Source of the DNA: Hexactinellida sp. DTS-2022
Lineage: Eukaryota; Porifera; Hexactinellida
Length of the DNA: 64,000 nucleotides
Direction: 5' to 3'
Assembly (NCBI GenBank): GCA_028753945.1
Contig: JAPNXP010000004.1
Location: 124,001-188,000, forward strand
Of this stretch, positions 1 to 64,000 are shown piece after piece. The number at the start of each line of letters is the position of its first letter. Position 1 is the stretch's first letter. A program made the translations under genes and the position numbers. A model generated the notes under the pieces. It had not been told where the DNA came from. It was given only the letters and a program-made list of their open reading frames with translations, and made no database searches.

Positions 1-50
1 TCCGGGAGTCCAGTGAGACGGTTGAACCTAGGATAACTCATAACTACAGT

Positions 51-234
51 CGACTCCGCTTAATAGAGCCACCGGTTAATAGATTTATCCGCTTAATGGG
101 GTCATAATTACACATAATTTATAGGACGGAAATTACAATTTGGCTTAAAATATTGTCGGTTAATAGATTTCTCCGCTTAATTGGGTCAAAGTAACCTGAT
201 CCCGAGGTGACTCTATTAAGCGGAGTCGACTGTA
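51..234. mobile_element. MITE-like element, family A
   Basis: The two ends form an inverted repeat: the left end reads CAGTCGACTCCGCTTAATAG and the right end is its near-perfect reverse complement, each next to TA. The body has internal CGGTTAATAGATTT repeats and no coding capacity. It lies in an intron of the SHOC2 gene. A TA target and CAGT ends suggest Tc1/mariner (pogo-like) mobilisation, which is an inference. Confidence 0.75.
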
Positions 235-263
235 TATTAAGATAATTATATTATAGAACGTAC

Positions 264-2098
264 TTCAAACCGAGTCTCTTCAGTTTAGTCATATTTCCCA
301 GGCCGCTAGGTAGCATCATTAGCTCGTTGTGTTGTACGTCTAGAGCGGTCATGTTCCGACATTGTGAGATCTCTAATCAACAAACAAATAAATAAATAAA
401 CAAATATTTCAACAAACGAGGACAAACCTTCTGGCAGAATCTCGAGTTGGTTATGGGATATATCCAATGCATTTAAATGCAGCATCAGTCCTATAAAAAC
501 ACAAGAGATAATAATATTGTTATACAGTGTATAATTATCACATACCGATTTCAGGGGGGATAACCTTAATCTTGTTATCGCGTAGACTCAGTGTTGATAT
601 ATTCTAAGGAGAGATAGCAGTTAGTATCAAGGTACATAGGCCCTGTAACACACTCACCTTAAGATTCCCGATCTGACTCTTTATCTCTGTTATCTTGTTA
701 AACCGTAGGTACAGAGTTTGCAGCTTTGAGAGAGAATATATTTGGTCCGGAATCTAGTGTGGATAGAATAAGAACGCATTACAAATGAGTTATAACGTAA
801 CAAGCATTAAACCTCTCTCAGTTTGTTGTGTCTCAGGTCCAATACTTCTAATTTCGATAAGTTGCACACTTCGTCTATAATATACAACAAATAAACAACG
901 CAAGAATATCGTTAATACGAACACGGTTAATTAATAGGAATTTCGGGTTAATATGTACACTATTTCAGTCCCTTTTCAATACAAATAACACCAGTTAATA
1001 CAAATTCCGGATAAGGAGTATACATATCACGGCCCCTGGTGTACATACTAACGAGGCTCTACTGTACATAGCTATATCTACCCGGTAGGTAGGTGATCTG
1101 ATTTTCGCTGAGTCCCAGCGTCTTCAGGTTCCCGAGCTTCCCGATCTCGGGCCCCAGCGTCTGCAGTCTGTTTCCGTACATGTACAGCTGCTCCACGTGG
1201 CTACACTGAGACACGCAATAATAACCACACTAATAGGAGAGACAAGTATACTTACATCTTTAATGCTAGGAGGCATCCCTGGTAACTAGAGAAGCGAAAT
1301 GGAATTATAATCTAGGTATAATTGTTCCGGATAAACAACTAAATAACAGAGAACTTACGTCTTGTTTTGCTAAATCCAATCTTTTAGCTTTCTCTTCCTT
1401 CGCCTTTTGTATCTTTTTCTTAATTTCCTACAGAGTCAAAATAATAACAGTATATTCTTACTACAGCCATAAGATAGACACTAGCTTACTGGTGGTATGT
1501 CAAAGTTTATGTTATGTTTCCGTCTGATAGAGCCAGTGGCCTGCGGCTTCACTGAGTCAGGAGTCGATATTGTCACGTGCAGCTCCTGGCCCTTGGCGCC
1601 GCCTTTCCTCCCCCCCTCCAACTCCTGTCGGTCCGGTTCTGAAAACTGGACACCAGGTGGCTCTGAAAATTTCACACCAGGTGGCTCTGAAAATTTCACA
1701 CCTGATGGCTCTGAAAATTTCACACCTGATGGCTCTGAAAACTTCACGGCAGGTGGCTCTGAAAATTGGACACCCGATGGCTCAGTAAATTTCACACCCG
1801 ATGGCTCAGTAAATTGGACACCCGATGGCTCAGTGAATTTCACACCAGGTGGCTCAGTAAATTTCACACCAGGTGGCTCAGTAAATTTCACACCTGGTGG
1901 CTCAGTGAATTTCACACCTGACTGTCGCTGGTTGGAATCAAACTTTACTCCAGTTTGAATTCCGACAGTGATGTTAGCAACTTCGTTGTCGGCATCCATC
2001 AAGCTGTTTCTGTTGTCTTGAGCCCCGAGAGCGAAGCCCTCGACTGGGACAGATTCTTCGTCGGATGAGAGGGGAAGAGACGGCTCGTGAACAGCCAT
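264..2098 (-). CDS. SHOC2: SHOC2 leucine-rich repeat scaffold, partial, with expanded N-terminal RVxF array
   Basis: SHOC2 is the LRR scaffold of the SHOC2-MRAS-PP1C phosphatase that dephosphorylates RAF. The first exon (2098-1490, ATG at 2098) codes 203 residues. Small exons follow at about 1427-1359, 1285-1256, 1205-1080, 875-820, 770-655, 600-545, 490-430 and 372-264. They encode a basic helix (EIKKKIQKAKEEKAKRLDL) and then LRRs matching SHOC2 in order, such as LEVLDLRHNKL, LQTLYLRFNKIT and MTALDVQHNELMMLP. The last visible donor is in frame for the next LRR, so the gene runs off the left edge. Residues 50-156 hold 13 GVKF/GVQF motifs, 12 of them a perfect 8-residue tandem, where vertebrate SHOC2 has one GVAF PP1-docking motif. 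Several introns are under 100 bp. Identity is firm; internal exon edges are approximate. Confidence 0.88.
1631..1918 (-). repeat. Coding 24-bp minisatellite, 12 copies, in SHOC2 exon 1
   Basis: Twelve tandem 24-bp units code the octapeptide G-V-[K/Q]-F-[T/S]-E-P-[P/S]. A thirteenth, unspaced-out motif (GVKFDSN) lies just upstream at residues 50-53. Val and Phe are unchanged in all 13 copies. The middle residue is Lys in 10 and Gln in 3. One copy has Ala for Gly. The units differ at synonymous sites, so they are not all freshly copied. Confidence 0.95.
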
Positions 2099-3775
2099 CT
2101 AGCTGCTAGCTAATGCTTCCCAAAAGCAACGTTATCGAATGCTCGCATATTTCAAAGAATTAGTCAACTATAAACAGTTTCAGTCCTAGTGTATGGATTC
2201 TATTAGCTGCGAATCCAAATTATGGAAAACATTTTTTAAAGCATTATCTGTAATGGGAAGTTGGGAATAGTAATAGCAGTGCAAGAATAATAACTTATAA
2301 ATTCAATTTCCACACTAAAGTTCAGTATCCATTTTGTTAATCTATGTACTGAGCATACCACTAAAGATGATATCACATAGTTATACTACTATCAATATTA
2401 TAATATCAAATAACGATTGAGTTTACAAGTGTGTCACATAGTTATACTTCACCACATACTTATAAACTTTTGTACTGCTAAAATAGCTTCTTTCCTTTCA
2501 AATAACTCAAATAGGGATTTGAAGCCCTCCATCGATAGGTATATTAGAGTGGTTGCTTTTCGTAAACAAATTTATATTGCATAGTTGGTGTATTTACTGA
2601 GTATCTAAATTAGAGAATCCTTGGCGTTTTTATGACGCAATATATGAACAGCTGTGAGATATTACATTTCCTTTTTGTGTATTTATACAGCTACGGTATT
2701 TAGGTAGATTATAAATAACATACCTTGTTTGTTTGATAAGCTGAAGGTTTTTAGTAATTGGCAGACAAATAAGAAATATGATATACGTAGTTTGATCTAA
2801 TAATTAAGTTAAACTGTCGAAACTAATAAAAATATGATGTATTAACGTATTTATTGTGTTATATCGAGATAATAGTCATATTGCAGACATATAAATGAAT
2901 TAAATCTCATATGTTAGAAAGTACTGGGAGCATTCGCTTATTTTTCTCTTTTTCTAAACACTTATAATTCAACATGCACGTATTTTTCTCTTTTAAAAAC
3001 AAGTAGCATTAATAAATTATTATTTCTAAAACAATCTGAGATACAGCTGAACCCACGTTGGGATAGGTATTTTTAATCGTTTCATGCTGTAATTTGTCAA
3101 CAATTTACTGATTACTTAGTTGTTTATTTGTTTAGAAGTTAAATTTCTAGCAAAAGTGTCCTATGGAGTAAAATAAGACATTTCAGTTATAGTGAGTAGG
3201 AAGTATTTGCTGTAGATGCCATAATCTACAATGCAATCTTGCTACTAATCACATTGCATATTGTACACATCTTTCACTTTGTATCCTAAAATTCTAATTG
3301 AATTAGTTCCAGGGTAACCTCAGCAAAAGTAGCAGCATTTATAAGAGGATTATTCTATCCTTGTGATGTTTCTCTGACTTGCTTATTTGCTTATGTACAG
3401 ATGGCCGGCACTTCTATATTTTCATATACGTATTGCTCGAGTTTCTGCCCACATTTCCACAAGTCTTACAAGTCTCGCCACTTTATTAGATTCCAAATTC
3501 TGATTCTGCCTTTTGACTAAACTATAAGTTCTACTTGCAAAGGGAATTAGCTTTGTATCTCTGTTTGGTTTCCGAATACCATAGCCTTTGGGATTGAATA
3601 TGGTTTATATTCAGTGCTATTGACATTGCTATAATTATTTGCACAATATGCTCAAAGGTTTCTTGTCCGTACACATACTTATAACGAGCCATCAGGTAAA
3701 TCGCATTTGAACTTGAATCTAACTGATCTAGCATTTTATATTATTGTCACATCAACATATTACACGCAACACGAA
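2099..3775. other. Spacer between divergent SHOC2 and KIF13B
   Basis: About 1.7 kb of AT-rich sequence. I see no convincing coding frame, RNA gene or repeat family in it. The promoters of both flanking genes should lie here. The short open frame at 3531-3734 (minus) has no recognisable composition or partner exon. Confidence 0.6.
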
Positions 3776-6700
3776 ATGAGCAAAGGCGACGCAGTTATGG
3801 TAGCGGTTCGCGTGCGGCCTTTGAGTCGCCGGGAAATAGATATGAAAACAGAAATATGTATCGATATGAAAGGTAAACAAGTATTGTTGTTGGGAGCAAA
3901 CAAACAACAACAGAAGAATTACAGTTTCGATCACTGCTTCTGGTCCATTGACCCGGACAACCCAAAGTTCATAGACCAGGAGGCGGTGTTCAACGCGCTA
4001 GGAGAGAAGTTCCTCAAGAACTCATTCCAGGGCTATAACGGGTGTGTATTCGCCTACGGACAAACGGGTTCTGGCAAGTCCTACACCATGATGGGTCCCC
4101 CTTCTGGGGAGGAGCAGCGGGGGCTGATCCCCCGTCTCTGCGACGCTCTCTTCAACCGCATCGAGACGCAGGCCTCCGAGAGACCAGACATCGCGTCCAC
4201 TATAGAGGTAGTACCCACACAGCTATTATCAGTTCTTATGCTAATGGGATTATCCAGGAGCGCGAGACGCTCCTTTTGGAGCATGATTTTTGGAAAATTT
4301 GAATTTAGGGGCGCGAAAATTTGGAATTCTCTCCTATACCGTAACATTAATTTGTGATTTAGGCGTATGAAAATTGGATCATACCAGGATTAGGAGCGTA
4401 TTTACAAACAGCTGTATAATACCCTGGTTATCCTGTCTCTAGGTATCCTACATGGAGATATACAATGAGCGAGTCAGGGACCTGTTGATGCCGCGAGTTA
4501 GCCAGAAGGAGCTCAAGGTCCGGGAGCACCACTCACTGGGTCCGTACGTGGAGGGACTCACTAAGCTGGCTACCACCACCAGCGGGGAGATAGAGAGACT
4601 CATGCTAGAGGGGAACAGGTCCCGGACAGTAGCCGCTACACAGATGAACGCAGAGTCCTCTAGGTAGGGTAATACTGTACTGTCTGTTCTAATACAGTGG
4701 ATACCGGTTATACGAACATCGTCGTGAACTGTTATATTGTTCTTATAATCGGCATAAATTATATAGGGTATAAGGCAACCATTTTCCAGTAGAATATTAT
4801 TATATCCGGCATCTACTGTAGTGCATTGGTGGGCAACAGCGACCTTATGGAAATAACTTTGTACAGTATAGTATGAATACGTTAGGGAACTATTAACTGC
4901 TGTATCTATAGATCGCATGCAGTGTTCACGATAGAGTTTCGACAGACGGAGTTCGACGCAGTGCGCGGTCTGGGGACGGAGAAGGTGTCCCGAATATCTC
5001 TGGTTGATTTGGCCGGCTCAGAGCGGGCCTCCAAAACAGGCACCACGGGGGACAGGCTTAAGGAAGGCTCCAATATCAACTTAGCGCTCACAACACTCGG
5101 TGAGTATTAGTATACATACACAAATTTCCAACACAAATTTAAAAATTTCTGACACAAATTTCTTATCCAAATGAGCGTCGTATAATTGAAATTCACTCTA
5201 TAATCCCGAATTTTCCTTAACTGTCCCAACGAGTGTCGGATTAGGAGGCTATACTGTACCATGGATTGGTTTATTCTTGTGTGCAGGGAGAGTAATATCT
5301 GCTCTGGCTGACATATCCTCCGGCAAGAAAGGACAGGACTTTGTACCGTACCGAGACTCGGTGCTAACCTGGCTGCTGAAGGACAGTTTGGGCGGAAACA
5401 GCAAGACGATAATGATAGCTACGATCAGTCCCTCTAAGGACAACTTCGAAGAGAGTCTATCCACACTAAGGTAAGTCTGTGAGCACAGTCGTGATAAAAG
5501 TGTGTTAAATGTGACGGTTAATACGAATTTCCGGATAAGACGAACAAACAGTTCCACAAAATCTGGTCCCTACAATGGCTATTGAATGGTATTACTCCGG
5601 ATAAAGCGAACAAATTTTTACCATCCGTTGGTGTTCGTATTAACGAGATTTACTGACTTGCAGGTATGCAGACCGAGCCAAGCGCATTGTTAACCACGCG
5701 GTTATTAACGAGGATGACAACTCGCGGATAATTCGCGAGTTGAAGGAGGAGCTCCTGCGGCTAAAGGAGATGCTCGGGACCGGAGGCGGGCCCGGGGCCC
5801 GGGATGTCCCGGCGGGGGACGACGAGCTCGCGGAGAAACTGAAGGACGCACAGAACATGCTAGCGCAGCGCGAACAGAGCTGGGGAGAAAAGCTGGACAA
5901 CACGCGGCGCCTCGAGGAGGAGCGACAGAAGGTTATGGAGGAGATGGGCATATCTATACAGTCAGCCGGTATCCAAGTCAAGAGCGGTTAGTTACACACT
6001 CATTCAACCCTGTTGTTAATATGTGTAAATGCAGTTAACTCTCGTTATTACGAAGTGCTTGGGATCTGTAAATACCTTCGTTATATCCGGATATTCGTTA
6101 TAAGCGGATATTCGTTAACTTATAAGCGGATAATAATACATGCATTTAGTGCTCTGGGGGAAATCTCCATTTCGTTATATCCGACTTGGTTATCCACTGT
6201 ATTTTTTGTAGTATTTTTTTGTAGAACCAAAATGATGTTTTTTGTAGAATTTCCGCATTGTATCTGCATAATTCGCGAACCTTTACAAGTATCTTCTGTA
6301 CTAATAATTATTATTTATTCAGGCCACTTCTATCTTGTGAACATGAACGCTGATCCCAGCATGAACGAGCTCCTGGTGTATAACGTCAAAGAAACGACTC
6401 TAGTTGGTCGGCCCGACAACATTCCTCCCCCAGACATACAGCTTAAGGGTCTCAGCATTCAGAAGCAGCACTGCAAGATTGAGATTATCGGCGTGGAGTG
6501 TATAATAACTCCGGTCGAAGGCGCTGTGTACGTTAATGGGAAGGAGATAACTGAATCCACACGGCTGTACCACGGATACCGTATTCTCCTCGGGGGCAAC
6601 CACTGGTTCCGAGTTAACGCCCCCGGCGGACACGCCAACCCCCCAGAAGGCGACTCCCAAACGGACATAGACATAAGCTCTGCTAAGAAGGAGCTCGCTA

Positions 6701-9700
6701 TGAACGACTACGAATCCATTGTTAGTGACCTGAAGGAGGAGAAGGAGGAGGCTCTCAGGAAACTACAGGACGATTACGAACAGCAGTTGATGGAGGTACG
6801 CGACAGACTGTCCGACTACATGGTGACTAGCAACACGACGCCGGATAACCAGAGCTACCAGCCCCCCTCTGAGCTAGAGGCGCTATCCCTCACCAGACTG
6901 CAGGAGGTGGTGCTGTACGCCACTGACTTGGTGCGTACCGCTAATCAGTACAGCGAGGCGCTACAGAGAGACGTTAAGTTCTCTGTTACGCTCCGTATCG
7001 ACACCAGCTATCTGGTGCCGCGGTCCCGCTTCGTGGCCAGAGGGGACATAGCGGGGTGTGTCGCTATCCGCGTTATATTCCCTGGTAAGGGCAGCGACGC
7101 GGTCTGGACAATAGACATGCTGCATGACAAGCTGGCTGTGATCGCAGAGATGTACGAAGAGGCTGAGAGAAACCGCGAGGAGCGGGGAGAGGGGTCCAAT
7201 GTTTGGAAGGACAGCATGGGCCCTGATCCGTTCTGTGACGTAGAGGATCACTCGCTTATAGGCGTTGGTAACGCGTATCTGAACTGTCTGTTCCACTTCG
7301 TGCCTATGGAGTACAGCGTGCCTATTATGAGCCCCCAGGGGAAGATTATTGGGAAGATCAACTTGAGTCTGCAGCGACTTAACTCTGTGCACAATGACAT
7401 CGAGCACTTTGATGATTTCGACATTCCTATCTCGACCGGCAGTTCCTACACTGGCTCCTCTGCCTCCGCCCTCCAGGACCTGCTCCCGGGCTCCACGCTG
7501 TACGTGCGCGTTGGGATTCAGAGCGCTGAGGACCTCCCGCCAAACATGCAGTTCGTGTTTATGCAGTATAAACTGTGGGGATTCGAAGTGCCCACTACAG
7601 TCGCGCCTCTGCCAGATTTCGCGAACCAAGACTCCGTTCCCGACGGTTATTTTGCATACCAACACATGAAGACGTATGGAATTGAGGTTTCTGACGAGTT
7701 CACTGATTACTGCCGCGACGGAGTGCTGAGTATCGAGGTGTACGGACACAGAACAACAGCTGTTAACTCCAACGCCTTATCCCAAGCTACTTCTATAGAC
7801 AACAATCCCGAGCGGAAATGGATACGAGTTAGGAACTACATTAGTCTGACAGCTAAAGTCCTAGAGTTGAATGTAGAGGGGGACTACAGTCCCGTAGAGC
7901 TCAAGGAGACCACTCAGTCGCCGAGTGGAGGCACGTACCAGCTGAAACAGGGTCAGAGCAGGAAGATACAGATTAGCGTTCAGAACGTGCAATCCTCCGG
8001 TAGCATCGAGCTAGGCTCCATTCAGCACGTTGATATAGGCAGTGTCATTGTGCGGTCCAAACAGGACGTGCCCCTTGATTCGTATCAGGAACAGGACTTC
8101 AATATTATGAAAGATAAATGGGGACACACTCTGCAGCTCCGTAAGGAGTACCTCGATAACGAGATGAAGTTGGTTATGGACAAAGAGAACAAGACATCGG
8201 AGGATATAAGCAAGGAAACTAAGTTGATAGACGAATGGCTATTAATGCAGCAGGAGAGAAACCTGCTAACTCATTCCGACTTCAATCAGATCCTAGGTAT
8301 GTCGCGCAACTGGAATCTGCCGCAGGGGTTCGAGTTCAGAGTCCCTATCATATTCATTGACGTCGATGAGGATCTCGTGTATAAAACCGGGGCTATTTTA
8401 GGGGAGAGCGACCAGCAAATGATCCCGCTTAAATTCAAACCGGAAGCCGCCTCAAAGCTGGAGGTTATATCCACCTGGGACTCCAGTGACCACGAGAGTA
8501 AGCACTTGATGGGCATTACCTCGGCTAAGGACAGAGTATTTATAGTGCTTAGGGTAACCGTGGCATTGAAGCATCCGCCCGGCTGCAAGATTCGACTCAG
8601 AAAGAGACTCAATCTGAAGATTGTTAAGAATCGAGGCGGCTTCTTAGCAAACTTTGCTTTCGGGAGAGAGCCAGTTAGAAAATCCGGCGTTGTTTTCGAG
8701 ATATTCTGCGGTCTTCCTCGCACCGAGGGTGTCCCGATTCGCGTGGACATCCATCCTAGCATTCTCGAGCCCACCGCAGGCGAGTCCCTAGTACAGACAT
8801 TCAGACGGGGAATGGAGGAGATATCTAACCAACTCCAGTTGGACCGTCTGAGACAGGAGATCTCGCTTAAGGAGCAGCTCACCAAATCCGGGGCCGGACT
8901 CCTAACCGCCCCCAGGTCGGTTAGTCCCGGATTACACAGCGGCATTTCCAGCTCCCCTAGAAGCGCAGAGGAGTCTGAATCCCCGGACCCAGAGCCCATA
9001 CCAGGCATCGTGGTGTCCCCCCCGATACACCGTCCCATCAAGCAAGCCCCCATTCTCCCGCACTCCATTAGTGACACCAACCTCTTCACGCCCCCTCAGA
9101 GCCTCAGTCCTGTGGAGCCCGTTAGCGCCCAGCTGAACAGCGACCTGACGCCCACGCCAGCCGACATTTCCCACGCGCCTAAGCTACATGTACAAACTCC
9201 CACTGTTGATCAGCCCAGTGAGAGCACCTTAGTAGAGAACACGCTTCCTCCCGCCAGCCCAACTGTTGACAACTCGTTCGATAACGACATTAGAAACTCC
9301 TTCGATAATAACGTCAGGAACCCGTACGAAAGTGGGAATTCGGTAGAAAGTAAAGTTAGAAATTCGTACGAAAGTAACGCTAAAAGCGCGTACGAAATTA
9401 ACCTTATAAGCTCGTACGAAGGTAACGTTAGGAGTCCATACGATTTTAAACTGGATTTGAAGCAGTTCCCCCCGGACACGCGACCAGAGGACCTACTAAC
9501 GCCCGACCTGTCTCCAAACGATAACTTCAACCACAAGTTCTCTGGCTCCGATTCATCAGAGAGCTATGACTCCACCCCACAGCTGATCTCAAACATTTCA
9601 CAGAAGTCTCCTCTTTCCCAGAGGTCGCCTGTCGCCCAGAGATCGCCGCTCTCACAGAAGTTCTCTGCGCCGGTTAGGAACCCCGACTCGCGGCGGTCTA

Positions 9701-10131
9701 CGCCCCTGCGCTCTGCCACGCCAGACCTCGGCGATAAGAAGAGAAACTCCACACACCGCTTGTCCACACCAGCGCGAGCTCCGTTCGAAGTAGATTTCAA
9801 ACTTAACGACTTCGTATTAGTGGAGTTAAAAGTCGGTACGAAGGTCGCAAAGGTTCGCTATATCGGTCCGTTCCACCAGGCGAAAGACAACGTAAATCCA
9901 TGGGTTGGATTGGAACTGTTAGAACCGACCGGAAAACACAACGGCACAGTTGAGAGCAAAGTGTACTTCAGATGCAAGGAGAAGCATGGCGCTTTTATTC
10001 CGCTATCAAAAGTATTGTCCGTATGTAGCGAGAAACAAAGACCAGCCTCTTCTACGGGGACTAGAATTAGGCGGACAGGCACCCCACTCTCGACCACCAC
10101 CACTATCGCGAAAGGAAGAATGAAATACTGA
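3776..10131 (+). CDS. KIF13B: Kinesin-3 motor, KIF13B/GAKIN type, with C-terminal CAP-Gly
   Basis: Plus-end microtubule motor of the kinesin-3 family, moving vesicle cargo. Six exons (3776-4207, 4443-4663, 4912-5099, 5287-5470, 5664-5986, 6323-10131) are in phase and give 1718 residues. The motor domain covers about residues 1-355, with P-loop GQTGSGKS at 95-102, then [17 protein letters not shown] and the [10 protein letters not shown] region. An FHA domain follows ([10 protein letters not shown] onward), then coiled coil, the KIF1B-like and DUF3694-type middle regions ([25 protein letters not shown] style) and a CAP-Gly domain near residues 1603-1680. CAP-Gly separates KIF13B from KIF13A. 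The last exon alone is 3.8 kb while all introns lie in the first 2.5 kb. Introns carry short transposon-like repeats. The ATG at 3776 matches the family start; upstream in-frame codons look non-coding. Confidence 0.95.
4240..4436. mobile_element. Dispersed repeat, family D, in KIF13B intron 1
   Basis: One of four copies of a roughly 185-bp element (others at 21963-22146, 38085-38275 and 51055-51235). Shared landmarks are ATCCAGGAGCGCGAGACGCT, a TTTTTGGAAAATTTGAATTT core and ACCAGGATTAGGA. It fills most of the intron. Confidence 0.8.
4695..4828. mobile_element. MITE-like element, family G, in KIF13B intron 2
   Basis: Starts CAGTGGATACCGGTTATACG and ends with CCGGCATCTACTGTA, which is an imperfect inverted repeat of the start. 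Related copies lie at 26527-26673, 30095-30191 and 35373-35460. Confidence 0.7.
5498..5655. mobile_element. Truncated MITE, family B, in KIF13B intron 4
   Basis: Contains GGTTAATACGAATTTCCGGA and a right end GGTGTTCGTATTAACGAG. It is collinear, in reverse, with the complete copy at 23598-23784 but lacks one terminal repeat. Confidence 0.65.
6032..6202. mobile_element. MITE-like element, family C, in KIF13B intron 5
   Basis: Starts CAGTTAACTCTCGTTATTAC and ends GGTTATCCACTGTA, with repeated CGTTATAAGCGGATATTCG blocks inside. A longer relative fills DNAJC13 intron 1 (34715-34936) in the opposite orientation; both share TGCATTTAGTGCTCTGGGGG or its complement. Confidence 0.7.
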
Positions 10132-10612
10132 TTGTATATTTCCCAATTTAGCTTTTTACACGTACCCTGTTTGTGTGTCTCACACAGCAGAGCAAAGCAA
10201 CTCTATTTTGTATGGTTACATTTGAACAATTCAAATACTTATCTCCCTGTTTCTCTCGTTGTGTATATGGATAGAATACTGGAATAGTTTTGCACTTCAT
10301 ATCCGATTGTTCTGTTTTATATTTTGTAAATTATTCCTATTAGTTTATTTGGGATTTAATGTTTTCTAACAACACTCGTAGATTACGGAATTCTACAAAA
10401 TGGTATTTCCAGTTAACTTATTAATTAAAACCCGCAAGCCTACATAATCACAAGTATTCTTGTAACGATCACTTATTCTCACTAATCTTATAAATTAATC
10501 TTGCCAATTTGGCTTGGATTGTAAGCGGAACATATACAACGTATACAACTATAGCATTGTGATAAGATATAAATATGGTTACAACATGCTCTGGTTATAT
10601 CGAGATAGTAAT
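10132..10612. other. Spacer after KIF13B
   Basis: AT-rich 3' untranslated region of KIF13B and 5' flank of the next gene. No recognisable feature was seen. Confidence 0.5.
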
Positions 10613-11755
10613 ATGAGTAATCGTCTGGCGAACAAACAAAACTCCATGCCGATATCCCGGCCTATTGAAGTCGCGCCTCCTGTTAAGAAGAACACCACTC
10701 TCACCAGATTCTTTCATAAACAACAACAACAACAACAAAGTTTCATAGACACGAGTCTGAATCCTGAAATGAAGAATCAGCCCTCCTATCAGTCGGATCC
10801 CAACCTGCTCGCTGACATCGAGGATAGCAAGCCCTCGCATAAGAAGGGGAAGGGATGGAAATGGCCGTTCCCAAAGACCAGCAGGAACAAGGAGCTCCCG
10901 GACCCGATTGTTGATGGAATTCAACCAATTTCCATATACAACAAAACCACCTATTTCCCAAAGTCAGTTGACTCAAATAATTCTCTTATTTTGGCGAACT
11001 ATAATGCTTTTTTCTAATTGTTTTAAATAGCGCTAGTAAAATTGTCCTGCTTTATTTTACAAACTAATTAGCAGCTTTATTCCAGTAGTGTTCCTTCCCA
11101 AGAAGTTCCATTCACGTCTTCAAACTCTCATCTAGAGGGCAGCAATGTGTTGGAGCCAGAAAACTTAGTGGTGAGAGGAGTACACACTTTATAATTATAG
11201 CAGTCTATGTATCAATTCGCTAATGATTCAAATCAAATTAGATTGTAAAATGCAGTAGATTGTGCTTCATTTGGTGTGGCCAATATGAATTGACTTTTCG
11301 CAATAGACAAATTCGCTGTTTTAACACTTAATACTACATGTGTTTAGATTGCATTCAAAGATGAGGAGTTGGTTACCGAAATAGAACCGATTTGTGAGGG
11401 CTCTGATAGAAACGGTGACTCGGGTCACGGAACTCTGTCTCCTATCTCGTCGCGGCAAAGCAGAGGAAAGGGGGTCAGTATACACACCAATTAATCCCGT
11501 ATATTATAACCGGCCTTATTTATTGTGAATGTATAGGTTGTGAGACGGGAGAGTAGCAGGAGACGCAAGAAGTCTATAACTTCCATTTCCCGGCAAGGGA
11601 GTGTGGACACCGGGCCCTCTATGCCCACAATCCCCTCGCACCTTCCTCTGTCTCCCTCCCACTCCGAGAAGACAAATGGAATGTTCGTAGAAAATGGGAA
11701 ACTCAATCCAAAGGTCAGTACATATATTTGTTTATATTTATTTGTTGGTGCATAA
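10613..11755 (+). CDS. Unrecognised Ser/basic-rich disordered protein
   Basis: I do not recognise this gene. Four in-phase exons (10613-10962, 11086-11170, 11348-11473, 11537-11755) give about 259 residues. Features seen are a Gln run near the N-terminus (QQQQQQ), Lys-rich KKGKGWKWPFPK, an acidic stretch (FKDEELVTEIEPICEG) and a basic Ser patch (RRESSRRRKKSITSISRQGS) that resembles basophilic kinase sites. No domain or membrane segment is visible. The start is uncertain: another in-frame ATG lies at 10586. The end is also uncertain. A good donor after 11713 could splice to 11890, giving a short tail that overlaps the start of the next gene in another frame. Good donors, acceptors and in-phase joins support a real gene. 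Confidence 0.55.
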
Positions 11756-11900
11756 AATTCCTTGAGACTCAAAGTCAAAGCCCATAAACTATATCCATAA
11801 ATAATCAAATTACCCCACACTTGTATTAATATCAACCCATAGCAGATAGTATATTGATGGGAAATTGTAACCAGTTTGTTTTACGGTAGTTGTTGACAGA

Positions 11901-13784
11901 ATGTGGTCCTATGGTTTGTTTGTTCTCATTAAATTCTCCCTCATTTTCATTAACCTGAATGGCTTCACTAACCCAACGGATTACTCGCACACTACAGAGA
12001 TAATCGCTGGAGATATTTTGAAGGTGGATCACCACACTTCGTGGGTTTTCAAACCTACTTTCCCGACGCAATCGATTACAATATCCTATCTCGCTTATGG
12101 ACTACCTATATATTTGTTTTCCTTATTTACAGGAGATTCTGTTTACAAATTGGAGTATTTCCAAATACTTATGAAGTCGTGGGTATTTCTCATATCTTTG
12201 TTGCTGGATTATTTCTACTACAAAGCCTCGTTCTATATGAAATGCTCTGCTATGTCAATGTTCTTATACGCTACTTATTACATAACTTATACAGTCGCAT
12301 TCAAGCCTTCTCTTGTCCTGTTTGAAACGCTCGTATTCTCTTGTCTCATATATTTATCGCTGCATTTCTCAGTTCTTATTCAGGAAAAGCGAACAATCTC
12401 AAGCTACATACCTAACTTGATTGGTGTGCTAGTCAGTGTGGGTATATTCACGAATGTTTCGTTCTTATACACCGGACTGTGGCTGTTCCTCTGGCCCTGT
12501 TTCTGGGTTATATCTCGCGACACGCGCTACAAACTCTTCCAACTCCTCTCATTCGTGAATCAAGTCTTAGTCTCCTTTATACTCACTTCGCTGCTGATTA
12601 CAGTTATTGACTCCATTTACTTCAAACAGCTGACTATATCCTATGGGGAACAAACTTGTAAAAATAACTTAATTCCTTCTCTCATTTCCTCCTATTTAGT
12701 ATCTTTGTTGCGCATACGCCTGTGTGTTAGTGGCCGTTTCATATTAATCCCGTACAACGCTATTCAGTACTACTTCGACAAGTCTACTGAGGCTCATTAC
12801 ACACCCACAAATGCTATTTACAATTTGCTTGGGTTCTCAACAGTGTTTGGTCCCATACTTCTCTTATTCTCGTACTCTACTTATAAGATATTCAATCGCA
12901 CTCGATCTCATTTGAAGACGCTAGCTCAACTCGAGAAGCAACCTATTGTTAGTCGCATTTATTGGATTTTTAAGATATACCAGTTCGGCTTGATTATCAA
13001 CATACTCATCTTATTCATGTTCAACTTCACAAGAGCCTATTACAACCCATTTTCCCTCACCCCCCTATACCTACCCTTGTTCCTTATATGCGGGTACTCC
13101 CTTCAGTACTACATGTCTAAGAAATTACGCAACATATTCTGGCTATCCTGGTTCATATTCAACTCGCTACTGTTTGTATACTACGGTGCGCTATACGAAG
13201 CCGGGGTCACCAAGTCTCTAGCTACAATACAGCGTAGCTTCATCGATAAGATCACTGGACTCGAGAACTGCAAGGTGTCCGTATTGCCGTGCTTACAGTG
13301 CTCTAGTGCAGCCCCCTGTCAATACAACATATTCTACTCCCACACCTCCCAGCCCCCCCTACACTTCCTACTCTGGCCACAGACTTATCGCTCCTATAAC
13401 GTCACTCTATCCTGGGAGAGCGAGGGGAGTCTGCAAGTCGTGAAGAGCAAGATCGGACGCATGAAAGAGAAGTGTAAAAAGTCGCAATGCAGCATCATAC
13501 TGGTTACTCTCGCAGCTGATAACTTCGAAGCGGATCTGCATTTGGGAAATCCTATCACTGAGGTGTACCCACATTTCGGACAGGGCACTTTCTGGCTACA
13601 AATCGACAAGTTTCTACTGCGTATCGGTGTGCCTGCAAAGAAGGGAGATAAGTACAGCACACTCGATGTGGTTCTAAGCTTTTTCTACTTTTTCACGGGC
13701 GAGAGAGGAAGTTTTTCTGATAAACTTAGATATATGATAGAGGCCTGGCGTCAAGCGTTTTCCCTTAGAATCCACCAAGCTTAG
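11901..13784 (+). CDS. PIGZ: PIGZ/SMP3-like GPI mannosyltransferase 4 (GT22), altered active-site motif
   Basis: Intronless, 627 residues, with a signal/first membrane segment and many further hydrophobic segments, as in ER GT-C mannosyltransferases. PIGZ adds the fourth mannose to GPI precursors in the ER lumen. Family marks are TEIIAGDIL near residue 30 (family form: PEVMAGDIL), then a region like the PIGZ stretch PLNxLLYNxD...HG...P (here PYNAIQYYFDKSTEAHYTP) and the C-terminal YSHTSQPPLHFLLWP, like the usual SHTYMPPRxLL. The catalytic HPDE motif that precedes the first block is replaced by NPTD at the aligned place. Either the enzyme uses an altered motif or it is inactive. The start is supported by the signal-like segment. 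The call as GT22 is good; PIGZ over its relative PIGB is a weaker choice. Confidence 0.72.
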   Translation: MWSYGLFVLIKFSLIFINLNGFTNPTDYSHTTEIIAGDILKVDHHTSWVFKPTFPTQSITISYLAYGLPIYLFSLFTGDSVYKLEYFQILMKSWVFLISLLLDYFYYKASFYMKCSAMSMFLYATYYITYTVAFKPSLVLFETLVFSCLIYLSLHFSVLIQEKRTISSYIPNLIGVLVSVGIFTNVSFLYTGLWLFLWPCFWVISRDTRYKLFQLLSFVNQVLVSFILTSLLITVIDSIYFKQLTISYGEQTCKNNLIPSLISSYLVSLLRIRLCVSGRFILIPYNAIQYYFDKSTEAHYTPTNAIYNLLGFSTVFGPILLLFSYSTYKIFNRTRSHLKTLAQLEKQPIVSRIYWIFKIYQFGLIINILILFMFNFTRAYYNPFSLTPLYLPLFLICGYSLQYYMSKKLRNIFWLSWFIFNSLLFVYYGALYEAGVTKSLATIQRSFIDKITGLENCKVSVLPCLQCSSAAPCQYNIFYSHTSQPPLHFLLWPQTYRSYNVTLSWESEGSLQVVKSKIGRMKEKCKKSQCSIILVTLAADNFEADLHLGNPITEVYPHFGQGTFWLQIDKFLLRIGVPAKKGDKYSTLDVVLSFFYFFTGERGSFSDKLRYMIEAWRQAFSLRIHQA

Positions 13785-14199
13785 TTAGCCCTATTCCCTA
13801 TCCCTTTAGAGTGTCTTATTTGCTTGCTCCTGAATCCTGTTAGTTATGACTTAGTGCACAGTATTATAGCTAAAGAGTATACTAGTATTGTTCCTTGTTC
13901 TATTCTTTTAAAACAAAGTTGTAAAAACCCATTAAAGTGCAAATTAGGAGAAACTTTGTAGTCTCTCTCTCACTGAATATGGAACATCTATATTTGTTAA
14001 CAATTCCACTAAAGATGTGTTAATTAATGGTATAATTAATTAAAATAACTTATTTTTGTAGTGAAATAGTAACATAATAACTTTATACTATCACTTCCTC
14101 AATATGAGACGCGCACATTATGACAATATACATTATTATACATTACATAGATTAGGTAATATATTGTATTTAGCTTGTTTTGCATTTTGATAAGGATGA
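13785..14199. other. Convergent spacer
   Basis: AT-rich sequence between the convergent PIGZ-like and EF-hand genes, holding both 3' untranslated regions. Nothing else was seen. Confidence 0.5.
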
Positions 14200-14859
14200 T
14201 CAGTTGAAATGGTTGCCAGTCATCATTTCTTTGAATTCCTCGAAATCTATCACCCCATCTCCGTTCTTGTCCACTTTAGAAATAATCCTTTTTATCTCTC
14301 TATCGGTATACTGAGCGCCTAGCTTGTTTAGAACTTTCTTCAGTTCCTCGTGAGATATTTCGTTGTTGTTGTCCTCGTCAAATACTGCGAAAGCTTCTCG
14401 TAATTGGCAGTCCGAGTCGCAATCGTTGAAAAATTTCGCGAGGTAGCTGATAAATTCGTTTACATCTAACGTCCCGTTTTTATTTTTGTCCGAGACTTGG
14501 ATGAACTCCTGGACTGCCATTCTTATCTCCTGCTTCGAGTATACTCTTTCCATAACTTTAGACAGACAGTTCACCATTTCTTCACTTGTGAGTTCGCCTA
14601 TAACGAGACAAAATAAACCTAAGTTGTAAGTTGTAATTTGCAAACTGTCCTTCTAATATTGCAAGGTAGATTAATTTACATTTGTCTGTGTTCCAAAGAG
14701 AACAAAAATTGGAATTGCATGCGTATATTTGTGATATCTTATGGAATTAATTAGTGACTCACCGTCTCCATTTGAATCGAATAACGTAAAGAGACTCTCT
14801 ATACACTGTGTTTCTTTTGGTGACAGTAATTTCACCAATTTGATAGGTTGTGAACACAT
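14200..14859 (-). CDS. Calmodulin-like protein with four EF-hands
   Basis: Two exons (14859-14763 and 14597-14200) join in phase to give 164 residues. The four EF-hand loops begin DSNGDGELTSEE, DKNKNGTLDVNE, DEDNNNEISHEE and DKNGDGVIDFEE. The third has Asn in place of the usual loop Gly. The intron splits the sixth-position Gly codon of loop 1. The protein is a calcium sensor of the calmodulin/troponin C superfamily but lacks the near-invariant calmodulin sequence, so calling it calmodulin itself would be wrong. It diverges from the next gene across a 480-bp spacer. Confidence 0.85.
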
Positions 14860-15340
14860 TGATTACAGGTTATTCTGATCTAATTGAGCTAAGTATATCT
14901 AACTTGCGCTAATAATCTAACTCATCTTATTTATATCTCTCATTATTTCAACTTTCAAGGCATATTTACCTCAGTCAACCAGAATGCTGGTATTTACACT
15001 AACTACCTTATACTTCAATTATATTCTGTTTTATTTACTTCATATTATTGGACTGTTATACGCTAGAGTTATCTTGACACGTACGGGAACATATTTATTA
15101 TAATAAATCCGCAGTCATGCCATTTGTTCATTACCTGTCAAAACCAAACAAATGATTCTCCATTTATTCTTATGATGTAAGTCGGTTTCGTTTACGTCTA
15201 TTATTGCGAATATGATGATTATTCTGCATCTATTGCAATGAGTTCACTTTCTTACCCAAGGTAACTATTACACAACTTTTCTTACATATTTTGCCCAGCC
15301 TCGGCTGTTACGAATTAGCAAACGACCGAAATAAGACACC
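14860..15340. other. Divergent promoter spacer
   Basis: AT-rich spacer between the divergent EF-hand gene and the NCBP2AS2-like gene. It should hold both promoters. No motif could be named. Confidence 0.45.
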
Positions 15341-15532
15341 ATGCTAGCTCGTATATTAATCGCACTCATGGCCAGCTACGAGCGTCCAATGATAAACAAA
15401 TTGGCAGAGACAAGTTTCATGCGGAGAGCGGCGCAACTCGCATATTACTTTTGGTCAAGGACCAACGAGAAGAGTCTGAAAGCGTTAGAAAACTTACAAA
15501 GAAAAGTCGAGCAAAAGACATTCAAAAAATAA
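15341..15532 (+). CDS. NCBP2AS2: NCBP2AS2-like small protein
   Basis: 63 residues in one exon. The block KLAETSFMRRAAQLAYYF aligns with the hallmark LSES-x-IRRAAQL of the small conserved protein NCBP2AS2, with the same hydrophobic N-terminal start (LARILIALMAS) and a basic C-terminus. The human protein is longer at the C-terminal end. The molecular role of the family is poorly known. The ATG follows an AT-rich leader, and AATAAA-type signals follow near 15709. The short length lowers certainty. Confidence 0.65.
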   Translation: MLARILIALMASYERPMINKLAETSFMRRAAQLAYYFWSRTNEKSLKALENLQRKVEQKTFKK

Positions 15533-15955
15533 CTTTACGAGCTCCTATAGAGACTCCTAAATAGTTATAATGCATTACCCCTTTGTCAGCTGATGTGAAA
15601 TTCCATATACTAATTGAAAACATTATAAGAGTAACAGGGTAAATTCCAAACTACCAGTTTTGATACCAGTTGCCTTGTTTGTAGAGATCCATGTATATTG
15701 TATAACGCATAAATAAATATATTTCTTATAATAATGAACGTTGCATTGACCGGTAAATATAACTATTGTTGTGAAGCAAGAGAAGCTCCTTTCTAGCTAA
15801 TACAGTTATTATAGCTATTCCTATAAACCCATAACGCTGTTGATTCATTCAACTAACTTATACCTAAATTTCCCAAACTGTGTACTTACACCGATTTCGT
15901 CAAACTTGAACTTACTGATTTATTCCTACCGATTTCTTCTGTCCACTGGTCCAGA
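15533..15955. other. Spacer before FMR1
   Basis: AT-rich spacer with no recognised feature beyond likely polyadenylation signals near 15709. Confidence 0.45.
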
Positions 15956-18223
15956 ATGGCAGTGTTGTACGATCAGGAAACGCTCCCTACTACTGTGCCA
16001 GATCAAACTGTTGAGTTATCTTCACTGATGGAGGTCGAATTTCTCCGAGGATCCGCTTGGTATAAAGCATTTCTCGTCGACTACGAAACTGATAGTCAGC
16101 AAGCAGTCATCACATTCGGGGGCAACTTGAATCGCGATCAGCAAGTCCCCCTGAAGTTCCTCCGCTACCCCCCCACCCCTTCCAGCAGCCCGGTGAGCCT
16201 TCAGGAGAAAGGACCCGTGGAAGCCTTGGCCCCCGCGGCAGAGGGAGAGCCAGAGGGCTGGTGGAAAGGGAAAATCGCCAAAATGAAAGGCGAATTCTAC
16301 GTTGTCGAGTTTGACAGTCAGGGCGCGTTATTCACGGATATATTCGAGGGTTCGAAAGTTCGCACCCCAAACTCTAACCAACCTTTCTCGGAGACAAACT
16401 TCTCCATATACCGCACCGCTATCGAGGTTCCTTTGGACCTACATTCCTTCTGCTCCAAAGACGTGCATAGTTCCTTCAGTCGCTCGATCGGCGCTCTGAG
16501 TGTGAGCTACCGACGCGACCAGAACCTGCTCGTGTTCCTTGCTAGGTCCCAGGCCGTCAGTCAGCGTGCCAACCTCCTCTCAGACATGCACATGCGGAAC
16601 CTGCGCACCAAGATGAACCTAGAGCAGCGGGCGAGCGAGGTCGGCGACCGCACCAACCCTTCCTCTGGCCCCGCCCCCTCCTATATGGGCGTCTCGCGCG
16701 AAACCACTTTCCGCGTGGAGCCCGAGCTCCTGGGACTAGCTATCGGACGACAGGGGACGAATGTCACCAACGCCAGGTGTCTGGGGGGAATCCTCCGAAT
16801 CGACCTCGACGAGGACACCTGCACCTTCCACATAATCGGAGAGACCGACGATGTCATTGAGGAGGCCAGGAAGCGATTGGAGTTCATAGACCTGACCATT
16901 GATGTCCCGCGAAAGAGCATCGGTCGCTTGATTGGGAAGAAAGGCAGTCTAATTCAAGAGATAGTCGACAAGAGCGGAGTCGTGAAAGTTAAGATCGAAG
17001 GAGACGACACGACCCAGCCCCGCAATCAGCTGTCCCCCGACGACAAGGTTCCCTTCCACTTCATCGGTCGCAAGGAGAACGTAGAGACCGCACAGATCAT
17101 GATGGACTACCAAATGGCGCACATCCGCGATCTCGACAAGTTCATATCAGAGCACGACGATATGCCCACCCCCCTCATAAACAGCCGCCCCGCCCCCAGA
17201 GGTCCCAACCAGCGGGACGAGGACCACGGGGGGTACAGAGGCGGGTACGGCGGGTACCGAGGGGGGGACAGAGAGGACAGGTACTATAGGGGGGGCCAGC
17301 AGCGCGATCGCGAGCCCCGTGAGCCCCGTGAGCAGAGAGAGCCTCGTGAACAGAGAGGAGAGCCCAGAGAACCCAGAGAACAGAGAGGAGAACCCCGAGA
17401 ACCAAGGGAGCCTCGTGAAAACAGAGAGACCCGCGATCAGAAGGATGCCCACCCTCGCACCGACGAGAAGCGGGACGAGGAGCATTCGTCTGGCGTGCGT
17501 GTGCAGGTACAGGACAGGCCTGTTAACCGCAGGAACGATAACAGGACCGGCGGACGTCCGTACCAGAATTACCGGGATTCGGGGGGCCAGCGGGGGGAGC
17601 GACGCAGACCGCCGGGCCGGCCCAACGACTTCGGATTCGAAGGCGGGTATGAGAACGACAGGCGCCGGCCGTTCCGCGAAAACCGAGGCGATTATCCCGA
17701 GCGCCGCGACAGAGGGGACAGACCTGAGAGAGGAGAGCGGGGAGAGTACGTGCGAGACCGAGGTGATTATAACCGCGATAACGATGATAGAAGGGAGCGC
17801 GGTGAAAGGGGAGAGAGAGGTGAGAGAGGGCCCCGGCGCGGGGGTCGGGGGGGCAGACGCGAGGGCGGACAGCGGAGATTCAGCGGGAACCGCGGGACGA
17901 GACCGAAGCAGGACGAAGATACGGCAGAGACTGCGGACCCCGAGACGAGCCCCGCGGCGGAGACAAACGAGGATGGGAGCTGGCCCGCCACTGAGCACAC
18001 GGACGAAACCGCAGAGCCGGCTACTGAGCCAACTGGCGATTCCGTGGAGAACGGAGATGACCCTGATAGCAAGAACGATTGGGCCTTAGACACTGATCAG
18101 CTGAGCGGTGACGATGCCAATGCTGACCCGAATCCGCTGAAAATAGTCCCTCAGTCCGAACTCGTGAATGGCACTGAACAACTCACTCTGGACAATACCG
18201 AAGATGTGCCCGAGCCTAATTAG
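15956..18223 (+). CDS. FMR1: FMR1/FXR-family RNA-binding protein, intronless
   Basis: RNA-binding translational regulator of the FMRP/FXR family, 755 residues from a single exon. N-terminal tandem Tudor/Agenet modules (VEFLRGSAWYKAFLVDY; GWWKGKIAKMKGEFYVVEF) are followed by two KH domains. KH1 begins near residue 250 (LLGLAIGRQGTNV and DLDEDTCTFHI). KH2 begins near residue 314 (IGRLIGKKGSLIQEIVDKSGVV), closely matching the family. The conserved VPFHFIGRKENVETAQIMMDY helix follows. The C-terminal half is disordered: Arg/Glu/Pro repeats (REPREQ units), RG/RGG-rich stretches (GERGERGERGPRRGGRGG) and an acidic tail. Vertebrate FMR1/FXR genes have many introns, so the single exon is unusual. The Tudor linker is expanded by Pro/Ser/Glu-rich sequence. 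One family gene here probably stands for all three vertebrate paralogues. Confidence 0.95.
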   Translation: MAVLYDQETLPTTVPDQTVELSSLMEVEFLRGSAWYKAFLVDYETDSQQAVITFGGNLNRDQQVPLKFLRYPPTPSSSPVSLQEKGPVEALAPAAEGEPEGWWKGKIAKMKGEFYVVEFDSQGALFTDIFEGSKVRTPNSNQPFSETNFSIYRTAIEVPLDLHSFCSKDVHSSFSRSIGALSVSYRRDQNLLVFLARSQAVSQRANLLSDMHMRNLRTKMNLEQRASEVGDRTNPSSGPAPSYMGVSRETTFRVEPELLGLAIGRQGTNVTNARCLGGILRIDLDEDTCTFHIIGETDDVIEEARKRLEFIDLTIDVPRKSIGRLIGKKGSLIQEIVDKSGVVKVKIEGDDTTQPRNQLSPDDKVPFHFIGRKENVETAQIMMDYQMAHIRDLDKFISEHDDMPTPLINSRPAPRGPNQRDEDHGGYRGGYGGYRGGDREDRYYRGGQQRDREPREPREQREPREQRGEPREPREQRGEPREPREPRENRETRDQKDAHPRTDEKRDEEHSSGVRVQVQDRPVNRRNDNRTGGRPYQNYRDSGGQRGERRRPPGRPNDFGFEGGYENDRRRPFRENRGDYPERRDRGDRPERGERGEYVRDRGDYNRDNDDRRERGERGERGERGPRRGGRGGRREGGQRRFSGNRGTRPKQDEDTAETADPETSPAAETNEDGSWPATEHTDETAEPATEPTGDSVENGDDPDSKNDWALDTDQLSGDDANADPNPLKIVPQSELVNGTEQLTLDNTEDVPEPN
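17298..17430 (+). repeat. Coding Arg-Glu-Pro repeat in FMR1
   Basis: Imperfect units of REP/REQ/RGE (such as GAGCCCAGAGAACCCAGAGAA) code a highly charged, strictly repeating run just downstream of the KH2 region and before the RGG-rich tail. Confidence 0.85.
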
Positions 18224-18708
18224 CTGTCCTACCGTAATCATTAGCTTATCGTATAACGTAGCATGTGTGTCTTTCTGTTTCTCTTACTCCTACCTACTCC
18301 TCTACTCTACTTAGTCTCATTCACCTTGATTATACTCTACTCCACGGTATGATCCTATCTACCCTACTTCCTATCTCAGATCTACGTACTTACTACTGTA
18401 CGCTGTACCGACTAGGCGTATATACTATACTGCTCACTAGAGATTTAGATTCTGATGTATTAGACCTTGATTATGTATTTTTGTTGATATAGTGAATTGT
18501 TGTTCTGTTTCTTTCTTGAAAGTTCTATTGATTGAAGATTAGTATTATCTTATATATTGACTTAGATATTATAACGATTAGTATGCATTAATTAATTAAT
18601 TAATAGAGTTGGACTAATTGAATTTATTAATAGAGTTGGATTAATTGAATTTACGTTTAGAAATCCATCGGCCAGAGAAAGCAGCCATTGCGTCAGAGGA
18701 AGTCGCTA
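18224..18708. other. Spacer with short tandem duplication
   Basis: T/C-rich 3' flank of FMR1, then AT-rich sequence. At 18584-18653 ATTAATTAATTAATTAAT is followed by two near-copies of TAGAGTTGGA(C/T)TAATTGAATTTA. No gene seen. Confidence 0.5.
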
Positions 18709-21221
18709 ATGCTATGTGACTACTGTCTCATGACGGTAGCTACCCCTGCGCTCTACGCCAAGGGGGAGAGGGGGAAGGGAAAGGAGATCACATTTCGGTT
18801 CTCTCCTCTCGCTAAGATCGGGCTTCTGAGAGGAGCCATACTCAGGGTGAGTTCATGTTAGGTCTTTCAAACGTGTAATTCCTGAAAATTAGACCTGAAA
18901 AAATTCTGCAGAAATTAGACCTGAACAAATCCTGAAAGTTAGCCCCTATGTCACAGTTTTTATACCATTTGTAATACAAAAAGGATGGTATGTCACACAC
19001 TGTTACGTGACTTTTGAATGGCCTCTCATGACTGGTCGATTGTTTATATTTATTGCGTTTAATTTAGGAATTCTTAGAGAGAACTCAGTCCTCTCCTACA
19101 CTGCTCTCCACTCTCCATCTCTGTTATTTTAATGATGTGAGTTGTTACATTATTGTCCTAACTATATCCGTGTAATTGTATTATACTTGTTGATTAAATG
19201 CAGAGAGACAACACTTGGATCTGGCTAGACGAGAGTCTCCCGCTCTTCACTTACAATTTGCAGAGAGAAGTGAGTTACCTCACTAAACACATTATTTATA
19301 CAAATAATCACGTTGCTTCCAATAGTGTAGACTAGACTTGAAACCTTCCACACCGAATTCTACAGGAGTGCGTATCGTACTGCCAGACATAGAGAGGACC
19401 ATGATGGTCTCGTACGATCAGTTCACCAGGGTCAATGACCTCCTAAACCAGGTGCTGAACGCTCAAAAACTTAGAATTAAAGACACGAAGGAGTTCTCTC
19501 TGTTCCATGTCAGACTGAGAATCATGTATGTTTGTGATAATCAGATCAGTTCATTATAACCGTTGTATTATCACATTGTATTATCACAGGTTGGATCCTA
19601 ATCGATCTCTCACGTTTTACGAGATTCAATCTCACGTAAGTTATGCACTATATTACCCTCCTATATGTAGCTTGATAATTACTTTGTCTCTTCCTGTTAG
19701 GACACACTGGAGTGTAGAGTGAGTTGTATAATATTATAGCCGTATATGAGCATTGTATTATGTTGTGTTCCTAAGATCGCTCCTGGTAAGATGGAATGCA
19801 AGAGCATAAAGATATACGTAACACAGACAGACTCGTACCACACTGTTGAAGTCTGTTTGGATCAAACAGTTGGTGACTTGATCAGGTGCCAATACACACA
19901 ATACAGTCTCTTTATAACGAGCTAAGGGACTCTTTCATTTACTTTTTAAAAGCGGAGTAAAATAAAGCCTAGGGGAATATAATTTCGTTATAACGCGAGT
20001 TTGCTCTACATTTAATAATACTATCAGTAGACCGTTAATTCGAACACGGATAGGGTGAAATATCGGTTAAGGAGAACAAAGTTTATTTCCCCTAGATCCT
20101 AGTATATACAGATGCAGGCCAATAACCGGTTAATACGAATTCCGAATAATACCCCTACGAACAAACTTTACGTCCCCTGGTGTCCGTATGAATGAGACTC
20201 TACTATATTAATATTTGCATGTGTCCTCTAGTCTCCTTATTCGCCAGCTGCCCAGTTACGACTTCAATCACTGGTACCACTCCGCTCTCTACTACAGACC
20301 CAGGGAGTTCGGGAAGGGACAATGGCTAGACGACTATAAATACCTTTATTGCTACTCCATTGATGCTGATGTAAGTCCTATCGAATGGATAGATAGATTC
20401 CCATACTCGTACAAATATTGAGAAAACTACAAATTTCAAATATCTCGTGAAATAATCTGCCACATTTTAGGAGAGCTTGGAGTTTAAAGCTAGGTACCGC
20501 CCTCTTGTGTTCGACCTACACGTGTACTTCTCAAACAGAGAACACTCGTCTATCGACCGAAACGTAACACTTCTGCTCTCTCAGAATATTCTAGTGCAAC
20601 AGGTCCTAGAGTTGTTGCATGCTACTTGGTATGTGCCGTATCGCAAATACAAACTATATTTAATGACTCAGTTTAATTTAGAAATAACTTATACATTGAC
20701 CGTCTATTTCTATACCAGGTTTTCTTACATATACATTAGTATTACCCATAGACAGCAGGGGCTTTTGGTCTACAGAATTTATAGACTGTCTACAAATTTT
20801 TGGCTTATTTGTATGGGCTTTTATAGACCGTCTACATGCTATAAGGATGCTCTTTAATTTAGTTCGTTTGAATTCGAGACAGAGTTTTACGGTCTCTACC
20901 AACATAACGGCCAGCAGGTGCCCAATGAAGCTCGGCTGTGTGAGTACCTGGACAACATCGCTAACAGGAGATACGAGGTGATACGTCACACATAGGGTGC
21001 TAATAGCAAGTCGCATTATCCCACTTGCTAATAGAGTCAGTAGACTCTCGTTAGTAAGAACAAAATATTAGTTAAGGAGTACAAGATATAATTCCCTTAG
21101 CCTATCCAAAAGTGACTCCAGTTAATACGAATTTCGTATAATACGAACAAATTTTGACAGTCCCTTGGTGTTCCTACTAACGAGAGTATATCTTACTGTC
21201 AAACGGAGAGTATTTATTTAT

Positions 21222-21257
<36 letters not shown>

Positions 21258-24200
21258 CTAGTTAGTTAGTTAGTTATGTATTTATTTGTATATTCTAACA
21301 GGACACAGTGCGTGTGCAGATGGTGCCGATGCCGGTTGAAGTTGAGCTCGTGGAGGCAGGGAGGCGGGACCAGGAACAATGGTAAGCTCGCTACACTGCA
21401 ATTAATAAGAGCTCTGATGTTATTTGAATGTATTTAGCTCTATTGTGTGTCATGTGGACTTCAGTCGGCCTTGTAAAGACCTGCGGAACCTGCTAGCCAG
21501 GAGATTCGGAGTTAGGAATAAGCACACCTGTGTTATCAGCTTCGAAGGTATTAATTGTTTCGTACCGTAGACTCTCGTTAATACGAACACGATAATGAGT
21601 ATAATGTTTACAAATGCATGCAAATTACTCTGGGTAACACGAATTCCGGATAATACAAACAGATTTCGACGGTCCCCTGGTGTTCCTATTAACGAGAGTC
21701 TATTATATTTATATTTGTTTTTAACTTATCCTATTTCAGATGTTGAACTTGACTTGAGGATGTCTCTATTCGATAACGGAGTCACTGAGAAGTCTACGGT
21801 GTACTTCATACACAGAACCACAGAGCGACTGCTGTCAGAGGCCGAGTCTCCGGTGCTAGACTACTCATTCAACAGCGCCAGCTGTTTCATCACCCCGGAC
21901 CTGCTGGCAGACCTGCCGGGAAAAGTAATGTAGAAATATGACTTATACCCATGTTGTATACGCCTCAGTGTATTATACAGCATTTGTAAATCCGCTCCTA
22001 ATCCTGGTCTGATCCAATTTCATACGCCTAAATTAAACATTATTATTACGAGAAGATTCCAAATTTTCGCGCTCCTAATTAACAATTTCCAAAAATCATA
22101 CTCCAAAGGAGCGTCTCGGCTCATGGATAAATCTTTGACTGCACTGTATTGTGATTATAATCGATAGAATGGTTTAGTAATCAGTCAACAGTGATTCCCA
22201 AGCAATATATAGGGGTCCATACAATCATTAAATTTGTATTACAGGCAATGGGAGGGATCCATAGAATGTTTGGTATTTCTATAAGGGGCCACTGTTGGAC
22301 AAGGTTGGGAATCGCTGAATCAGTGTATATTATATTTGTGTCTGTTAATAGCCGGAAAATCAGCGCTCTAAATCCCTGATGCCAACAGGTATGTTCTACA
22401 ATGTACACACACCTAACTGTATGTTCTATTGTTTGTATTTGTATTACAGATATGCCTAACTTATGGGACGATGAAACGGAGAGTAGAGCGAATATTCGCT
22501 ACGTGGGAGATACAAAAATTGTAAGAATAACATACCTGTTTCTTGTGTACTAATTATTAATATTATTATATTGTGATTCAGGTCTCTGCTGCTACATTCA
22601 ACAAGCTTGTTATAAGATTAACTTCTGACCACGAGTTAGGTAAAGATAGTGTGAATTGACTAACCGGCTAATAACGAGTTTAATCTGTACCTCTATTTAT
22701 AGATTTGGGGTTTGTGAAGACGTTCCTCCTCACGTACAGAGCCTACACTTCTCCTAAGATTCTCTTAGAGAAGCTTATTGAGAGATACAATGTTATACGG
22801 CCCGGGGACAAGACTATCAACGAGTTTAACACTTCTAGAACTAAAATACAGGTAACAACAACAACAACAACAACAATAATAACTTTAATAAAGCACTTAT
22901 TTATCACTCCTTATATTATTTAGCTACGTGTTATCAATTCACTCAAATTCTGGCTAGAATTAGGATTCGATTTCCAAGGTTTGTTACTATTAACTTGCAT
23001 ATAATATTGCATCTAACAAGCTGTACTAACGCTCGTTAAATCTCTAAACAGATGACAGTTCTCTGCAGAGACTGATGATGGACTTTATTGACAAAGTTCT
23101 CTACGATGATCAGCCTAAGATGTGCAGGAGACTACGGTTCCTACTTCTAATTATCCAAGTAAGATTTCTCCTCCAAACTATTGCGTATATTTACGGGAAA
23201 TGTAGGGGAAACTCGACCAAAGTGATAAGCACAATACTCGCGAAAAGCCGCCTCCAATTAAGGTGAATAAATCCGCGCTTCCAGCTAGCTGTCTCACCGA
23301 ATTGGATCCAGAAGAAGTCGCCCGACAGTTGACACTTATAGATTTCGAAGTTTACTCAAAAATAAAACCCTTTGAATTGTTAAACCAGGTAAACTAAGTC
23401 ATTTACTCCTTTGTTTGTTTGTTTGTATTTATCACAACAACTATTAGGCCTGGACAAAAACTAAATACAGACACAAAGCGAAGAACGTACACTGTTTGGT
23501 TGAGCGACTCAACAACCTAACTCTTTGGGTGGCTACAGTTATACTATCATACCTCGTGAGTTAGACACCTGTTACTACATGTCTATAATATGTTAATACA
23601 GTATAATCTTGTTAGTACGAACACCAACGGACGGTAAAAATTTGTTCGCTTTACCTGGAGTTCGTATTAACCGGAGAAATACCCATTGAATAGCCATTAT
23701 AGGGACCTGATTTTGTGGAACTGTTTGTTCGTATTATCCGGAAATTCGTATTAACCGTGTTCGTACTAACGAGGTTCTACTGTAGCTATATTTACCAATG
23801 TTTTATGGTTAGGAGGATTATCAGCGGGCTAAAGCTATTTCTGCGTTTGTAAAGATCGCATATGTAAGTAATCTCTATCCTACGAAATTATGTTCTACAC
23901 TTTACATATTCGCGGTTAATAGCACCTCTACCGACTGCACAACTTCAGCACCCTCATGGCCATATACTGCGGAGTGCAACACGGATCAATAACCAGACTA
24001 TACAGGACCTGGGGTAAGGTAGACCGTAGCACCAATAGACTGCTGGAGGATCTGACTATTGTGTGTGATCCTCAACTGGGACACAGCAAAATGAGGGAAG
24101 AGATGACCAATGCCAACCCCCCCTGTCTTCCCTACATGTCAGTATACATACAGTGTTATCAGTATACATACAGTATATTCCCGTTATAACGGAGTTAAAG

Positions 24201-24714
24201 GGACATTGGTTTACACTGTATAAGCGGAGTAAAATAAACTACTTTTTTATCCGTATGGGAATATACAAACCATCGTTATAAGCGGGTATTCCATTATATC
24301 TGACTTTGTTATAACGAGAATTTATAGGCGAATTTAACATTTATAAGAACTTAACTGTACTTACTTACTTACTTACACTTACATCCTTGAATCTTGTAGC
24401 GGTCTCTTTATGAGAGATCTGACATTGATAGATGAAGGAAATCCGAATTTGATGCAGGATGGGCTAATTAATTTCCTCAAATGCGATTTGATTTATAAGA
24501 GCATCAGAGATGTACAAATGTATCAGGTAGGAATATTCACAGCAATTTAACTGTCAAACTTAATTTGAATTGTTTGTAGCAAAAGAATTATAATTTCGAA
24601 GTTGAGCCGTCAATTAACGCGTCTCTGTCATCATTTCAGTTTGTGGACGAAAAGACTGCTTACCAGCACTCAGAGATGTATGAACCTAAGTACGTTATGC
24701 GCTATAGGCGATAA
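18709..24714 (+). CDS. Ras/Rap-type guanine nucleotide exchange factor with talin-like ubiquitin-fold modules
   Basis: About 23 small exons. The C-terminal half is a REM domain (from KIVSAATFNKLVIRLTSDHEL, then FVKTFLLTYRAYTSP) and a complete CDC25 RasGEF catalytic domain (DPEEVARQLTLIDFEVYSKIKP; LMAIYCGVQHGSITRL; LPYIGLFMRDLTLIDEGNP). The N-terminal half has repeated ubiquitin-like modules. WIWLDESLPLFTY, then VRIVLPDIERTMMVSYDQFTRVNDLL resembles talin F0-F1 (WLEAGKALDYY, LKIRMLDGTVKTIMVDD). LDPNRSLTFYEIQSHDTLECR and DLRNLLARRFGVRN repeat the theme. I know no standard animal RasGEF with this layout. Start: ATG at 18709. One exon (19701-19718) is only 18 nt. Joins at about 19269/19366 and 21924/22450 do not keep phase with canonical sites, so an exon or site is missed there. 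Substrate GTPase is unknown. Introns carry many MITEs. Confidence 0.8.
18945..19041. mobile_element. Repeat family F
   Basis: Reads TTTGTAATACAAAAAGGATG, TGTCACACACTGTTACGTGA and CTTTTGAATGGCC. This is the reverse complement of the 31755-31895 and 55271-55385 copies. Confidence 0.65.
19899..20009. mobile_element. MITE-like element, family C related
   Basis: CAGTCTCTTTATAACGAGCT at one end and TTATAACGCGAGTTTGCTC at the other, with an AAGCGGAGTAAAATAAA core shared with 24169-24328. Confidence 0.6.
20025..20206. mobile_element. MITE, family B
   Basis: Starts CAGTAGACCGTTAATTCGAA and ends GTATGAATGAGACTCTACTA. The ends are imperfect inverted repeats and the core contains CCGGTTAATACGAATTCCG. 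Confidence 0.65.
20738..20843. repeat. Repeat family J
   Basis: TATTACCCATAGACAGCAGG, then GGGCTTTTGGTCTACAGAAT and TGGGCTTTTATAGACCGTCT. A second copy with few differences lies at 27520-27605 upstream of the ORP1 gene. Confidence 0.7.
21050..21198. mobile_element. MITE, family B
   Basis: Starts CAGTAGACTCTCGTTAGTAA and ends TGTTCCTACTAACGAGAGTA, an inverted pair, in a RasGEF intron. Confidence 0.65.
21215..21275. repeat. (TTAG)n microsatellite
   Basis: About a dozen TTAG units with one variant (CTAG), flanked by TATTTATTTAT. It lies 25 bp upstream of a RasGEF exon (21302), inside the intron's 3' region. Confidence 0.9.
21566..21705. mobile_element. MITE, family B
   Basis: Starts CGTAGACTCTCGTTAATACG and ends GTTCCTATTAACGAGAGTCT. 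The ends are inverted repeats. Confidence 0.65.
21963..22146. mobile_element. Dispersed repeat, family D (inverted orientation)
   Basis: Starts CAGTGTATTATACAGCATTT, contains CGCTCCTAATCCTGGTCTGA and AAAGGAGCGTCTCGGCTC, and ends TTTGACTGCACTG. The short CAGTG ends are inverted, which suggests a full-length copy. Confidence 0.75.
22185..22319. mobile_element. hAT-type MITE
   Basis: Starts CAGTGATTCCCAAGC and ends GGTTGGGAATCGCTG, a clear hAT-like terminal inverted repeat. AATCAGT flanks both sides (3 bp gap on the left), a possible target duplication. Confidence 0.75.
23598..23784. mobile_element. Complete MITE, family B
   Basis: Best-preserved family B copy: left end CAGTATAATCTTGTTAGTAC, right end CGTACTAACGAGGTTCTACT, with TA beside the left end. 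No coding capacity. The core TGAATAGCCATTATAGGGAC matches the copy in KIF13B intron 4. Pogo-like origin is inferred from the TA flank and CAGT ends. Confidence 0.8.
24169..24328. mobile_element. MITE-like element, family C related
   Basis: CAGTATATTCCCGTTATAAC at the left, ATCTGACTTTGTTATAACGA at the right, with an AAGCGGAGTAAAATAAA core. Confidence 0.6.
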
Positions 24715-25039
24715 GTTAATTAATTGAATGGCCAAATATATTTGATAATTAATTCTATTATTAGGGTACGTCGAATTTGATGTTGCTGAATTCTACACAG
24801 TATTTTGGAGACTTTTAACTATTTTTGATATTTTTATGCTGTATTTATAGGTGTTGATGTTTGTATACTATTTTTTAATTCTTTTACTAATTTTGTTGCA
24901 TGGATTGTAGTTTGTAAATATTTATTATATTTTCAAAAGCATTTTAAAACTCATTTTTTTGTTTATTTCTTCTGGAAAATCCATAGCATGTGGAGACTTA
25001 ATAAAATGCAAACTAAATTTTAAATCCCATAGCAATAGA

Positions 25040-26257
25040 ATGGAGGTAATTACCTCAAAACAAGTTACAGCAAACCAATTCCCATTCACCAGCACGCCTC
25101 CACAAGCCTCTTCTGTGGAGAAAGAGTTGGACGCTGGATTCGTCCGTGCTCTCAACCTCCTACACTCCACTGACCCAGAAGCGAAACACGAATTGCGGCG
25201 ACTTGTGGACCAACAGATAGAGCAGGCCACTGCCAACCAGCTCTGTAGCAAGCCCAAGAGCTCTCTGTTAATTGGCGAGATTAAAAAGCCAGTTACACCC
25301 AGTAGACTCAAGGAGAAATCTCCACAGGTTTGTACAGGGTTAACTACACTTAAATATAGTCGACAACCGTTAATTCGAACAAATTTATTTTCCCTTGGAA
25401 GCCCCTCCCATACAATTTCCGTTCAATAATTCGCTAATTTGACCAAATTTATTTTCCCTTGAGTGTTAACGGCTGTTGACTAATTAATCACCTCGTCATT
25501 ACAGGTCGTGACTACCACTACAACACTCGTGTCTGGAGGAGTGAACAGACTCAGCTCCTCTTCCGACGACGAGGATCCCATCCCCCCGCCCTCCAGGAGG
25601 GTGCCCCCTCCGGAACAGATCTCGCATAAGAGAATCAAACTCGCACACAGAGGTAAACCCAATATCCCATTATACTAAATTGCCTCATAGTAAATAAGGT
25701 TCATTTTATGGACATTCAAGGGCCAAATTGTGTTCATAATAGAGAGACTTAATCATAAGCGAACTCAACTTAATGCAAACCCTATGTAAGTTGTTAAATT
25801 GGGACCATAGGGCTTGTTCATAACAAAAGTTGTTCATATTAAGCAGGCGAAAAATTACACATAATATGCAGACCTGACTGTATTTACATTTACGTTAATA
25901 TACATAGATCTGTTGGGAGAATCAGATGATTCTGTTGATAATTCTACCGACAACGAATCGCTTGAAGAAATCATAAAAGAGTCAGAAAAGCCAGACCTCC
26001 CTCCCCTCCACACCCCCCTACAGAAACCGAGCATCCCAGATATCCCCAGACCCAATCGGGCGCCAAATAAGATAACCACAGCATTCCTACACCAGCCCGT
26101 TGACAAGCAGGGACATTCCAAAGGCGCACACCGGGTGCTAACGACTATGACACATAAGAGTCTTATGAGTGGAAGCGTACTTAGCAATTCTCGATTGAAG
26201 AATAAGACAGGATTGAAAGTGAAGTTAAAAAAACAATTATGTAAAAGAAAATTGTAG
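25040..26257 (+). CDS. Unrecognised nuclear-like basic/acidic protein
   Basis: I do not recognise this gene. Three in-phase exons (25040-25327, 25505-25652, 25908-26257) give 261 residues. The N-terminal third has a short helical stretch (EAKHELRRLVDQQIEQATANQ). A Ser/Asp patch (SSSSDDEDP) and Pro runs (PIPPPSRRVPPPE) follow, then an acidic stretch (ESDDSVDNSTDNESLEEIIKE) and a very basic C-terminus (GLKVKLKKQLCKRKL) that could direct it to the nucleus. The ATG at 25040 is the first Met in the frame. The acidic-then-basic layout is common in chromatin-associated proteins, but no family can be named. Confidence 0.6.
25360..25481. mobile_element. MITE-like element with CGAC ends
   Basis: Starts AGTCGACAACCGTTAATTCG and ends GAGTGTTAACGGCTGTTGAC, an inverted pair, with two CAAATTTATTTTCCCTTG blocks inside. 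It lies in an intron of the 25-26 kb gene. Confidence 0.7.
25690..25883. mobile_element. Repeat family E
   Basis: Contains ATGGACATTCAAGGGCCAAA, GAACTCAACTTAATGCAAAC and CCATAGGGCTTGTTCATAA and ends with CAGACCTGACTGTA. Copies lie at 26728-26923, 32275-32430 (inverted) and 43127-43322 (inverted). CAGTCAGGT-type ends suggest a MITE. Confidence 0.75.
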
Positions 26258-26335
26258 ATTTCTATAACTACATGTGAATGAATAATTCAACAACTGTTCA
26301 CATGCCAACACTAATTAATAGCATTACAAATCAAC

Positions 26336-27300
26336 CTAATATAGCTTCAAATGCCCCGTAATACTGTCTATCTTGCTAGATTTATCCGGGCCGACACACA
26401 GAACTGTTTGTGTACCAGGTGCCACTTGTGTGTGTCCCGCGTCCCGTATACACTCAGTGCGAACTCCGAACCCCTGAGCGCTGTCTTGTATGGACTGCAT
26501 CTCTTCTAGGCTCTCCACCTAATACAATACAGTAGATATCGGATATAAGAACACCGGTTATAAGAACAATCTACTGGAAAACGGTTGCCATATAGCCTGT
26601 ATAATATATGCCGGTTATAAGGACATTATATGCAGTTCCCGACGATGTTTTTTATAACCGGAATCCACTGTATATTGTACAATATAATAGCAACACATTT
26701 TTCAACTTGTTATTTTGGAGCGATCTTGTATAGTCAGGTACTTTTTATGGACATTCAAGGACCAAATATTTTATTTTAATGAAAAAGAGACTTCATAATA
26801 AGCGAACTCAACTTAAAACAAAGCCTATGTAAGTTGTAAAATTCAATCCATAGGGCTTGTTCATATAAAAAGTGTACATATTAAACAGACGCAAAATTGT
26901 TAACAATAATCAGACCTGACTGTATTACTTATATAACACAGTACTATTGTATAAACCCTGTTACCTTAACTGCTACTTTCTTCTGTCCGCATCCGAACCA
27001 GCTCTCTATAAGCTGATACTCCTGCTCCTCTATAAGCCTATGGTACATACTCGTGGCTCCGTGAGCGCACTGGGCACAGGCCTTACCCTTCCCCATGCGC
27101 AGGTCATTCCTCACAACGAGCACCATCTTATAGTCCTCTGTACCCCCCCTCGAGTGCACGCGTGGAATCTTATCTTTCCCCTGGGGTACACTCCTCTTTA
27201 AGCGGAGTCTTATGTGTGCCGCTAGATACCCGATACACACGCCAGCCCCCAGGGCCAGTACTAAATTCATATTGCTAGACATGTAGCTATTTATAGACAC
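26336..27300 (-). CDS. PTRH2: Peptidyl-tRNA hydrolase 2 (PTRH2/Bit1)
   Basis: Releases peptides from peptidyl-tRNA; in animals it sits at mitochondria and also acts in apoptosis and adhesion signalling. Two in-phase exons (27300-26965 and 26518-26336) give 172 residues. An N-terminal hydrophobic segment (LVLALGAGVCIGYLAAHI) fits the membrane anchor. The enzyme core follows: KMVLVVRNDLRMGKGKACAQ, CAHGATSMY, then APGTQTVLCVGPDKSSKIDSITGHLKLY, the typical C-terminal end. The start may be the second or third Met. It diverges from the ORP1 gene across about 400 bp. Confidence 0.95.
26527..26673. mobile_element. MITE, family G, in PTRH2 intron
   Basis: Starts CAGTAGATATCGGATATAAG and ends TTATAACCGGAATCCACTGT, an imperfect inverted repeat. 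Confidence 0.7.
26728..26923. mobile_element. Repeat family E, in PTRH2 intron
   Basis: Collinear with 25690-25883 in the same orientation: ATGGACATTCAAGGACCAAA to CAGACCTGACTGTA. Confidence 0.75.
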
Positions 27301-27703
27301 AGTATAAGGTAAGGTCTGATGATTTTATAGATTTGAATTTCAAGATTCACGAATTATCCCGAATATACTTTTATTGCATTTATGAGTAGTATAGCTTATT
27401 TCAAGTTGCCACAACTAATTTCTAAGCAAAAATATTGGTTGTTCTTATCTAATACATATAAGAAATAACTTATATGTAGAATGCCTATAAATAGAACACT
27501 TATTATTTAAATACTATTACCCATAGAGGGCAGGGGCTTTTGGTCTACAGAATTTATAGACGGTCCACACAATTTTTTGCTTATTTTGAATGGGCTTTTA
27601 TAGACCCTAGAGATAGTATAGAAATAGAAACTCTACATATAATTACAGCTCAAATTTCTATGTTAATAAACATATTGAATGATTAGAATGGGGTATTATA
27701 ATA
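27301..27703. other. Divergent promoter spacer with family J repeat
   Basis: Lies between the PTRH2 and ORP1 starts. It contains the second copy of the family J repeat at 27520-27605 (GGGGCTTTTGGTCTACAGAA). No other feature was seen. Confidence 0.5.
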
Positions 27704-30700
27704 ATGTCAGAATTTGAAGATTCCAGCTCAGTCCCCCTCCACTCCCCCGCTGGCTTCCGGTCTCCCTCCCCAGGGCTGCTGGACCCCAGGTCCAGTCTGA
27801 ACAGCTGTTCTTGTGTGGACCCTAAGGAGGAGGAGCTGGAGGGGCTCCTGTACGCGGCCAGACACGGGGACATACAGACCATACTCGCGCTCCTGGAGAG
27901 CTACTACTCCGGCTCCCAGCTCAATCTCAATGCTACCAGGTACCATGCTGTATTCAATGACAAGGGTACTTATATAGAGCTCAGTTTTATAGTATTAAAA
28001 GATCAATGCTTACTTCAAAAAGTCTAATTTGATAACTGAGAAAACGTGACCTTTTCAGTGCCTGAATTTACTATTAGAATAAACTGATTTCTATAAACTG
28101 TATAAGTTATCTCTTCAATAGCATATCCATGGACTAATACAGCGATTCCCAACCTTTTTCAACCGTGGACCCATTATAGTAATTTGTGGATCCCCTCCCA
28201 TTAACCGTAATACTTGTGAACCCAGGTTGGGACAACTGGTCTAATATCAGTCTCCCTGTAGTTACAACAAGTCCCACGGCTGGACCGCCCTTCACTGGGC
28301 CGCATACATGGGACACGACAACATTGTGGAGCTGCTACTCAATAACGGCGCTTCTCCGAATGTACAGAACGACCAAGGAGACACACCCCTGCACAAGGCA
28401 GCTTACACCAACAGGTGCTCCACTGTATCCCTACTGCTTAACCACAACTCGGATGTTAGCCTTAAGAACTCCCTCGGGAATCTGTCCGTCAGTTTATGCG
28501 AGTCAGAGGACGTTAGGGGCCTATTGACGGGCGCCGCTGAGGGCCAGGAGAGACAGAAAGAAGTGCAGCTGTTGGAGGTGGCTAAGCGCGGGGATCTGAG
28601 ACTGATCCAGGAGCTCATCGAGAGTCCGGACCCTCCCTCTATTAACTGTAGGGACGGAGATGGTACGCTTATAATTAATATCCTTATGTGAGAATAATGC
28701 TACAGTGTGTTAGCGTAATTAGGGCTGAAACGAATATAACGAATATTCGTTCGTTTAGAAAAAGGTTCGTTCGATTTATTTCGAATATTCGTTTCAGCAC
28801 TGCACACACCTAATAGCAAGTGAATTTTGCACGAAATTTGCTATTAGAGGAACAGAATTAACATTAACTTCTCGCTTGGGTCTTTATATAACTTGCTAAT
28901 ATAGCAATTGCTATAAGGGCAACACCATTATATCTTACTCCGTAGGGAACACTGCTCTCCACATAGCGAGTTATCGCGGACACGCTCACCTAATCATATA
29001 CCTCATGCACAACGGGATAGACATTCATATTAAAAACAACAACAACCAGAAGGCAGTTGACCTCGCTAAGAACACTAAAATGCAACATCTGTTGAGAGTG
29101 GAGCCTCTACACACCTCCGTAGAATCTCTACAGGTGTTCCAGGGCCCTCTCCTCAAGCGGTATCTGCTCACTAAGTATAAGTTGGTGTGGGTGGTGCTCA
29201 GCAGCGGATGTATAGAGGTGTACCCCTATAGGGAGGATCCGGTGAGTATAAGGGCACTATAACGTTACTTAGCGGATATCTTATTATACACCTTCCCTAT
29301 GTCACGCTTTTTGGCAGTTTTGTAATACAAAAACATTGGTTACTCCCTCCAATTGGAAGCGTTACGTATGTTTGAACGAACTTACCCTATAGAGTGCTTA
29401 TAATACAGTAGAACCTCGTTAGTACGAACACCAGGGACCGTCAAAAATGCGTTCGCTTTATCCGGAATTCGTATTAACCAATATCATTTGTATTGAAAAG
29501 GCTTTGAAGGGGACTGAAATATTATACGTATTAACCGTGTAACGAGGTTTGCTGTATAGCTGTTTATTGGTGCTATGTACAGGTGAGCATAAATAAGAGG
29601 AATATTATCTCCAAGAAGGACCTCACAAACTGCCGCGTGTCCGAGATAAAGAAGGACACTCTGACTTTCAGAATAATATACGACACGGACCCAGATGATA
29701 TATTTCGCGTTCCAACTATCGGCAATGGAGAACCAAACGCAGCTGTTAAATCTGAGATTACGCGCGAAATGTGGGTGCGTGCCTTCAGGTCCCACACGGA
29801 CCACCTATGCAAACGGTCCCCCATAGTGATAATAGACCAGGGGGATCTGAATGGTAGCCGAGATGATAAGAGAGTCAGCTCTCTCACAGAGGGAGTTAGA
29901 ATAGCCGAGGCTCACATGTCTCTCTTCCAGAGACACGTAACTAGCGTTAATGAGGCCGCGCAGGGTATCGACCAGCAGCTTAACCCAGCCATAAGTTAGT
30001 ATTGATATACGGGCCTTGTTCACTAAAAAACCTAAACTAAGCAAAATATAATCAGAAAAGTTTTTAGAACTTAAGAAAACTAAATTTAAATTAGTTATAA
30101 GAACATCGTAGGGTACTGCATATAACATTAATTAAGAGGGTATATGGCAACCGTTTTCCAGTAGATGTTCTTATATCCGGCGTCTACTGTAAGTTAAACG
30201 TAGTGAATAAGGCCCCTGTTAGCTACTAAGGAACTGAATTCATTGTTGAATTTGTAGTGAGTTTGGTGCGACAGCTTCAGGACACTCTTACGCTAGCGAT
30301 GCAAACCAAGACTCAGCTATTGACCTGTCTCACGAATCTCCATCAACAGGAGGAGATGAGTCAGCTGCTGGCTCATGAAGTTGAGAAAAACCGCGTTTTA
30401 GAGGAGAGCTTACTCATCCTGGCGAGTGAGAACCAGTCTCTCCAAGCCTTGTGTTGCTCTACTTCCGGAGCTGAGTTTATGAGTGGGCCCATATACCAGA
30501 GTGGGAGATACACAATGACACCAGCTGATCAGTATGAAGACGCACTCACTAACCTGTCACTCGACTCCAACCATAGGTTTATAATAGACGGAGAGTTCGA
30601 TAGGCCACACCTTTATACCACCACAGAGATAACTCCAATGCTAGATTCAACGCTACTATACAACCTATTCAACATATCTAGTTTCCGTAGTGAGCTGCCC

Positions 30701-32817
30701 GCGCCTGCTCCTAGAATAGACTACAGCCTATGGACTATTCTAAAGACCTGTATTGGGAAGGATTTGTCGCGTATTTCTATGCCGGTTTTCCTTAACGAGC
30801 CTCTGAGCATGCTGCAGAGAGTAGCAGAGAGTATTGAGTATTATATGTTCTTCAGGAAAGTGTTGGAGTGTCCCGATCCGCTCGTGAGAATACAGATGAT
30901 AGCAGGGAAGCTAATACTAGGTAGGTTAAGCGGTAGGAGTATAGCTATACAATATCGTTAAAATATCACATAGCATGACATGAAAACACTCAAGTTATAA
31001 CAGTAGTAAGATATGTACCTTATAAAAATATCGTAAAATATCGGCATAACATGACAAGTTATAACAGTAGTAAGGTATTTAAAATAATTTCAGTTCACTT
31101 CAATGTAGTAGCATTTGTGCCCTGTTATGAGCTCAGAAATTCCAGTTGTTCAAAAGCGTTTGGTATTATAATACTCGTGTTTCCGTAGCTCAGCATAGTC
31201 AGATTTATCGCTTCAAAAAACCGTTCAATCCGGTTTTAGGAGAAACATACGAGTTTGTGGATGAAGAGCATTTGAAGGTTAGATTCGTGTCAGAGCAGGT
31301 GAGTCACCATCCACCCATTGGCGTGTTCAATCTGAGAGGGGAGGGTTTCGAATCCCAAGGCACCCTGCATTTCAAAATGAGTTTCTGGGGCAAATCAGTG
31401 GAGGTGTGTCCGTTAGGGATTGTGATTATAAAACTCGACAATGGAGATGTGTATACTGCGAATAATGTCACTACGATTGTGCATAATATAATTATAGGTA
31501 AGTAAATGCAAAGAATTAACGAAACAACACTTCTCACAAGTTTGACAAAACATATTAGAAGTAATATATATGATCCATTACAGGTTGCTAATAAACATTT
31601 GCCATCTCACCTGTTTAAATAGCAACCTGTCAACTTAATAAGATTTGTTAAATAAATAAATTCGCATTATACTACTTCTAATACGATTTCTTAAACTTGT
31701 GAGAAGTGTGGTCTGTTTATGACTTCGAAATAGAATGTACGAATACTATTTATGGATATGGGGTCATTCAAACATTATGTAACGCTTCCAAAGGTGGGGG
31801 GATGATTAACCAATGTGTGACAGACCATCCTTTTTGTATTACAAAATGCTAAAAAAGCGGTCTAATTTCTGAAATGTAACGTTTGAACCTTTAAGTTATA
31901 TTGACATACTGTGTAGTCTTATTATAATCAAGTTTCGGTCCCCTGGATCTCATTATAGGAACCTGATTATGTCCTTATCTTAAAAGGTAAAATGTGGATA
32001 GAGAAATACGGAGTGATGGAAGTCACGAATCACACAACTAAAGATAAATGTATTCTCAATTTCAAGCCGGCCGGATGGTTCGGAAAGGATCTGTATTCGG
32101 TAGATGGCTATGTTCTGGATGGTGAGAAAAAGCGCAGGTATATACTTCAGGGGAAATGGCCGTACGAGTTATGGAGTTATCCGACAAATGGAGAAGTAAC
32201 AGGAAAATCTGATGCAGGTAATTCTATAGTTATATTAATAACACCAGATTATGAAGGTAATTAATCTGCTTATAATATGAAACTAATTTATTATGAACAA
32301 GCCCTATGGTCCCAATTTAACGACTTACATAGGGTTTGTATTAAGTTGAGTTCTCTTATTATGAAGTCTCTCTATTATGAACACAATTTTTGGTCCCTTG
32401 AATGTTCATAATAAATAACCTGACTGTACTACACAATGTTATATTCCATTAGAGAGATTGCTTATATACAGATGCCCGCCCTGCTCCACAGTAGAAAAGG
32501 ACTATTTCTTCTCACAGCTAGCTATGAACCTGAATAACTTTACTCCCGAGATGGAAGCGCTGCTCCCTCCCACCGATTCGCGGCGACGGAGTGACATCCG
32601 GTCGCTGGAAGAGGGGGACCTAGAAGGGGCCGGGACACACAAACACCGAATAGAAGAAAAGCAAAGAGAACACAAACGAATTAGGGAATCACAGAATGGG
32701 AAATGGACCCCTCTTTGGTTCGAGGAGAGAGAGAGTCCTTATACACATAAAATGGAGTGGGAGTACACAGGCAAATATTGGGAAAGAGATTTTTCAAAGA
32801 GTCCAGATATATTTTAA
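27704..32817 (+). CDS. OSBPL1A: Oxysterol-binding protein-related protein 1 (ORP1L/OSBPL1A type)
   Basis: Lipid transfer protein of late endosome-ER contacts. Eight in-phase exons (27704-27939, 28262-28662, 28946-29241, 29583-29994, 30258-30920, 31189-31497, 31987-32217, 32453-32817) give 970 residues. Order: ankyrin repeats (GWTALHWAAYMGHDNIVELLL; GDTPLHKAAYT; GNTALHIASYRGHAHLI), a PH domain (QGPLLKRYLLTKYKLVWVVL to EMWVRAF), a coiled region, a FFAT-like VAP-binding motif (DQYEDALT, coded near 30530) and the OSBP-related domain with fingerprint EQVSHHPP. The join at 30920/31189 rebuilds KKPFNPVLGETYE correctly. Ankyrin plus PH plus ORD is the ORP1L layout. Introns carry repeats of families B, F and G. 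Confidence 0.95.
28137..28245. mobile_element. hAT-type MITE in ORP1 intron 1
   Basis: Starts CAGCGATTCCCAACCTTTTT and ends CCAGGTTGGGACAACTGG. The CAGxGATTCCCAACC end is typical of hAT elements and matches the element at 22185-22319. Confidence 0.75.
28722..28803. mobile_element. Short palindromic element in ORP1 intron 2
   Basis: AGGGCTGAAACGAATATAAC at the left and CGAATATTCGTTTCAGCACT at the right form a near-perfect inverted repeat with almost no spacer. Confidence 0.7.
28803..28940. mobile_element. Repeat family H in ORP1 intron 2
   Basis: TAATAGCAAGTGAATTTTGC at the left and ATAGCAATTGCTATAAGGGC at the right. Related sequence at 43645-43777, 45168-45356 and 63100-63165. Confidence 0.55.
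29297..29375. mobile_element. Repeat family F in ORP1 intron 3
   Basis: CCCTATGTCACGCTTTTTGG, TTTTGTAATACAAAAACATT and AATTGGAAGCGTTACGTATG; same family as 18945-19041. Confidence 0.65.
29405..29556. mobile_element. MITE, family B, in ORP1 intron 3
   Basis: Starts CAGTAGAACCTCGTTAGTAC and ends TAACGAGGTTTGCTGTA. Confidence 0.75.
30095..30191. mobile_element. Partial family G element in ORP1 intron 4
   Basis: TTATAAGAACATCGTAGGGT to CTTATATCCGGCGTCTACTG, collinear with 4695-4828. Confidence 0.6.
31755..31895. mobile_element. Repeat family F in ORP1 intron 6
   Basis: CATTCAAACATTATGTAACG, CCAATGTGTGACAGACCATC, TTTTTGTATTACAAAATGC; the most complete copy outside 55271-55385. Confidence 0.7.
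32275..32430. mobile_element. Repeat family E in ORP1 intron 7
   Basis: TTATGAACAAGCCCTATGGT to GAATGTTCATAATAAATAAC then CTGACTGTA; inverted relative to 25690-25883. Confidence 0.7.
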
Positions 32818-33585
32818 TTAATCGCTTTTAACAGTTTTCATGCAACCTGGTGTACAAATATTTTACCGCTTTTATATGTATATAGCAAAATATGACTTTT
32901 ATTTCTTTCATTCTTCCATAAAGGTATTGATGAAAAGATTATCTATTTCCTCCCTAAGGCTATCGAATTAATGTACGTAGAAATGGCTTTGACGGCTTAC
33001 TTTAATCCAAATTAATGAACGATTCTCGATTAGAATCCCTAACGGGATCTTGTATAAATCTGGGTTCAATAAAACAATAAGCGGATTGACTAGCTTCAGA
33101 AGCAGATACAAAGGTGGAATAAATAGCAATTAATCGAGTATTATGTGACTACTTTATAACAAATATACTATCCACTTCAATATATTACTAATGTTTTAGA
33201 AATTGTCCCATCTTCACAAACTTTGTAGCGGACCAAAAACACATTTCGGAGAGAACTTTAATTCACAATTTAAATCAGTGTTGTTTTTCGTCATATTTAT
33301 ACGAAATAATACCTAAAATACCACCGCTTGTACTTTGTTAAACTCATTTGGAACACCAGTACTCCAGGATGCCAAATTTTCGTTTATAGAAGTATAATAA
33401 CTAGCCATAGAAACGAGGTTTCAATACAAACCAATAATCACTATGCAAACTCGTGCTATGCAAGATAACTATTACCTATACGCACTACTAATTATATCAT
33501 TGGTGACTCACCTATAATAAGCTATTAGGTATAATATCACACACACGCATTAAACAGTATTATTGATATAGAATAATTAGTCGGA
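32818..33585. other. Spacer between ORP1 and DNAJC13
   Basis: About 770 bp of AT-rich sequence with no recognised gene or repeat. It should hold the DNAJC13 promoter. Confidence 0.5.
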
Positions 33586-36500
33586 ATGGTGGAGGGCAAT
33601 GAAGAAGTGGCCAGATTTTTAGTAACAAAGCACTCTCTTTGGAAAGGCAAATACAAACGCATTCTTTCCATTGGGAGTCTGGCCATTTGTACTCTCAGTC
33701 CGCAAACACTCGAAACTACGAACGCTTGGCCATATAACGAGATTACAAATGTGCTCCCTTCTCCGAAAGCGAATAACGAATTCGTGTTGCATCTCAGAAA
33801 GGGAAAGAAATCCGATAAAATGCATTTCTCCTGTGATCACCGAGCCGAGCTCCTAACACAGGCTTTCAAATACTCGTCACTTTTCGCAGCAGAAGTGCGG
33901 AAAAACCACTCCTCCTCCAAATACGAAGCCTTCAAGTACCACTGGTCTGAAACTAAGATTCGTTGCTACCTCACGGTCAGGTCTTACGGGGTAATGCAGC
34001 TTGACTATGCCACTGAGAAGTGCATTGCTTGTTACGACTTCAAAGACATCGAGTGTCTCGCGCTGGTGGCAGACTCTAATAAGGGGTTTGTGATACAGGC
34101 GGGGGGGTTCGGACGAAAACATCTGTTCTTCTTAGACCAGTGTGAAGACTTTCTGGGGACTATATCAGATAAATGCACGTACTTCCTCGGGTTTGACCTC
34201 AAGCCGAAGAAAGATAAGATATCTATAGACAAGTTCTCAGAGGTGAGATTAGGCGCATGCTCCACCGACGAAGCAGTGACGAGTATCGCGGAATTCGTCG
34301 TCTTGAAGCACCACTCGCGGCACCACGAGCCTGTGAAGCGTATCCTCTGCATTACAGAGCAATGCTTGGTAGAGAGAGACCCTTCTACCTACGCTATACC
34401 CACCCTACGCACGCTTAACGACATATTCGCGCTTGTCCGGTACACAGACGACCCCCAGCTGTTCACGGTGGAGTACTGTCGGGGCGTGGTGCGTCGCTAC
34501 TCCAGCACTGAGAGAGACAGTCTGCTGAGCACGCTGCTGGACAGCGTCAGGGCAGCGGGGAATAGGGACGTATGTGTTAAGATGTCCAGGACCAAGCGGG
34601 GGCTGAGGCTGGGCCCGCTGTTGGTACCGATTGATGAGGAGGGGGAGAGCTTGTGTCTCAAGATACTGAGCAACCCGGCCCCAGGTAACACACTCAATAG
34701 CATTGATATTGCGATATACTATAACAGTACTCGCTTATAACGAAATAACTGCTTATAACGAAGTCGGATATAACGAAATACCCGCCTATAACGAAGTCGG
34801 ATATAACAAATAACTGCTTATAATTAAATGGAAATATTCCCCCAGAGCATTAAATGCATTTATAACGAATATCCGGATATAACGAAGGAATTTACAGGTC
34901 CCAAGCACTTCGTTATAACGAGAATTCGCTGTAGTTAACTCAGTTAACACTTGTTTACTGTTGGTTGTTGTAGGCATGACATTCCAGGAAGCTATCCAGC
35001 TGTTCAACTCTAACATTTCCTACTCGGGAGTGATACACGCAGTCACGCAGGAGGGGTTCTTCACGGAGAACAAGGAGAGACTTATTAACGGGACCCTGCA
35101 GAGCATTGTGAATAGGAGAGGAGACGAGCAGTATGCTAGCAATGAGGAGCTGGAGGGACAGTTTCATGCTCTGAGGAGACTGGTAGCCTCGCGGGCAGGC
35201 TACGCAGGGTTCCTGAATGTATTCAACCTCAGAGTTGTCATAGGTAGGATAGGGATAATTATGTTTATACATCGGATTTGAAAAATTTCAAATCTCAGAC
35301 AATTCCAGGTTATGATAGCACATTTATGTCACATAAAATGGATTTTGATCTACTTGATTAACATCCCTATACAGTGGATGCCGGTTATAAGCACATCGTC
35401 GGGAACTGCACTTGGTGTGCTTATAACCGGCATAAATTATATAGGGTATTACTTTTTGGTAATTTACGTTTCCTAACGTTTGAACGACCTTTAATTATCG
35501 GATACGAATACTATTATAATATCGCCAGCTTATAATTTGATTATTTACTACATTGCTTTCCAGGAGAGAAGGTAATCGAGGCTCTGAAGAGGAAGGACGA
35601 GGGCATAACGCACGCGGCAATGGATCTGTTGTGCACACTAATGCAGCCTATGCATGACAACTACGATCTGGGACAGGAGCAACTGAATAAGAGGTCTCTG
35701 CTCTCCTCTAGGCCCTTTGTTCAGAAACTGCTAGATGAATTCGAGCACCACGTTAATCTCGGTTAGACTCTCTAAGTTCATTTCGTATACAGTTATTATT
35801 CTTATTCCATCTACCTACTTAACTAACAACATACAGTATATCTTAGTTAATACTTACACCAGTAAAATGTGTACTCCTTATCCGATATTCGTATTAACCG
35901 GTGTCATTTATATTGAAAGGCTTTTGAAGGGATTACCCGGAAATTCATACTGCCATGTTCGTACTAACGATGTATAAATTACAACATATAAGATGTGTGA
36001 ATATATTTAACGGGACAAATGCATGTATTTACTGAGTTATTACTGCTCCTCTATCCCCTATATAGGCACAGGGGCTCTGGCTGTGTGCAGCATCCTGGAC
36101 TTCCTAACATTTGCGATGTGTCCCCCCTACTCGGAGACCACGGAGTCAGAACAGTTCGACCTGGTGCTGGAGATGGTAGCAGCCCTCGGCAGGACCGTGT
36201 TCAAACTGTTCCTGCACTCAAGCATGGCTATTGTCAAAGGTAACCTCTCTTAGTATAGCAGAACCTGGTTATAACTTATAAGGTACCTAGGTTAGTACGT
36301 AGTATTTTAACCAAGTTTATAAAGCAGTAAATGTAATTCTATGTAAGATAACCTAGTACAGTCGAAACCGGTTTTTTATAACCAATTCTTTGCATGCAAA
36401 TAGAACAAGGAATATCCGATTGTTAGAATAAACCGATTGAAACAAAATTGGAATTCTTACACATTTAGAATAAATAGTTAGAAAAAAAAACGATTAGTTA

Positions 36501-39500
36501 GAAAACCCCGGTTTAGACTGTATGAATATAGTTTAATTCCCTATGTTACTCTATCCACGGTCCCTTAACCCTTACTCCCAGGTGCGGGCCTGGTTATGAA
36601 GGCTATAATAGAGGAGGCGGAGGAGGAGGTCTCCAAGCGCATGCAGCTGCTGGCCCTGGCAGAGGGGGCGCTATGCAAACACCTGCACACCGCTCTGTTC
36701 ACATACAGCACCGACAACAGGATGCTAATGCACAGACAGCTGAGCAGACACCTGGTGGCGCTGTGGGTGCAGAATAACGAGGTGGCCATGGAGCTGCTGA
36801 GAAATATCCTGCCCGTGGGAATGCTGGACTTCTTGCAATCGGAAGAGAAAGTACTAGATAGTAGATACAGCCATAGGGGTTTTAAGGCATTTGTAGTATG
36901 AAATTAGACTCAATTCGTAGTTTTTAAGCTTTTGGTTTATACCTAAATTTGGCCCACAGTACAATACGATCTAGCACAAATTATTACTACTTTATAAATT
37001 AGACTGAATTTTGCGGGTCTCTTATGGCTTAAAACACTACTCTAATTTTGGCAATGGTTGTTGGCCACACCATTACATTCAAATATTCTAGCATTACACT
37101 CTTATATAATCCTTAGAAACACTATCCATAATATATTAACCTACAGTAGAATCTCGTTATTACCAACACGGTTAATACGAACACTATTTAAAGCCTTTTC
37201 AATCCAAATTATATTGGCTAATACAAATTCTGGATAAAGCGAACACATTTGACGGCTCGTACTAACGAAGTTCTACTGTATATCTATCCTGTGGTGTGTG
37301 TGTAGGTCCCTGTCCGTGAGGAGGACCGGATGCACATAAGAGACAACGTGCACGCTATCCAGACGCTCAGCAAGCGGAGACTAACTTCCATAGAGGGCAC
37401 CCTCCTACACTGGAGAAACAGACTCAAGTCCAAACCCGGAGATTCGCAGAGACCCGTCACGCTACGGAGGCGGAGACAGGTGCTTAAGTCAGAACTCAAT
37501 TGGGAGTTCTTCTACTACCAATTCATGGAGGATCACACGCAAGCCAGCCTAATCTGGAACCACAAAACGAGAGAGGAATTAAAGGACTGTTTAGAGAACG
37601 AACTGAGAGCATTTACAATAGACAAGGATTTGGTCGGGGGCAACGAAGTTACGAGTTGGAATTTCATAGAGTTTGAAGTTAGATACGAATGTCTTTCTGA
37701 CGAAATTAAGATTGGAGATTATTATCTACGCTTGCTACTGGACGAAGGAACCACCACGGCGAAAATACACAATCCGTTGAACTTCTTTAACGACATTTAT
37801 CACAGATTTCTGTTAACACAGAAGCCTACTATGCGTAGCATGTGTCTGCATGCAATGGGTATAGTGTATGACAAGTATTACGAGGATGTAGGCACATTCA
37901 ACGACGTGAAATTTCTAGTTAGAATCCTGGAACATACGAAAGATAAACTCGAGAGAGACAGATTGTTGCTCTTCTTTAACAAACTGTTTATGCTCAAGAG
38001 GAATGTGAAAGAATTCGTAGATGGAGGTTTGTGATATTTCAACAAACTACAGTAGTAGTGTACCCAGAAAGATAGTTAAACTTGCAGTGTATTATACAGC
38101 CATTTGCAAATACGCTCCTAATCCTAGTATGATCCAATTTCCATGCACCTAAATCACAAATTAATCTTAGGGTATAGGAGAAGATTCCAAATTTTCTCGC
38201 TGCTAATTTAAATTTTCCAAAAAACATACTCCAAAAGGAGCGTCTCGCGCTCCTGGATAATTCGTTGAGTTAAAGTTATTTAAGGTTTCTGAAATGTAAT
38301 TTTATCTAAAACTTCCACTTGAAAGTTTACGCCACTGATAATTGTATAAATCAGAGTTTGAGTGTGTTAAATTCCGCACTGTTTAGGTGGTTTGAAGGTG
38401 TTGATAGACCTCGTAACCCTCGCGCACCTCCACACAAGCAGGGCGCAGACTCCAATGCAGTCTAACCTGCTAGAGGCGCCCGCTGGACTTGAATACGACA
38501 TAGAGAAGGAGTGGTACTACGGGAACAAGGACAAGGAGAGGTTAGGACCGTTCTCGTACAAGGAGATAAAGGAGTTCTGGAAGGAACAAGACATTAACGA
38601 GACCACTCGCTGCTGGGCACAGGGCCTAGACGGGTGGAAACCTCTGAGAGATATAGCGCAGCTAAAGTGGTGCTTATTCGCGACCGGAAATGCACTCTTG
38701 AATGAGACAGAGTTAGCAGATCTTATCCTGAGTAAGTCCCATCGCCTTATAGGGTCTTATTACAGATCAAACGTTAAATAACGCAAATTTTCCGCAAATT
38801 AGATTAGACACTCCCTCGCTTTGTCACGCGTTTTGGCCATTTTGTAGTACAAAAAATTTATCATATTAACATATATAAAAGTGCTCGCATGATAAAAATG
38901 TTGAAACCCTTGCCTTATAAGGTAGTAAAACTTAACTCGCATCTCTCTAGACCTACTGATTCGCATAACGGAGTACTACCCCAGCAGAGACGTAGACAAT
39001 GCCATTATCCGACCGCTCCCAAAGTGCAAGCGTGTTCTCAGTGACCCGAGCGTCCTGCCTCACATTGTACAGCTCCTGGTGACCTTTGACCCGGGGTTAG
39101 TAGACAAGACTATTCGCCTTCTGAATATGGTCATGGAGGATAATCCACAACTCCCGAGGGTGTTTATGACCGGCGCTTTCTTCTTCATAATGATGTACAC
39201 CGGATCCAATATTCTGCCGATAGGTCGCTTCTTGAAGTACACACACATGCGGCAGAGCTTCCGGCCCGAGGAGGTGACACAAAGCGCGAGTGACATAATG
39301 CTACAATCCGTGCTGGGACAGCTGTTACCAGAGGCAATGGTCTGCTATCTGGAGAACCATGGCCCTGAGAAGTTTGCTGAGACTTTTCTAGGCGACTTCG
39401 ATACGCCTGAGGCGATATGGAGTCACGAAATGCGACGGCTTTTGATTGAGAGGATAGCAGCACACATCGGAGACTTCACTCCTCGCCTGCACTCCAACAC

Positions 39501-42500
39501 ACGCTCTCTATACCAATACTGCTCTATACCTATAATACAATATCCACAGCTGGAGAATGAGCTATTCTGCAACATATACTATCTCCGACATCTCTGTAAT
39601 CTGGACAAGTTCCCTGACTGGCCCATCAAGGAGCCGATTAAGCTGCTAAAGAATGTTCTAGAAGAGTGGAAGCGAGAAGTGGATAAGAAGCCGCCTAACA
39701 TTACATGGGAAGAAGCTTACAAGATCCTAAATCTCCCAACAAACAAGGGTCAGCAAGACCAAGCAGTTATTCGCAAAGCCTACTTCAAAATGGCACAAAA
39801 ATATCACCCGGATAAGAACCCTAACGGTAGACAGGTATTCGATCAAGTCAACAAGTCATACGAGTTCCTATGCTCTGTGCACGTTAATTCCACCATAGGG
39901 CCTGATCCAGTCAGGATTGTGTTGCTCCTACAGACACAATCAATCCTATTCAAGAGATACTCCGAGATTCTACAGCCGTATAAATACGCCGGTTATCCGA
40001 TGTTAATAAAAACTATTTCTTTTGAGAACGATGACTCCAGTTTGTTCGTTAAATCTACTCCTTTGCTACCAGCGGCCGCTGAGCTGTGTTTCCACACAAT
40101 TAACACTTCAGCTCTCAATGTGGAGGAACTGAGACGAGAAAATGGCCTCGAGCATTTACAGAATTCATTCGACAGGTGTCTGGATATTATCAGTTTCGGT
40201 ACAATTGATACTGACACGCCTGCGGTTATTCTAGGTCACGTGCTCAAGTGCTATTCAGTCGCGGTCTGCTTTGAAGGTTGCCGCGAGAAAATATACGAAA
40301 TGCCCGGGGTTATTCGCGGCATTTGTCGCACTCTCTACTTTAGGAATACTTCACAGATGTGCATGATAACAGCTGACTGTATCTGCGCTTTCGCGCAAGA
40401 CGCACAGCTACAAACTTGTCTCTTAGAAAACGGGGTTCTATGGCACTTGCTACTATTCCTATTCAAGTACGACTACACTCTCGACGAGAGCGGAGTTGCG
40501 GCAAAATCCGAGACAAACGTGCAGGAGATTAACAATGAGTTGGCTAGGAAATGCGTGCACGCGCTTCGTAGATTAGGCGGTAAACAACCGATTGATGAAA
40601 CCGCGGTTAAAACACCTGACAACCAGAATGTAAATACCTGTCTCATAGGGATGTTAACCTACTACCTGTCCAGACAAATGGGGAAACTGAGCATTCGTGA
40701 GTTCTTAAAGCTATTCTCTGGCAACACAGAATCTCCGTATCTCATTTGGGACAACAGAACTCGAGCTGAGCTCAGCCAATACTTAGAGACTCAACAGGAA
40801 ATTCAAATTAAGACCAGCGAAGGCGAGCCACATTTAGGCGCCACTTTTACATTCAGCGTGCTAATGGACGAATTGGTTGTTGGGAACACTTATGTCCGTG
40901 TTTATAACGAGCAGCCTACGTTCGTATTGGAGGACCCGTCAGATTTCGCAGCGAATCTAATCGAATTCTTGAGTGAACAAGCGCAGTACCTCCAGTCCCG
41001 ACTTATGATGGGCGAACATCAGCAAAACTTATTAGACGGCTACAGCGATCAAAACCGAATAAAACAATGCGAAATGTCCTTGCAGGCCTTAGAGAATGTT
41101 ATCAAGAATAACCCAGGCACTGAGATACAATGCATCGGACATTTCACTCTACTATTCTCTCTCCTATCGATACAAGACGCATGCAGACTGAATGAGCTCG
41201 CTATTAACGTTATTCTAAGTGTGACCGGTTCTAAGAAATGTGTCAACAACATAGCAGACGCGAATACACTACATTTCCTTCTAATGGTGCTCCCATCTCT
41301 CCCGAACTCCCACTGTCTCATTCTTGAGATCCTAATGGCCCTTTCTTCTCACACAGCTATCATTAAGGAGATGATACAAAAGGGAGGTTTAGTATACCTA
41401 CTCGATTTATTCTGTAACGCAAATTCCGGCGAAGTCCGTGAGGCAACAGCCGCACTGTTTTGTAAAATGATTGCAGACAAACTCGCAGGCCCTAAGGTCC
41501 GTATTATAATTATAAAGTTCCTACCGTTGATATTCCTCGACGCTATGCGAGACAACCCCGAGGCCGCAGTGCACATGTTCGAGAATATTCACGAGAATCC
41601 AGAGCTCATCTGGAACGACGAGGCTAGAAACAAGGTGTCTAACACAGTAGCGGAAATGGCAGTCAAAGTAAACGCGACACAGCGAGAAGATCCGTTGTCT
41701 GTATGGAGATTGCCTGAGGACTTTACTGTAGCCTATTCTGAGATAGAAGGAGAGGTGGAGGTGGGGGGTGTGTACCTGCGTTTGTACATCAGTCAGCCAT
41801 CCTGGGTATTGCGACGTCCTAAAGAGTTTCTAATCGCGATTCTTGACAAGTTCTGTCTCCTCTGTGACATGCTAAGTCCGGACGGACAGGTTCTGGAGAT
41901 GGTGACAACAACCGTGATATGCTTCTTGATTCACCACACCGCGCTCGCTGATCAGATCCCTCCTCTGGGCCACATTCCGCGGATTTTCACACTCATGACT
42001 CCTAAGAATCCTACCATAAACAAGTCCTGCGTAGATGTGCTGCTTCCCATGGCTGATTCAGAAGTTTGTGTTCGTACAATCGCGAAATGTAAGAGCTTAG
42101 ACCCGCTAATAACCGCGATGAAGACGCGGAATGATATAATCCTGCCTGCCAACGAGGTGATCAGTAAGCTGTTAGACCGAAATATCCCAGAATTGGTATC
42201 ACAAGCCTTGGAAGTAGGAATGGTACACTACTTACTAGCGCTACTAGAAAACTCATTGGATAACGTAGACAACGTAAGTGCAGTGAAAGCGCAGATAGTA
42301 AAAGTGTTGAAAGCCATGTCTCAGGATTTGGCTTACGGGGCCCGTGTTAACGAGATCCTAGATAGCTCCTCTATATGGAGTATTTACAAAGAACAGAAAC
42401 ACGATTTATTCCTCACAGACACAAGAGTAGCCGGGTATCTCACAGGGCCTGGGATAGCGGGATATTTAACGGCTCCAACTGTTAACAATAAAACTATGAG

Positions 42501-42552
42501 CTCAGCACCACCTCCACTCGTGCCACCAGATGACCACGAACATCATGATTAA
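33586..42552 (+). CDS. DNAJC13: RME-8/DNAJC13 endosomal J-domain protein
   Basis: Large endosomal co-chaperone that works with Hsc70 and the retromer/SNX machinery in sorting and clathrin dynamics. Eight in-phase exons (33586-34684, 34974-35243, 35564-35761, 36066-36239, 36582-36850, 37306-38026, 38387-38731, 38951-42552) give 2225 residues, close to the human length. The PH-like N-terminus ([20 protein letters not shown]) binds PI3P in the family. IWN motif repeats occur ([41 protein letters not shown]). A GYF-like segment ([21 protein letters not shown]) precedes the J domain near residue 1275, with HPD in [10 protein letters not shown]. The C-terminus ends in the typical [15 protein letters not shown]. 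The final exon is 3.6 kb while the introns lie in the 5' half. Confidence 0.97.
34715..34936. mobile_element. MITE-like element, family C, filling DNAJC13 intron 1
   Basis: Tandem TTATAACGAAGTCGGATATA blocks at the left and CACTTCGTTATAACGAGAAT then TCGCTGTA at the right. It occupies most of the 289-bp intron. Confidence 0.7.
35373..35460. mobile_element. Partial family G element in DNAJC13 intron 2
   Basis: ACAGTGGATGCCGGTTATAA to GGCATAAATTATATAGGGTA, collinear with 4695-4828. Confidence 0.65.
35820..35973. mobile_element. Degenerate family B element in DNAJC13 intron 3
   Basis: CCGATATTCGTATTAACCGG and ATGTTCGTACTAACGATG mark it; the left end is eroded. Confidence 0.55.
36255..36360. mobile_element. 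Repeat family K in DNAJC13 intron 4
   Basis: AGCAGAACCTGGTTATAACT, GGTTAGTACGTAGTATTTTA and AACCAAGTTTATAAAGCAGT match the element at 50205-50384. Confidence 0.65.
36358..36522. mobile_element. MITE-like element in DNAJC13 intron 4
   Basis: Left end CAGTCGAAACCGGTTTTTTA and right end AACCCCGGTTTAGACTGTA are inverted repeats. The middle is rich in TTAGAATAAAC-type repeats. It abuts the family K element. Confidence 0.7.
37142..37280. mobile_element. MITE, family B, in DNAJC13 intron 5
   Basis: Starts CAGTAGAATCTCGTTATTAC and ends GTACTAACGAAGTTCTACTG. Confidence 0.75.
38085..38275. mobile_element. Dispersed repeat, family D, in DNAJC13 intron 6
   Basis: CGCTCCTAATCCTAGTATGA to AAAGGAGCGTCTCGCGCTCC; same orientation as 21963-22146, opposite to 4240-4436. 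Confidence 0.75.
38803..38862. mobile_element. Short family F remnant in DNAJC13 intron 7
   Basis: CTTTGTCACGCGTTTTGGCC then ATTTTGTAGTACAAAAAAT. Confidence 0.5.
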
Positions 42553-42837
42553 CGTTTTCACACCTTTACCTTGTGTATATATATATTGCACCTCTTCACG
42601 ACTCATGTATATATATATACACCTATGTGAGATTGATACTTAGATCCTAATATTAATTAGATTATTAGTCCTATAAGCTAGCTAAGTGGACAGATAGATT
42701 ATGTTTTTATCGGTATTATAATTGTATTGTCTTATTCTATTGAATCAAAGAGTTTATGCCATATCAATTGGGGCCTTATATGGGACCTTATATTATTGTT
42801 GTTGTTTGTTTCAGCACTGAAATGAGTCTCGAGTAGA

Positions 42838-45800
42838 ATGGCAAAGTACCAGCCTACCGCTTGTAGGATCGGTCCTATCCCGACTGCCATGTTTGTGAGT
42901 AGGGTAGCGGATTTTGAAACCGGCACACGAACGGACCCCCTGGTAATCCGGTCTTTCCAGAAACCGAATAAAGACGTGCGGTTATTCTCGGGGAAGAGAA
43001 GATTGTCTCCTTACTTAGAGGATTATGATTATTCGGACACACATCTTGTTCTGAGCAAGGCTAGCTCTCAGGTTTGTGTGTCAGAACTGGAATTAGCAGA
43101 AATATCAGGTGAGTAGGTTTATAGGTAATACAGTCAGGTCTGCTTATTGTTAACAATTTTTCGTATGCTTAATATGATAAACTTTATTATGAACAAGCCC
43201 TATGGCCCGAATTTAACAACTTACATAAAGTTTGTATTAGGTTGATTTTGCATATTATTAAGTCTCTATTATGAACACAATTTTTTGTCCCTTGAAGTTC
43301 ATAATAAAGAACAGCTATTAAGCATAATATAATTAATAATTAAAACTAACTTCAGATGGCATACAAGACTCGGACTACCCCTCCACCTGTACCTGCTGGG
43401 ACGACGTGACGTCACAGCAGCTAGACTCCCACAGCTGCCACACGCTGGCTCTGAGCGACGGGTCTCTCGAGAGTGGGATAGGGGAGGGGGGGTACGAGTC
43501 CGATCTGTTCGAGGCCGGGCTAGAAGAGATGGGGGGCCTCAGGGGGGAATCTGAAGAGATTGTAGAGGCATTCAGTGACAAGCTATTGATATCGCCTACA
43601 AGTTCCACTGAGGTAGCAACCTTGTTATACAGTATTTAATTTAAGTACAGTTGTGTTCCTCTAATAGCAATTATATTAGTTTTCAGTCCCCAATTGAGCA
43701 TTTAATGTTAAATTTATTCCTCTAATAGAAAGCAAATTACGTACAAAATGCGACTTGCTATTACACAAACACCACTGTACGTACGTAATTATAATTATCC
43801 TCTATTCCAGACCAAACTGCTATCCCGTGGATCGAGTGTACAATCTTACGAATCTCTCCCTAATACAGTCTCCATGCTAGCGCCTAGAGACGATGCGATT
43901 TTGCGGCAAATTCCTTTCTTCAAACACTCCCTATTCCACAAGTTCCCTCCCACGATTAACTTTCCGATGCCAAACGAGAGGATAGATTCAATCCCGGAGA
44001 ACATTGTCACTCTTCTCAAGTGGAGGCCCTCCACCATAACGCCACAAGTGGTCAAGTCATGCATAGCGAAAGCTGGATTTAGGTGCTATTACAGTTTGTT
44101 AAATAAATTCGTATCTCCCTTTATATGCCAGGCATCAAGAATAATAATAGAAAAAACTGACATTTATTTTAAAGTATAGCAATATATTAATTCTCGCCTC
44201 ATAAAAAAACGAAAAGTTGCACATATTTGTTATTTGGCTTGTGGAATAGTATGCTGTGATTGCTGTCTCTTATAGAATATCAAACAGTAAGGATTGGATC
44301 GGTTACTTCGGGAAACACATGAAAGCAGCTACTTTTAAGACCATAAAACCGTTCCAGAAAGTTAACCATCTCCCCGGCAGTTTCCACATGGGCCGCAAGG
44401 ACAGCCTCTGGAGGAGTATTCTGAAAATGCAAACTAAATTCTCGAAAAGAGAGTTCGACTTTGTGCCCCAGACATTCGTACTCCCGGGAGAGTTGGAAGC
44501 TCTCAGACACGAGTTTGATAGCAGAGGCAATAAGGCCAGGTGGATTATGAAGCCGCCCGCTAGTGCCAGAGGTAATTACATATGTATTTATTCATACAGA
44601 CAGTAGATGTTAATACAAACAGCCGTCAAAATATGTACTTATTGTCCATATTCGTTGTAACCGGAGTCACTTGCATGTATTTGTATAGGCTAGGGAATTA
44701 AACCTTGTACTCGTTAACCGATATTTCCCTTAACCGTGTTCGTACTAGTTTACTGTATTGTTCTTTAGTTAATTCCTGTCTATAGGAATTGGTGTACAAA
44801 TGGTAAAGAAATTTAGTTTAATCCCACGCAATCGCCCTGTGCTAGTCCAACAGTACATCTCTAACCCAATGCTAATTAACGACAGCAAATGCGATCTCCG
44901 TATTTACGTGTACGTGACCTCGATGGACCCGCTACGTCTCTACATATACGAAGACGGTTTGGTACGATTCGCGACTGTAAAGTACTCAACAGCCGCTAGA
45001 CACCTCTCCAACAGGTTTGTGCATCTCACCAACTACTCGGTTAACAAGAAGAATAAGAACTTCCAGGCCAACACCGATGAGACCGTAAGACAGGGCCACA
45101 AGTGGGGGCTAAAGGCACTCTGGCCATATCTAGCTGAGAGGTAGGGAATAGCTGGTATTAATTATACAGTCAACTCTCGTATAACGAAGTTAGCATATTA
45201 GCTATTCGTATATTAGCAATAATCGCTCCACAGCAAGTTACTATTCATAGAGAGCTTTAGTGACTTAATTAATTAAGTATGTTCCGATAATAGCATTATT
45301 CACCTATTAGCAAGAAAATTTTCTGCAAAATGGGACTTGCTATATACGAATTTTAGATTGTACGACCTTATGGACAACAAACCGTTTTATTATAAGTTGG
45401 TTATTACTCAACTTATCATAATTATATAATAATTTATATTTACGAGATTATACAATTATTACAATTCTATAAACTATAACAAGCATTGTGGAATTTAATT
45501 ATTACACTAAATCAAATCATTTCATACTTAACAACAGGTTTAGCTGTCAAATTAAACAGACCAACTTCTTTCAGGAAAGTGTCTAATATAAGTCCCACCT
45601 CCAAAGGAGACAAACTTATCTGTCTCTCCATCGCTATTCTGAATTCCTCTTTCGTGGATTTCGTCTTTTGTTTTGTGCTCTTTGGGAGAATATTCAGTTT
45701 AACTTTCCCCTCATTCATAATACACATCAGTTCCTCTAATAAGTCTGGGTTGAATAAGTATTTGATCAGATTTGGATAGTTAAATTGACCAAGGGACTTT

Positions 45801-48753
45801 ATTAACTCTATTATTTTAACAAATGTTTGTTGTTGGTCATGCCACGAGTACTGAATTAATACAATAAGTCCGCCTAATATTGTATGGTTTGGATTGTTAT
45901 TAACGAGTTTACTGTCGATAATAGCAATTGTTAGGTGCAGCACGTAAGTGATTAAATCTTCTGTTTTGGTGCGTAGCAGTGAGAAGCTTGTTTTCCTAGG
46001 AGAAGGTTTGTAAACATTCGGGGGAATATATTGACAGTTGCAGTGAGTAAGGATTTCTTTTAAAACTTTTGTGGTTCCGAATCCCGCTACATCGACAGAC
46101 CCTCTTTGCAACAAACACATATTCCGTTGTATTTCTATTCGCCAATACAACCCTTTCTTTAGTGTGTCCTTATTACGCTGCTCTTCATACTGAATGCGGT
46201 CAATCGCTTGTGTAAAGTCAAGGTGATATGTGTGCATATCCGCGAGAAATAGGTTAATCCAATACCACTCTTCGATCCCCCACTGATGGATAATGCGTTG
46301 AAACTCGCTATTGTATGTCTCGTTGGAGTGTAGGAATTTCCAACACTCAGAAGCGACCATTAAGCACTCACGTATTTTAGCCTCTTGCACCTCAAATTGT
46401 TTGTTGATATCGAATTCTATTTCGCCAGGTTTTAACGCCAGTTGTTCTGTGTGCGGATGTGCTATTATAACCAAGAACGCTGGATACGAATTAACACCGT
46501 CGCCTTCAATTCGTAGCACGTTTTCATAATACTCCCAGGCCGTTTGGAAGAACAGAAGAACTGCTATGTAGAACGAACCGATAGCAACTTGTAAGGATTT
46601 CTTATTTGAGATCTCCTCCAGAGCTTGCCATCTCACCATGGGAGGTTGTTTCGTGCTCAGATTTATGTTACCAACGATTTCGGGCCATTGGCATTTCTTA
46701 GCAATCAAGCAGAGCAATTCGTAGAGCTTACTCCAACCGTTTTCTGCGAAAATCGCGTCATCTATTTCCTTGCCAAACAGAATCTCGGTTCCTATCGTAT
46801 AGAAGTTAGTGGACAGCTCGAGCCATTGGCAGAAGTGTCCGGTTTTCAAACTTATATTTTGTTGTTGATCCGCGCGTACAATCGGCTTATCAACAATAAT
46901 ATCGTTACAAGCTAGGAGCTTTGGAATTACGTCACAAACGAGTATCTTCTTGAATGGGTTTATAAGGACATCTGAGTTTACTGTGGAGGCTCCTTTTGCC
47001 AGAATATCCAAAGCTTCAAGTCCGTACATGGAAGTTGTCTCTGGAAAGAGAGTCATTAGAGCTAGCAGAATCTGGGATTTGCTCATTAAATCCTCGACTT
47101 TATTGGCTGCTTCTCTGAGCGCTTGCTTCTGTGTCTCGACCGGAAGTTGTAAGAACACATCTCTAAATGTGTCCTGGGGCGGATCGAGGGATAATAGTGT
47201 TAGAGCGATGCTTTCTAGAAAGTTCCATAACTCTGGTTCTTCGGGAAATTCGCGTATTATATATTCCAAATACTTTCTAGCACCAACCAGATCATCACAG
47301 GATTTGTATAAAACAAGTGTTTTCAGTTGGATTGTGAAATTCCGCGAGAATAACGTAGAAGCTGTGAGTATCCACGCTTTGGCCCCGTCCCTATCTCCCT
47401 TATTGAGACAGCGATCGCATTTCTCCAGTATACTCCCGATAGTTGGGTCCATTATTTATCTTCTTCAGATTCAATTGCCGCGATCTCTGCTCTCCGAGCG
47501 CGTATTTTGTCTAGCTTCTCTTGCTCGAGAGCTTCTTCTATGTTAAATATCCTATTAGAGAACAGGGGCGTTATTATTCCGATTGCGATTAGTGTGAAGG
47601 CGAGGAATAGTTTTGCTCTCTGTTTTGGGTTCTCAAACATTTACCATATAAACTACACTAATTGAAAGGAAAAGTTATTTATTGGACGATATTCATTTCT
47701 TATGGCTAGATAACATTTACATTCTAGAACTTAAGTAGACTCTTGTTTATAGGAACACCAAGGGACCGTAAAATCTGTTCGTATTACCGGAGTCACTTAC
47801 ATGCATTTGTATAGGCTAGGGGATTAAACTTTGTAGAGTTTACTGTATACGATAAATCTTGCCCCATGGGCTAGAATAATACCATGCCTGTATATTTAAT
47901 ATCCTAACTTATACATTATTTCCAGAGGAGTAGATTCGGATAAAGTGTGGCGAGACATAAAAGAGCTCGTGCTTAAGACAATCCTCGCTTCTGAGACCTA
48001 CATAAACAGTCAGATCAAGGCGAATGTTAGATACAAAGATTGTATCTTTGAGCTGTTCGGATTCGATGTTATGTTAGATGACAAGTACAGGCCTTGGCTA
48101 ATCGAAGTCAATATATCTCCAAGGTATATACCCAAATTGTGTTTTTATAAGTTCCTCTAATAACAAGTTATACTGTATTTAGCTTACATTCTACATCAGG
48201 ACTTGACTTGAACATAAAAGGCCCAATGTTATCCAGTGTATTGAACCTTACTGGGTACAGACTGCCTAACCAACACTGGCATAGGATTCCACTCACACAC
48301 GATGAGAAATGCAAACATGCGCATTTCGTGAATGCTTATTCCCAGGACGGGACTTCTTATATGAGTTGTATTCTAGAAACGCTAACACCAGATGACATGA
48401 GAATGCTAATGGAAACTGAAGACGAGCTAACAAGGAAGGGAAGTTTCCAATTAGTATTCCCCCTCTCACAAACTATTCCCTACCTAAAGTACTTTTCAAT
48501 ACAAAGGTACTATAATCTGTTGCTGCACGCTTGGTTTTCTAATCCGCACTACAGAGCTGGAAGGGGCATAGCTTTGCTGAGAGATTTCGCGAGGCAAGGT
48601 ATCCCATTCAAAACACAGCCACCACTCACTTATCAATGGACACACAAACAGAAATTATTGGCTAAGCAAACTATGCTATCTCCGAAAAAATACAAATTAC
48701 CAACTCTCTCCGATACAAAGACTAAAAAGAAAAAAGTCCCGAAACTCAAATAA
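42838..48753 (+). CDS. TTLL4: TTLL4-type tubulin polyglutamylase
   Basis: ATP-dependent ligase that adds glutamate side chains to tubulin. Seven in-phase exons (42838-43108, 43356-43612, 43811-44082, 44276-44571, 44786-45140, 47926-48123, 48183-48753) give 739 residues. An acidic, Ser-rich N-terminal region leads to the TTL domain: IPFFKHSLFHKFPPTINFPMP, then KVNHLPGSFHMGRKD, WIMKPPASARGIGVQ (ATP grasp), QQYISNPMLINDSKCDLRIYVYVTS, RFVHLTNYSVNKKN and [29 protein letters not shown]. The last string needs the acceptor at 48182, which fits the TTLL4 consensus. The C-terminus is Lys-rich. The 2.8-kb intron 5 contains two complete antisense open reading frames (INTS10 and a small membrane protein). 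Vertebrate TTLL4 has a longer N-terminus. Confidence 0.95.
43127..43322. mobile_element. Repeat family E in TTLL4 intron 1
   Basis: Starts CAGTCAGGTCTGCTTATTG and contains TTATGAACAAGCCCTATGGC and GAAGTTCATAATAAAGAAC. It covers most of the 247-bp intron. Confidence 0.75.
43645..43777. mobile_element. Repeat family H in TTLL4 intron 2
   Basis: CAGTTGTGTTCCTCTAATAG at the left; ACTTGCTATTACACAAACAC then CACTGTA at the right, an imperfect inverted pair. Confidence 0.65.
44600..44757. mobile_element. Degenerate family B element in TTLL4 intron 4
   Basis: Contains CGTTGTAACCGGAGTCACTT, TGCATGTATTTGTATAGGCT and AACCGTGTTCGTACTAG. Confidence 0.55.
45168..45356. mobile_element. Repeat family H in TTLL4 intron 5
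   Basis: CAGTCAACTCTCGTATAACG at the left, then repeated ATTAGCAATAATCGC / ACCTATTAGCAAGAAAATTT and ATGGGACTTGCTATATACGA. Confidence 0.55.
45512..47452 (-). CDS. INTS10: Integrator complex subunit 10, nested in TTLL4 intron
   Basis: Structural subunit of the nuclear Integrator complex, which ends transcription of snRNA and other RNA polymerase II transcripts. One exon codes 646 residues. It matches INTS10 along its length: GAKAWILTASTLFSRNFTIQ at the N-terminus, FPEEPELWNFLESIAL, FKKILVCDVIPKLL, MVASECWKFLHSNETYNSEFQRII, WYWINLFLADMHTYHLDFTQAID and, near the end, KLNILPKSTKQ and KEEFRIAMERQISLSPLEVGLILDTFL. It is shorter than the human protein, lacking the Ser/Lys-rich insert. It lies wholly inside TTLL4 intron 5 on the opposite strand. 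Its ATG overlaps the stop of the upstream small ORF by one base (TAATG), so both may share one mRNA. An unseen separate 5' exon for INTS10 remains possible. Confidence 0.92.
   Translation of the reverse strand: MDPTIGSILEKCDRCLNKGDRDGAKAWILTASTLFSRNFTIQLKTLVLYKSCDDLVGARKYLEYIIREFPEEPELWNFLESIALTLLSLDPPQDTFRDVFLQLPVETQKQALREAANKVEDLMSKSQILLALMTLFPETTSMYGLEALDILAKGASTVNSDVLINPFKKILVCDVIPKLLACNDIIVDKPIVRADQQQNISLKTGHFCQWLELSTNFYTIGTEILFGKEIDDAIFAENGWSKLYELLCLIAKKCQWPEIVGNINLSTKQPPMVRWQALEEISNKKSLQVAIGSFYIAVLLFFQTAWEYYENVLRIEGDGVNSYPAFLVIIAHPHTEQLALKPGEIEFDINKQFEVQEAKIRECLMVASECWKFLHSNETYNSEFQRIIHQWGIEEWYWINLFLADMHTYHLDFTQAIDRIQYEEQRNKDTLKKGLYWRIEIQRNMCLLQRGSVDVAGFGTTKVLKEILTHCNCQYIPPNVYKPSPRKTSFSLLRTKTEDLITYVLHLTIAIIDSKLVNNNPNHTILGGLIVLIQYSWHDQQQTFVKIIELIKSLGQFNYPNLIKYLFNPDLLEELMCIMNEGKVKLNILPKSTKQKTKSTKEEFRIAMERQISLSPLEVGLILDTFLKEVGLFNLTAKPVVKYEMI
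47452..47640 (-). CDS. Small single-pass membrane protein, upstream ORF partner of INTS10
   Basis: 62 residues with an N-terminal basic segment (MFENPKQRAK), one hydrophobic segment (LFLAFTLIAIGIITPLF) and a charged helix rich in Glu, Arg and Lys. The size and layout resemble small mitochondrial-anchored proteins such as PIGBOS1 or SMIM20, but similarity is too weak to name it. Codon use and composition look like a coding frame. Its TAA stop overlaps the INTS10 ATG as TAATG. It is also inside TTLL4 intron 5. Confidence 0.6.
   Translation of the reverse strand: MFENPKQRAKLFLAFTLIAIGIITPLFSNRIFNIEEALEQEKLDKIRARRAEIAAIESEEDK
47736..47850. mobile_element. Degenerate family B element in TTLL4 intron 5
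   Basis: GTTTATAGGAACACCAAGGG, GTATTACCGGAGTCACTTAC and TTTGTATAGGCTAGGGGATT. It sits just upstream of the small membrane protein's ATG as read on the minus strand. Confidence 0.55.
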
Positions 48754-48906
48754 ATTAATAACCAAATAAAAACTTTTTTGCGTTTTCACACAAAACAAAC
48801 ACTTGAAAATTCGTACAGAATTGAAGTTAACTTAATATATCTATATATTAGATCACTTACCGAATAATTAATCATATTTAGTTCGCACACTTAATTATAT
48901 ACTAAG

Positions 48907-49083
48907 TACAGTAGAACCTCGTTAGTACGAACACCAGGGGCCTTCAAAATGTGTTCTCCTTATCCAGAATCGTATTGGTGGTGTCATTTATATTGAAAGG
49001 CTTTGAAGGGGATTGAAATAGTGTTCGTATTAACAGAAATTTCGTATTATCAAACCGTGTTCGTATTAACGAAGTTCTACCAT
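48907..49083. mobile_element. MITE, family B, between TTLL4 and katanin p80
   Basis: Starts CAGTAGAACCTCGTTAGTAC and ends CGTATTAACGAAGTTCTACC. It fills much of the 414-bp spacer (48754-49167), which has nothing else recognisable. Confidence 0.75.
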
Positions 49084-49167
49084 ATTAATCAATCAAAAAA
49101 GAAAAGTTTTCCTTATATCAAGTCCATACTGTACTGATTATATTCCGAATAGCTATTGCATAGTAAT

Positions 49168-52102
49168 ATGTCGGCACCAACAGCTACAAAGAAAATAACA
49201 AAGTTGCACGAGTTCGTTGCTAGCACTGCAGAAGTGCGCTGTCTCGCCCTGGGTCCCAAACAGTCCCGTGTTATGGTCACAGGCGGCACTGACAATAAGA
49301 TCTCAGTTTGGATTATAGGCAGACCCAACCTGCTCATGAGCTTCGGGGGACACACCGCGTCCGTGGAGTGTGTGAGATTCCGCGCGGACGAACAGGTGCT
49401 GGCGGCTGGAAGCGCGAGTGGGACATTGAAAGTCTACGATTTGGATCAGGGGAGCTGTATTCGCACTCTCTCAGGGCATAAAGCAGGTAATCTCATCACG
49501 TAATATTCGATACGAAATATGATCCTTATAAACTCATTTTTATATCAAACTGTGTATTAATCGCACTCGATAAGGAAACTGTGTATTAAAGGTGATTATG
49601 TACTCGAATACCATATTGTGGTAAAATGATTAAAAATAATAGATTCTTGTTTAAGCGCATTCAAATAGGTAAACTGTGTATTAAACGCACTCGATAGTTA
49701 GACTGTATATAAACGCACTCAATAGTTGAACTGTATATAAATGCACTGAATAGGTATATCGAGTCTGGATTTCCACACCTCTGAGATGCTGCTGGCCTCC
49801 GGCTCTCTGGACACGCGTGTGCGTGTGTGGGACGTGCGGAAGAAGGGCTGCATATTCTCGTACAAGGGACACACGGGCAAGGTCAACGCCTTGCTATTCA
49901 GTCCGGACGGGAAATGGCTCTCTTCAGCCGGAGACGACGGGTACATAAAGCTATGGGAGCTGAGCTCCGGGAGATTAATGCAGGACTTCTCATCCCACAC
50001 TGGGCCTATAACAAGTCTAGAGTACCATCCTAACGAGCTGCTGCTGGCATCAGGCTCACAGGACAGGACCACTCGGTTCTGGGACCTGGAGCAGTTCCGC
50101 CTTGTGGACGAGAGTCAGCCTGAGGCTACCGGGGTTAGGAAGGTGACCTTCCATCCTGATGGGGAGTGTCTCTTCACTGGTAAGTGTTAGTACGTACAGT
50201 ATCTACAGTAGAACTCGGTTATAACGTACATTGAAACCGGTTAAAACTTACCTTTGCTACGTACTAATTTGTTACCAAGTTTATAAAGCAAGTATGTAGG
50301 GTAAACTCGGTTAGTACGTACACTCAGATAATACGTACTTATTTTTCATTACAAAGAGGGTACGTTATAACCGACTGTACTTAGTAATTTCTGAATTTTA
50401 CTACATCGAATTGATATTCCATTTGCCACAGGCTCACAAGAATGTCTGCGAATACATAGCTGGGAGCCCTGGCGTTGCTACGAGACGGTTCCAGCTGGGT
50501 GGGGGAAACTAGCAGACATGCGAATAGTCTCGGATCAGCTGATCGCCGCCAGTTACAGCCACTCCAGTGTCTCTGTGTGGACCAGTGACGTCACTACAAT
50601 GCGCCCGTTTAGGTACAATGTCCACAAATATAACTACAGTAGACTCTCGTACGAAGTTACGAACACCAGGGGACCGTCGAAATCTGTTCGTATTATCAGG
50701 AATTCGTATTAACCGGAGTCACTTGCATGTATTTGTATAATCTAATGAAATTAAAATTTGTTCTTCTTATCATGTTCCTATTTACGAGAGTACTTATGTA
50801 CGCTTATTAATATTTGTCTTATTCTAGGAAAGACGACGAAGTAATTATTCCCACTCAGGAAGATAAGTTATCCGCTAGTCACCGAGCTATATTCGGGAAG
50901 TATGACGTCAACAAGAGTCCCACTGACGACATAGCGAGAGAGCTCTCACAGTCAGATTCCTCTGACCACGAGGACAACCCTTTCGCCATACCTATGGACA
51001 TTGGTATACGTCTTAACATACTATACATAAATACTACATACTATGTAGGAATCAAGGAATTATCCAGGAGCGCGAGACGCTCTTATTGGAGTATGATTTT
51101 TGGAAAATTTGAATTTAGGGGCGAGAAATTTTGGAATCCTCCTATACCGTAACATTAATTTGTGATTAAGACGTATGGAAATTAGGTCAGACCAGGATTA
51201 GGATCGTATTTACAAATGGCTATATAATAGCACTAGTAGGAATTACTTAAAGATGACTTAAAAACTAAATTTAACACCTTTTCTAATGTAATTTCAGCAT
51301 TGGTAATAAGGTCATTTTAAACTTCAAAATTCACTTATGCGAAGCCGAGTTTTTATAATGAAAAGGTGTTGGCCGATATATAACAAGCCCTATAATGTAT
51401 ACGCTTACCATAGGACCGTCACTTGAAGATTTCAAAGTTGTGAAAGTGCATCAATTGAACAAAAAATCATCTCAAGACCACTTTAAAAATCCCAAATTCC
51501 CACAGGACGATTTAAACAGGCCGCGGGTCTTCAAAATTCATACCGAGGATTCGAGACGCACAGAACTGAATGGAGACGAGTTCTTAAAGAGAGTAGTAGA
51601 GCACGGAAACGCGGCTGTTGACACCCTACGTCATCGCCTACAGTTACATAGAGATATTGCGAAATATTGGGACCCACAAAACTCAATAGTTTCCCTCCAT
51701 AGAGCAATCAATACGGGCGACCAAGCCGTTCTAGTAGACTTACTATCTGTGTACAATCAAAAGTTATCTCTATGGACACTAAACACTTGTTTGGTTGTAT
51801 TGCCAGAAGTTAGATACCTTATTCAGAGCAAAATGTTATACTATATCCAAACAACTGCAAATACTTTAAAGTTAATCCTTAAAACATTCGGGCCTGTCAT
51901 AGCTATGAATGTTAATCACCCTCCAACTAACGATGCGGGGGTTGATATTTCGCGAGAGGAGCGTCACCAAAAATGCCAAGATTCTTTCGCACATTTAAAC
52001 TTAATTCGCGAATACTTAGCTAGTCATAGAGGAGATAACATATCAACCGAAATATATCGGATTTTAGAGGAGGTTAAACACGCTTTTTCTGTCTTAGATT
52101 AA
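49168..52102 (+). CDS. KATNB1: Katanin p80 WD40 subunit B1
   Basis: Regulatory subunit of the microtubule-severing ATPase katanin. Five in-phase exons (49168-49486, 49754-50179, 50432-50612, 50828-51003, 51414-52102) give 596 residues. WD40 repeats occupy the first half (VMVTGGTDNKISVWIIGRPN; LAAGSASGTLKVYDLDQG; LLASGSLDTRVRVWDVRKKG; LSSAGDDGYIKLWELSSG; LLASGSQDRTTRFWDLE). A linker of acidic/Ser sequence follows. The last exon codes the con80 domain, which binds katanin p60 (EFLKRVVEHGNAAVDTLRHRLQLHRDIAKYW to the end). The length is close to the usual family size. The start is the first Met before the first WD repeat. Confidence 0.96.
49545..49753. repeat. Minisatellite of ACTGTGTATTAAACGCACTC type in katanin p80 intron 1
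   Basis: Diverged units of about 27-30 bp, each with ACTGT(G/A)TAT-TAAA and CGCACTC-(A/G)ATAG. The last three are in tandem at 49671-49753. The final unit's AATAG supplies the 3' splice site of exon 2. Confidence 0.75.
50205..50384. mobile_element. Repeat family K in katanin p80 intron 2
   Basis: Starts CAGTAGAACTCGGTTATAAC and ends GGTACGTTATAACCGACTGT, an inverted pair. The core AACTCGGTTAGTACGTACAC matches 36255-36360. Confidence 0.7.
50637..50793. mobile_element. MITE, family B, in katanin p80 intron 3
   Basis: Starts CAGTAGACTCTCGTACGAAG and ends TGTTCCTATTTACGAGAGTA. Confidence 0.7.
51055..51235. mobile_element. Dispersed repeat, family D, in katanin p80 intron 4
   Basis: TATCCAGGAGCGCGAGACGC to ACCAGGATTAGGATCGTATT; same orientation as 4240-4436, with few differences. 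Confidence 0.8.
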
Positions 52103-52289
52103 CAACAAAGTTGAACCGATCACTTCAATGTAACTTAACCTACGAACAACTAACAATGTTGATTTGTGTCACATTTGTACTGTTGTTATTATTATTAATA
52201 TATTCCCAGATTTTCTCTGTAAGTTAGGACTGTTACTGTTAACCTTTCTGTAAATATCATTAAACCAATTAAACTACACTGTTAGTAAT

Positions 52290-52392
52290 ACAGTAGACCT
52301 TTGAAAATACTTTGAAGGGGGACTGAAATAGTACTGGTATTAACCGGAATTTCGTATTAACCATGTTTCTACTAACAAGGTTATATTGTAGT
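52290..52392. mobile_element. Short family B remnant
   Basis: CAGTAGACCTTTGAAAATAC at the left and CTACTAACAAGGTTATATTG at the right. It lies in the convergent spacer 52103-52579, where nothing else was recognised. Confidence 0.55.
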
Positions 52393-52579
52393 TGTATTAC
52401 TGTAATAAATGTAGTTCAGTTAGTGTGTATTAACTGAGTTGTATTCTCATCAATAATCTATTCAATAGGAACAAAACCGTAATAATAACACAACAAAATT
52501 GACTTGTTATCACCCAAATACAAACAACATAAATTTCTCATTAACAGCTGACATATTACCAAAGTAGACAAGCAACAAA

Positions 52580-53740
52580 CTAGTTAGATTGAGTCTCTTC
52601 TATAGTGGGAGGAGACACAGCAGTGTAGCTAGGCTGCGAGGTGCCAGGTAGCTTTAAGCTGCTGTCAGGGACATGGGTAGGTTGTTGGGAGTGGTAGAAA
52701 GAGCCAGAAGGAATCTCTAAATCGAATTCGCTAGGGGGGGCAGTAGGGAGGCCAGAGGAGGGAGATATTACCGCGGGGGGCGGCGCGAATAGGTTCCTTT
52801 GTGAAGCTGTGGGTATTGCGTCTCTAGGGGAGTCTTGTCGCTGGATTGGGGGGGCGGGGTCTGGTAGGGGTACAGGTGGTGTTAAAGATTGATTGCTAAT
52901 TTGAGGTGTTAAGTCCTGTGTGTCTGTTTGAAGGGAAGTTTGTTCGGATGGGATTTGCGGTTTTTCAATAGGAGCTTGTTCTGTCTCTGCGGTTTCCTGT
53001 GTGTTTATTCGCGGCGGAGGAGGGATTAGCGTGTCACTCGCGAAATCTCTCACTTTCCTATCTCTATTGTCACCAACCTCTACATCGGATTTCCGAGGTA
53101 CACTGCCGCTGTCTCTTGCATCGATACCCTTAGCGACAATAGGAATTCTATGCAAATACCCAGTTCCAACGCCACAGCCCAGACTACCCTCTCCGCCCCA
53201 GTTCTGGTCAGGCGTTATGACGATATCGCGGCATTTGTCACTAGCTACATTGTATATGAACAGCTTCACTTCTCGTCTGTTATTCTGTTCGATAAACGTG
53301 TCAAAATCCTCTTCCATCATTTCGTAACCAATTATATAATCCGTGTTAGTGCATAGCCCTGCCTTCTCTGCAGGCGAGTTTGAATACACTTCTAGGATGT
53401 GCCATATGTTCTCAGACACATTCTCGAAAGAACAGAACCTTATACTAACCCCTATTACCCCCTGACCTCCCCATTTCGTACTAGGAGTGAGACCGACTTC
53501 TCTCCATGACCTCCCCTTTATATTGTACACCCCCAATAGCACCTGTTTGTCCATATGGACCTTGAGGATCTCAATAAGCGTATCGCTCTCCTGGTCCAGT
53601 CTCAGGCCCTGGATTGTGACTATAAAGTCGAAATACGCCTCCAGTTGAGAGAGGTGGGCTGGAGAGTTGTCCTGTACCTTGAGCACGTGGTACCCGTGTG
53701 TCCCCCCTCCGGGGATAGGGGTAGACTGACCTCCACCCAT
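52580..53740 (-). CDS. GORASP2: Golgi reassembly-stacking protein (GRASP)
   Basis: Peripheral Golgi protein that links cisternae. One exon, 386 residues. It begins MGGGQSTPIPGGGTHGYHVLKVQDNSPA: Gly2 for N-myristoylation, then the first PDZ-like GRASP domain (LGVYNIKGRSWREVGLTPSTKWGGQGVIGVSIRFCSF) and the second (HILEVYSNSPAEKAGL to ITPDQNWGGEGSLGCGVGTGYLHRIP). The C-terminal half is Ser/Pro/Gln-rich and disordered, the region phosphorylated in mitosis in vertebrates. One gene probably stands for both GORASP1 and GORASP2; the symbol is the closer match by convention. No intron, unlike vertebrate genes. Confidence 0.95.
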   Translation of the reverse strand: MGGGQSTPIPGGGTHGYHVLKVQDNSPAHLSQLEAYFDFIVTIQGLRLDQESDTLIEILKVHMDKQVLLGVYNIKGRSWREVGLTPSTKWGGQGVIGVSIRFCSFENVSENIWHILEVYSNSPAEKAGLCTNTDYIIGYEMMEEDFDTFIEQNNRREVKLFIYNVASDKCRDIVITPDQNWGGEGSLGCGVGTGYLHRIPIVAKGIDARDSGSVPRKSDVEVGDNRDRKVRDFASDTLIPPPPRINTQETAETEQAPIEKPQIPSEQTSLQTDTQDLTPQISNQSLTPPVPLPDPAPPIQRQDSPRDAIPTASQRNLFAPPPAVISPSSGLPTAPPSEFDLEIPSGSFYHSQQPTHVPDSSLKLPGTSQPSYTAVSPPTIEETQSN

Positions 53741-53794
53741 GCCAATGTATTATAGTGCTATGCTATAGTTAGTATGTGTTATCTGATATACAGT

Positions 53795-54066
53795 AGATGC
53801 TACGTTGATATAATACCAATTTGTTCGTATTATCCGGAGTCATTTGCATGCATTTATATAGGCTAGGGGAATTAACATATATTTCGTCTTTGTTCGTATA
53901 AACGCTTTGTTTATCAAAATTCAGGCATGGGATTCCCTGAAATTAACACAATACAAATTTGTCCGTATTATCCAGAATTCTTATTAACTGGAGTAATTTG
54001 CATGCATTTATATAGGCTAGGGGAATTATCCGATATTTCGCCCCTTTGTTAGTATAAACGTTTTGT
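53795..54066. mobile_element. Two tandem degenerate family B elements
   Basis: The segment TTTGTTCGTATTATCCGGAG ... TTTATATAGGCTAGGGGAAT occurs twice (about 53820-53900 and 53960-54040), each followed by a TTTCG-CTTTGTT block and ATAAACG. They occupy the AP2S1-GRASP spacer. Confidence 0.6.
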
Positions 54067-54233
54067 TTATTAAAAATTCATTCATACGCAAGATATATAA
54101 TAGATGATACAAACAACAACAAGTTAGTATATTCACATAGTACTCCACATTCTATTATATTATAATTACCCGTTTAAGAACCCCAAAATCCTAATTTTAG
54201 TATCAACACACTTAACTAAGTTTAAAATGAAAA

Positions 54234-54853
54234 TTACTCTAACTTAGTGAGTGTCTCCAAGCGCTGTAGTACTTTAGTCTGTGAAGTTTCGCGAATTTCT
54301 CCTGCCAGGAACATCTCGTCAACTGCCGCGTAGACTCTATAAAAGTTAAATACCAAATCCAACTCGCAAACATTGTGGAAATGCTCATTGAGTACTTCAA
54401 CGAAATTATGGATAGCTTCCAGATAAGCCAGGTTGTTATCTGATACGTCACAACACATACAGAAGTAGAGACCGGCGTATCTATAAATAGGAGCGAATAA
54501 CCGGATTCGTAAATTTATTGATGTTTAAAAATGTTTTTTCCCAGTGCCTGAAAATTGCATTAGAAAATTGCTATTATTCTGTTAATATTTATGTAAATTT
54601 ATAAGAAACCTTCTGTAGAAAATTGCATTAGAAAATGTGTATTTATTGATTTATATAAATTTATAAGAAACCTTCTGTAAATAACTTTATAATCTCTGAA
54701 TGCTACGAAGTTAGTGTGTTTAGCATCTCTCACAGTTACAATTGCGTGCACATCCTCAATCAATTTCTGCTTTTCGTCCTCTTCGAATAACATGTACCAT
54801 TTCGCGAGTCTCGTTTTACCAGCTCGGTTCTGAATCAAAATAAACCGAATCAT
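54234..54853 (-). CDS. AP2S1: AP-2 complex subunit sigma
   Basis: Small subunit of the clathrin adaptor AP-2 at the plasma membrane. It binds dileucine cargo signals. Two exons (54853-54672, 54480-54234) join in phase to give 142 residues, the same as human. Sequence is highly conserved: [43 protein letters not shown] then [20 protein letters not shown] and [20 protein letters not shown]. The correct splice uses the donor AAG|GTTTCT and rebuilds IYRRYAGLYF. The stretch around this donor is duplicated inside the intron. Confidence 0.98.
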
Positions 54854-54999
54854 GCTACTAAGGGAAAAGCTAAGTTTAACAGTGATATACAACAACAACA
54901 ACAACAACAACAAACATATCAACAAAATGAACACACATAATATAATAGATCGGTAGCATACAGTATTATAATACTAATAGCATAGTTATAGTTCGAGGA

Positions 55000-56618
55000 T
55001 TATTGTTGCACGAATGCGGTTACTTTCTTAGCAGCACTGGCCATGTCATCAGCACTGGCGAGATTCAAGTCAGATTCTTCTAGAATCTTCTTTGCTTCGT
55101 CTCCATTATTTCCCTCTAGTCTCGCGACTATTGGCACCTTCAGATCTAAGTTCTTGCAAGCTGTTACAATTCCATTCGCGATTATGCGGCAATCAACTAT
55201 TCCACCGAATATATTCACTAAAATAGCTTTCACCTAGAAAGTAATTTATTAATAATCGTAATAGTTAGGTGGCCGTTCAAACGTTACGTAACGCTTCCAG
55301 GAGGGGAGGGGGTCAAATAATGTGTGACAAACCATCTTTTTTTTATTACAAAATGGTCAAAAAGCGTGTTAATTTCCTGTAATTTTGCATTACGTGAAGA
55401 GGACAAAGATTTATGCAATAAGTGCGCTAACTATTTAGTTAGTATTACAGTGGATACTATTTAGTTAGTATTACAGTGGATACTATTTAGTTAGTATTAC
55501 AGTGGATACTATTTAGTTAGTATTACAGTGGATACTATTTAGTTAGTATTACAGTGGATACTATTTCGTTATTACTATAGCTGTATAACCTGTGGATCCT
55601 GTGTTATTATCTGGAATGCAGATTGCACCTGACTCTCCCTCACTCCCCCTCCTACGTCAAGGAAGTTAGCCGGCTCTCCGTTATACAGTTTTATAATATC
55701 CATGGTTGCCATAGCCAATCCAGCACCGTTTACAAGACATCCGATATTCCCTTTCATTCCCACATAACTCAGGTCTGCTTCCTGGGCAGCTAATTCTCTC
55801 GGGTCGGTCTCATTGTTGTCTTGCATCGCGAATATTCCCCCCTGACGGAATTTCGCGTTATCATCGAAATTAATTTTCGCGTCGAAACAAACTACCTCCC
55901 CATCCATAGTTAACCCGAGTGGGTTTATTTCAATCTGAGTTGCATCGACAGATATAAACAGACGGTATAACTGTCTCACTTGTTTCGCGGTTGTTATAAT
56001 CGTCTCATCTTTAAAACCGAGACATTTCGCGATCTCAGTAGAAGTCCCTTCATTTAGCCCCAAATTAATATCAACTGGGTACTTGAATATTCTCTCCGGC
56101 ATATTCGCGGCTACTTCTTCAATATCAACGCCTCCGTCCGTGCTAGCGACTATAACAGGACCGCCGGCATTTCTATCAAGTAGAATAGCTAAATAGACCT
56201 CTTTCTGTATGTTAAGCGCACGCGCTACCATCAGTTTATTCACAAGCACGCCTTCTGAAGTTGTCTGTTTAGTTATTAGTCTGTTTCCAAGCATTTTATG
56301 GGACATCGTCTCAACTTCTTGTAAGCTCTTTACAAGTTTAATCCCGCCTTTAAGGCCAGTGTCAAACGTGCCCTTGCCACGCCCCCCGGCTAGAATCTGC
56401 GCTTTTATAACAAACTCACTCACGTTAAGACTTCTCGCGGCTTCCACCGCCTCTCTCGGTGTTCGCGCTATTTTGAATGGCTGTGTGTTAATGCCGAATG
56501 CCTGCATAAGCTGTTTGCTCTGATACTCATGCAGGCTAAGGTGCCGTCTCTGGATTAGTGCAATTCTCGTGAATAGCATAGTTACATGTGTGGCGCGTAG
56601 GAACTTCAACAAACTCAT
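55000..56618 (-). CDS. SUCLG2: Succinate-CoA ligase beta subunit, GDP-forming type
   Basis: Mitochondrial TCA-cycle enzyme subunit that couples succinyl-CoA hydrolysis to nucleotide triphosphate formation with the alpha subunit. Two exons (56618-55590, 55233-55000) join in phase to give 420 residues. An Arg-rich mitochondrial presequence ([23 protein letters not shown]) precedes [16 protein letters not shown]-grasp motifs follow ([67 protein letters not shown]). [15 protein letters not shown] and [12 protein letters not shown] are closer to the SUCLG2 form than to SUCLA2. The ORF can also start eight codons upstream at 56642. The intron holds a perfect 26-bp tandem repeat and a family F element. 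Confidence 0.93.
55271..55385. mobile_element. Repeat family F in SUCLG2 intron
   Basis: GGCCGTTCAAACGTTACGTA, CAAATAATGTGTGACAAACC, TATTACAAAATGGTCAAAAA. Best copy of the family. Confidence 0.75.
55430..55559. repeat. Perfect 26-bp tandem repeat, five copies, in SUCLG2 intron
   Basis: Five identical units of 26 bp (ACTATTTAGTTAGTATTACA plus GTGGAT) end to end, then a partial unit. On the gene's strand each unit contains TACTAAC. Identity across units points to recent expansion. Unspaced, so not CRISPR. Confidence 0.95.
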
Positions 56619-56814
56619 TTTGACCTCTAATAGATTAGTCACAGAATACTTATAAACTTAAAGTGTCTGAAACTAAATAGCCTCGTTTTAGAAATATTGA
56701 ACATTTTGCTCTGAAATTTATGAATCTCCAAAAATGGTATACAACTGAATTCTAGCAGAAAATCTTAATTTTCAAAATGATACTAATAACACCTTACTAA
56801 TAAATGAATTGTAT

Positions 56815-56900
56815 GGGCCATTCAAAAGTTACGTAACGCTTCCAAGGGGGTGGGGTTAACAAATGTGTGATAGATCATCAGTATTACAAAAATTGTGTGG
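56815..56900. mobile_element. Repeat family F between TADA1 and SUCLG2
   Basis: GGGCCATTCAAAAGTTACGT, AACAAATGTGTGATAGATCA, GTATTACAAAAATTG. It lies in the roughly 320-bp spacer with no other feature. Confidence 0.65.
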
Positions 56901-56935
56901 AAATTTAGCGCTACTAACGATTGAAATAATTTTAA

Positions 56936-57715
56936 TTAAGAAGGGTGCCATAATTGCGCTAATAACCGTTCATAATTTCGCGCATAGACAGTGTGGGAGT
57001 ACACAACACTCTTGTAGAGCGGAAGAATATCTCTGGCATCGAAGAGAGTAATCCTGCTAACAGAGTCTGGGAGAGATGTGTAGTTACGAAGAGACATCAT
57101 TGGAATTTGAGTTTCAAAGGTTGAAGTCTTATCTTTCGGATTTATAATCGGGAGAGTATATTTGTATTCTCTGTTGGTAACATCGAAATTTCTTCTCCTT
57201 TTCAAACCACGCTTTTTCAAGGCTAAAAACGAGCAAATATTCTTCAAAAATTCCTCCATCGCAAAATATAACAGCTCCCCGATTGAGTGGTCAGATTCCT
57301 CCAAATCCTGTTCCCAGCAATGAATGGTAATTCGCGATCTTATACTAGGTGTGTCTGGCAGGTAAATATCGTTTGGACAGAACGAAAGAGCGAGCACATC
57401 TTCGGGAGACAGATTCCCAATACACTGAGCATCAAACACAGTCGGATTGTATATATTCGCATAGGTGCCATCAGCTACAAATGGATTAGATTCATTCACA
57501 TAAGCAGGTGTGAATGATTTCAATAAGATAGCTAGAATAAACTGATTGTGTAGCGAGAACTGTTCTTCTGTAAGAATAGACCTCGTGTGTTTATCAAACT
57601 CTTCTTTGTTTATTTTCTGTTTACACCATCGCTTCAACAGATCTAAGTATTTCTGTAGATTTCCTTGCAGCGCTACTGTTAGCTCTTTCTTCGCCTGGCC
57701 GAGTTCAACGGCCAT
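56936..57715 (-). CDS. TADA1: SAGA complex adaptor TADA1 (ADA1/HFI1)
   Basis: Core subunit of the SAGA histone acetyltransferase coactivator. One exon, 259 residues. The N-terminal SAGA-Tad1 region (AKKELTVALQGNLQKYLDLLKRWCKQKINKEEFDKHTRSIL, LHNQFILAILLK) and the C-terminal VVYSHTVYARNYERLLAQLWHPS match TADA1. The middle is short relative to the human protein (335 residues), without the Lys-rich linker. It is divergently far from the next gene; 57716-58175 is AT-rich spacer. Confidence 0.9.
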   Translation of the reverse strand: MAVELGQAKKELTVALQGNLQKYLDLLKRWCKQKINKEEFDKHTRSILTEEQFSLHNQFILAILLKSFTPAYVNESNPFVADGTYANIYNPTVFDAQCIGNLSPEDVLALSFCPNDIYLPDTPSIRSRITIHCWEQDLEESDHSIGELLYFAMEEFLKNICSFLALKKRGLKRRRNFDVTNREYKYTLPIINPKDKTSTFETQIPMMSLRNYTSLPDSVSRITLFDARDILPLYKSVVYSHTVYARNYERLLAQLWHPS

Positions 57716-58175
57716 TTCATATAAATAATCTTAGCAAGTATAAGTATACCTTCTTATAAAGGGCTTATTTAATAAACGGCCACTAGCTTCAATATAAAAA
57801 ACCGGCTTCGCAAAGGTTAAATTCTGATGTTAAAAATGAACTTGGCAGTGCCTGAAAAGTATATAAGAAATTTCCTAAACAATCCCTCATTTGTTCATAT
57901 GCCATTTTTTGGATAATAATCCATAACAAATTTTTATAGTAAAAACTAAATATTTTTCAAATTAACAACATTTGGTGCCCCCCAACTTATGGAAACATAC
58001 ACGAATCAACAATGTTATTCAAAACTTACAAATAACTAAAGGGAATTTATAGCAGAATTTCAACCATACGAGTTACCCTATACAATATATGCCTAACATG
58101 TCAACATACTATTTCATCTAAACAACAATAACAAAATACAGTAAGAAGAGTTATATAATATATCCCTATCACATA
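57716..58175. other. Spacer upstream of TADA1
   Basis: AT-rich sequence with no recognised gene or repeat; TADA1 promoter and 3' end of the first PI-PLC-like gene. Confidence 0.45.
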
Positions 58176-59078
58176 TTATTTCCTCCATTTCAAGAAGTAA
58201 TCTTTCACGAGAGAGAATTGCCCCTTATCAATGAACGAGAATGAGATTATGTTAAAGTGCAGCTGATCGATTGAGTTGAAGAACGAAGGCTGCTGCACTT
58301 CTTGTAGCTCAGATGTCTTACGTTTGCCAGCCGGTTCCCTGGATCTACACTCGACCCACACAATCTTATCTTCCTTCTTTTCCAGAGTGTCATACGCCAG
58401 TTTCTGCAGGTGATCATGTAGTCCCACGAGTGTGTTGGTGTCCTCGGGTGCCTGGTGGTGTATAATGGCTCCCTCGCCCCAGTTATGCTCTAACTCAAGG
58501 GTGGCAGGGGCCATTAGCACCACTGACCCTCTCATCTTGCTTATAGTAGCCCCAGAGTCTTCTTTCGGTACAAGCTTAGAGGAGAATCCCAGTTCGAATA
58601 GCTTCTTAACTTCAGACCAGCTGACTGGAGTAACAGCTGTTTTAGACTCACGTAGAACCACGATTATTTTCTCGGTCGGATTTTTAGACAGGAATGCCTC
58701 AATATCCATCAAAACTTCGCCAAGCAGCACACATGGCTCTCCGTAGAATAGCCAAGTGTCATTTTCGTGCGAGGCCACCTGAAGGTCTAAAAGCCGCACG
58801 CCGAAGCGCAGCTGATCGCTAATGGGTTTATCCTGGCATTGGAATTTCCCCTTAAAAGCTGCTGAATCGTGACTTCCCAACATTACAATTTCGTTGAGTC
58901 TCACTTGACTGGTTAGTGCCCCCATCCAATTCCATGCCAGTACGGTGCCCTTAGCAAATACAGTGCTGGATGAAATTGGCTTAGTTAGATGGGACGCTAT
59001 GTAGTCCTGTTCTATAAGAGAATCCTCTGACTCCATTGGGTTCATGTGTGATTCTTTATTTCCGTTATCTGTAGCCAT
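58176..59078 (-). CDS. PI-PLC X-domain-like protein, paralogue 1
   Basis: 300 residues, one exon. The fold marks of the PI-PLC X domain are present: NWMGALTSQVRLNEIVMLGSHDSAAF, then QLRFGVRLLDLQV and a long core with strand KIIVVLRES. The catalytic set of bacterial PI-PLC is His-Asp (HD), Arg in DIRGR and His in a (Y/H)HG loop. Here GSHDS keeps His and Asp. The Arg site is Gln (LLDLQV) and the second His site is Tyr (LFYGE). It probably lacks normal phospholipase activity. Substrate and function are unknown. C-terminus FSFIDKGQFSLVKDYFLKWRK is shared with the partial paralogue at the right edge. N-terminal 40 residues are acidic and unique. Confidence 0.82.
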   Translation of the reverse strand: MATDNGNKESHMNPMESEDSLIEQDYIASHLTKPISSSTVFAKGTVLAWNWMGALTSQVRLNEIVMLGSHDSAAFKGKFQCQDKPISDQLRFGVRLLDLQVASHENDTWLFYGEPCVLLGEVLMDIEAFLSKNPTEKIIVVLRESKTAVTPVSWSEVKKLFELGFSSKLVPKEDSGATISKMRGSVVLMAPATLELEHNWGEGAIIHHQAPEDTNTLVGLHDHLQKLAYDTLEKKEDKIVWVECRSREPAGKRKTSELQEVQQPSFFNSIDQLHFNIISFSFIDKGQFSLVKDYFLKWRK

Positions 59079-59390
59079 TGAGCTAAGTTCGTGATAGTTC
59101 AGCGAATGCCCTATTTATTCGATATTTGTAATTGAATTAGAAGCCGGGAATACAGGAAAAATGCAACGTTGTACTATGAATTGATTATTTGATACTAAAT
59201 ATATAATAGTGGTTTTAAATAGCTTCATTAAATATGCTAGAATTTTGGTAAGGTTTGTCTCGTAAGGTATATGCACCCTGTTATAACTTAAGATTATACA
59301 CGTATTATACACAAGGTTAGAATAGTAAAATACACACCTGTAAAAACTAATAAACTAATAAACAAAATAATCCTGTAAATCATTGGGATC
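59079..59390. other. Spacer between PI-PLC-like genes
   Basis: AT-rich; nothing recognised besides flanking untranslated sequence. Confidence 0.4.
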
Positions 59391-60179
59391 TTACACATTC
59401 AATAATGGGAATTGAAGTTGTTTGAAATGAGTTTCATCAACGATGCTAAAAGTCAAAATATTCAATCCTTGAGCGCAAGTTAAGAAATAACCACAAGCTT
59501 CCTCCAACTCAGTTCTTTTTACGTCATTATCTCCTCGCAAACGCATCTCAACCCAAACAAGCTTATCATTACTTAGTCCCGCAGAAATGACAGCTCTTAG
59601 AAAGGAATTCAGTTTTGATTTCGTGTTGGCATCTGCAGGAGCCAGGTGTGTCTCGATTGAACTCGAACCCCAGTTTATCTCCATTTCCAGAGCCTCAGGG
59701 GCAAAGAGGATCATGGAGCCTCGCGCTTCTTTAAGCTCCATATTCAAGTTCTTCTTAGGGACAAACAGTGCTTTCATCGGTTCGGAGATTATTCCCTTAA
59801 CGCCGGCCCAGTCCACTTCTCCCACCTGCGAATTCTGTAAATAGACAATAACCGTCTCAGATTCGTGATTTCGTAAGAACATTTCGATTTCTTTTAAAAC
59901 ATCAAGAAAAGGAACGTGTCCCCCTTTGCGAAATACACAAACTTTTCCTTCATAGAAGATCAAATGCAGATCAAGAAATCTAACCCCATTCTTTAGCTGG
60001 TCAAGAATCGGAAGATTCTGGTGTTTATCGTCACATGAATCATGGCTTCCGAACACAACTAAACCTCTGAGAAGAATTCTATCTTCCAGATGCTTCATCC
60101 AACATTCAGAATGTTTACCAACGAAACCTTTCCGATCTTCGGGAAGTACATCAGCACACAATTCCCTCCCACTTGCCAT
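59391..60179 (-). CDS. PI-PLC X-domain-like protein, paralogue 2
   Basis: 262 residues, one exon. CWMKHLEDRILLRGLVVFGSHDSCDD keeps the first His and its Asp. GVRFLDLHL has His at the Arg position. VCVFRKGG has Arg at the second His position. The remainder (IEMFLRNHESETVIVYLQNS; MILFAPEALEMEINWG; WVEMRLRGDNDVKRTELEEA) is nearly the same as paralogue 3, and a tract of roughly 185 bp is identical in DNA. The N-terminal 45 residues differ. No signal peptide or membrane segment. Confidence 0.82.
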   Translation of the reverse strand: MASGRELCADVLPEDRKGFVGKHSECWMKHLEDRILLRGLVVFGSHDSCDDKHQNLPILDQLKNGVRFLDLHLIFYEGKVCVFRKGGHVPFLDVLKEIEMFLRNHESETVIVYLQNSQVGEVDWAGVKGIISEPMKALFVPKKNLNMELKEARGSMILFAPEALEMEINWGSSSIETHLAPADANTKSKLNSFLRAVISAGLSNDKLVWVEMRLRGDNDVKRTELEEACGYFLTCAQGLNILTFSIVDETHFKQLQFPLLNV

Positions 60180-60680
60180 TTATCCAAAGTTAAATAAATA
60201 ATACTTATTTCCCAAATTAAATATGAGTTATAAATATATGGACGCACTTTATGATTCCACTCTAGAATATGAGGATACTACAAGGCATTTATACTTAGAA
60301 ATCTAGACAGGGTAAGTGTCTTTATATTGAATATTCTGTAAAATCACATTCTCAATATAGTCTCCAGTATAGTCCTTAGATAAAATGGCAGAGAATTATG
60401 AAAAAAGTGTCAAAATTGACCAAAAAGTAAAACTGCATGCAAATCAAATAATTTCAATTGGATGAGCTATCTAAGAGATAATTTGACAATCAGAGATTAA
60501 CTATGTTTGGGACTCATAGCTCATGTGACCCAGGAACACATAAGGAGACATTAATACGAACACTATTCAGTCCTCTTCAGCCTTATAAAATACACACCTA
60601 AGCCTTATAAAATACACACCTAAAATACACACCTGTCCTAAGTAATAAACAGAAATAAATCCGAAAGACAAAATAAGATA
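60180..60680. other. Spacer holding a pseudogene fragment
   Basis: Contains the fragment described at 60385-60560 and, near 60590-60660, a direct repeat of CCTTATAAAATACACACCTA. Otherwise AT-rich. Confidence 0.5.
60385..60560 (+). pseudogene. Truncated PI-PLC-like pseudogene fragment
   Basis: DNA resembles the start of paralogue 4 (61700 onward): ATGGCAGA(G/A)AATTATG, then TTGGATGAGCTATCTAAGAG and TTTGGGACTCATAGCTCATG, with short deletions between. In-frame stops and frameshifts appear and the similarity ends soon after the first catalytic His. It is on the plus strand like paralogue 4, among minus-strand genes. Confidence 0.8.
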
Positions 60681-61475
60681 TTACACCTGCAACAATGGGA
60701 ATTGAAGATCTTTGAAATGGGTTTCATCAACGATGCTAAAAGTCAAAATATTCAATCCTTGAGCGAGAGGTATGAAATAATCACGAGCTTCCTCCAACTC
60801 AGTTCTTTTTACGTCATTATCTCCTCGCAAACGCATCTCAACCCAAACAAGCTTTTCATTGCTTAGTCCCACAGAAATGACGTCTTTTAGAAAGGAATTC
60901 AGTTTTGATTTCGTGTTGGCATCTGCAGGAGCCAGGTGTGTCTCGATTGAACTCGAACCCCAGTTTATCTCCATTTCCAGAGCCTCAGGGGCAAAGAGGA
61001 TCATGGAGCCTCGCGCTTCTTTAAGCTCCATATTCAAGTTCTTCTTAGGGACAAACAGTGCTTTCATCGGTTCGGTGATTATTCCCTTAACGCCGACCCA
61101 GTCCACTTCTCCCACCTGCGAATTCAGTAAATAGACAATAACCGTCTCAGTTTCGAAATTTTGTAAGAACATTTCGATTTCTTTTAAAACGTCAAGAAAA
61201 GGAATGTGTCCCCCTTTGCGAAATACAAAAACTTTTCCTTCGTATAAGATCAAATGCAGATCAAGAAACCTAACCCCATTCTTTAGCTGGTCAAGAATTG
61301 GCATCTCCTGGTAATTGTCGTCACATGAATTATGGCTTCCGAACACAACTAAATCCCTGAAAAGTTTATCATTTGGTAGACTTTTCATCCAAAATTTTGG
61401 TTTTTTACGTTCACGACCGGGGATTAATTCACCGGGATTTCTCCCATCAGTACACACTTTATTTCCACATGCCAT
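60681..61475 (-). CDS. PI-PLC X-domain-like protein, paralogue 3
   Basis: 264 residues, one exon. FWMKSLPNDKLFRDLVVFGSHNSCDD keeps the first His but has Asn for the partner Asp. GVRFLDLHL and VFVFRKGG again lack the catalytic Arg and second His. It is the sister of paralogue 2 with near-identity from about residue 70 onward. It diverges from paralogue 4 over about 225 bp, which must hold both promoters. Confidence 0.82.
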   Translation of the reverse strand: MACGNKVCTDGRNPGELIPGRERKKPKFWMKSLPNDKLFRDLVVFGSHNSCDDNYQEMPILDQLKNGVRFLDLHLILYEGKVFVFRKGGHIPFLDVLKEIEMFLQNFETETVIVYLLNSQVGEVDWVGVKGIITEPMKALFVPKKNLNMELKEARGSMILFAPEALEMEINWGSSSIETHLAPADANTKSKLNSFLKDVISVGLSNEKLVWVEMRLRGDNDVKRTELEEARDYFIPLAQGLNILTFSIVDETHFKDLQFPLLQV

Positions 61476-61699
61476 TTATCCAACCGTTAATTAATTAAGA
61501 ATTGAAAAAATCGATTTCCAAATTAATTACGAGTTAAATATAAGATAAATTTAGGATCTAGAAAAACTTTATTTATTTATACTCAATTCACAATCTACTA
61601 GAGTAACAAGATACTAAACATGTATAAATTCCTAGTTTGTGCAATAATATCATTATTCAACATAACCAGCTACTTGCCTACTAATTGCATATAGTAAGA

Positions 61700-62515
61700 A
61701 TGGCAGAAAATTGTGATAAAAATGACCTTGACAGAAAAGAAATACCTACATGTGATGCAACACCTAAGGATTGGATGAGCTATCTAAGAGAGGATTTGAC
61801 AATAAAAGATGTGACTTTGTTTGGGACTCATAGCTCATGTGCGGGAAATACAGATAAAATGAAATTGTTAGACGAACTCAAAAATGGGGCAAGATTCTTA
61901 GATCTGCATCTTGCAAATTACAATAATGAAGTTTATATATACCATGATAGTAAGTGTTTTACTCTAAAAGTGGCGTTTGAAATGATCATGAAATTCATCA
62001 CATGTAATGAAACAGAAAAGGTTATAGTTTATTTGCAAAACTCTTCTACCGAAAATATGAAAGTTGAATGGAGTGAAATACAAGCTCTTTTCCCGGTTGA
62101 GATGAAAAAAATACTTATCTCTAAATCAAAATCAGAGGAAAAGTTAAAAGATATGAAAGGCAATATAATCCTCATGGCTCCTAGTGCACTAGATATTGAT
62201 GCAAACTGGGGTACAGACTTCATAAAGTCCTATCTAGCTCCTGAAGATACCGATACACTAGTGGGATTACACGCGTTTCTATTCGAGATAGCTGTTTGCG
62301 AATTAGACGAGAAAAAGGATAAACCGGTGTGGGTAGAGGCTCGTTCGAGACGAAAGGAAAATGATAAAAGGAAAGAAGATGAATTAACTGAAGTAGCCCA
62401 GGTTTTCATTAAGGATACTGAATTCTATAATATTGTAACCTTCTCCCAACTCGATAATGAAGATTATTTCGATAGTCTTAAAAAGAATGGAATGTTTAAA
62501 TTTGAACCCACCTAG
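61700..62515 (+). CDS. PI-PLC X-domain-like protein, paralogue 4
   Basis: 271 residues from the ATG at 61700, one exon, AT-rich codons. DWMSYLREDLTIKDVTLFGTHSSCAG keeps the first His but has Ser for the partner Asp. ARFLDLHL lacks the Arg. VYIYHDSK keeps a His at the second catalytic position, alone in the cluster. KVIVYLQNSS, NIILMAPSALDIDANWGTDF and KPVWVEARSRRK are shared. The Lys/Glu-rich surface differs from its neighbours. No signal peptide. Confidence 0.82.
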   Translation: MAENCDKNDLDRKEIPTCDATPKDWMSYLREDLTIKDVTLFGTHSSCAGNTDKMKLLDELKNGARFLDLHLANYNNEVYIYHDSKCFTLKVAFEMIMKFITCNETEKVIVYLQNSSTENMKVEWSEIQALFPVEMKKILISKSKSEEKLKDMKGNIILMAPSALDIDANWGTDFIKSYLAPEDTDTLVGLHAFLFEIAVCELDEKKDKPVWVEARSRRKENDKRKEDELTEVAQVFIKDTEFYNIVTFSQLDNEDYFDSLKKNGMFKFEPT

Positions 62516-63826
62516 TATCGAGATTAATCATTGTGTGTGTGTGACTGTGTGTGTTGTGTGTAATAGTTCAATTGTGTACTTCTAACTACAGATTTTTTTG
62601 TACATAATTGTAGATTTAGTAAACCTAATAATAAATGTATAATAAAGTCTATAAAAAAAACAATCGAGCAATTAAAACTATAGGGAGACTCTTAAGTCTT
62701 AAAGTGAAATAGTATACGAGATCTTGTTACTAATTTTCATTTGAAAATTAGTACTAGTACTTACTAATTAGCCCAAAATTAGTCTTAAACCGGGTATATA
62801 CTAAATGGGTTCTACTCTACTGTATGTACATGTTAATACGTTACCCTAATAGTTGTTGTTATTAATGGTATCAATACTTTGTCCACTTGTAATAAGTAGG
62901 TCTGGAAAAGTAACTTATATCTGCATAAGCTGCTAACGAGCTCAAGTTGATGCAAACCGACAAAGACAATTATAACCTTGTTTATTACGCTTAGATCTAC
63001 ATTTTTCCTAGAAACTTCCAATTATTGAAAAAGTGGAAGTTCAAATAATATTACACGAGATCTCGGAATAATTATAACTTCCTACTGTATGATGAAATAA
63101 TATACAGTGGTGTTTGCTTAATAGCAATTATATTGCTATATTAGCAAGTTATTTTCATTCTAACTAAAATGAATTAACACAATTATAGGCCGTTTGCGTA
63201 GAAAGGTTAGATGTTATATTAAGGACTTTAATTATACAAAGCACTAATGGACTACGGTTCAATTTACTTGTAGTTAAAATCCGTAAGTTTCTATAGAATA
63301 ATCTTACATGATTTTACGTGAGCAGAGGTAATATCCTCTCACAGACAATTAATGCAAATAACTTAGTTATTGGAGGTTAAACTAAGCACAACTCGTGATT
63401 TTGCATTGAATGGCTTACAGATCTGCTAGCTAATACTGGTATTAATCAGTGAAATATAATATTGCAGACTTAACTATAGTATTAATCAGTGAAATATAAT
63501 ATTTGCAGACTTAACTATAGTATTTTAGAATAGCAATAACATTACAAAGTAGTTATAATTATCTATTACAAAGATCACGTATTATGTTGCAAGTTGCAAC
63601 TTATCCTAAAATCTACATAAGTTATAAATGTGTAATAACCTCCCACAACACGACACAGACAATTAGCAACCAATTTAATCATTGGAAGATTAAATTAAAG
63701 TAAATTCCAGAATTCATACGTAGTTTGAATATTATCAAGTTCAAATTCATTCGGGAAAAATGAATTACATAGTATATACAAAATAGCTAATAGAAATATA
63801 CACATTAATTACAATATAGAGTTTAT
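62516..63826. other. Right-hand spacer
   Basis: AT-rich. It has a (TG)n-like tract near 62533-62565, a family H remnant at 63100-63165 (CAGTGGTGTTTGCTTAATAG) and a tandem duplication at 63437-63522. No gene was seen. Confidence 0.5.
63437..63522. repeat. Tandem duplication of about 43 bp
   Basis: GTATTAATCAGTGAAATATA...GCAGACTTAACTATA occurs twice in a row with one extra T in the second copy. Confidence 0.85.
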
Positions 63827-64000
63827 TTAACTGTTCCACTTAAGAAAGTACTCCTTTACCAATGAGAAATGAGTTTTGTCTATGAATGAGAAAGAAATAA
63901 TATTAAAATACAATCTTTTCCTTGCACCAAAGAAACATGAATCTTGTACAGTGAGTACCTCCTCACATACACGTTTTGTGATCTCATTATGAGATCGGCA
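63827..64000 (-). CDS. PI-PLC X-domain-like protein, paralogue 5, partial
   Basis: Only the last 57 codons and the stop are inside the window; the gene runs off the right edge. FNIISFSFIDKTHFSLVKEY and FLKWNS match the C-terminus of paralogue 1, and CRSHNEITKR aligns with its CRSREPAGKR. It is therefore closer to paralogue 1 than to 2-4 and shows that the cluster continues. Confidence 0.85.
   Translation of the reverse strand, partial: CRSHNEITKRVCEEVLTVQDSCFFGARKRLYFNIISFSFIDKTHFSLVKEYFLKWNS

Follow-up and report, generated by a model that had tools for sequence, protein, structure and literature searches.

A tandem array of predicted GVAF-type PP1-docking motifs in the SHOC2 tail of a hexactinellid sponge

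Human SHOC2 docks PP1C through a short motif in its N-terminal tail. What does it mean, then, that a gene of Hexactinellida sp. DTS-2022 encodes a tail with 13 motifs resembling this one, and how many PP1C molecules could they serve? The gene begins near the start of the window, by which we mean the whole stretch of 64,000 nucleotides analysed here (C13:124001-188000; the genome comprises 18 contigs and 112.4 Mb). A preliminary description of this DNA named the gene SHOC2 and proposed that the motifs are selected for PP1 binding.

The human side of that description agrees with published work. Residues VAF 64-66 of human SHOC2 account for density in the SLiM site of PP1C, whereas residues 1-85 are otherwise disordered; without the tail, complex formation is ~40-fold weaker (PMC9452301). 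The human RVxF motif and twelve flanking residues form a beta-hairpin on PP1CA (PMC12905138). A third study used SHOC2 residues 80-582, and the full-length protein has extra affinity when PP1C is present (PMC9452295).

The assignment of the sponge gene to SHOC2, with no broken exons, is secure at the level of reading frame and alignment, as the preliminary description had it. Downstream of exon 1 lie short LRR exons separated by GT-AG introns (Table 1). In all, 19 exons splice in frame to give 685 residues, collinear with human SHOC2, and a candidate exon 20 lies outside the window. Exon 19 ends in ...MPPQAVEGGPSTIMQ and the candidate last exon reads YLRFHGPYRHMNFK up to a stop codon, which together presumably resemble the end of human SHOC2. 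A 171-residue LRR piece matches human SHOC2 (7txh_B) with 275.7 bits, and in the full-length chains the match is collinear over 125-292. The best non-SHOC2 chain for this piece is a bacterial LRR protein with 236.4 bits, so the SHOC2 score alone is not exclusive; agreement with human SHOC2 extends, however, to the repeat order and to the stretch preceding LRR1. A genome search with the LRR piece gives 77 matches, of which 7 fall on the gene's own exons (53-97% identical). The remaining 70 are 22-47% identical, as expected of generic LRR proteins, and therefore no second SHOC2 is seen among the best candidates, which were the ones scored.

Table 1. Features of the SHOC2 gene and its N-terminal tail (feature, position in the window, strand, remark)
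SHOC2 exon 1	1490..2098	minus	ATG start, whole 203-residue N-terminal tail
Lone GVKF	1940..1951	minus	tail residues 50-53, then DSNQ
12-unit array, [GA]V[KQ]F[TS]EP[PSD]	1631..1918	minus	tail residues 61-156
Linker, array to LRR part	1490..1630	minus	tail residues 157-203
HVTI, V-x-I site between array and LRR	1568..1579	minus	
NINF, 14th [VI]xF, near LRR	1502..1513	minus	
SHOC2 exon 2 (EIKKK...KQD)	1359..1427	minus	aligns with region before human LRR1
SHOC2 exon 3	1256..1285	minus	
SHOC2 exon 4 (LRR)	1082..1205	minus	
SHOC2 exon 5 (LRR)	813..874	minus	
SHOC2 exon 6 (LRR)	658..753	minus	
SHOC2 exon 7 (LRR)	546..603	minus	
SHOC2 exon 8 (LRR)	428..490	minus	
SHOC2 exon 9 (LRR)	264..372	minus	
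SHOC2 exon 10, first part	1..27	minus	gene continues beyond window, C13 below 124001

On the plus strand, at 3775-6000 and on, a kinesin-like gene (recognised by eye) stands head-to-head with SHOC2, ~1.7 kb from its start codon. Elsewhere in the window, long open frames belong to an FMRP-like gene (15857-18223; KH0 domain, 70.6 bits) and an RME-8/DnaJ-like gene (38929-42552). Four neighbouring open frames at 58176-62515 look like paralogous PI-PLC-X proteins; the one tested, 59391-60179, matches PF00388 with 25.3 bits.

Exon 1 is open from its ATG, with an in-frame TAG directly upstream and a GT donor at its 3' end. Its translation bears out the array of 13 motifs that had been placed at 1631..1951. 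Twelve of them form a tandem array whose unit is exactly 24 nt or 8 residues long, and Tandem Repeats Finder reports the interval 1650-1918 with a period of 24, 11.2 copies and 88% matches. Units 1-6 read GVKFTEPP (three times), GVKFTEPS, GVQFTEPS and GVKFTEPS; units 7-12 read GVQFSEPP, AVKFSEPS, GVKFSEPS, GVKFSEPP (twice) and GVQFSEPD. The core given as GV(K/Q)F for all 13 is found in 12 of them, unit 8 (1727-1750) being AVKF, and the T/S-E-P that was said to follow it is present in the 12 tandem units but gives way to D-S-N-Q after the lone motif. As described, V and F are constant throughout (13/13), with G replaced by A once. The E and P of the unit are just as invariant (12/12 units). The tail contains 14 matches to [VI]xF, compared with a mean of 1.7 and a maximum of 7 in 20,000 residue shuffles; since the motifs are tandem copies, this test demonstrates the existence of the array only. 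The 13 motifs lie 67-166 residues from RLDL.

The RVxF consensus is [K/R]x(0-1)[V/I]x[F/W] (PMC6406801). The [V/I]-x-[F/W] anchors are present in all 13 motifs. The basic residue is present in none of them and is missing from human GVAF as well, and for this reason we call the motifs SHOC2-type VxF and not canonical RVxF. The context [PS]-G-V-x-F-[ST], as in human P-G-V-A-F-S, is found in 11 of the 13, and the pattern [PS]G[VI]xF[ST] gives the same count (human letters in the alignment, QPGVAFSVDNTIK). By sequence, the tail carries GVAF-type motifs, which we predict to dock PP1.

Phmmer pairs human GVAFSVDNTIK not with the array but with HVTISTPDSVK, 42 residues before RLDL compared with 38 in human, where the Phe of human GVAF 63-66 is replaced by Ile. 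Local alignment of this linker segment is no better than chance, as 26% of shuffles are equally good (0.26). Over the whole tail, local alignment favours the first array unit together with its preceding residues (shuffle fraction, 0.012-0.022). There are two possible histories: decay of the old motif to V-x-I with the array taking its place, or growth of the array out of that motif.

The array may instead have another job, as a spacer or in binding another partner through V-x-F-[TS]-E-P, with HVTI or NINF left to dock PP1C. We regard this as improbable. The position of HVTI in the phmmer pairing and the invariance of E and P fit such a job, and searches with the array or the tail name no PP1 partner: the array finds three hits in the PDB (E 0.0019-0.096) with a repetitive or proline-rich look, and the tail finds Cornifin in Pfam with 30.8 bits, under the cut-off of 34.8. 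However, HVTI is missing the Phe anchor and does not align significantly, and it would have to be a coincidence that the unit matches PGVxF[ST] at the corresponding place in the protein.

Adjacent motifs, being 8 residues apart, can be separated by at most about 29 Å, and PP1C is wider than 29 Å. The human contact comprises the motif and twelve flanking residues (PMC12905138) and would thus make neighbouring units overlap. With a span smaller than PP1C and a contact longer than eight residues, neighbours should compete, which favours a redundant tether for one PP1C. The suggestion that several PP1C could be held on the array is accordingly not supported, as we infer from the limit that the 8-residue spacing sets. 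For such a hub, which would bind several PP1C at once and concentrate the phosphatase at RAS-RAF sites, speak the 13 motifs over about 100 residues, in which motifs two or three units apart can be separated by up to 58-86 Å, and the loose precedent of the ASPPs, which bind more than one PP1 per molecule; their multimerisation, however, needs ankyrin repeats and not a motif array (PMC12543280). Weighed against the crowding of neighbouring units, we consider a hub very improbable. Just as little weight goes to an extension of the same idea, by which a single PP1 tether became a selected multivalent array, tunable by copy number, whose length sets the threshold of RAF activation with several PP1C per scaffold.

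Our preferred reading, held tentatively and at slightly less than even confidence, is that the array is a protein-coding minisatellite of SHOC2-type VxF motifs that acts as a redundant tether for one PP1C. As in the human complex, a holophosphatase directed at RAF would be assembled from the LRR crescent, RAS-GTP and PP1C, and the RVxF pocket of that PP1C would accept any of the 13 motifs. As the motifs are mutually exclusive on one PP1C, the array would act statistically, raising the local concentration of docking motifs and permitting quick rebinding. It would thereby offset the distance from the LRR part, the weakness of motifs that lack the basic residue and perhaps the decay of the human-position site to V-x-I. 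With tethering scaled by chain length as L^-1.5 and equal intrinsic affinity assumed, tethering by all 13 motifs is stronger by a factor of 6.65 than by the nearest array motif on its own, and by a factor of 2.84 than by a single motif placed at the human distance; a 13-fold gain would not be expected. Slippage or unequal exchange would alter the copy number, while the unit itself would stay under mild purifying selection.

The usual phosphorylation site in RVxF motifs is the x residue, which is Lys or Gln in the array motifs. That phosphorylation of the residue after F blocks docking, as had been suggested, is speculation. When Aurora B phosphorylates RVxF motifs, binding is lost (PMC6406801).

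If the units matter as protein, they should carry a mark of constraint, and the comparison of synonymous with non-synonymous change that had been recommended gives one. Across the 12 units in the coding frame, pS is 0.47 and pN is 0.107 (pN/pS 0.23). The ratio is 0.69, 1.1, 14 and 34 in four of the five other frames, and 0.34 in the antisense frame, which shares third positions. Third positions vary at 8 of 8 sites and the other positions at 5 of 16 (p 0.0018); p rises to 0.028 without unit 12 and to 0.13 without units 8 and 12. Counted as minimal steps, 9.5 changes are synonymous and 7.5 non-synonymous (taken as 10/17, p 0.005-0.013), or 7 of 11 are synonymous without unit 12 (p 0.011-0.022). 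Because the units differ mainly at synonymous sites, constraint at the protein level is likely, though modest and resting in part on the divergent units 8 and 12. The constraint does not single out the V and F anchors: E and P are held equally, and the invariance of V and F alone has a chance probability of 0.04-0.07. The proposal that the motifs are selected for PP1 binding and not made by slippage is not supported in that form, although coding constraint survives.

The differences between units bear the mark of copying. All three Gln units have linked codons, GTC with CA(A/G), and GTG is found in each of the nine Lys units; F is followed by Thr in units 1-6 and by Ser in units 7-12; and the pairs 2/3 and 10/11 are identical. 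Most simply, each of these differences (the Gln codons, the Thr/Ser blocks) is one event spread by copying, which speaks against the earlier view of the Lys/Gln position as free to vary. Part of the array may be neutral repeat expansion.

Such expansion is ordinary in this genome. In 17 random 10-kb segments (170 kb), searched for arrays whose period is divisible by three and which reach at least three copies and 90 bp, we find 20, spread over 10 of the 17 segments, and 11 of them are open in at least one frame. Slippage-made arrays being common, the SHOC2 array stands out by its content and its place. A search of the genome with the array itself gives three further weak hits (E 1.1e-4 to 1.9e-4), and the one that was read (L002) is an unrelated-looking minisatellite. 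One segment, C9:1000001-1010000, contains five separate arrays with a 24-bp period and four copies each, perhaps one dispersed element. Within the window, a 26-bp unit is repeated 5.5 times at 55430-55571 with 99% identity, next to an open frame that looks by eye like a succinyl-CoA ligase subunit.

The main rival to the redundant tether is a near-neutral minisatellite, in which a slippage-prone 24-nt stretch multiplied in a disordered tail because the frame stayed open, and no more than one or two copies would contribute to PP1 binding. The survey, the traces of recent copying and the weakness of the constraint once units 8 and 12 are dropped all agree with it. It does not account for the low pN/pS and the excess of synonymous steps, which persists without unit 12, and under it the presence in the unit of the very motif by which this protein family docks PP1 would be due to chance. 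We consider it unlikely, though clearly less so than the other alternatives. The redundant tether is itself weakened by the same loss of significance in the third-position test, by the equal invariance of E and P, by the lack of the consensus basic residue in all 13 motifs, by the commonness of arrays with such periods, and by the phmmer placement of the human motif at HVTI, though the other local alignment prefers the array.

The same genome encodes candidate partners: by homology, a PP1C whose RVxF pocket is intact, a RAF-like kinase and members of the RAS family. The PP1C gene on C8 has an open frame across its exons and scores 595 bits against PP1-beta; L266, which we take to be a further residue of the RVxF pocket, is present. 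So are all nine pocket residues named in PMC6377682. For a PP1C-like gene on C6, two exons match, and the stretches inspected did not yield a last exon. Two pieces of the RAF-like kinase at C15:512854-513869 share 58% and 68% identity with human BRAF. RAS-family matches include one on C4 (52% over MRAS residues 11-192) and one on C15 that is split between exons (71% over 12-59 and 50% over 87-189). The RAF RBD profile PF02196 finds no match, but the controls are likewise without one, so that this does not speak for absence of the domain.

The RAF-like kinase is preceded by RSKSISN and followed by RRVSESN, both resembling 14-3-3 sites and both with Ser at +2. The upstream one presumably resembles the CR2 14-3-3 site; human RAF 14-3-3 sites, as we take it, have Pro at +2 instead. 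The BRAF kinase query gives 145 matches in total, including kinase-like clusters at C10:1378854-1415813 and C16:5493071-5512052, many of them single long open frames.

A scan of viral contigs with the array gave seven pattern matches, none of them a relative, and a scan of genome contigs with the 685-residue protein gave 13 pattern matches, again with no relative; its two loci are both Saprospira LRR proteins (30%). In the literature on several or tandem RVxF motifs, the listings match only through two RVxF motifs, and in the wider literature no RVxF array appears in the title or the start of the abstract among the matches listed. Within the searches made on SHOC2 and RVxF, no description of a SHOC2 motif array came up, and the matches listed for SHOC2 and sponge concern regulatory RNAs by title or abstract.

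If the motifs bind, the sponge gene is a natural experiment on the number of PP1-docking motifs that a holophosphatase can use, and a short motif in a RAS-RAF regulator would be tunable by repeat number. The redundant tether then makes a measurable prediction, about 7-fold from redundancy, with near-identical modules that can be removed singly. If the motifs do not bind, the locus is a warning against taking motif arrays in minisatellites as function.

To our knowledge, PP1 partners with two RVxF motifs, such as Plasmodium Rpt3, are not known as tandem arrays. Rpt3 shares with the sponge tail the presence of more than one motif per protein, but has two (PMC12691818). The ASPP proteins likewise regulate PP1, carry an RVxF-type motif (RVKF in ASPP2) and are reported to bind several PP1; in contrast to the array, they have one RVxF motif and an ankyrin-dependent multimerisation, and they are unrelated to SHOC2 (PMC12543280, PMC6377682). 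Human SHOC2 has in common with the sponge protein the disorder of the tail, the P-G-V-x-F-[ST] context and the lack of a basic residue before V (PMC9452301, PMC12905138), and differs in having a single motif, where the sponge tail has 13 and, near the human position, HVTI.
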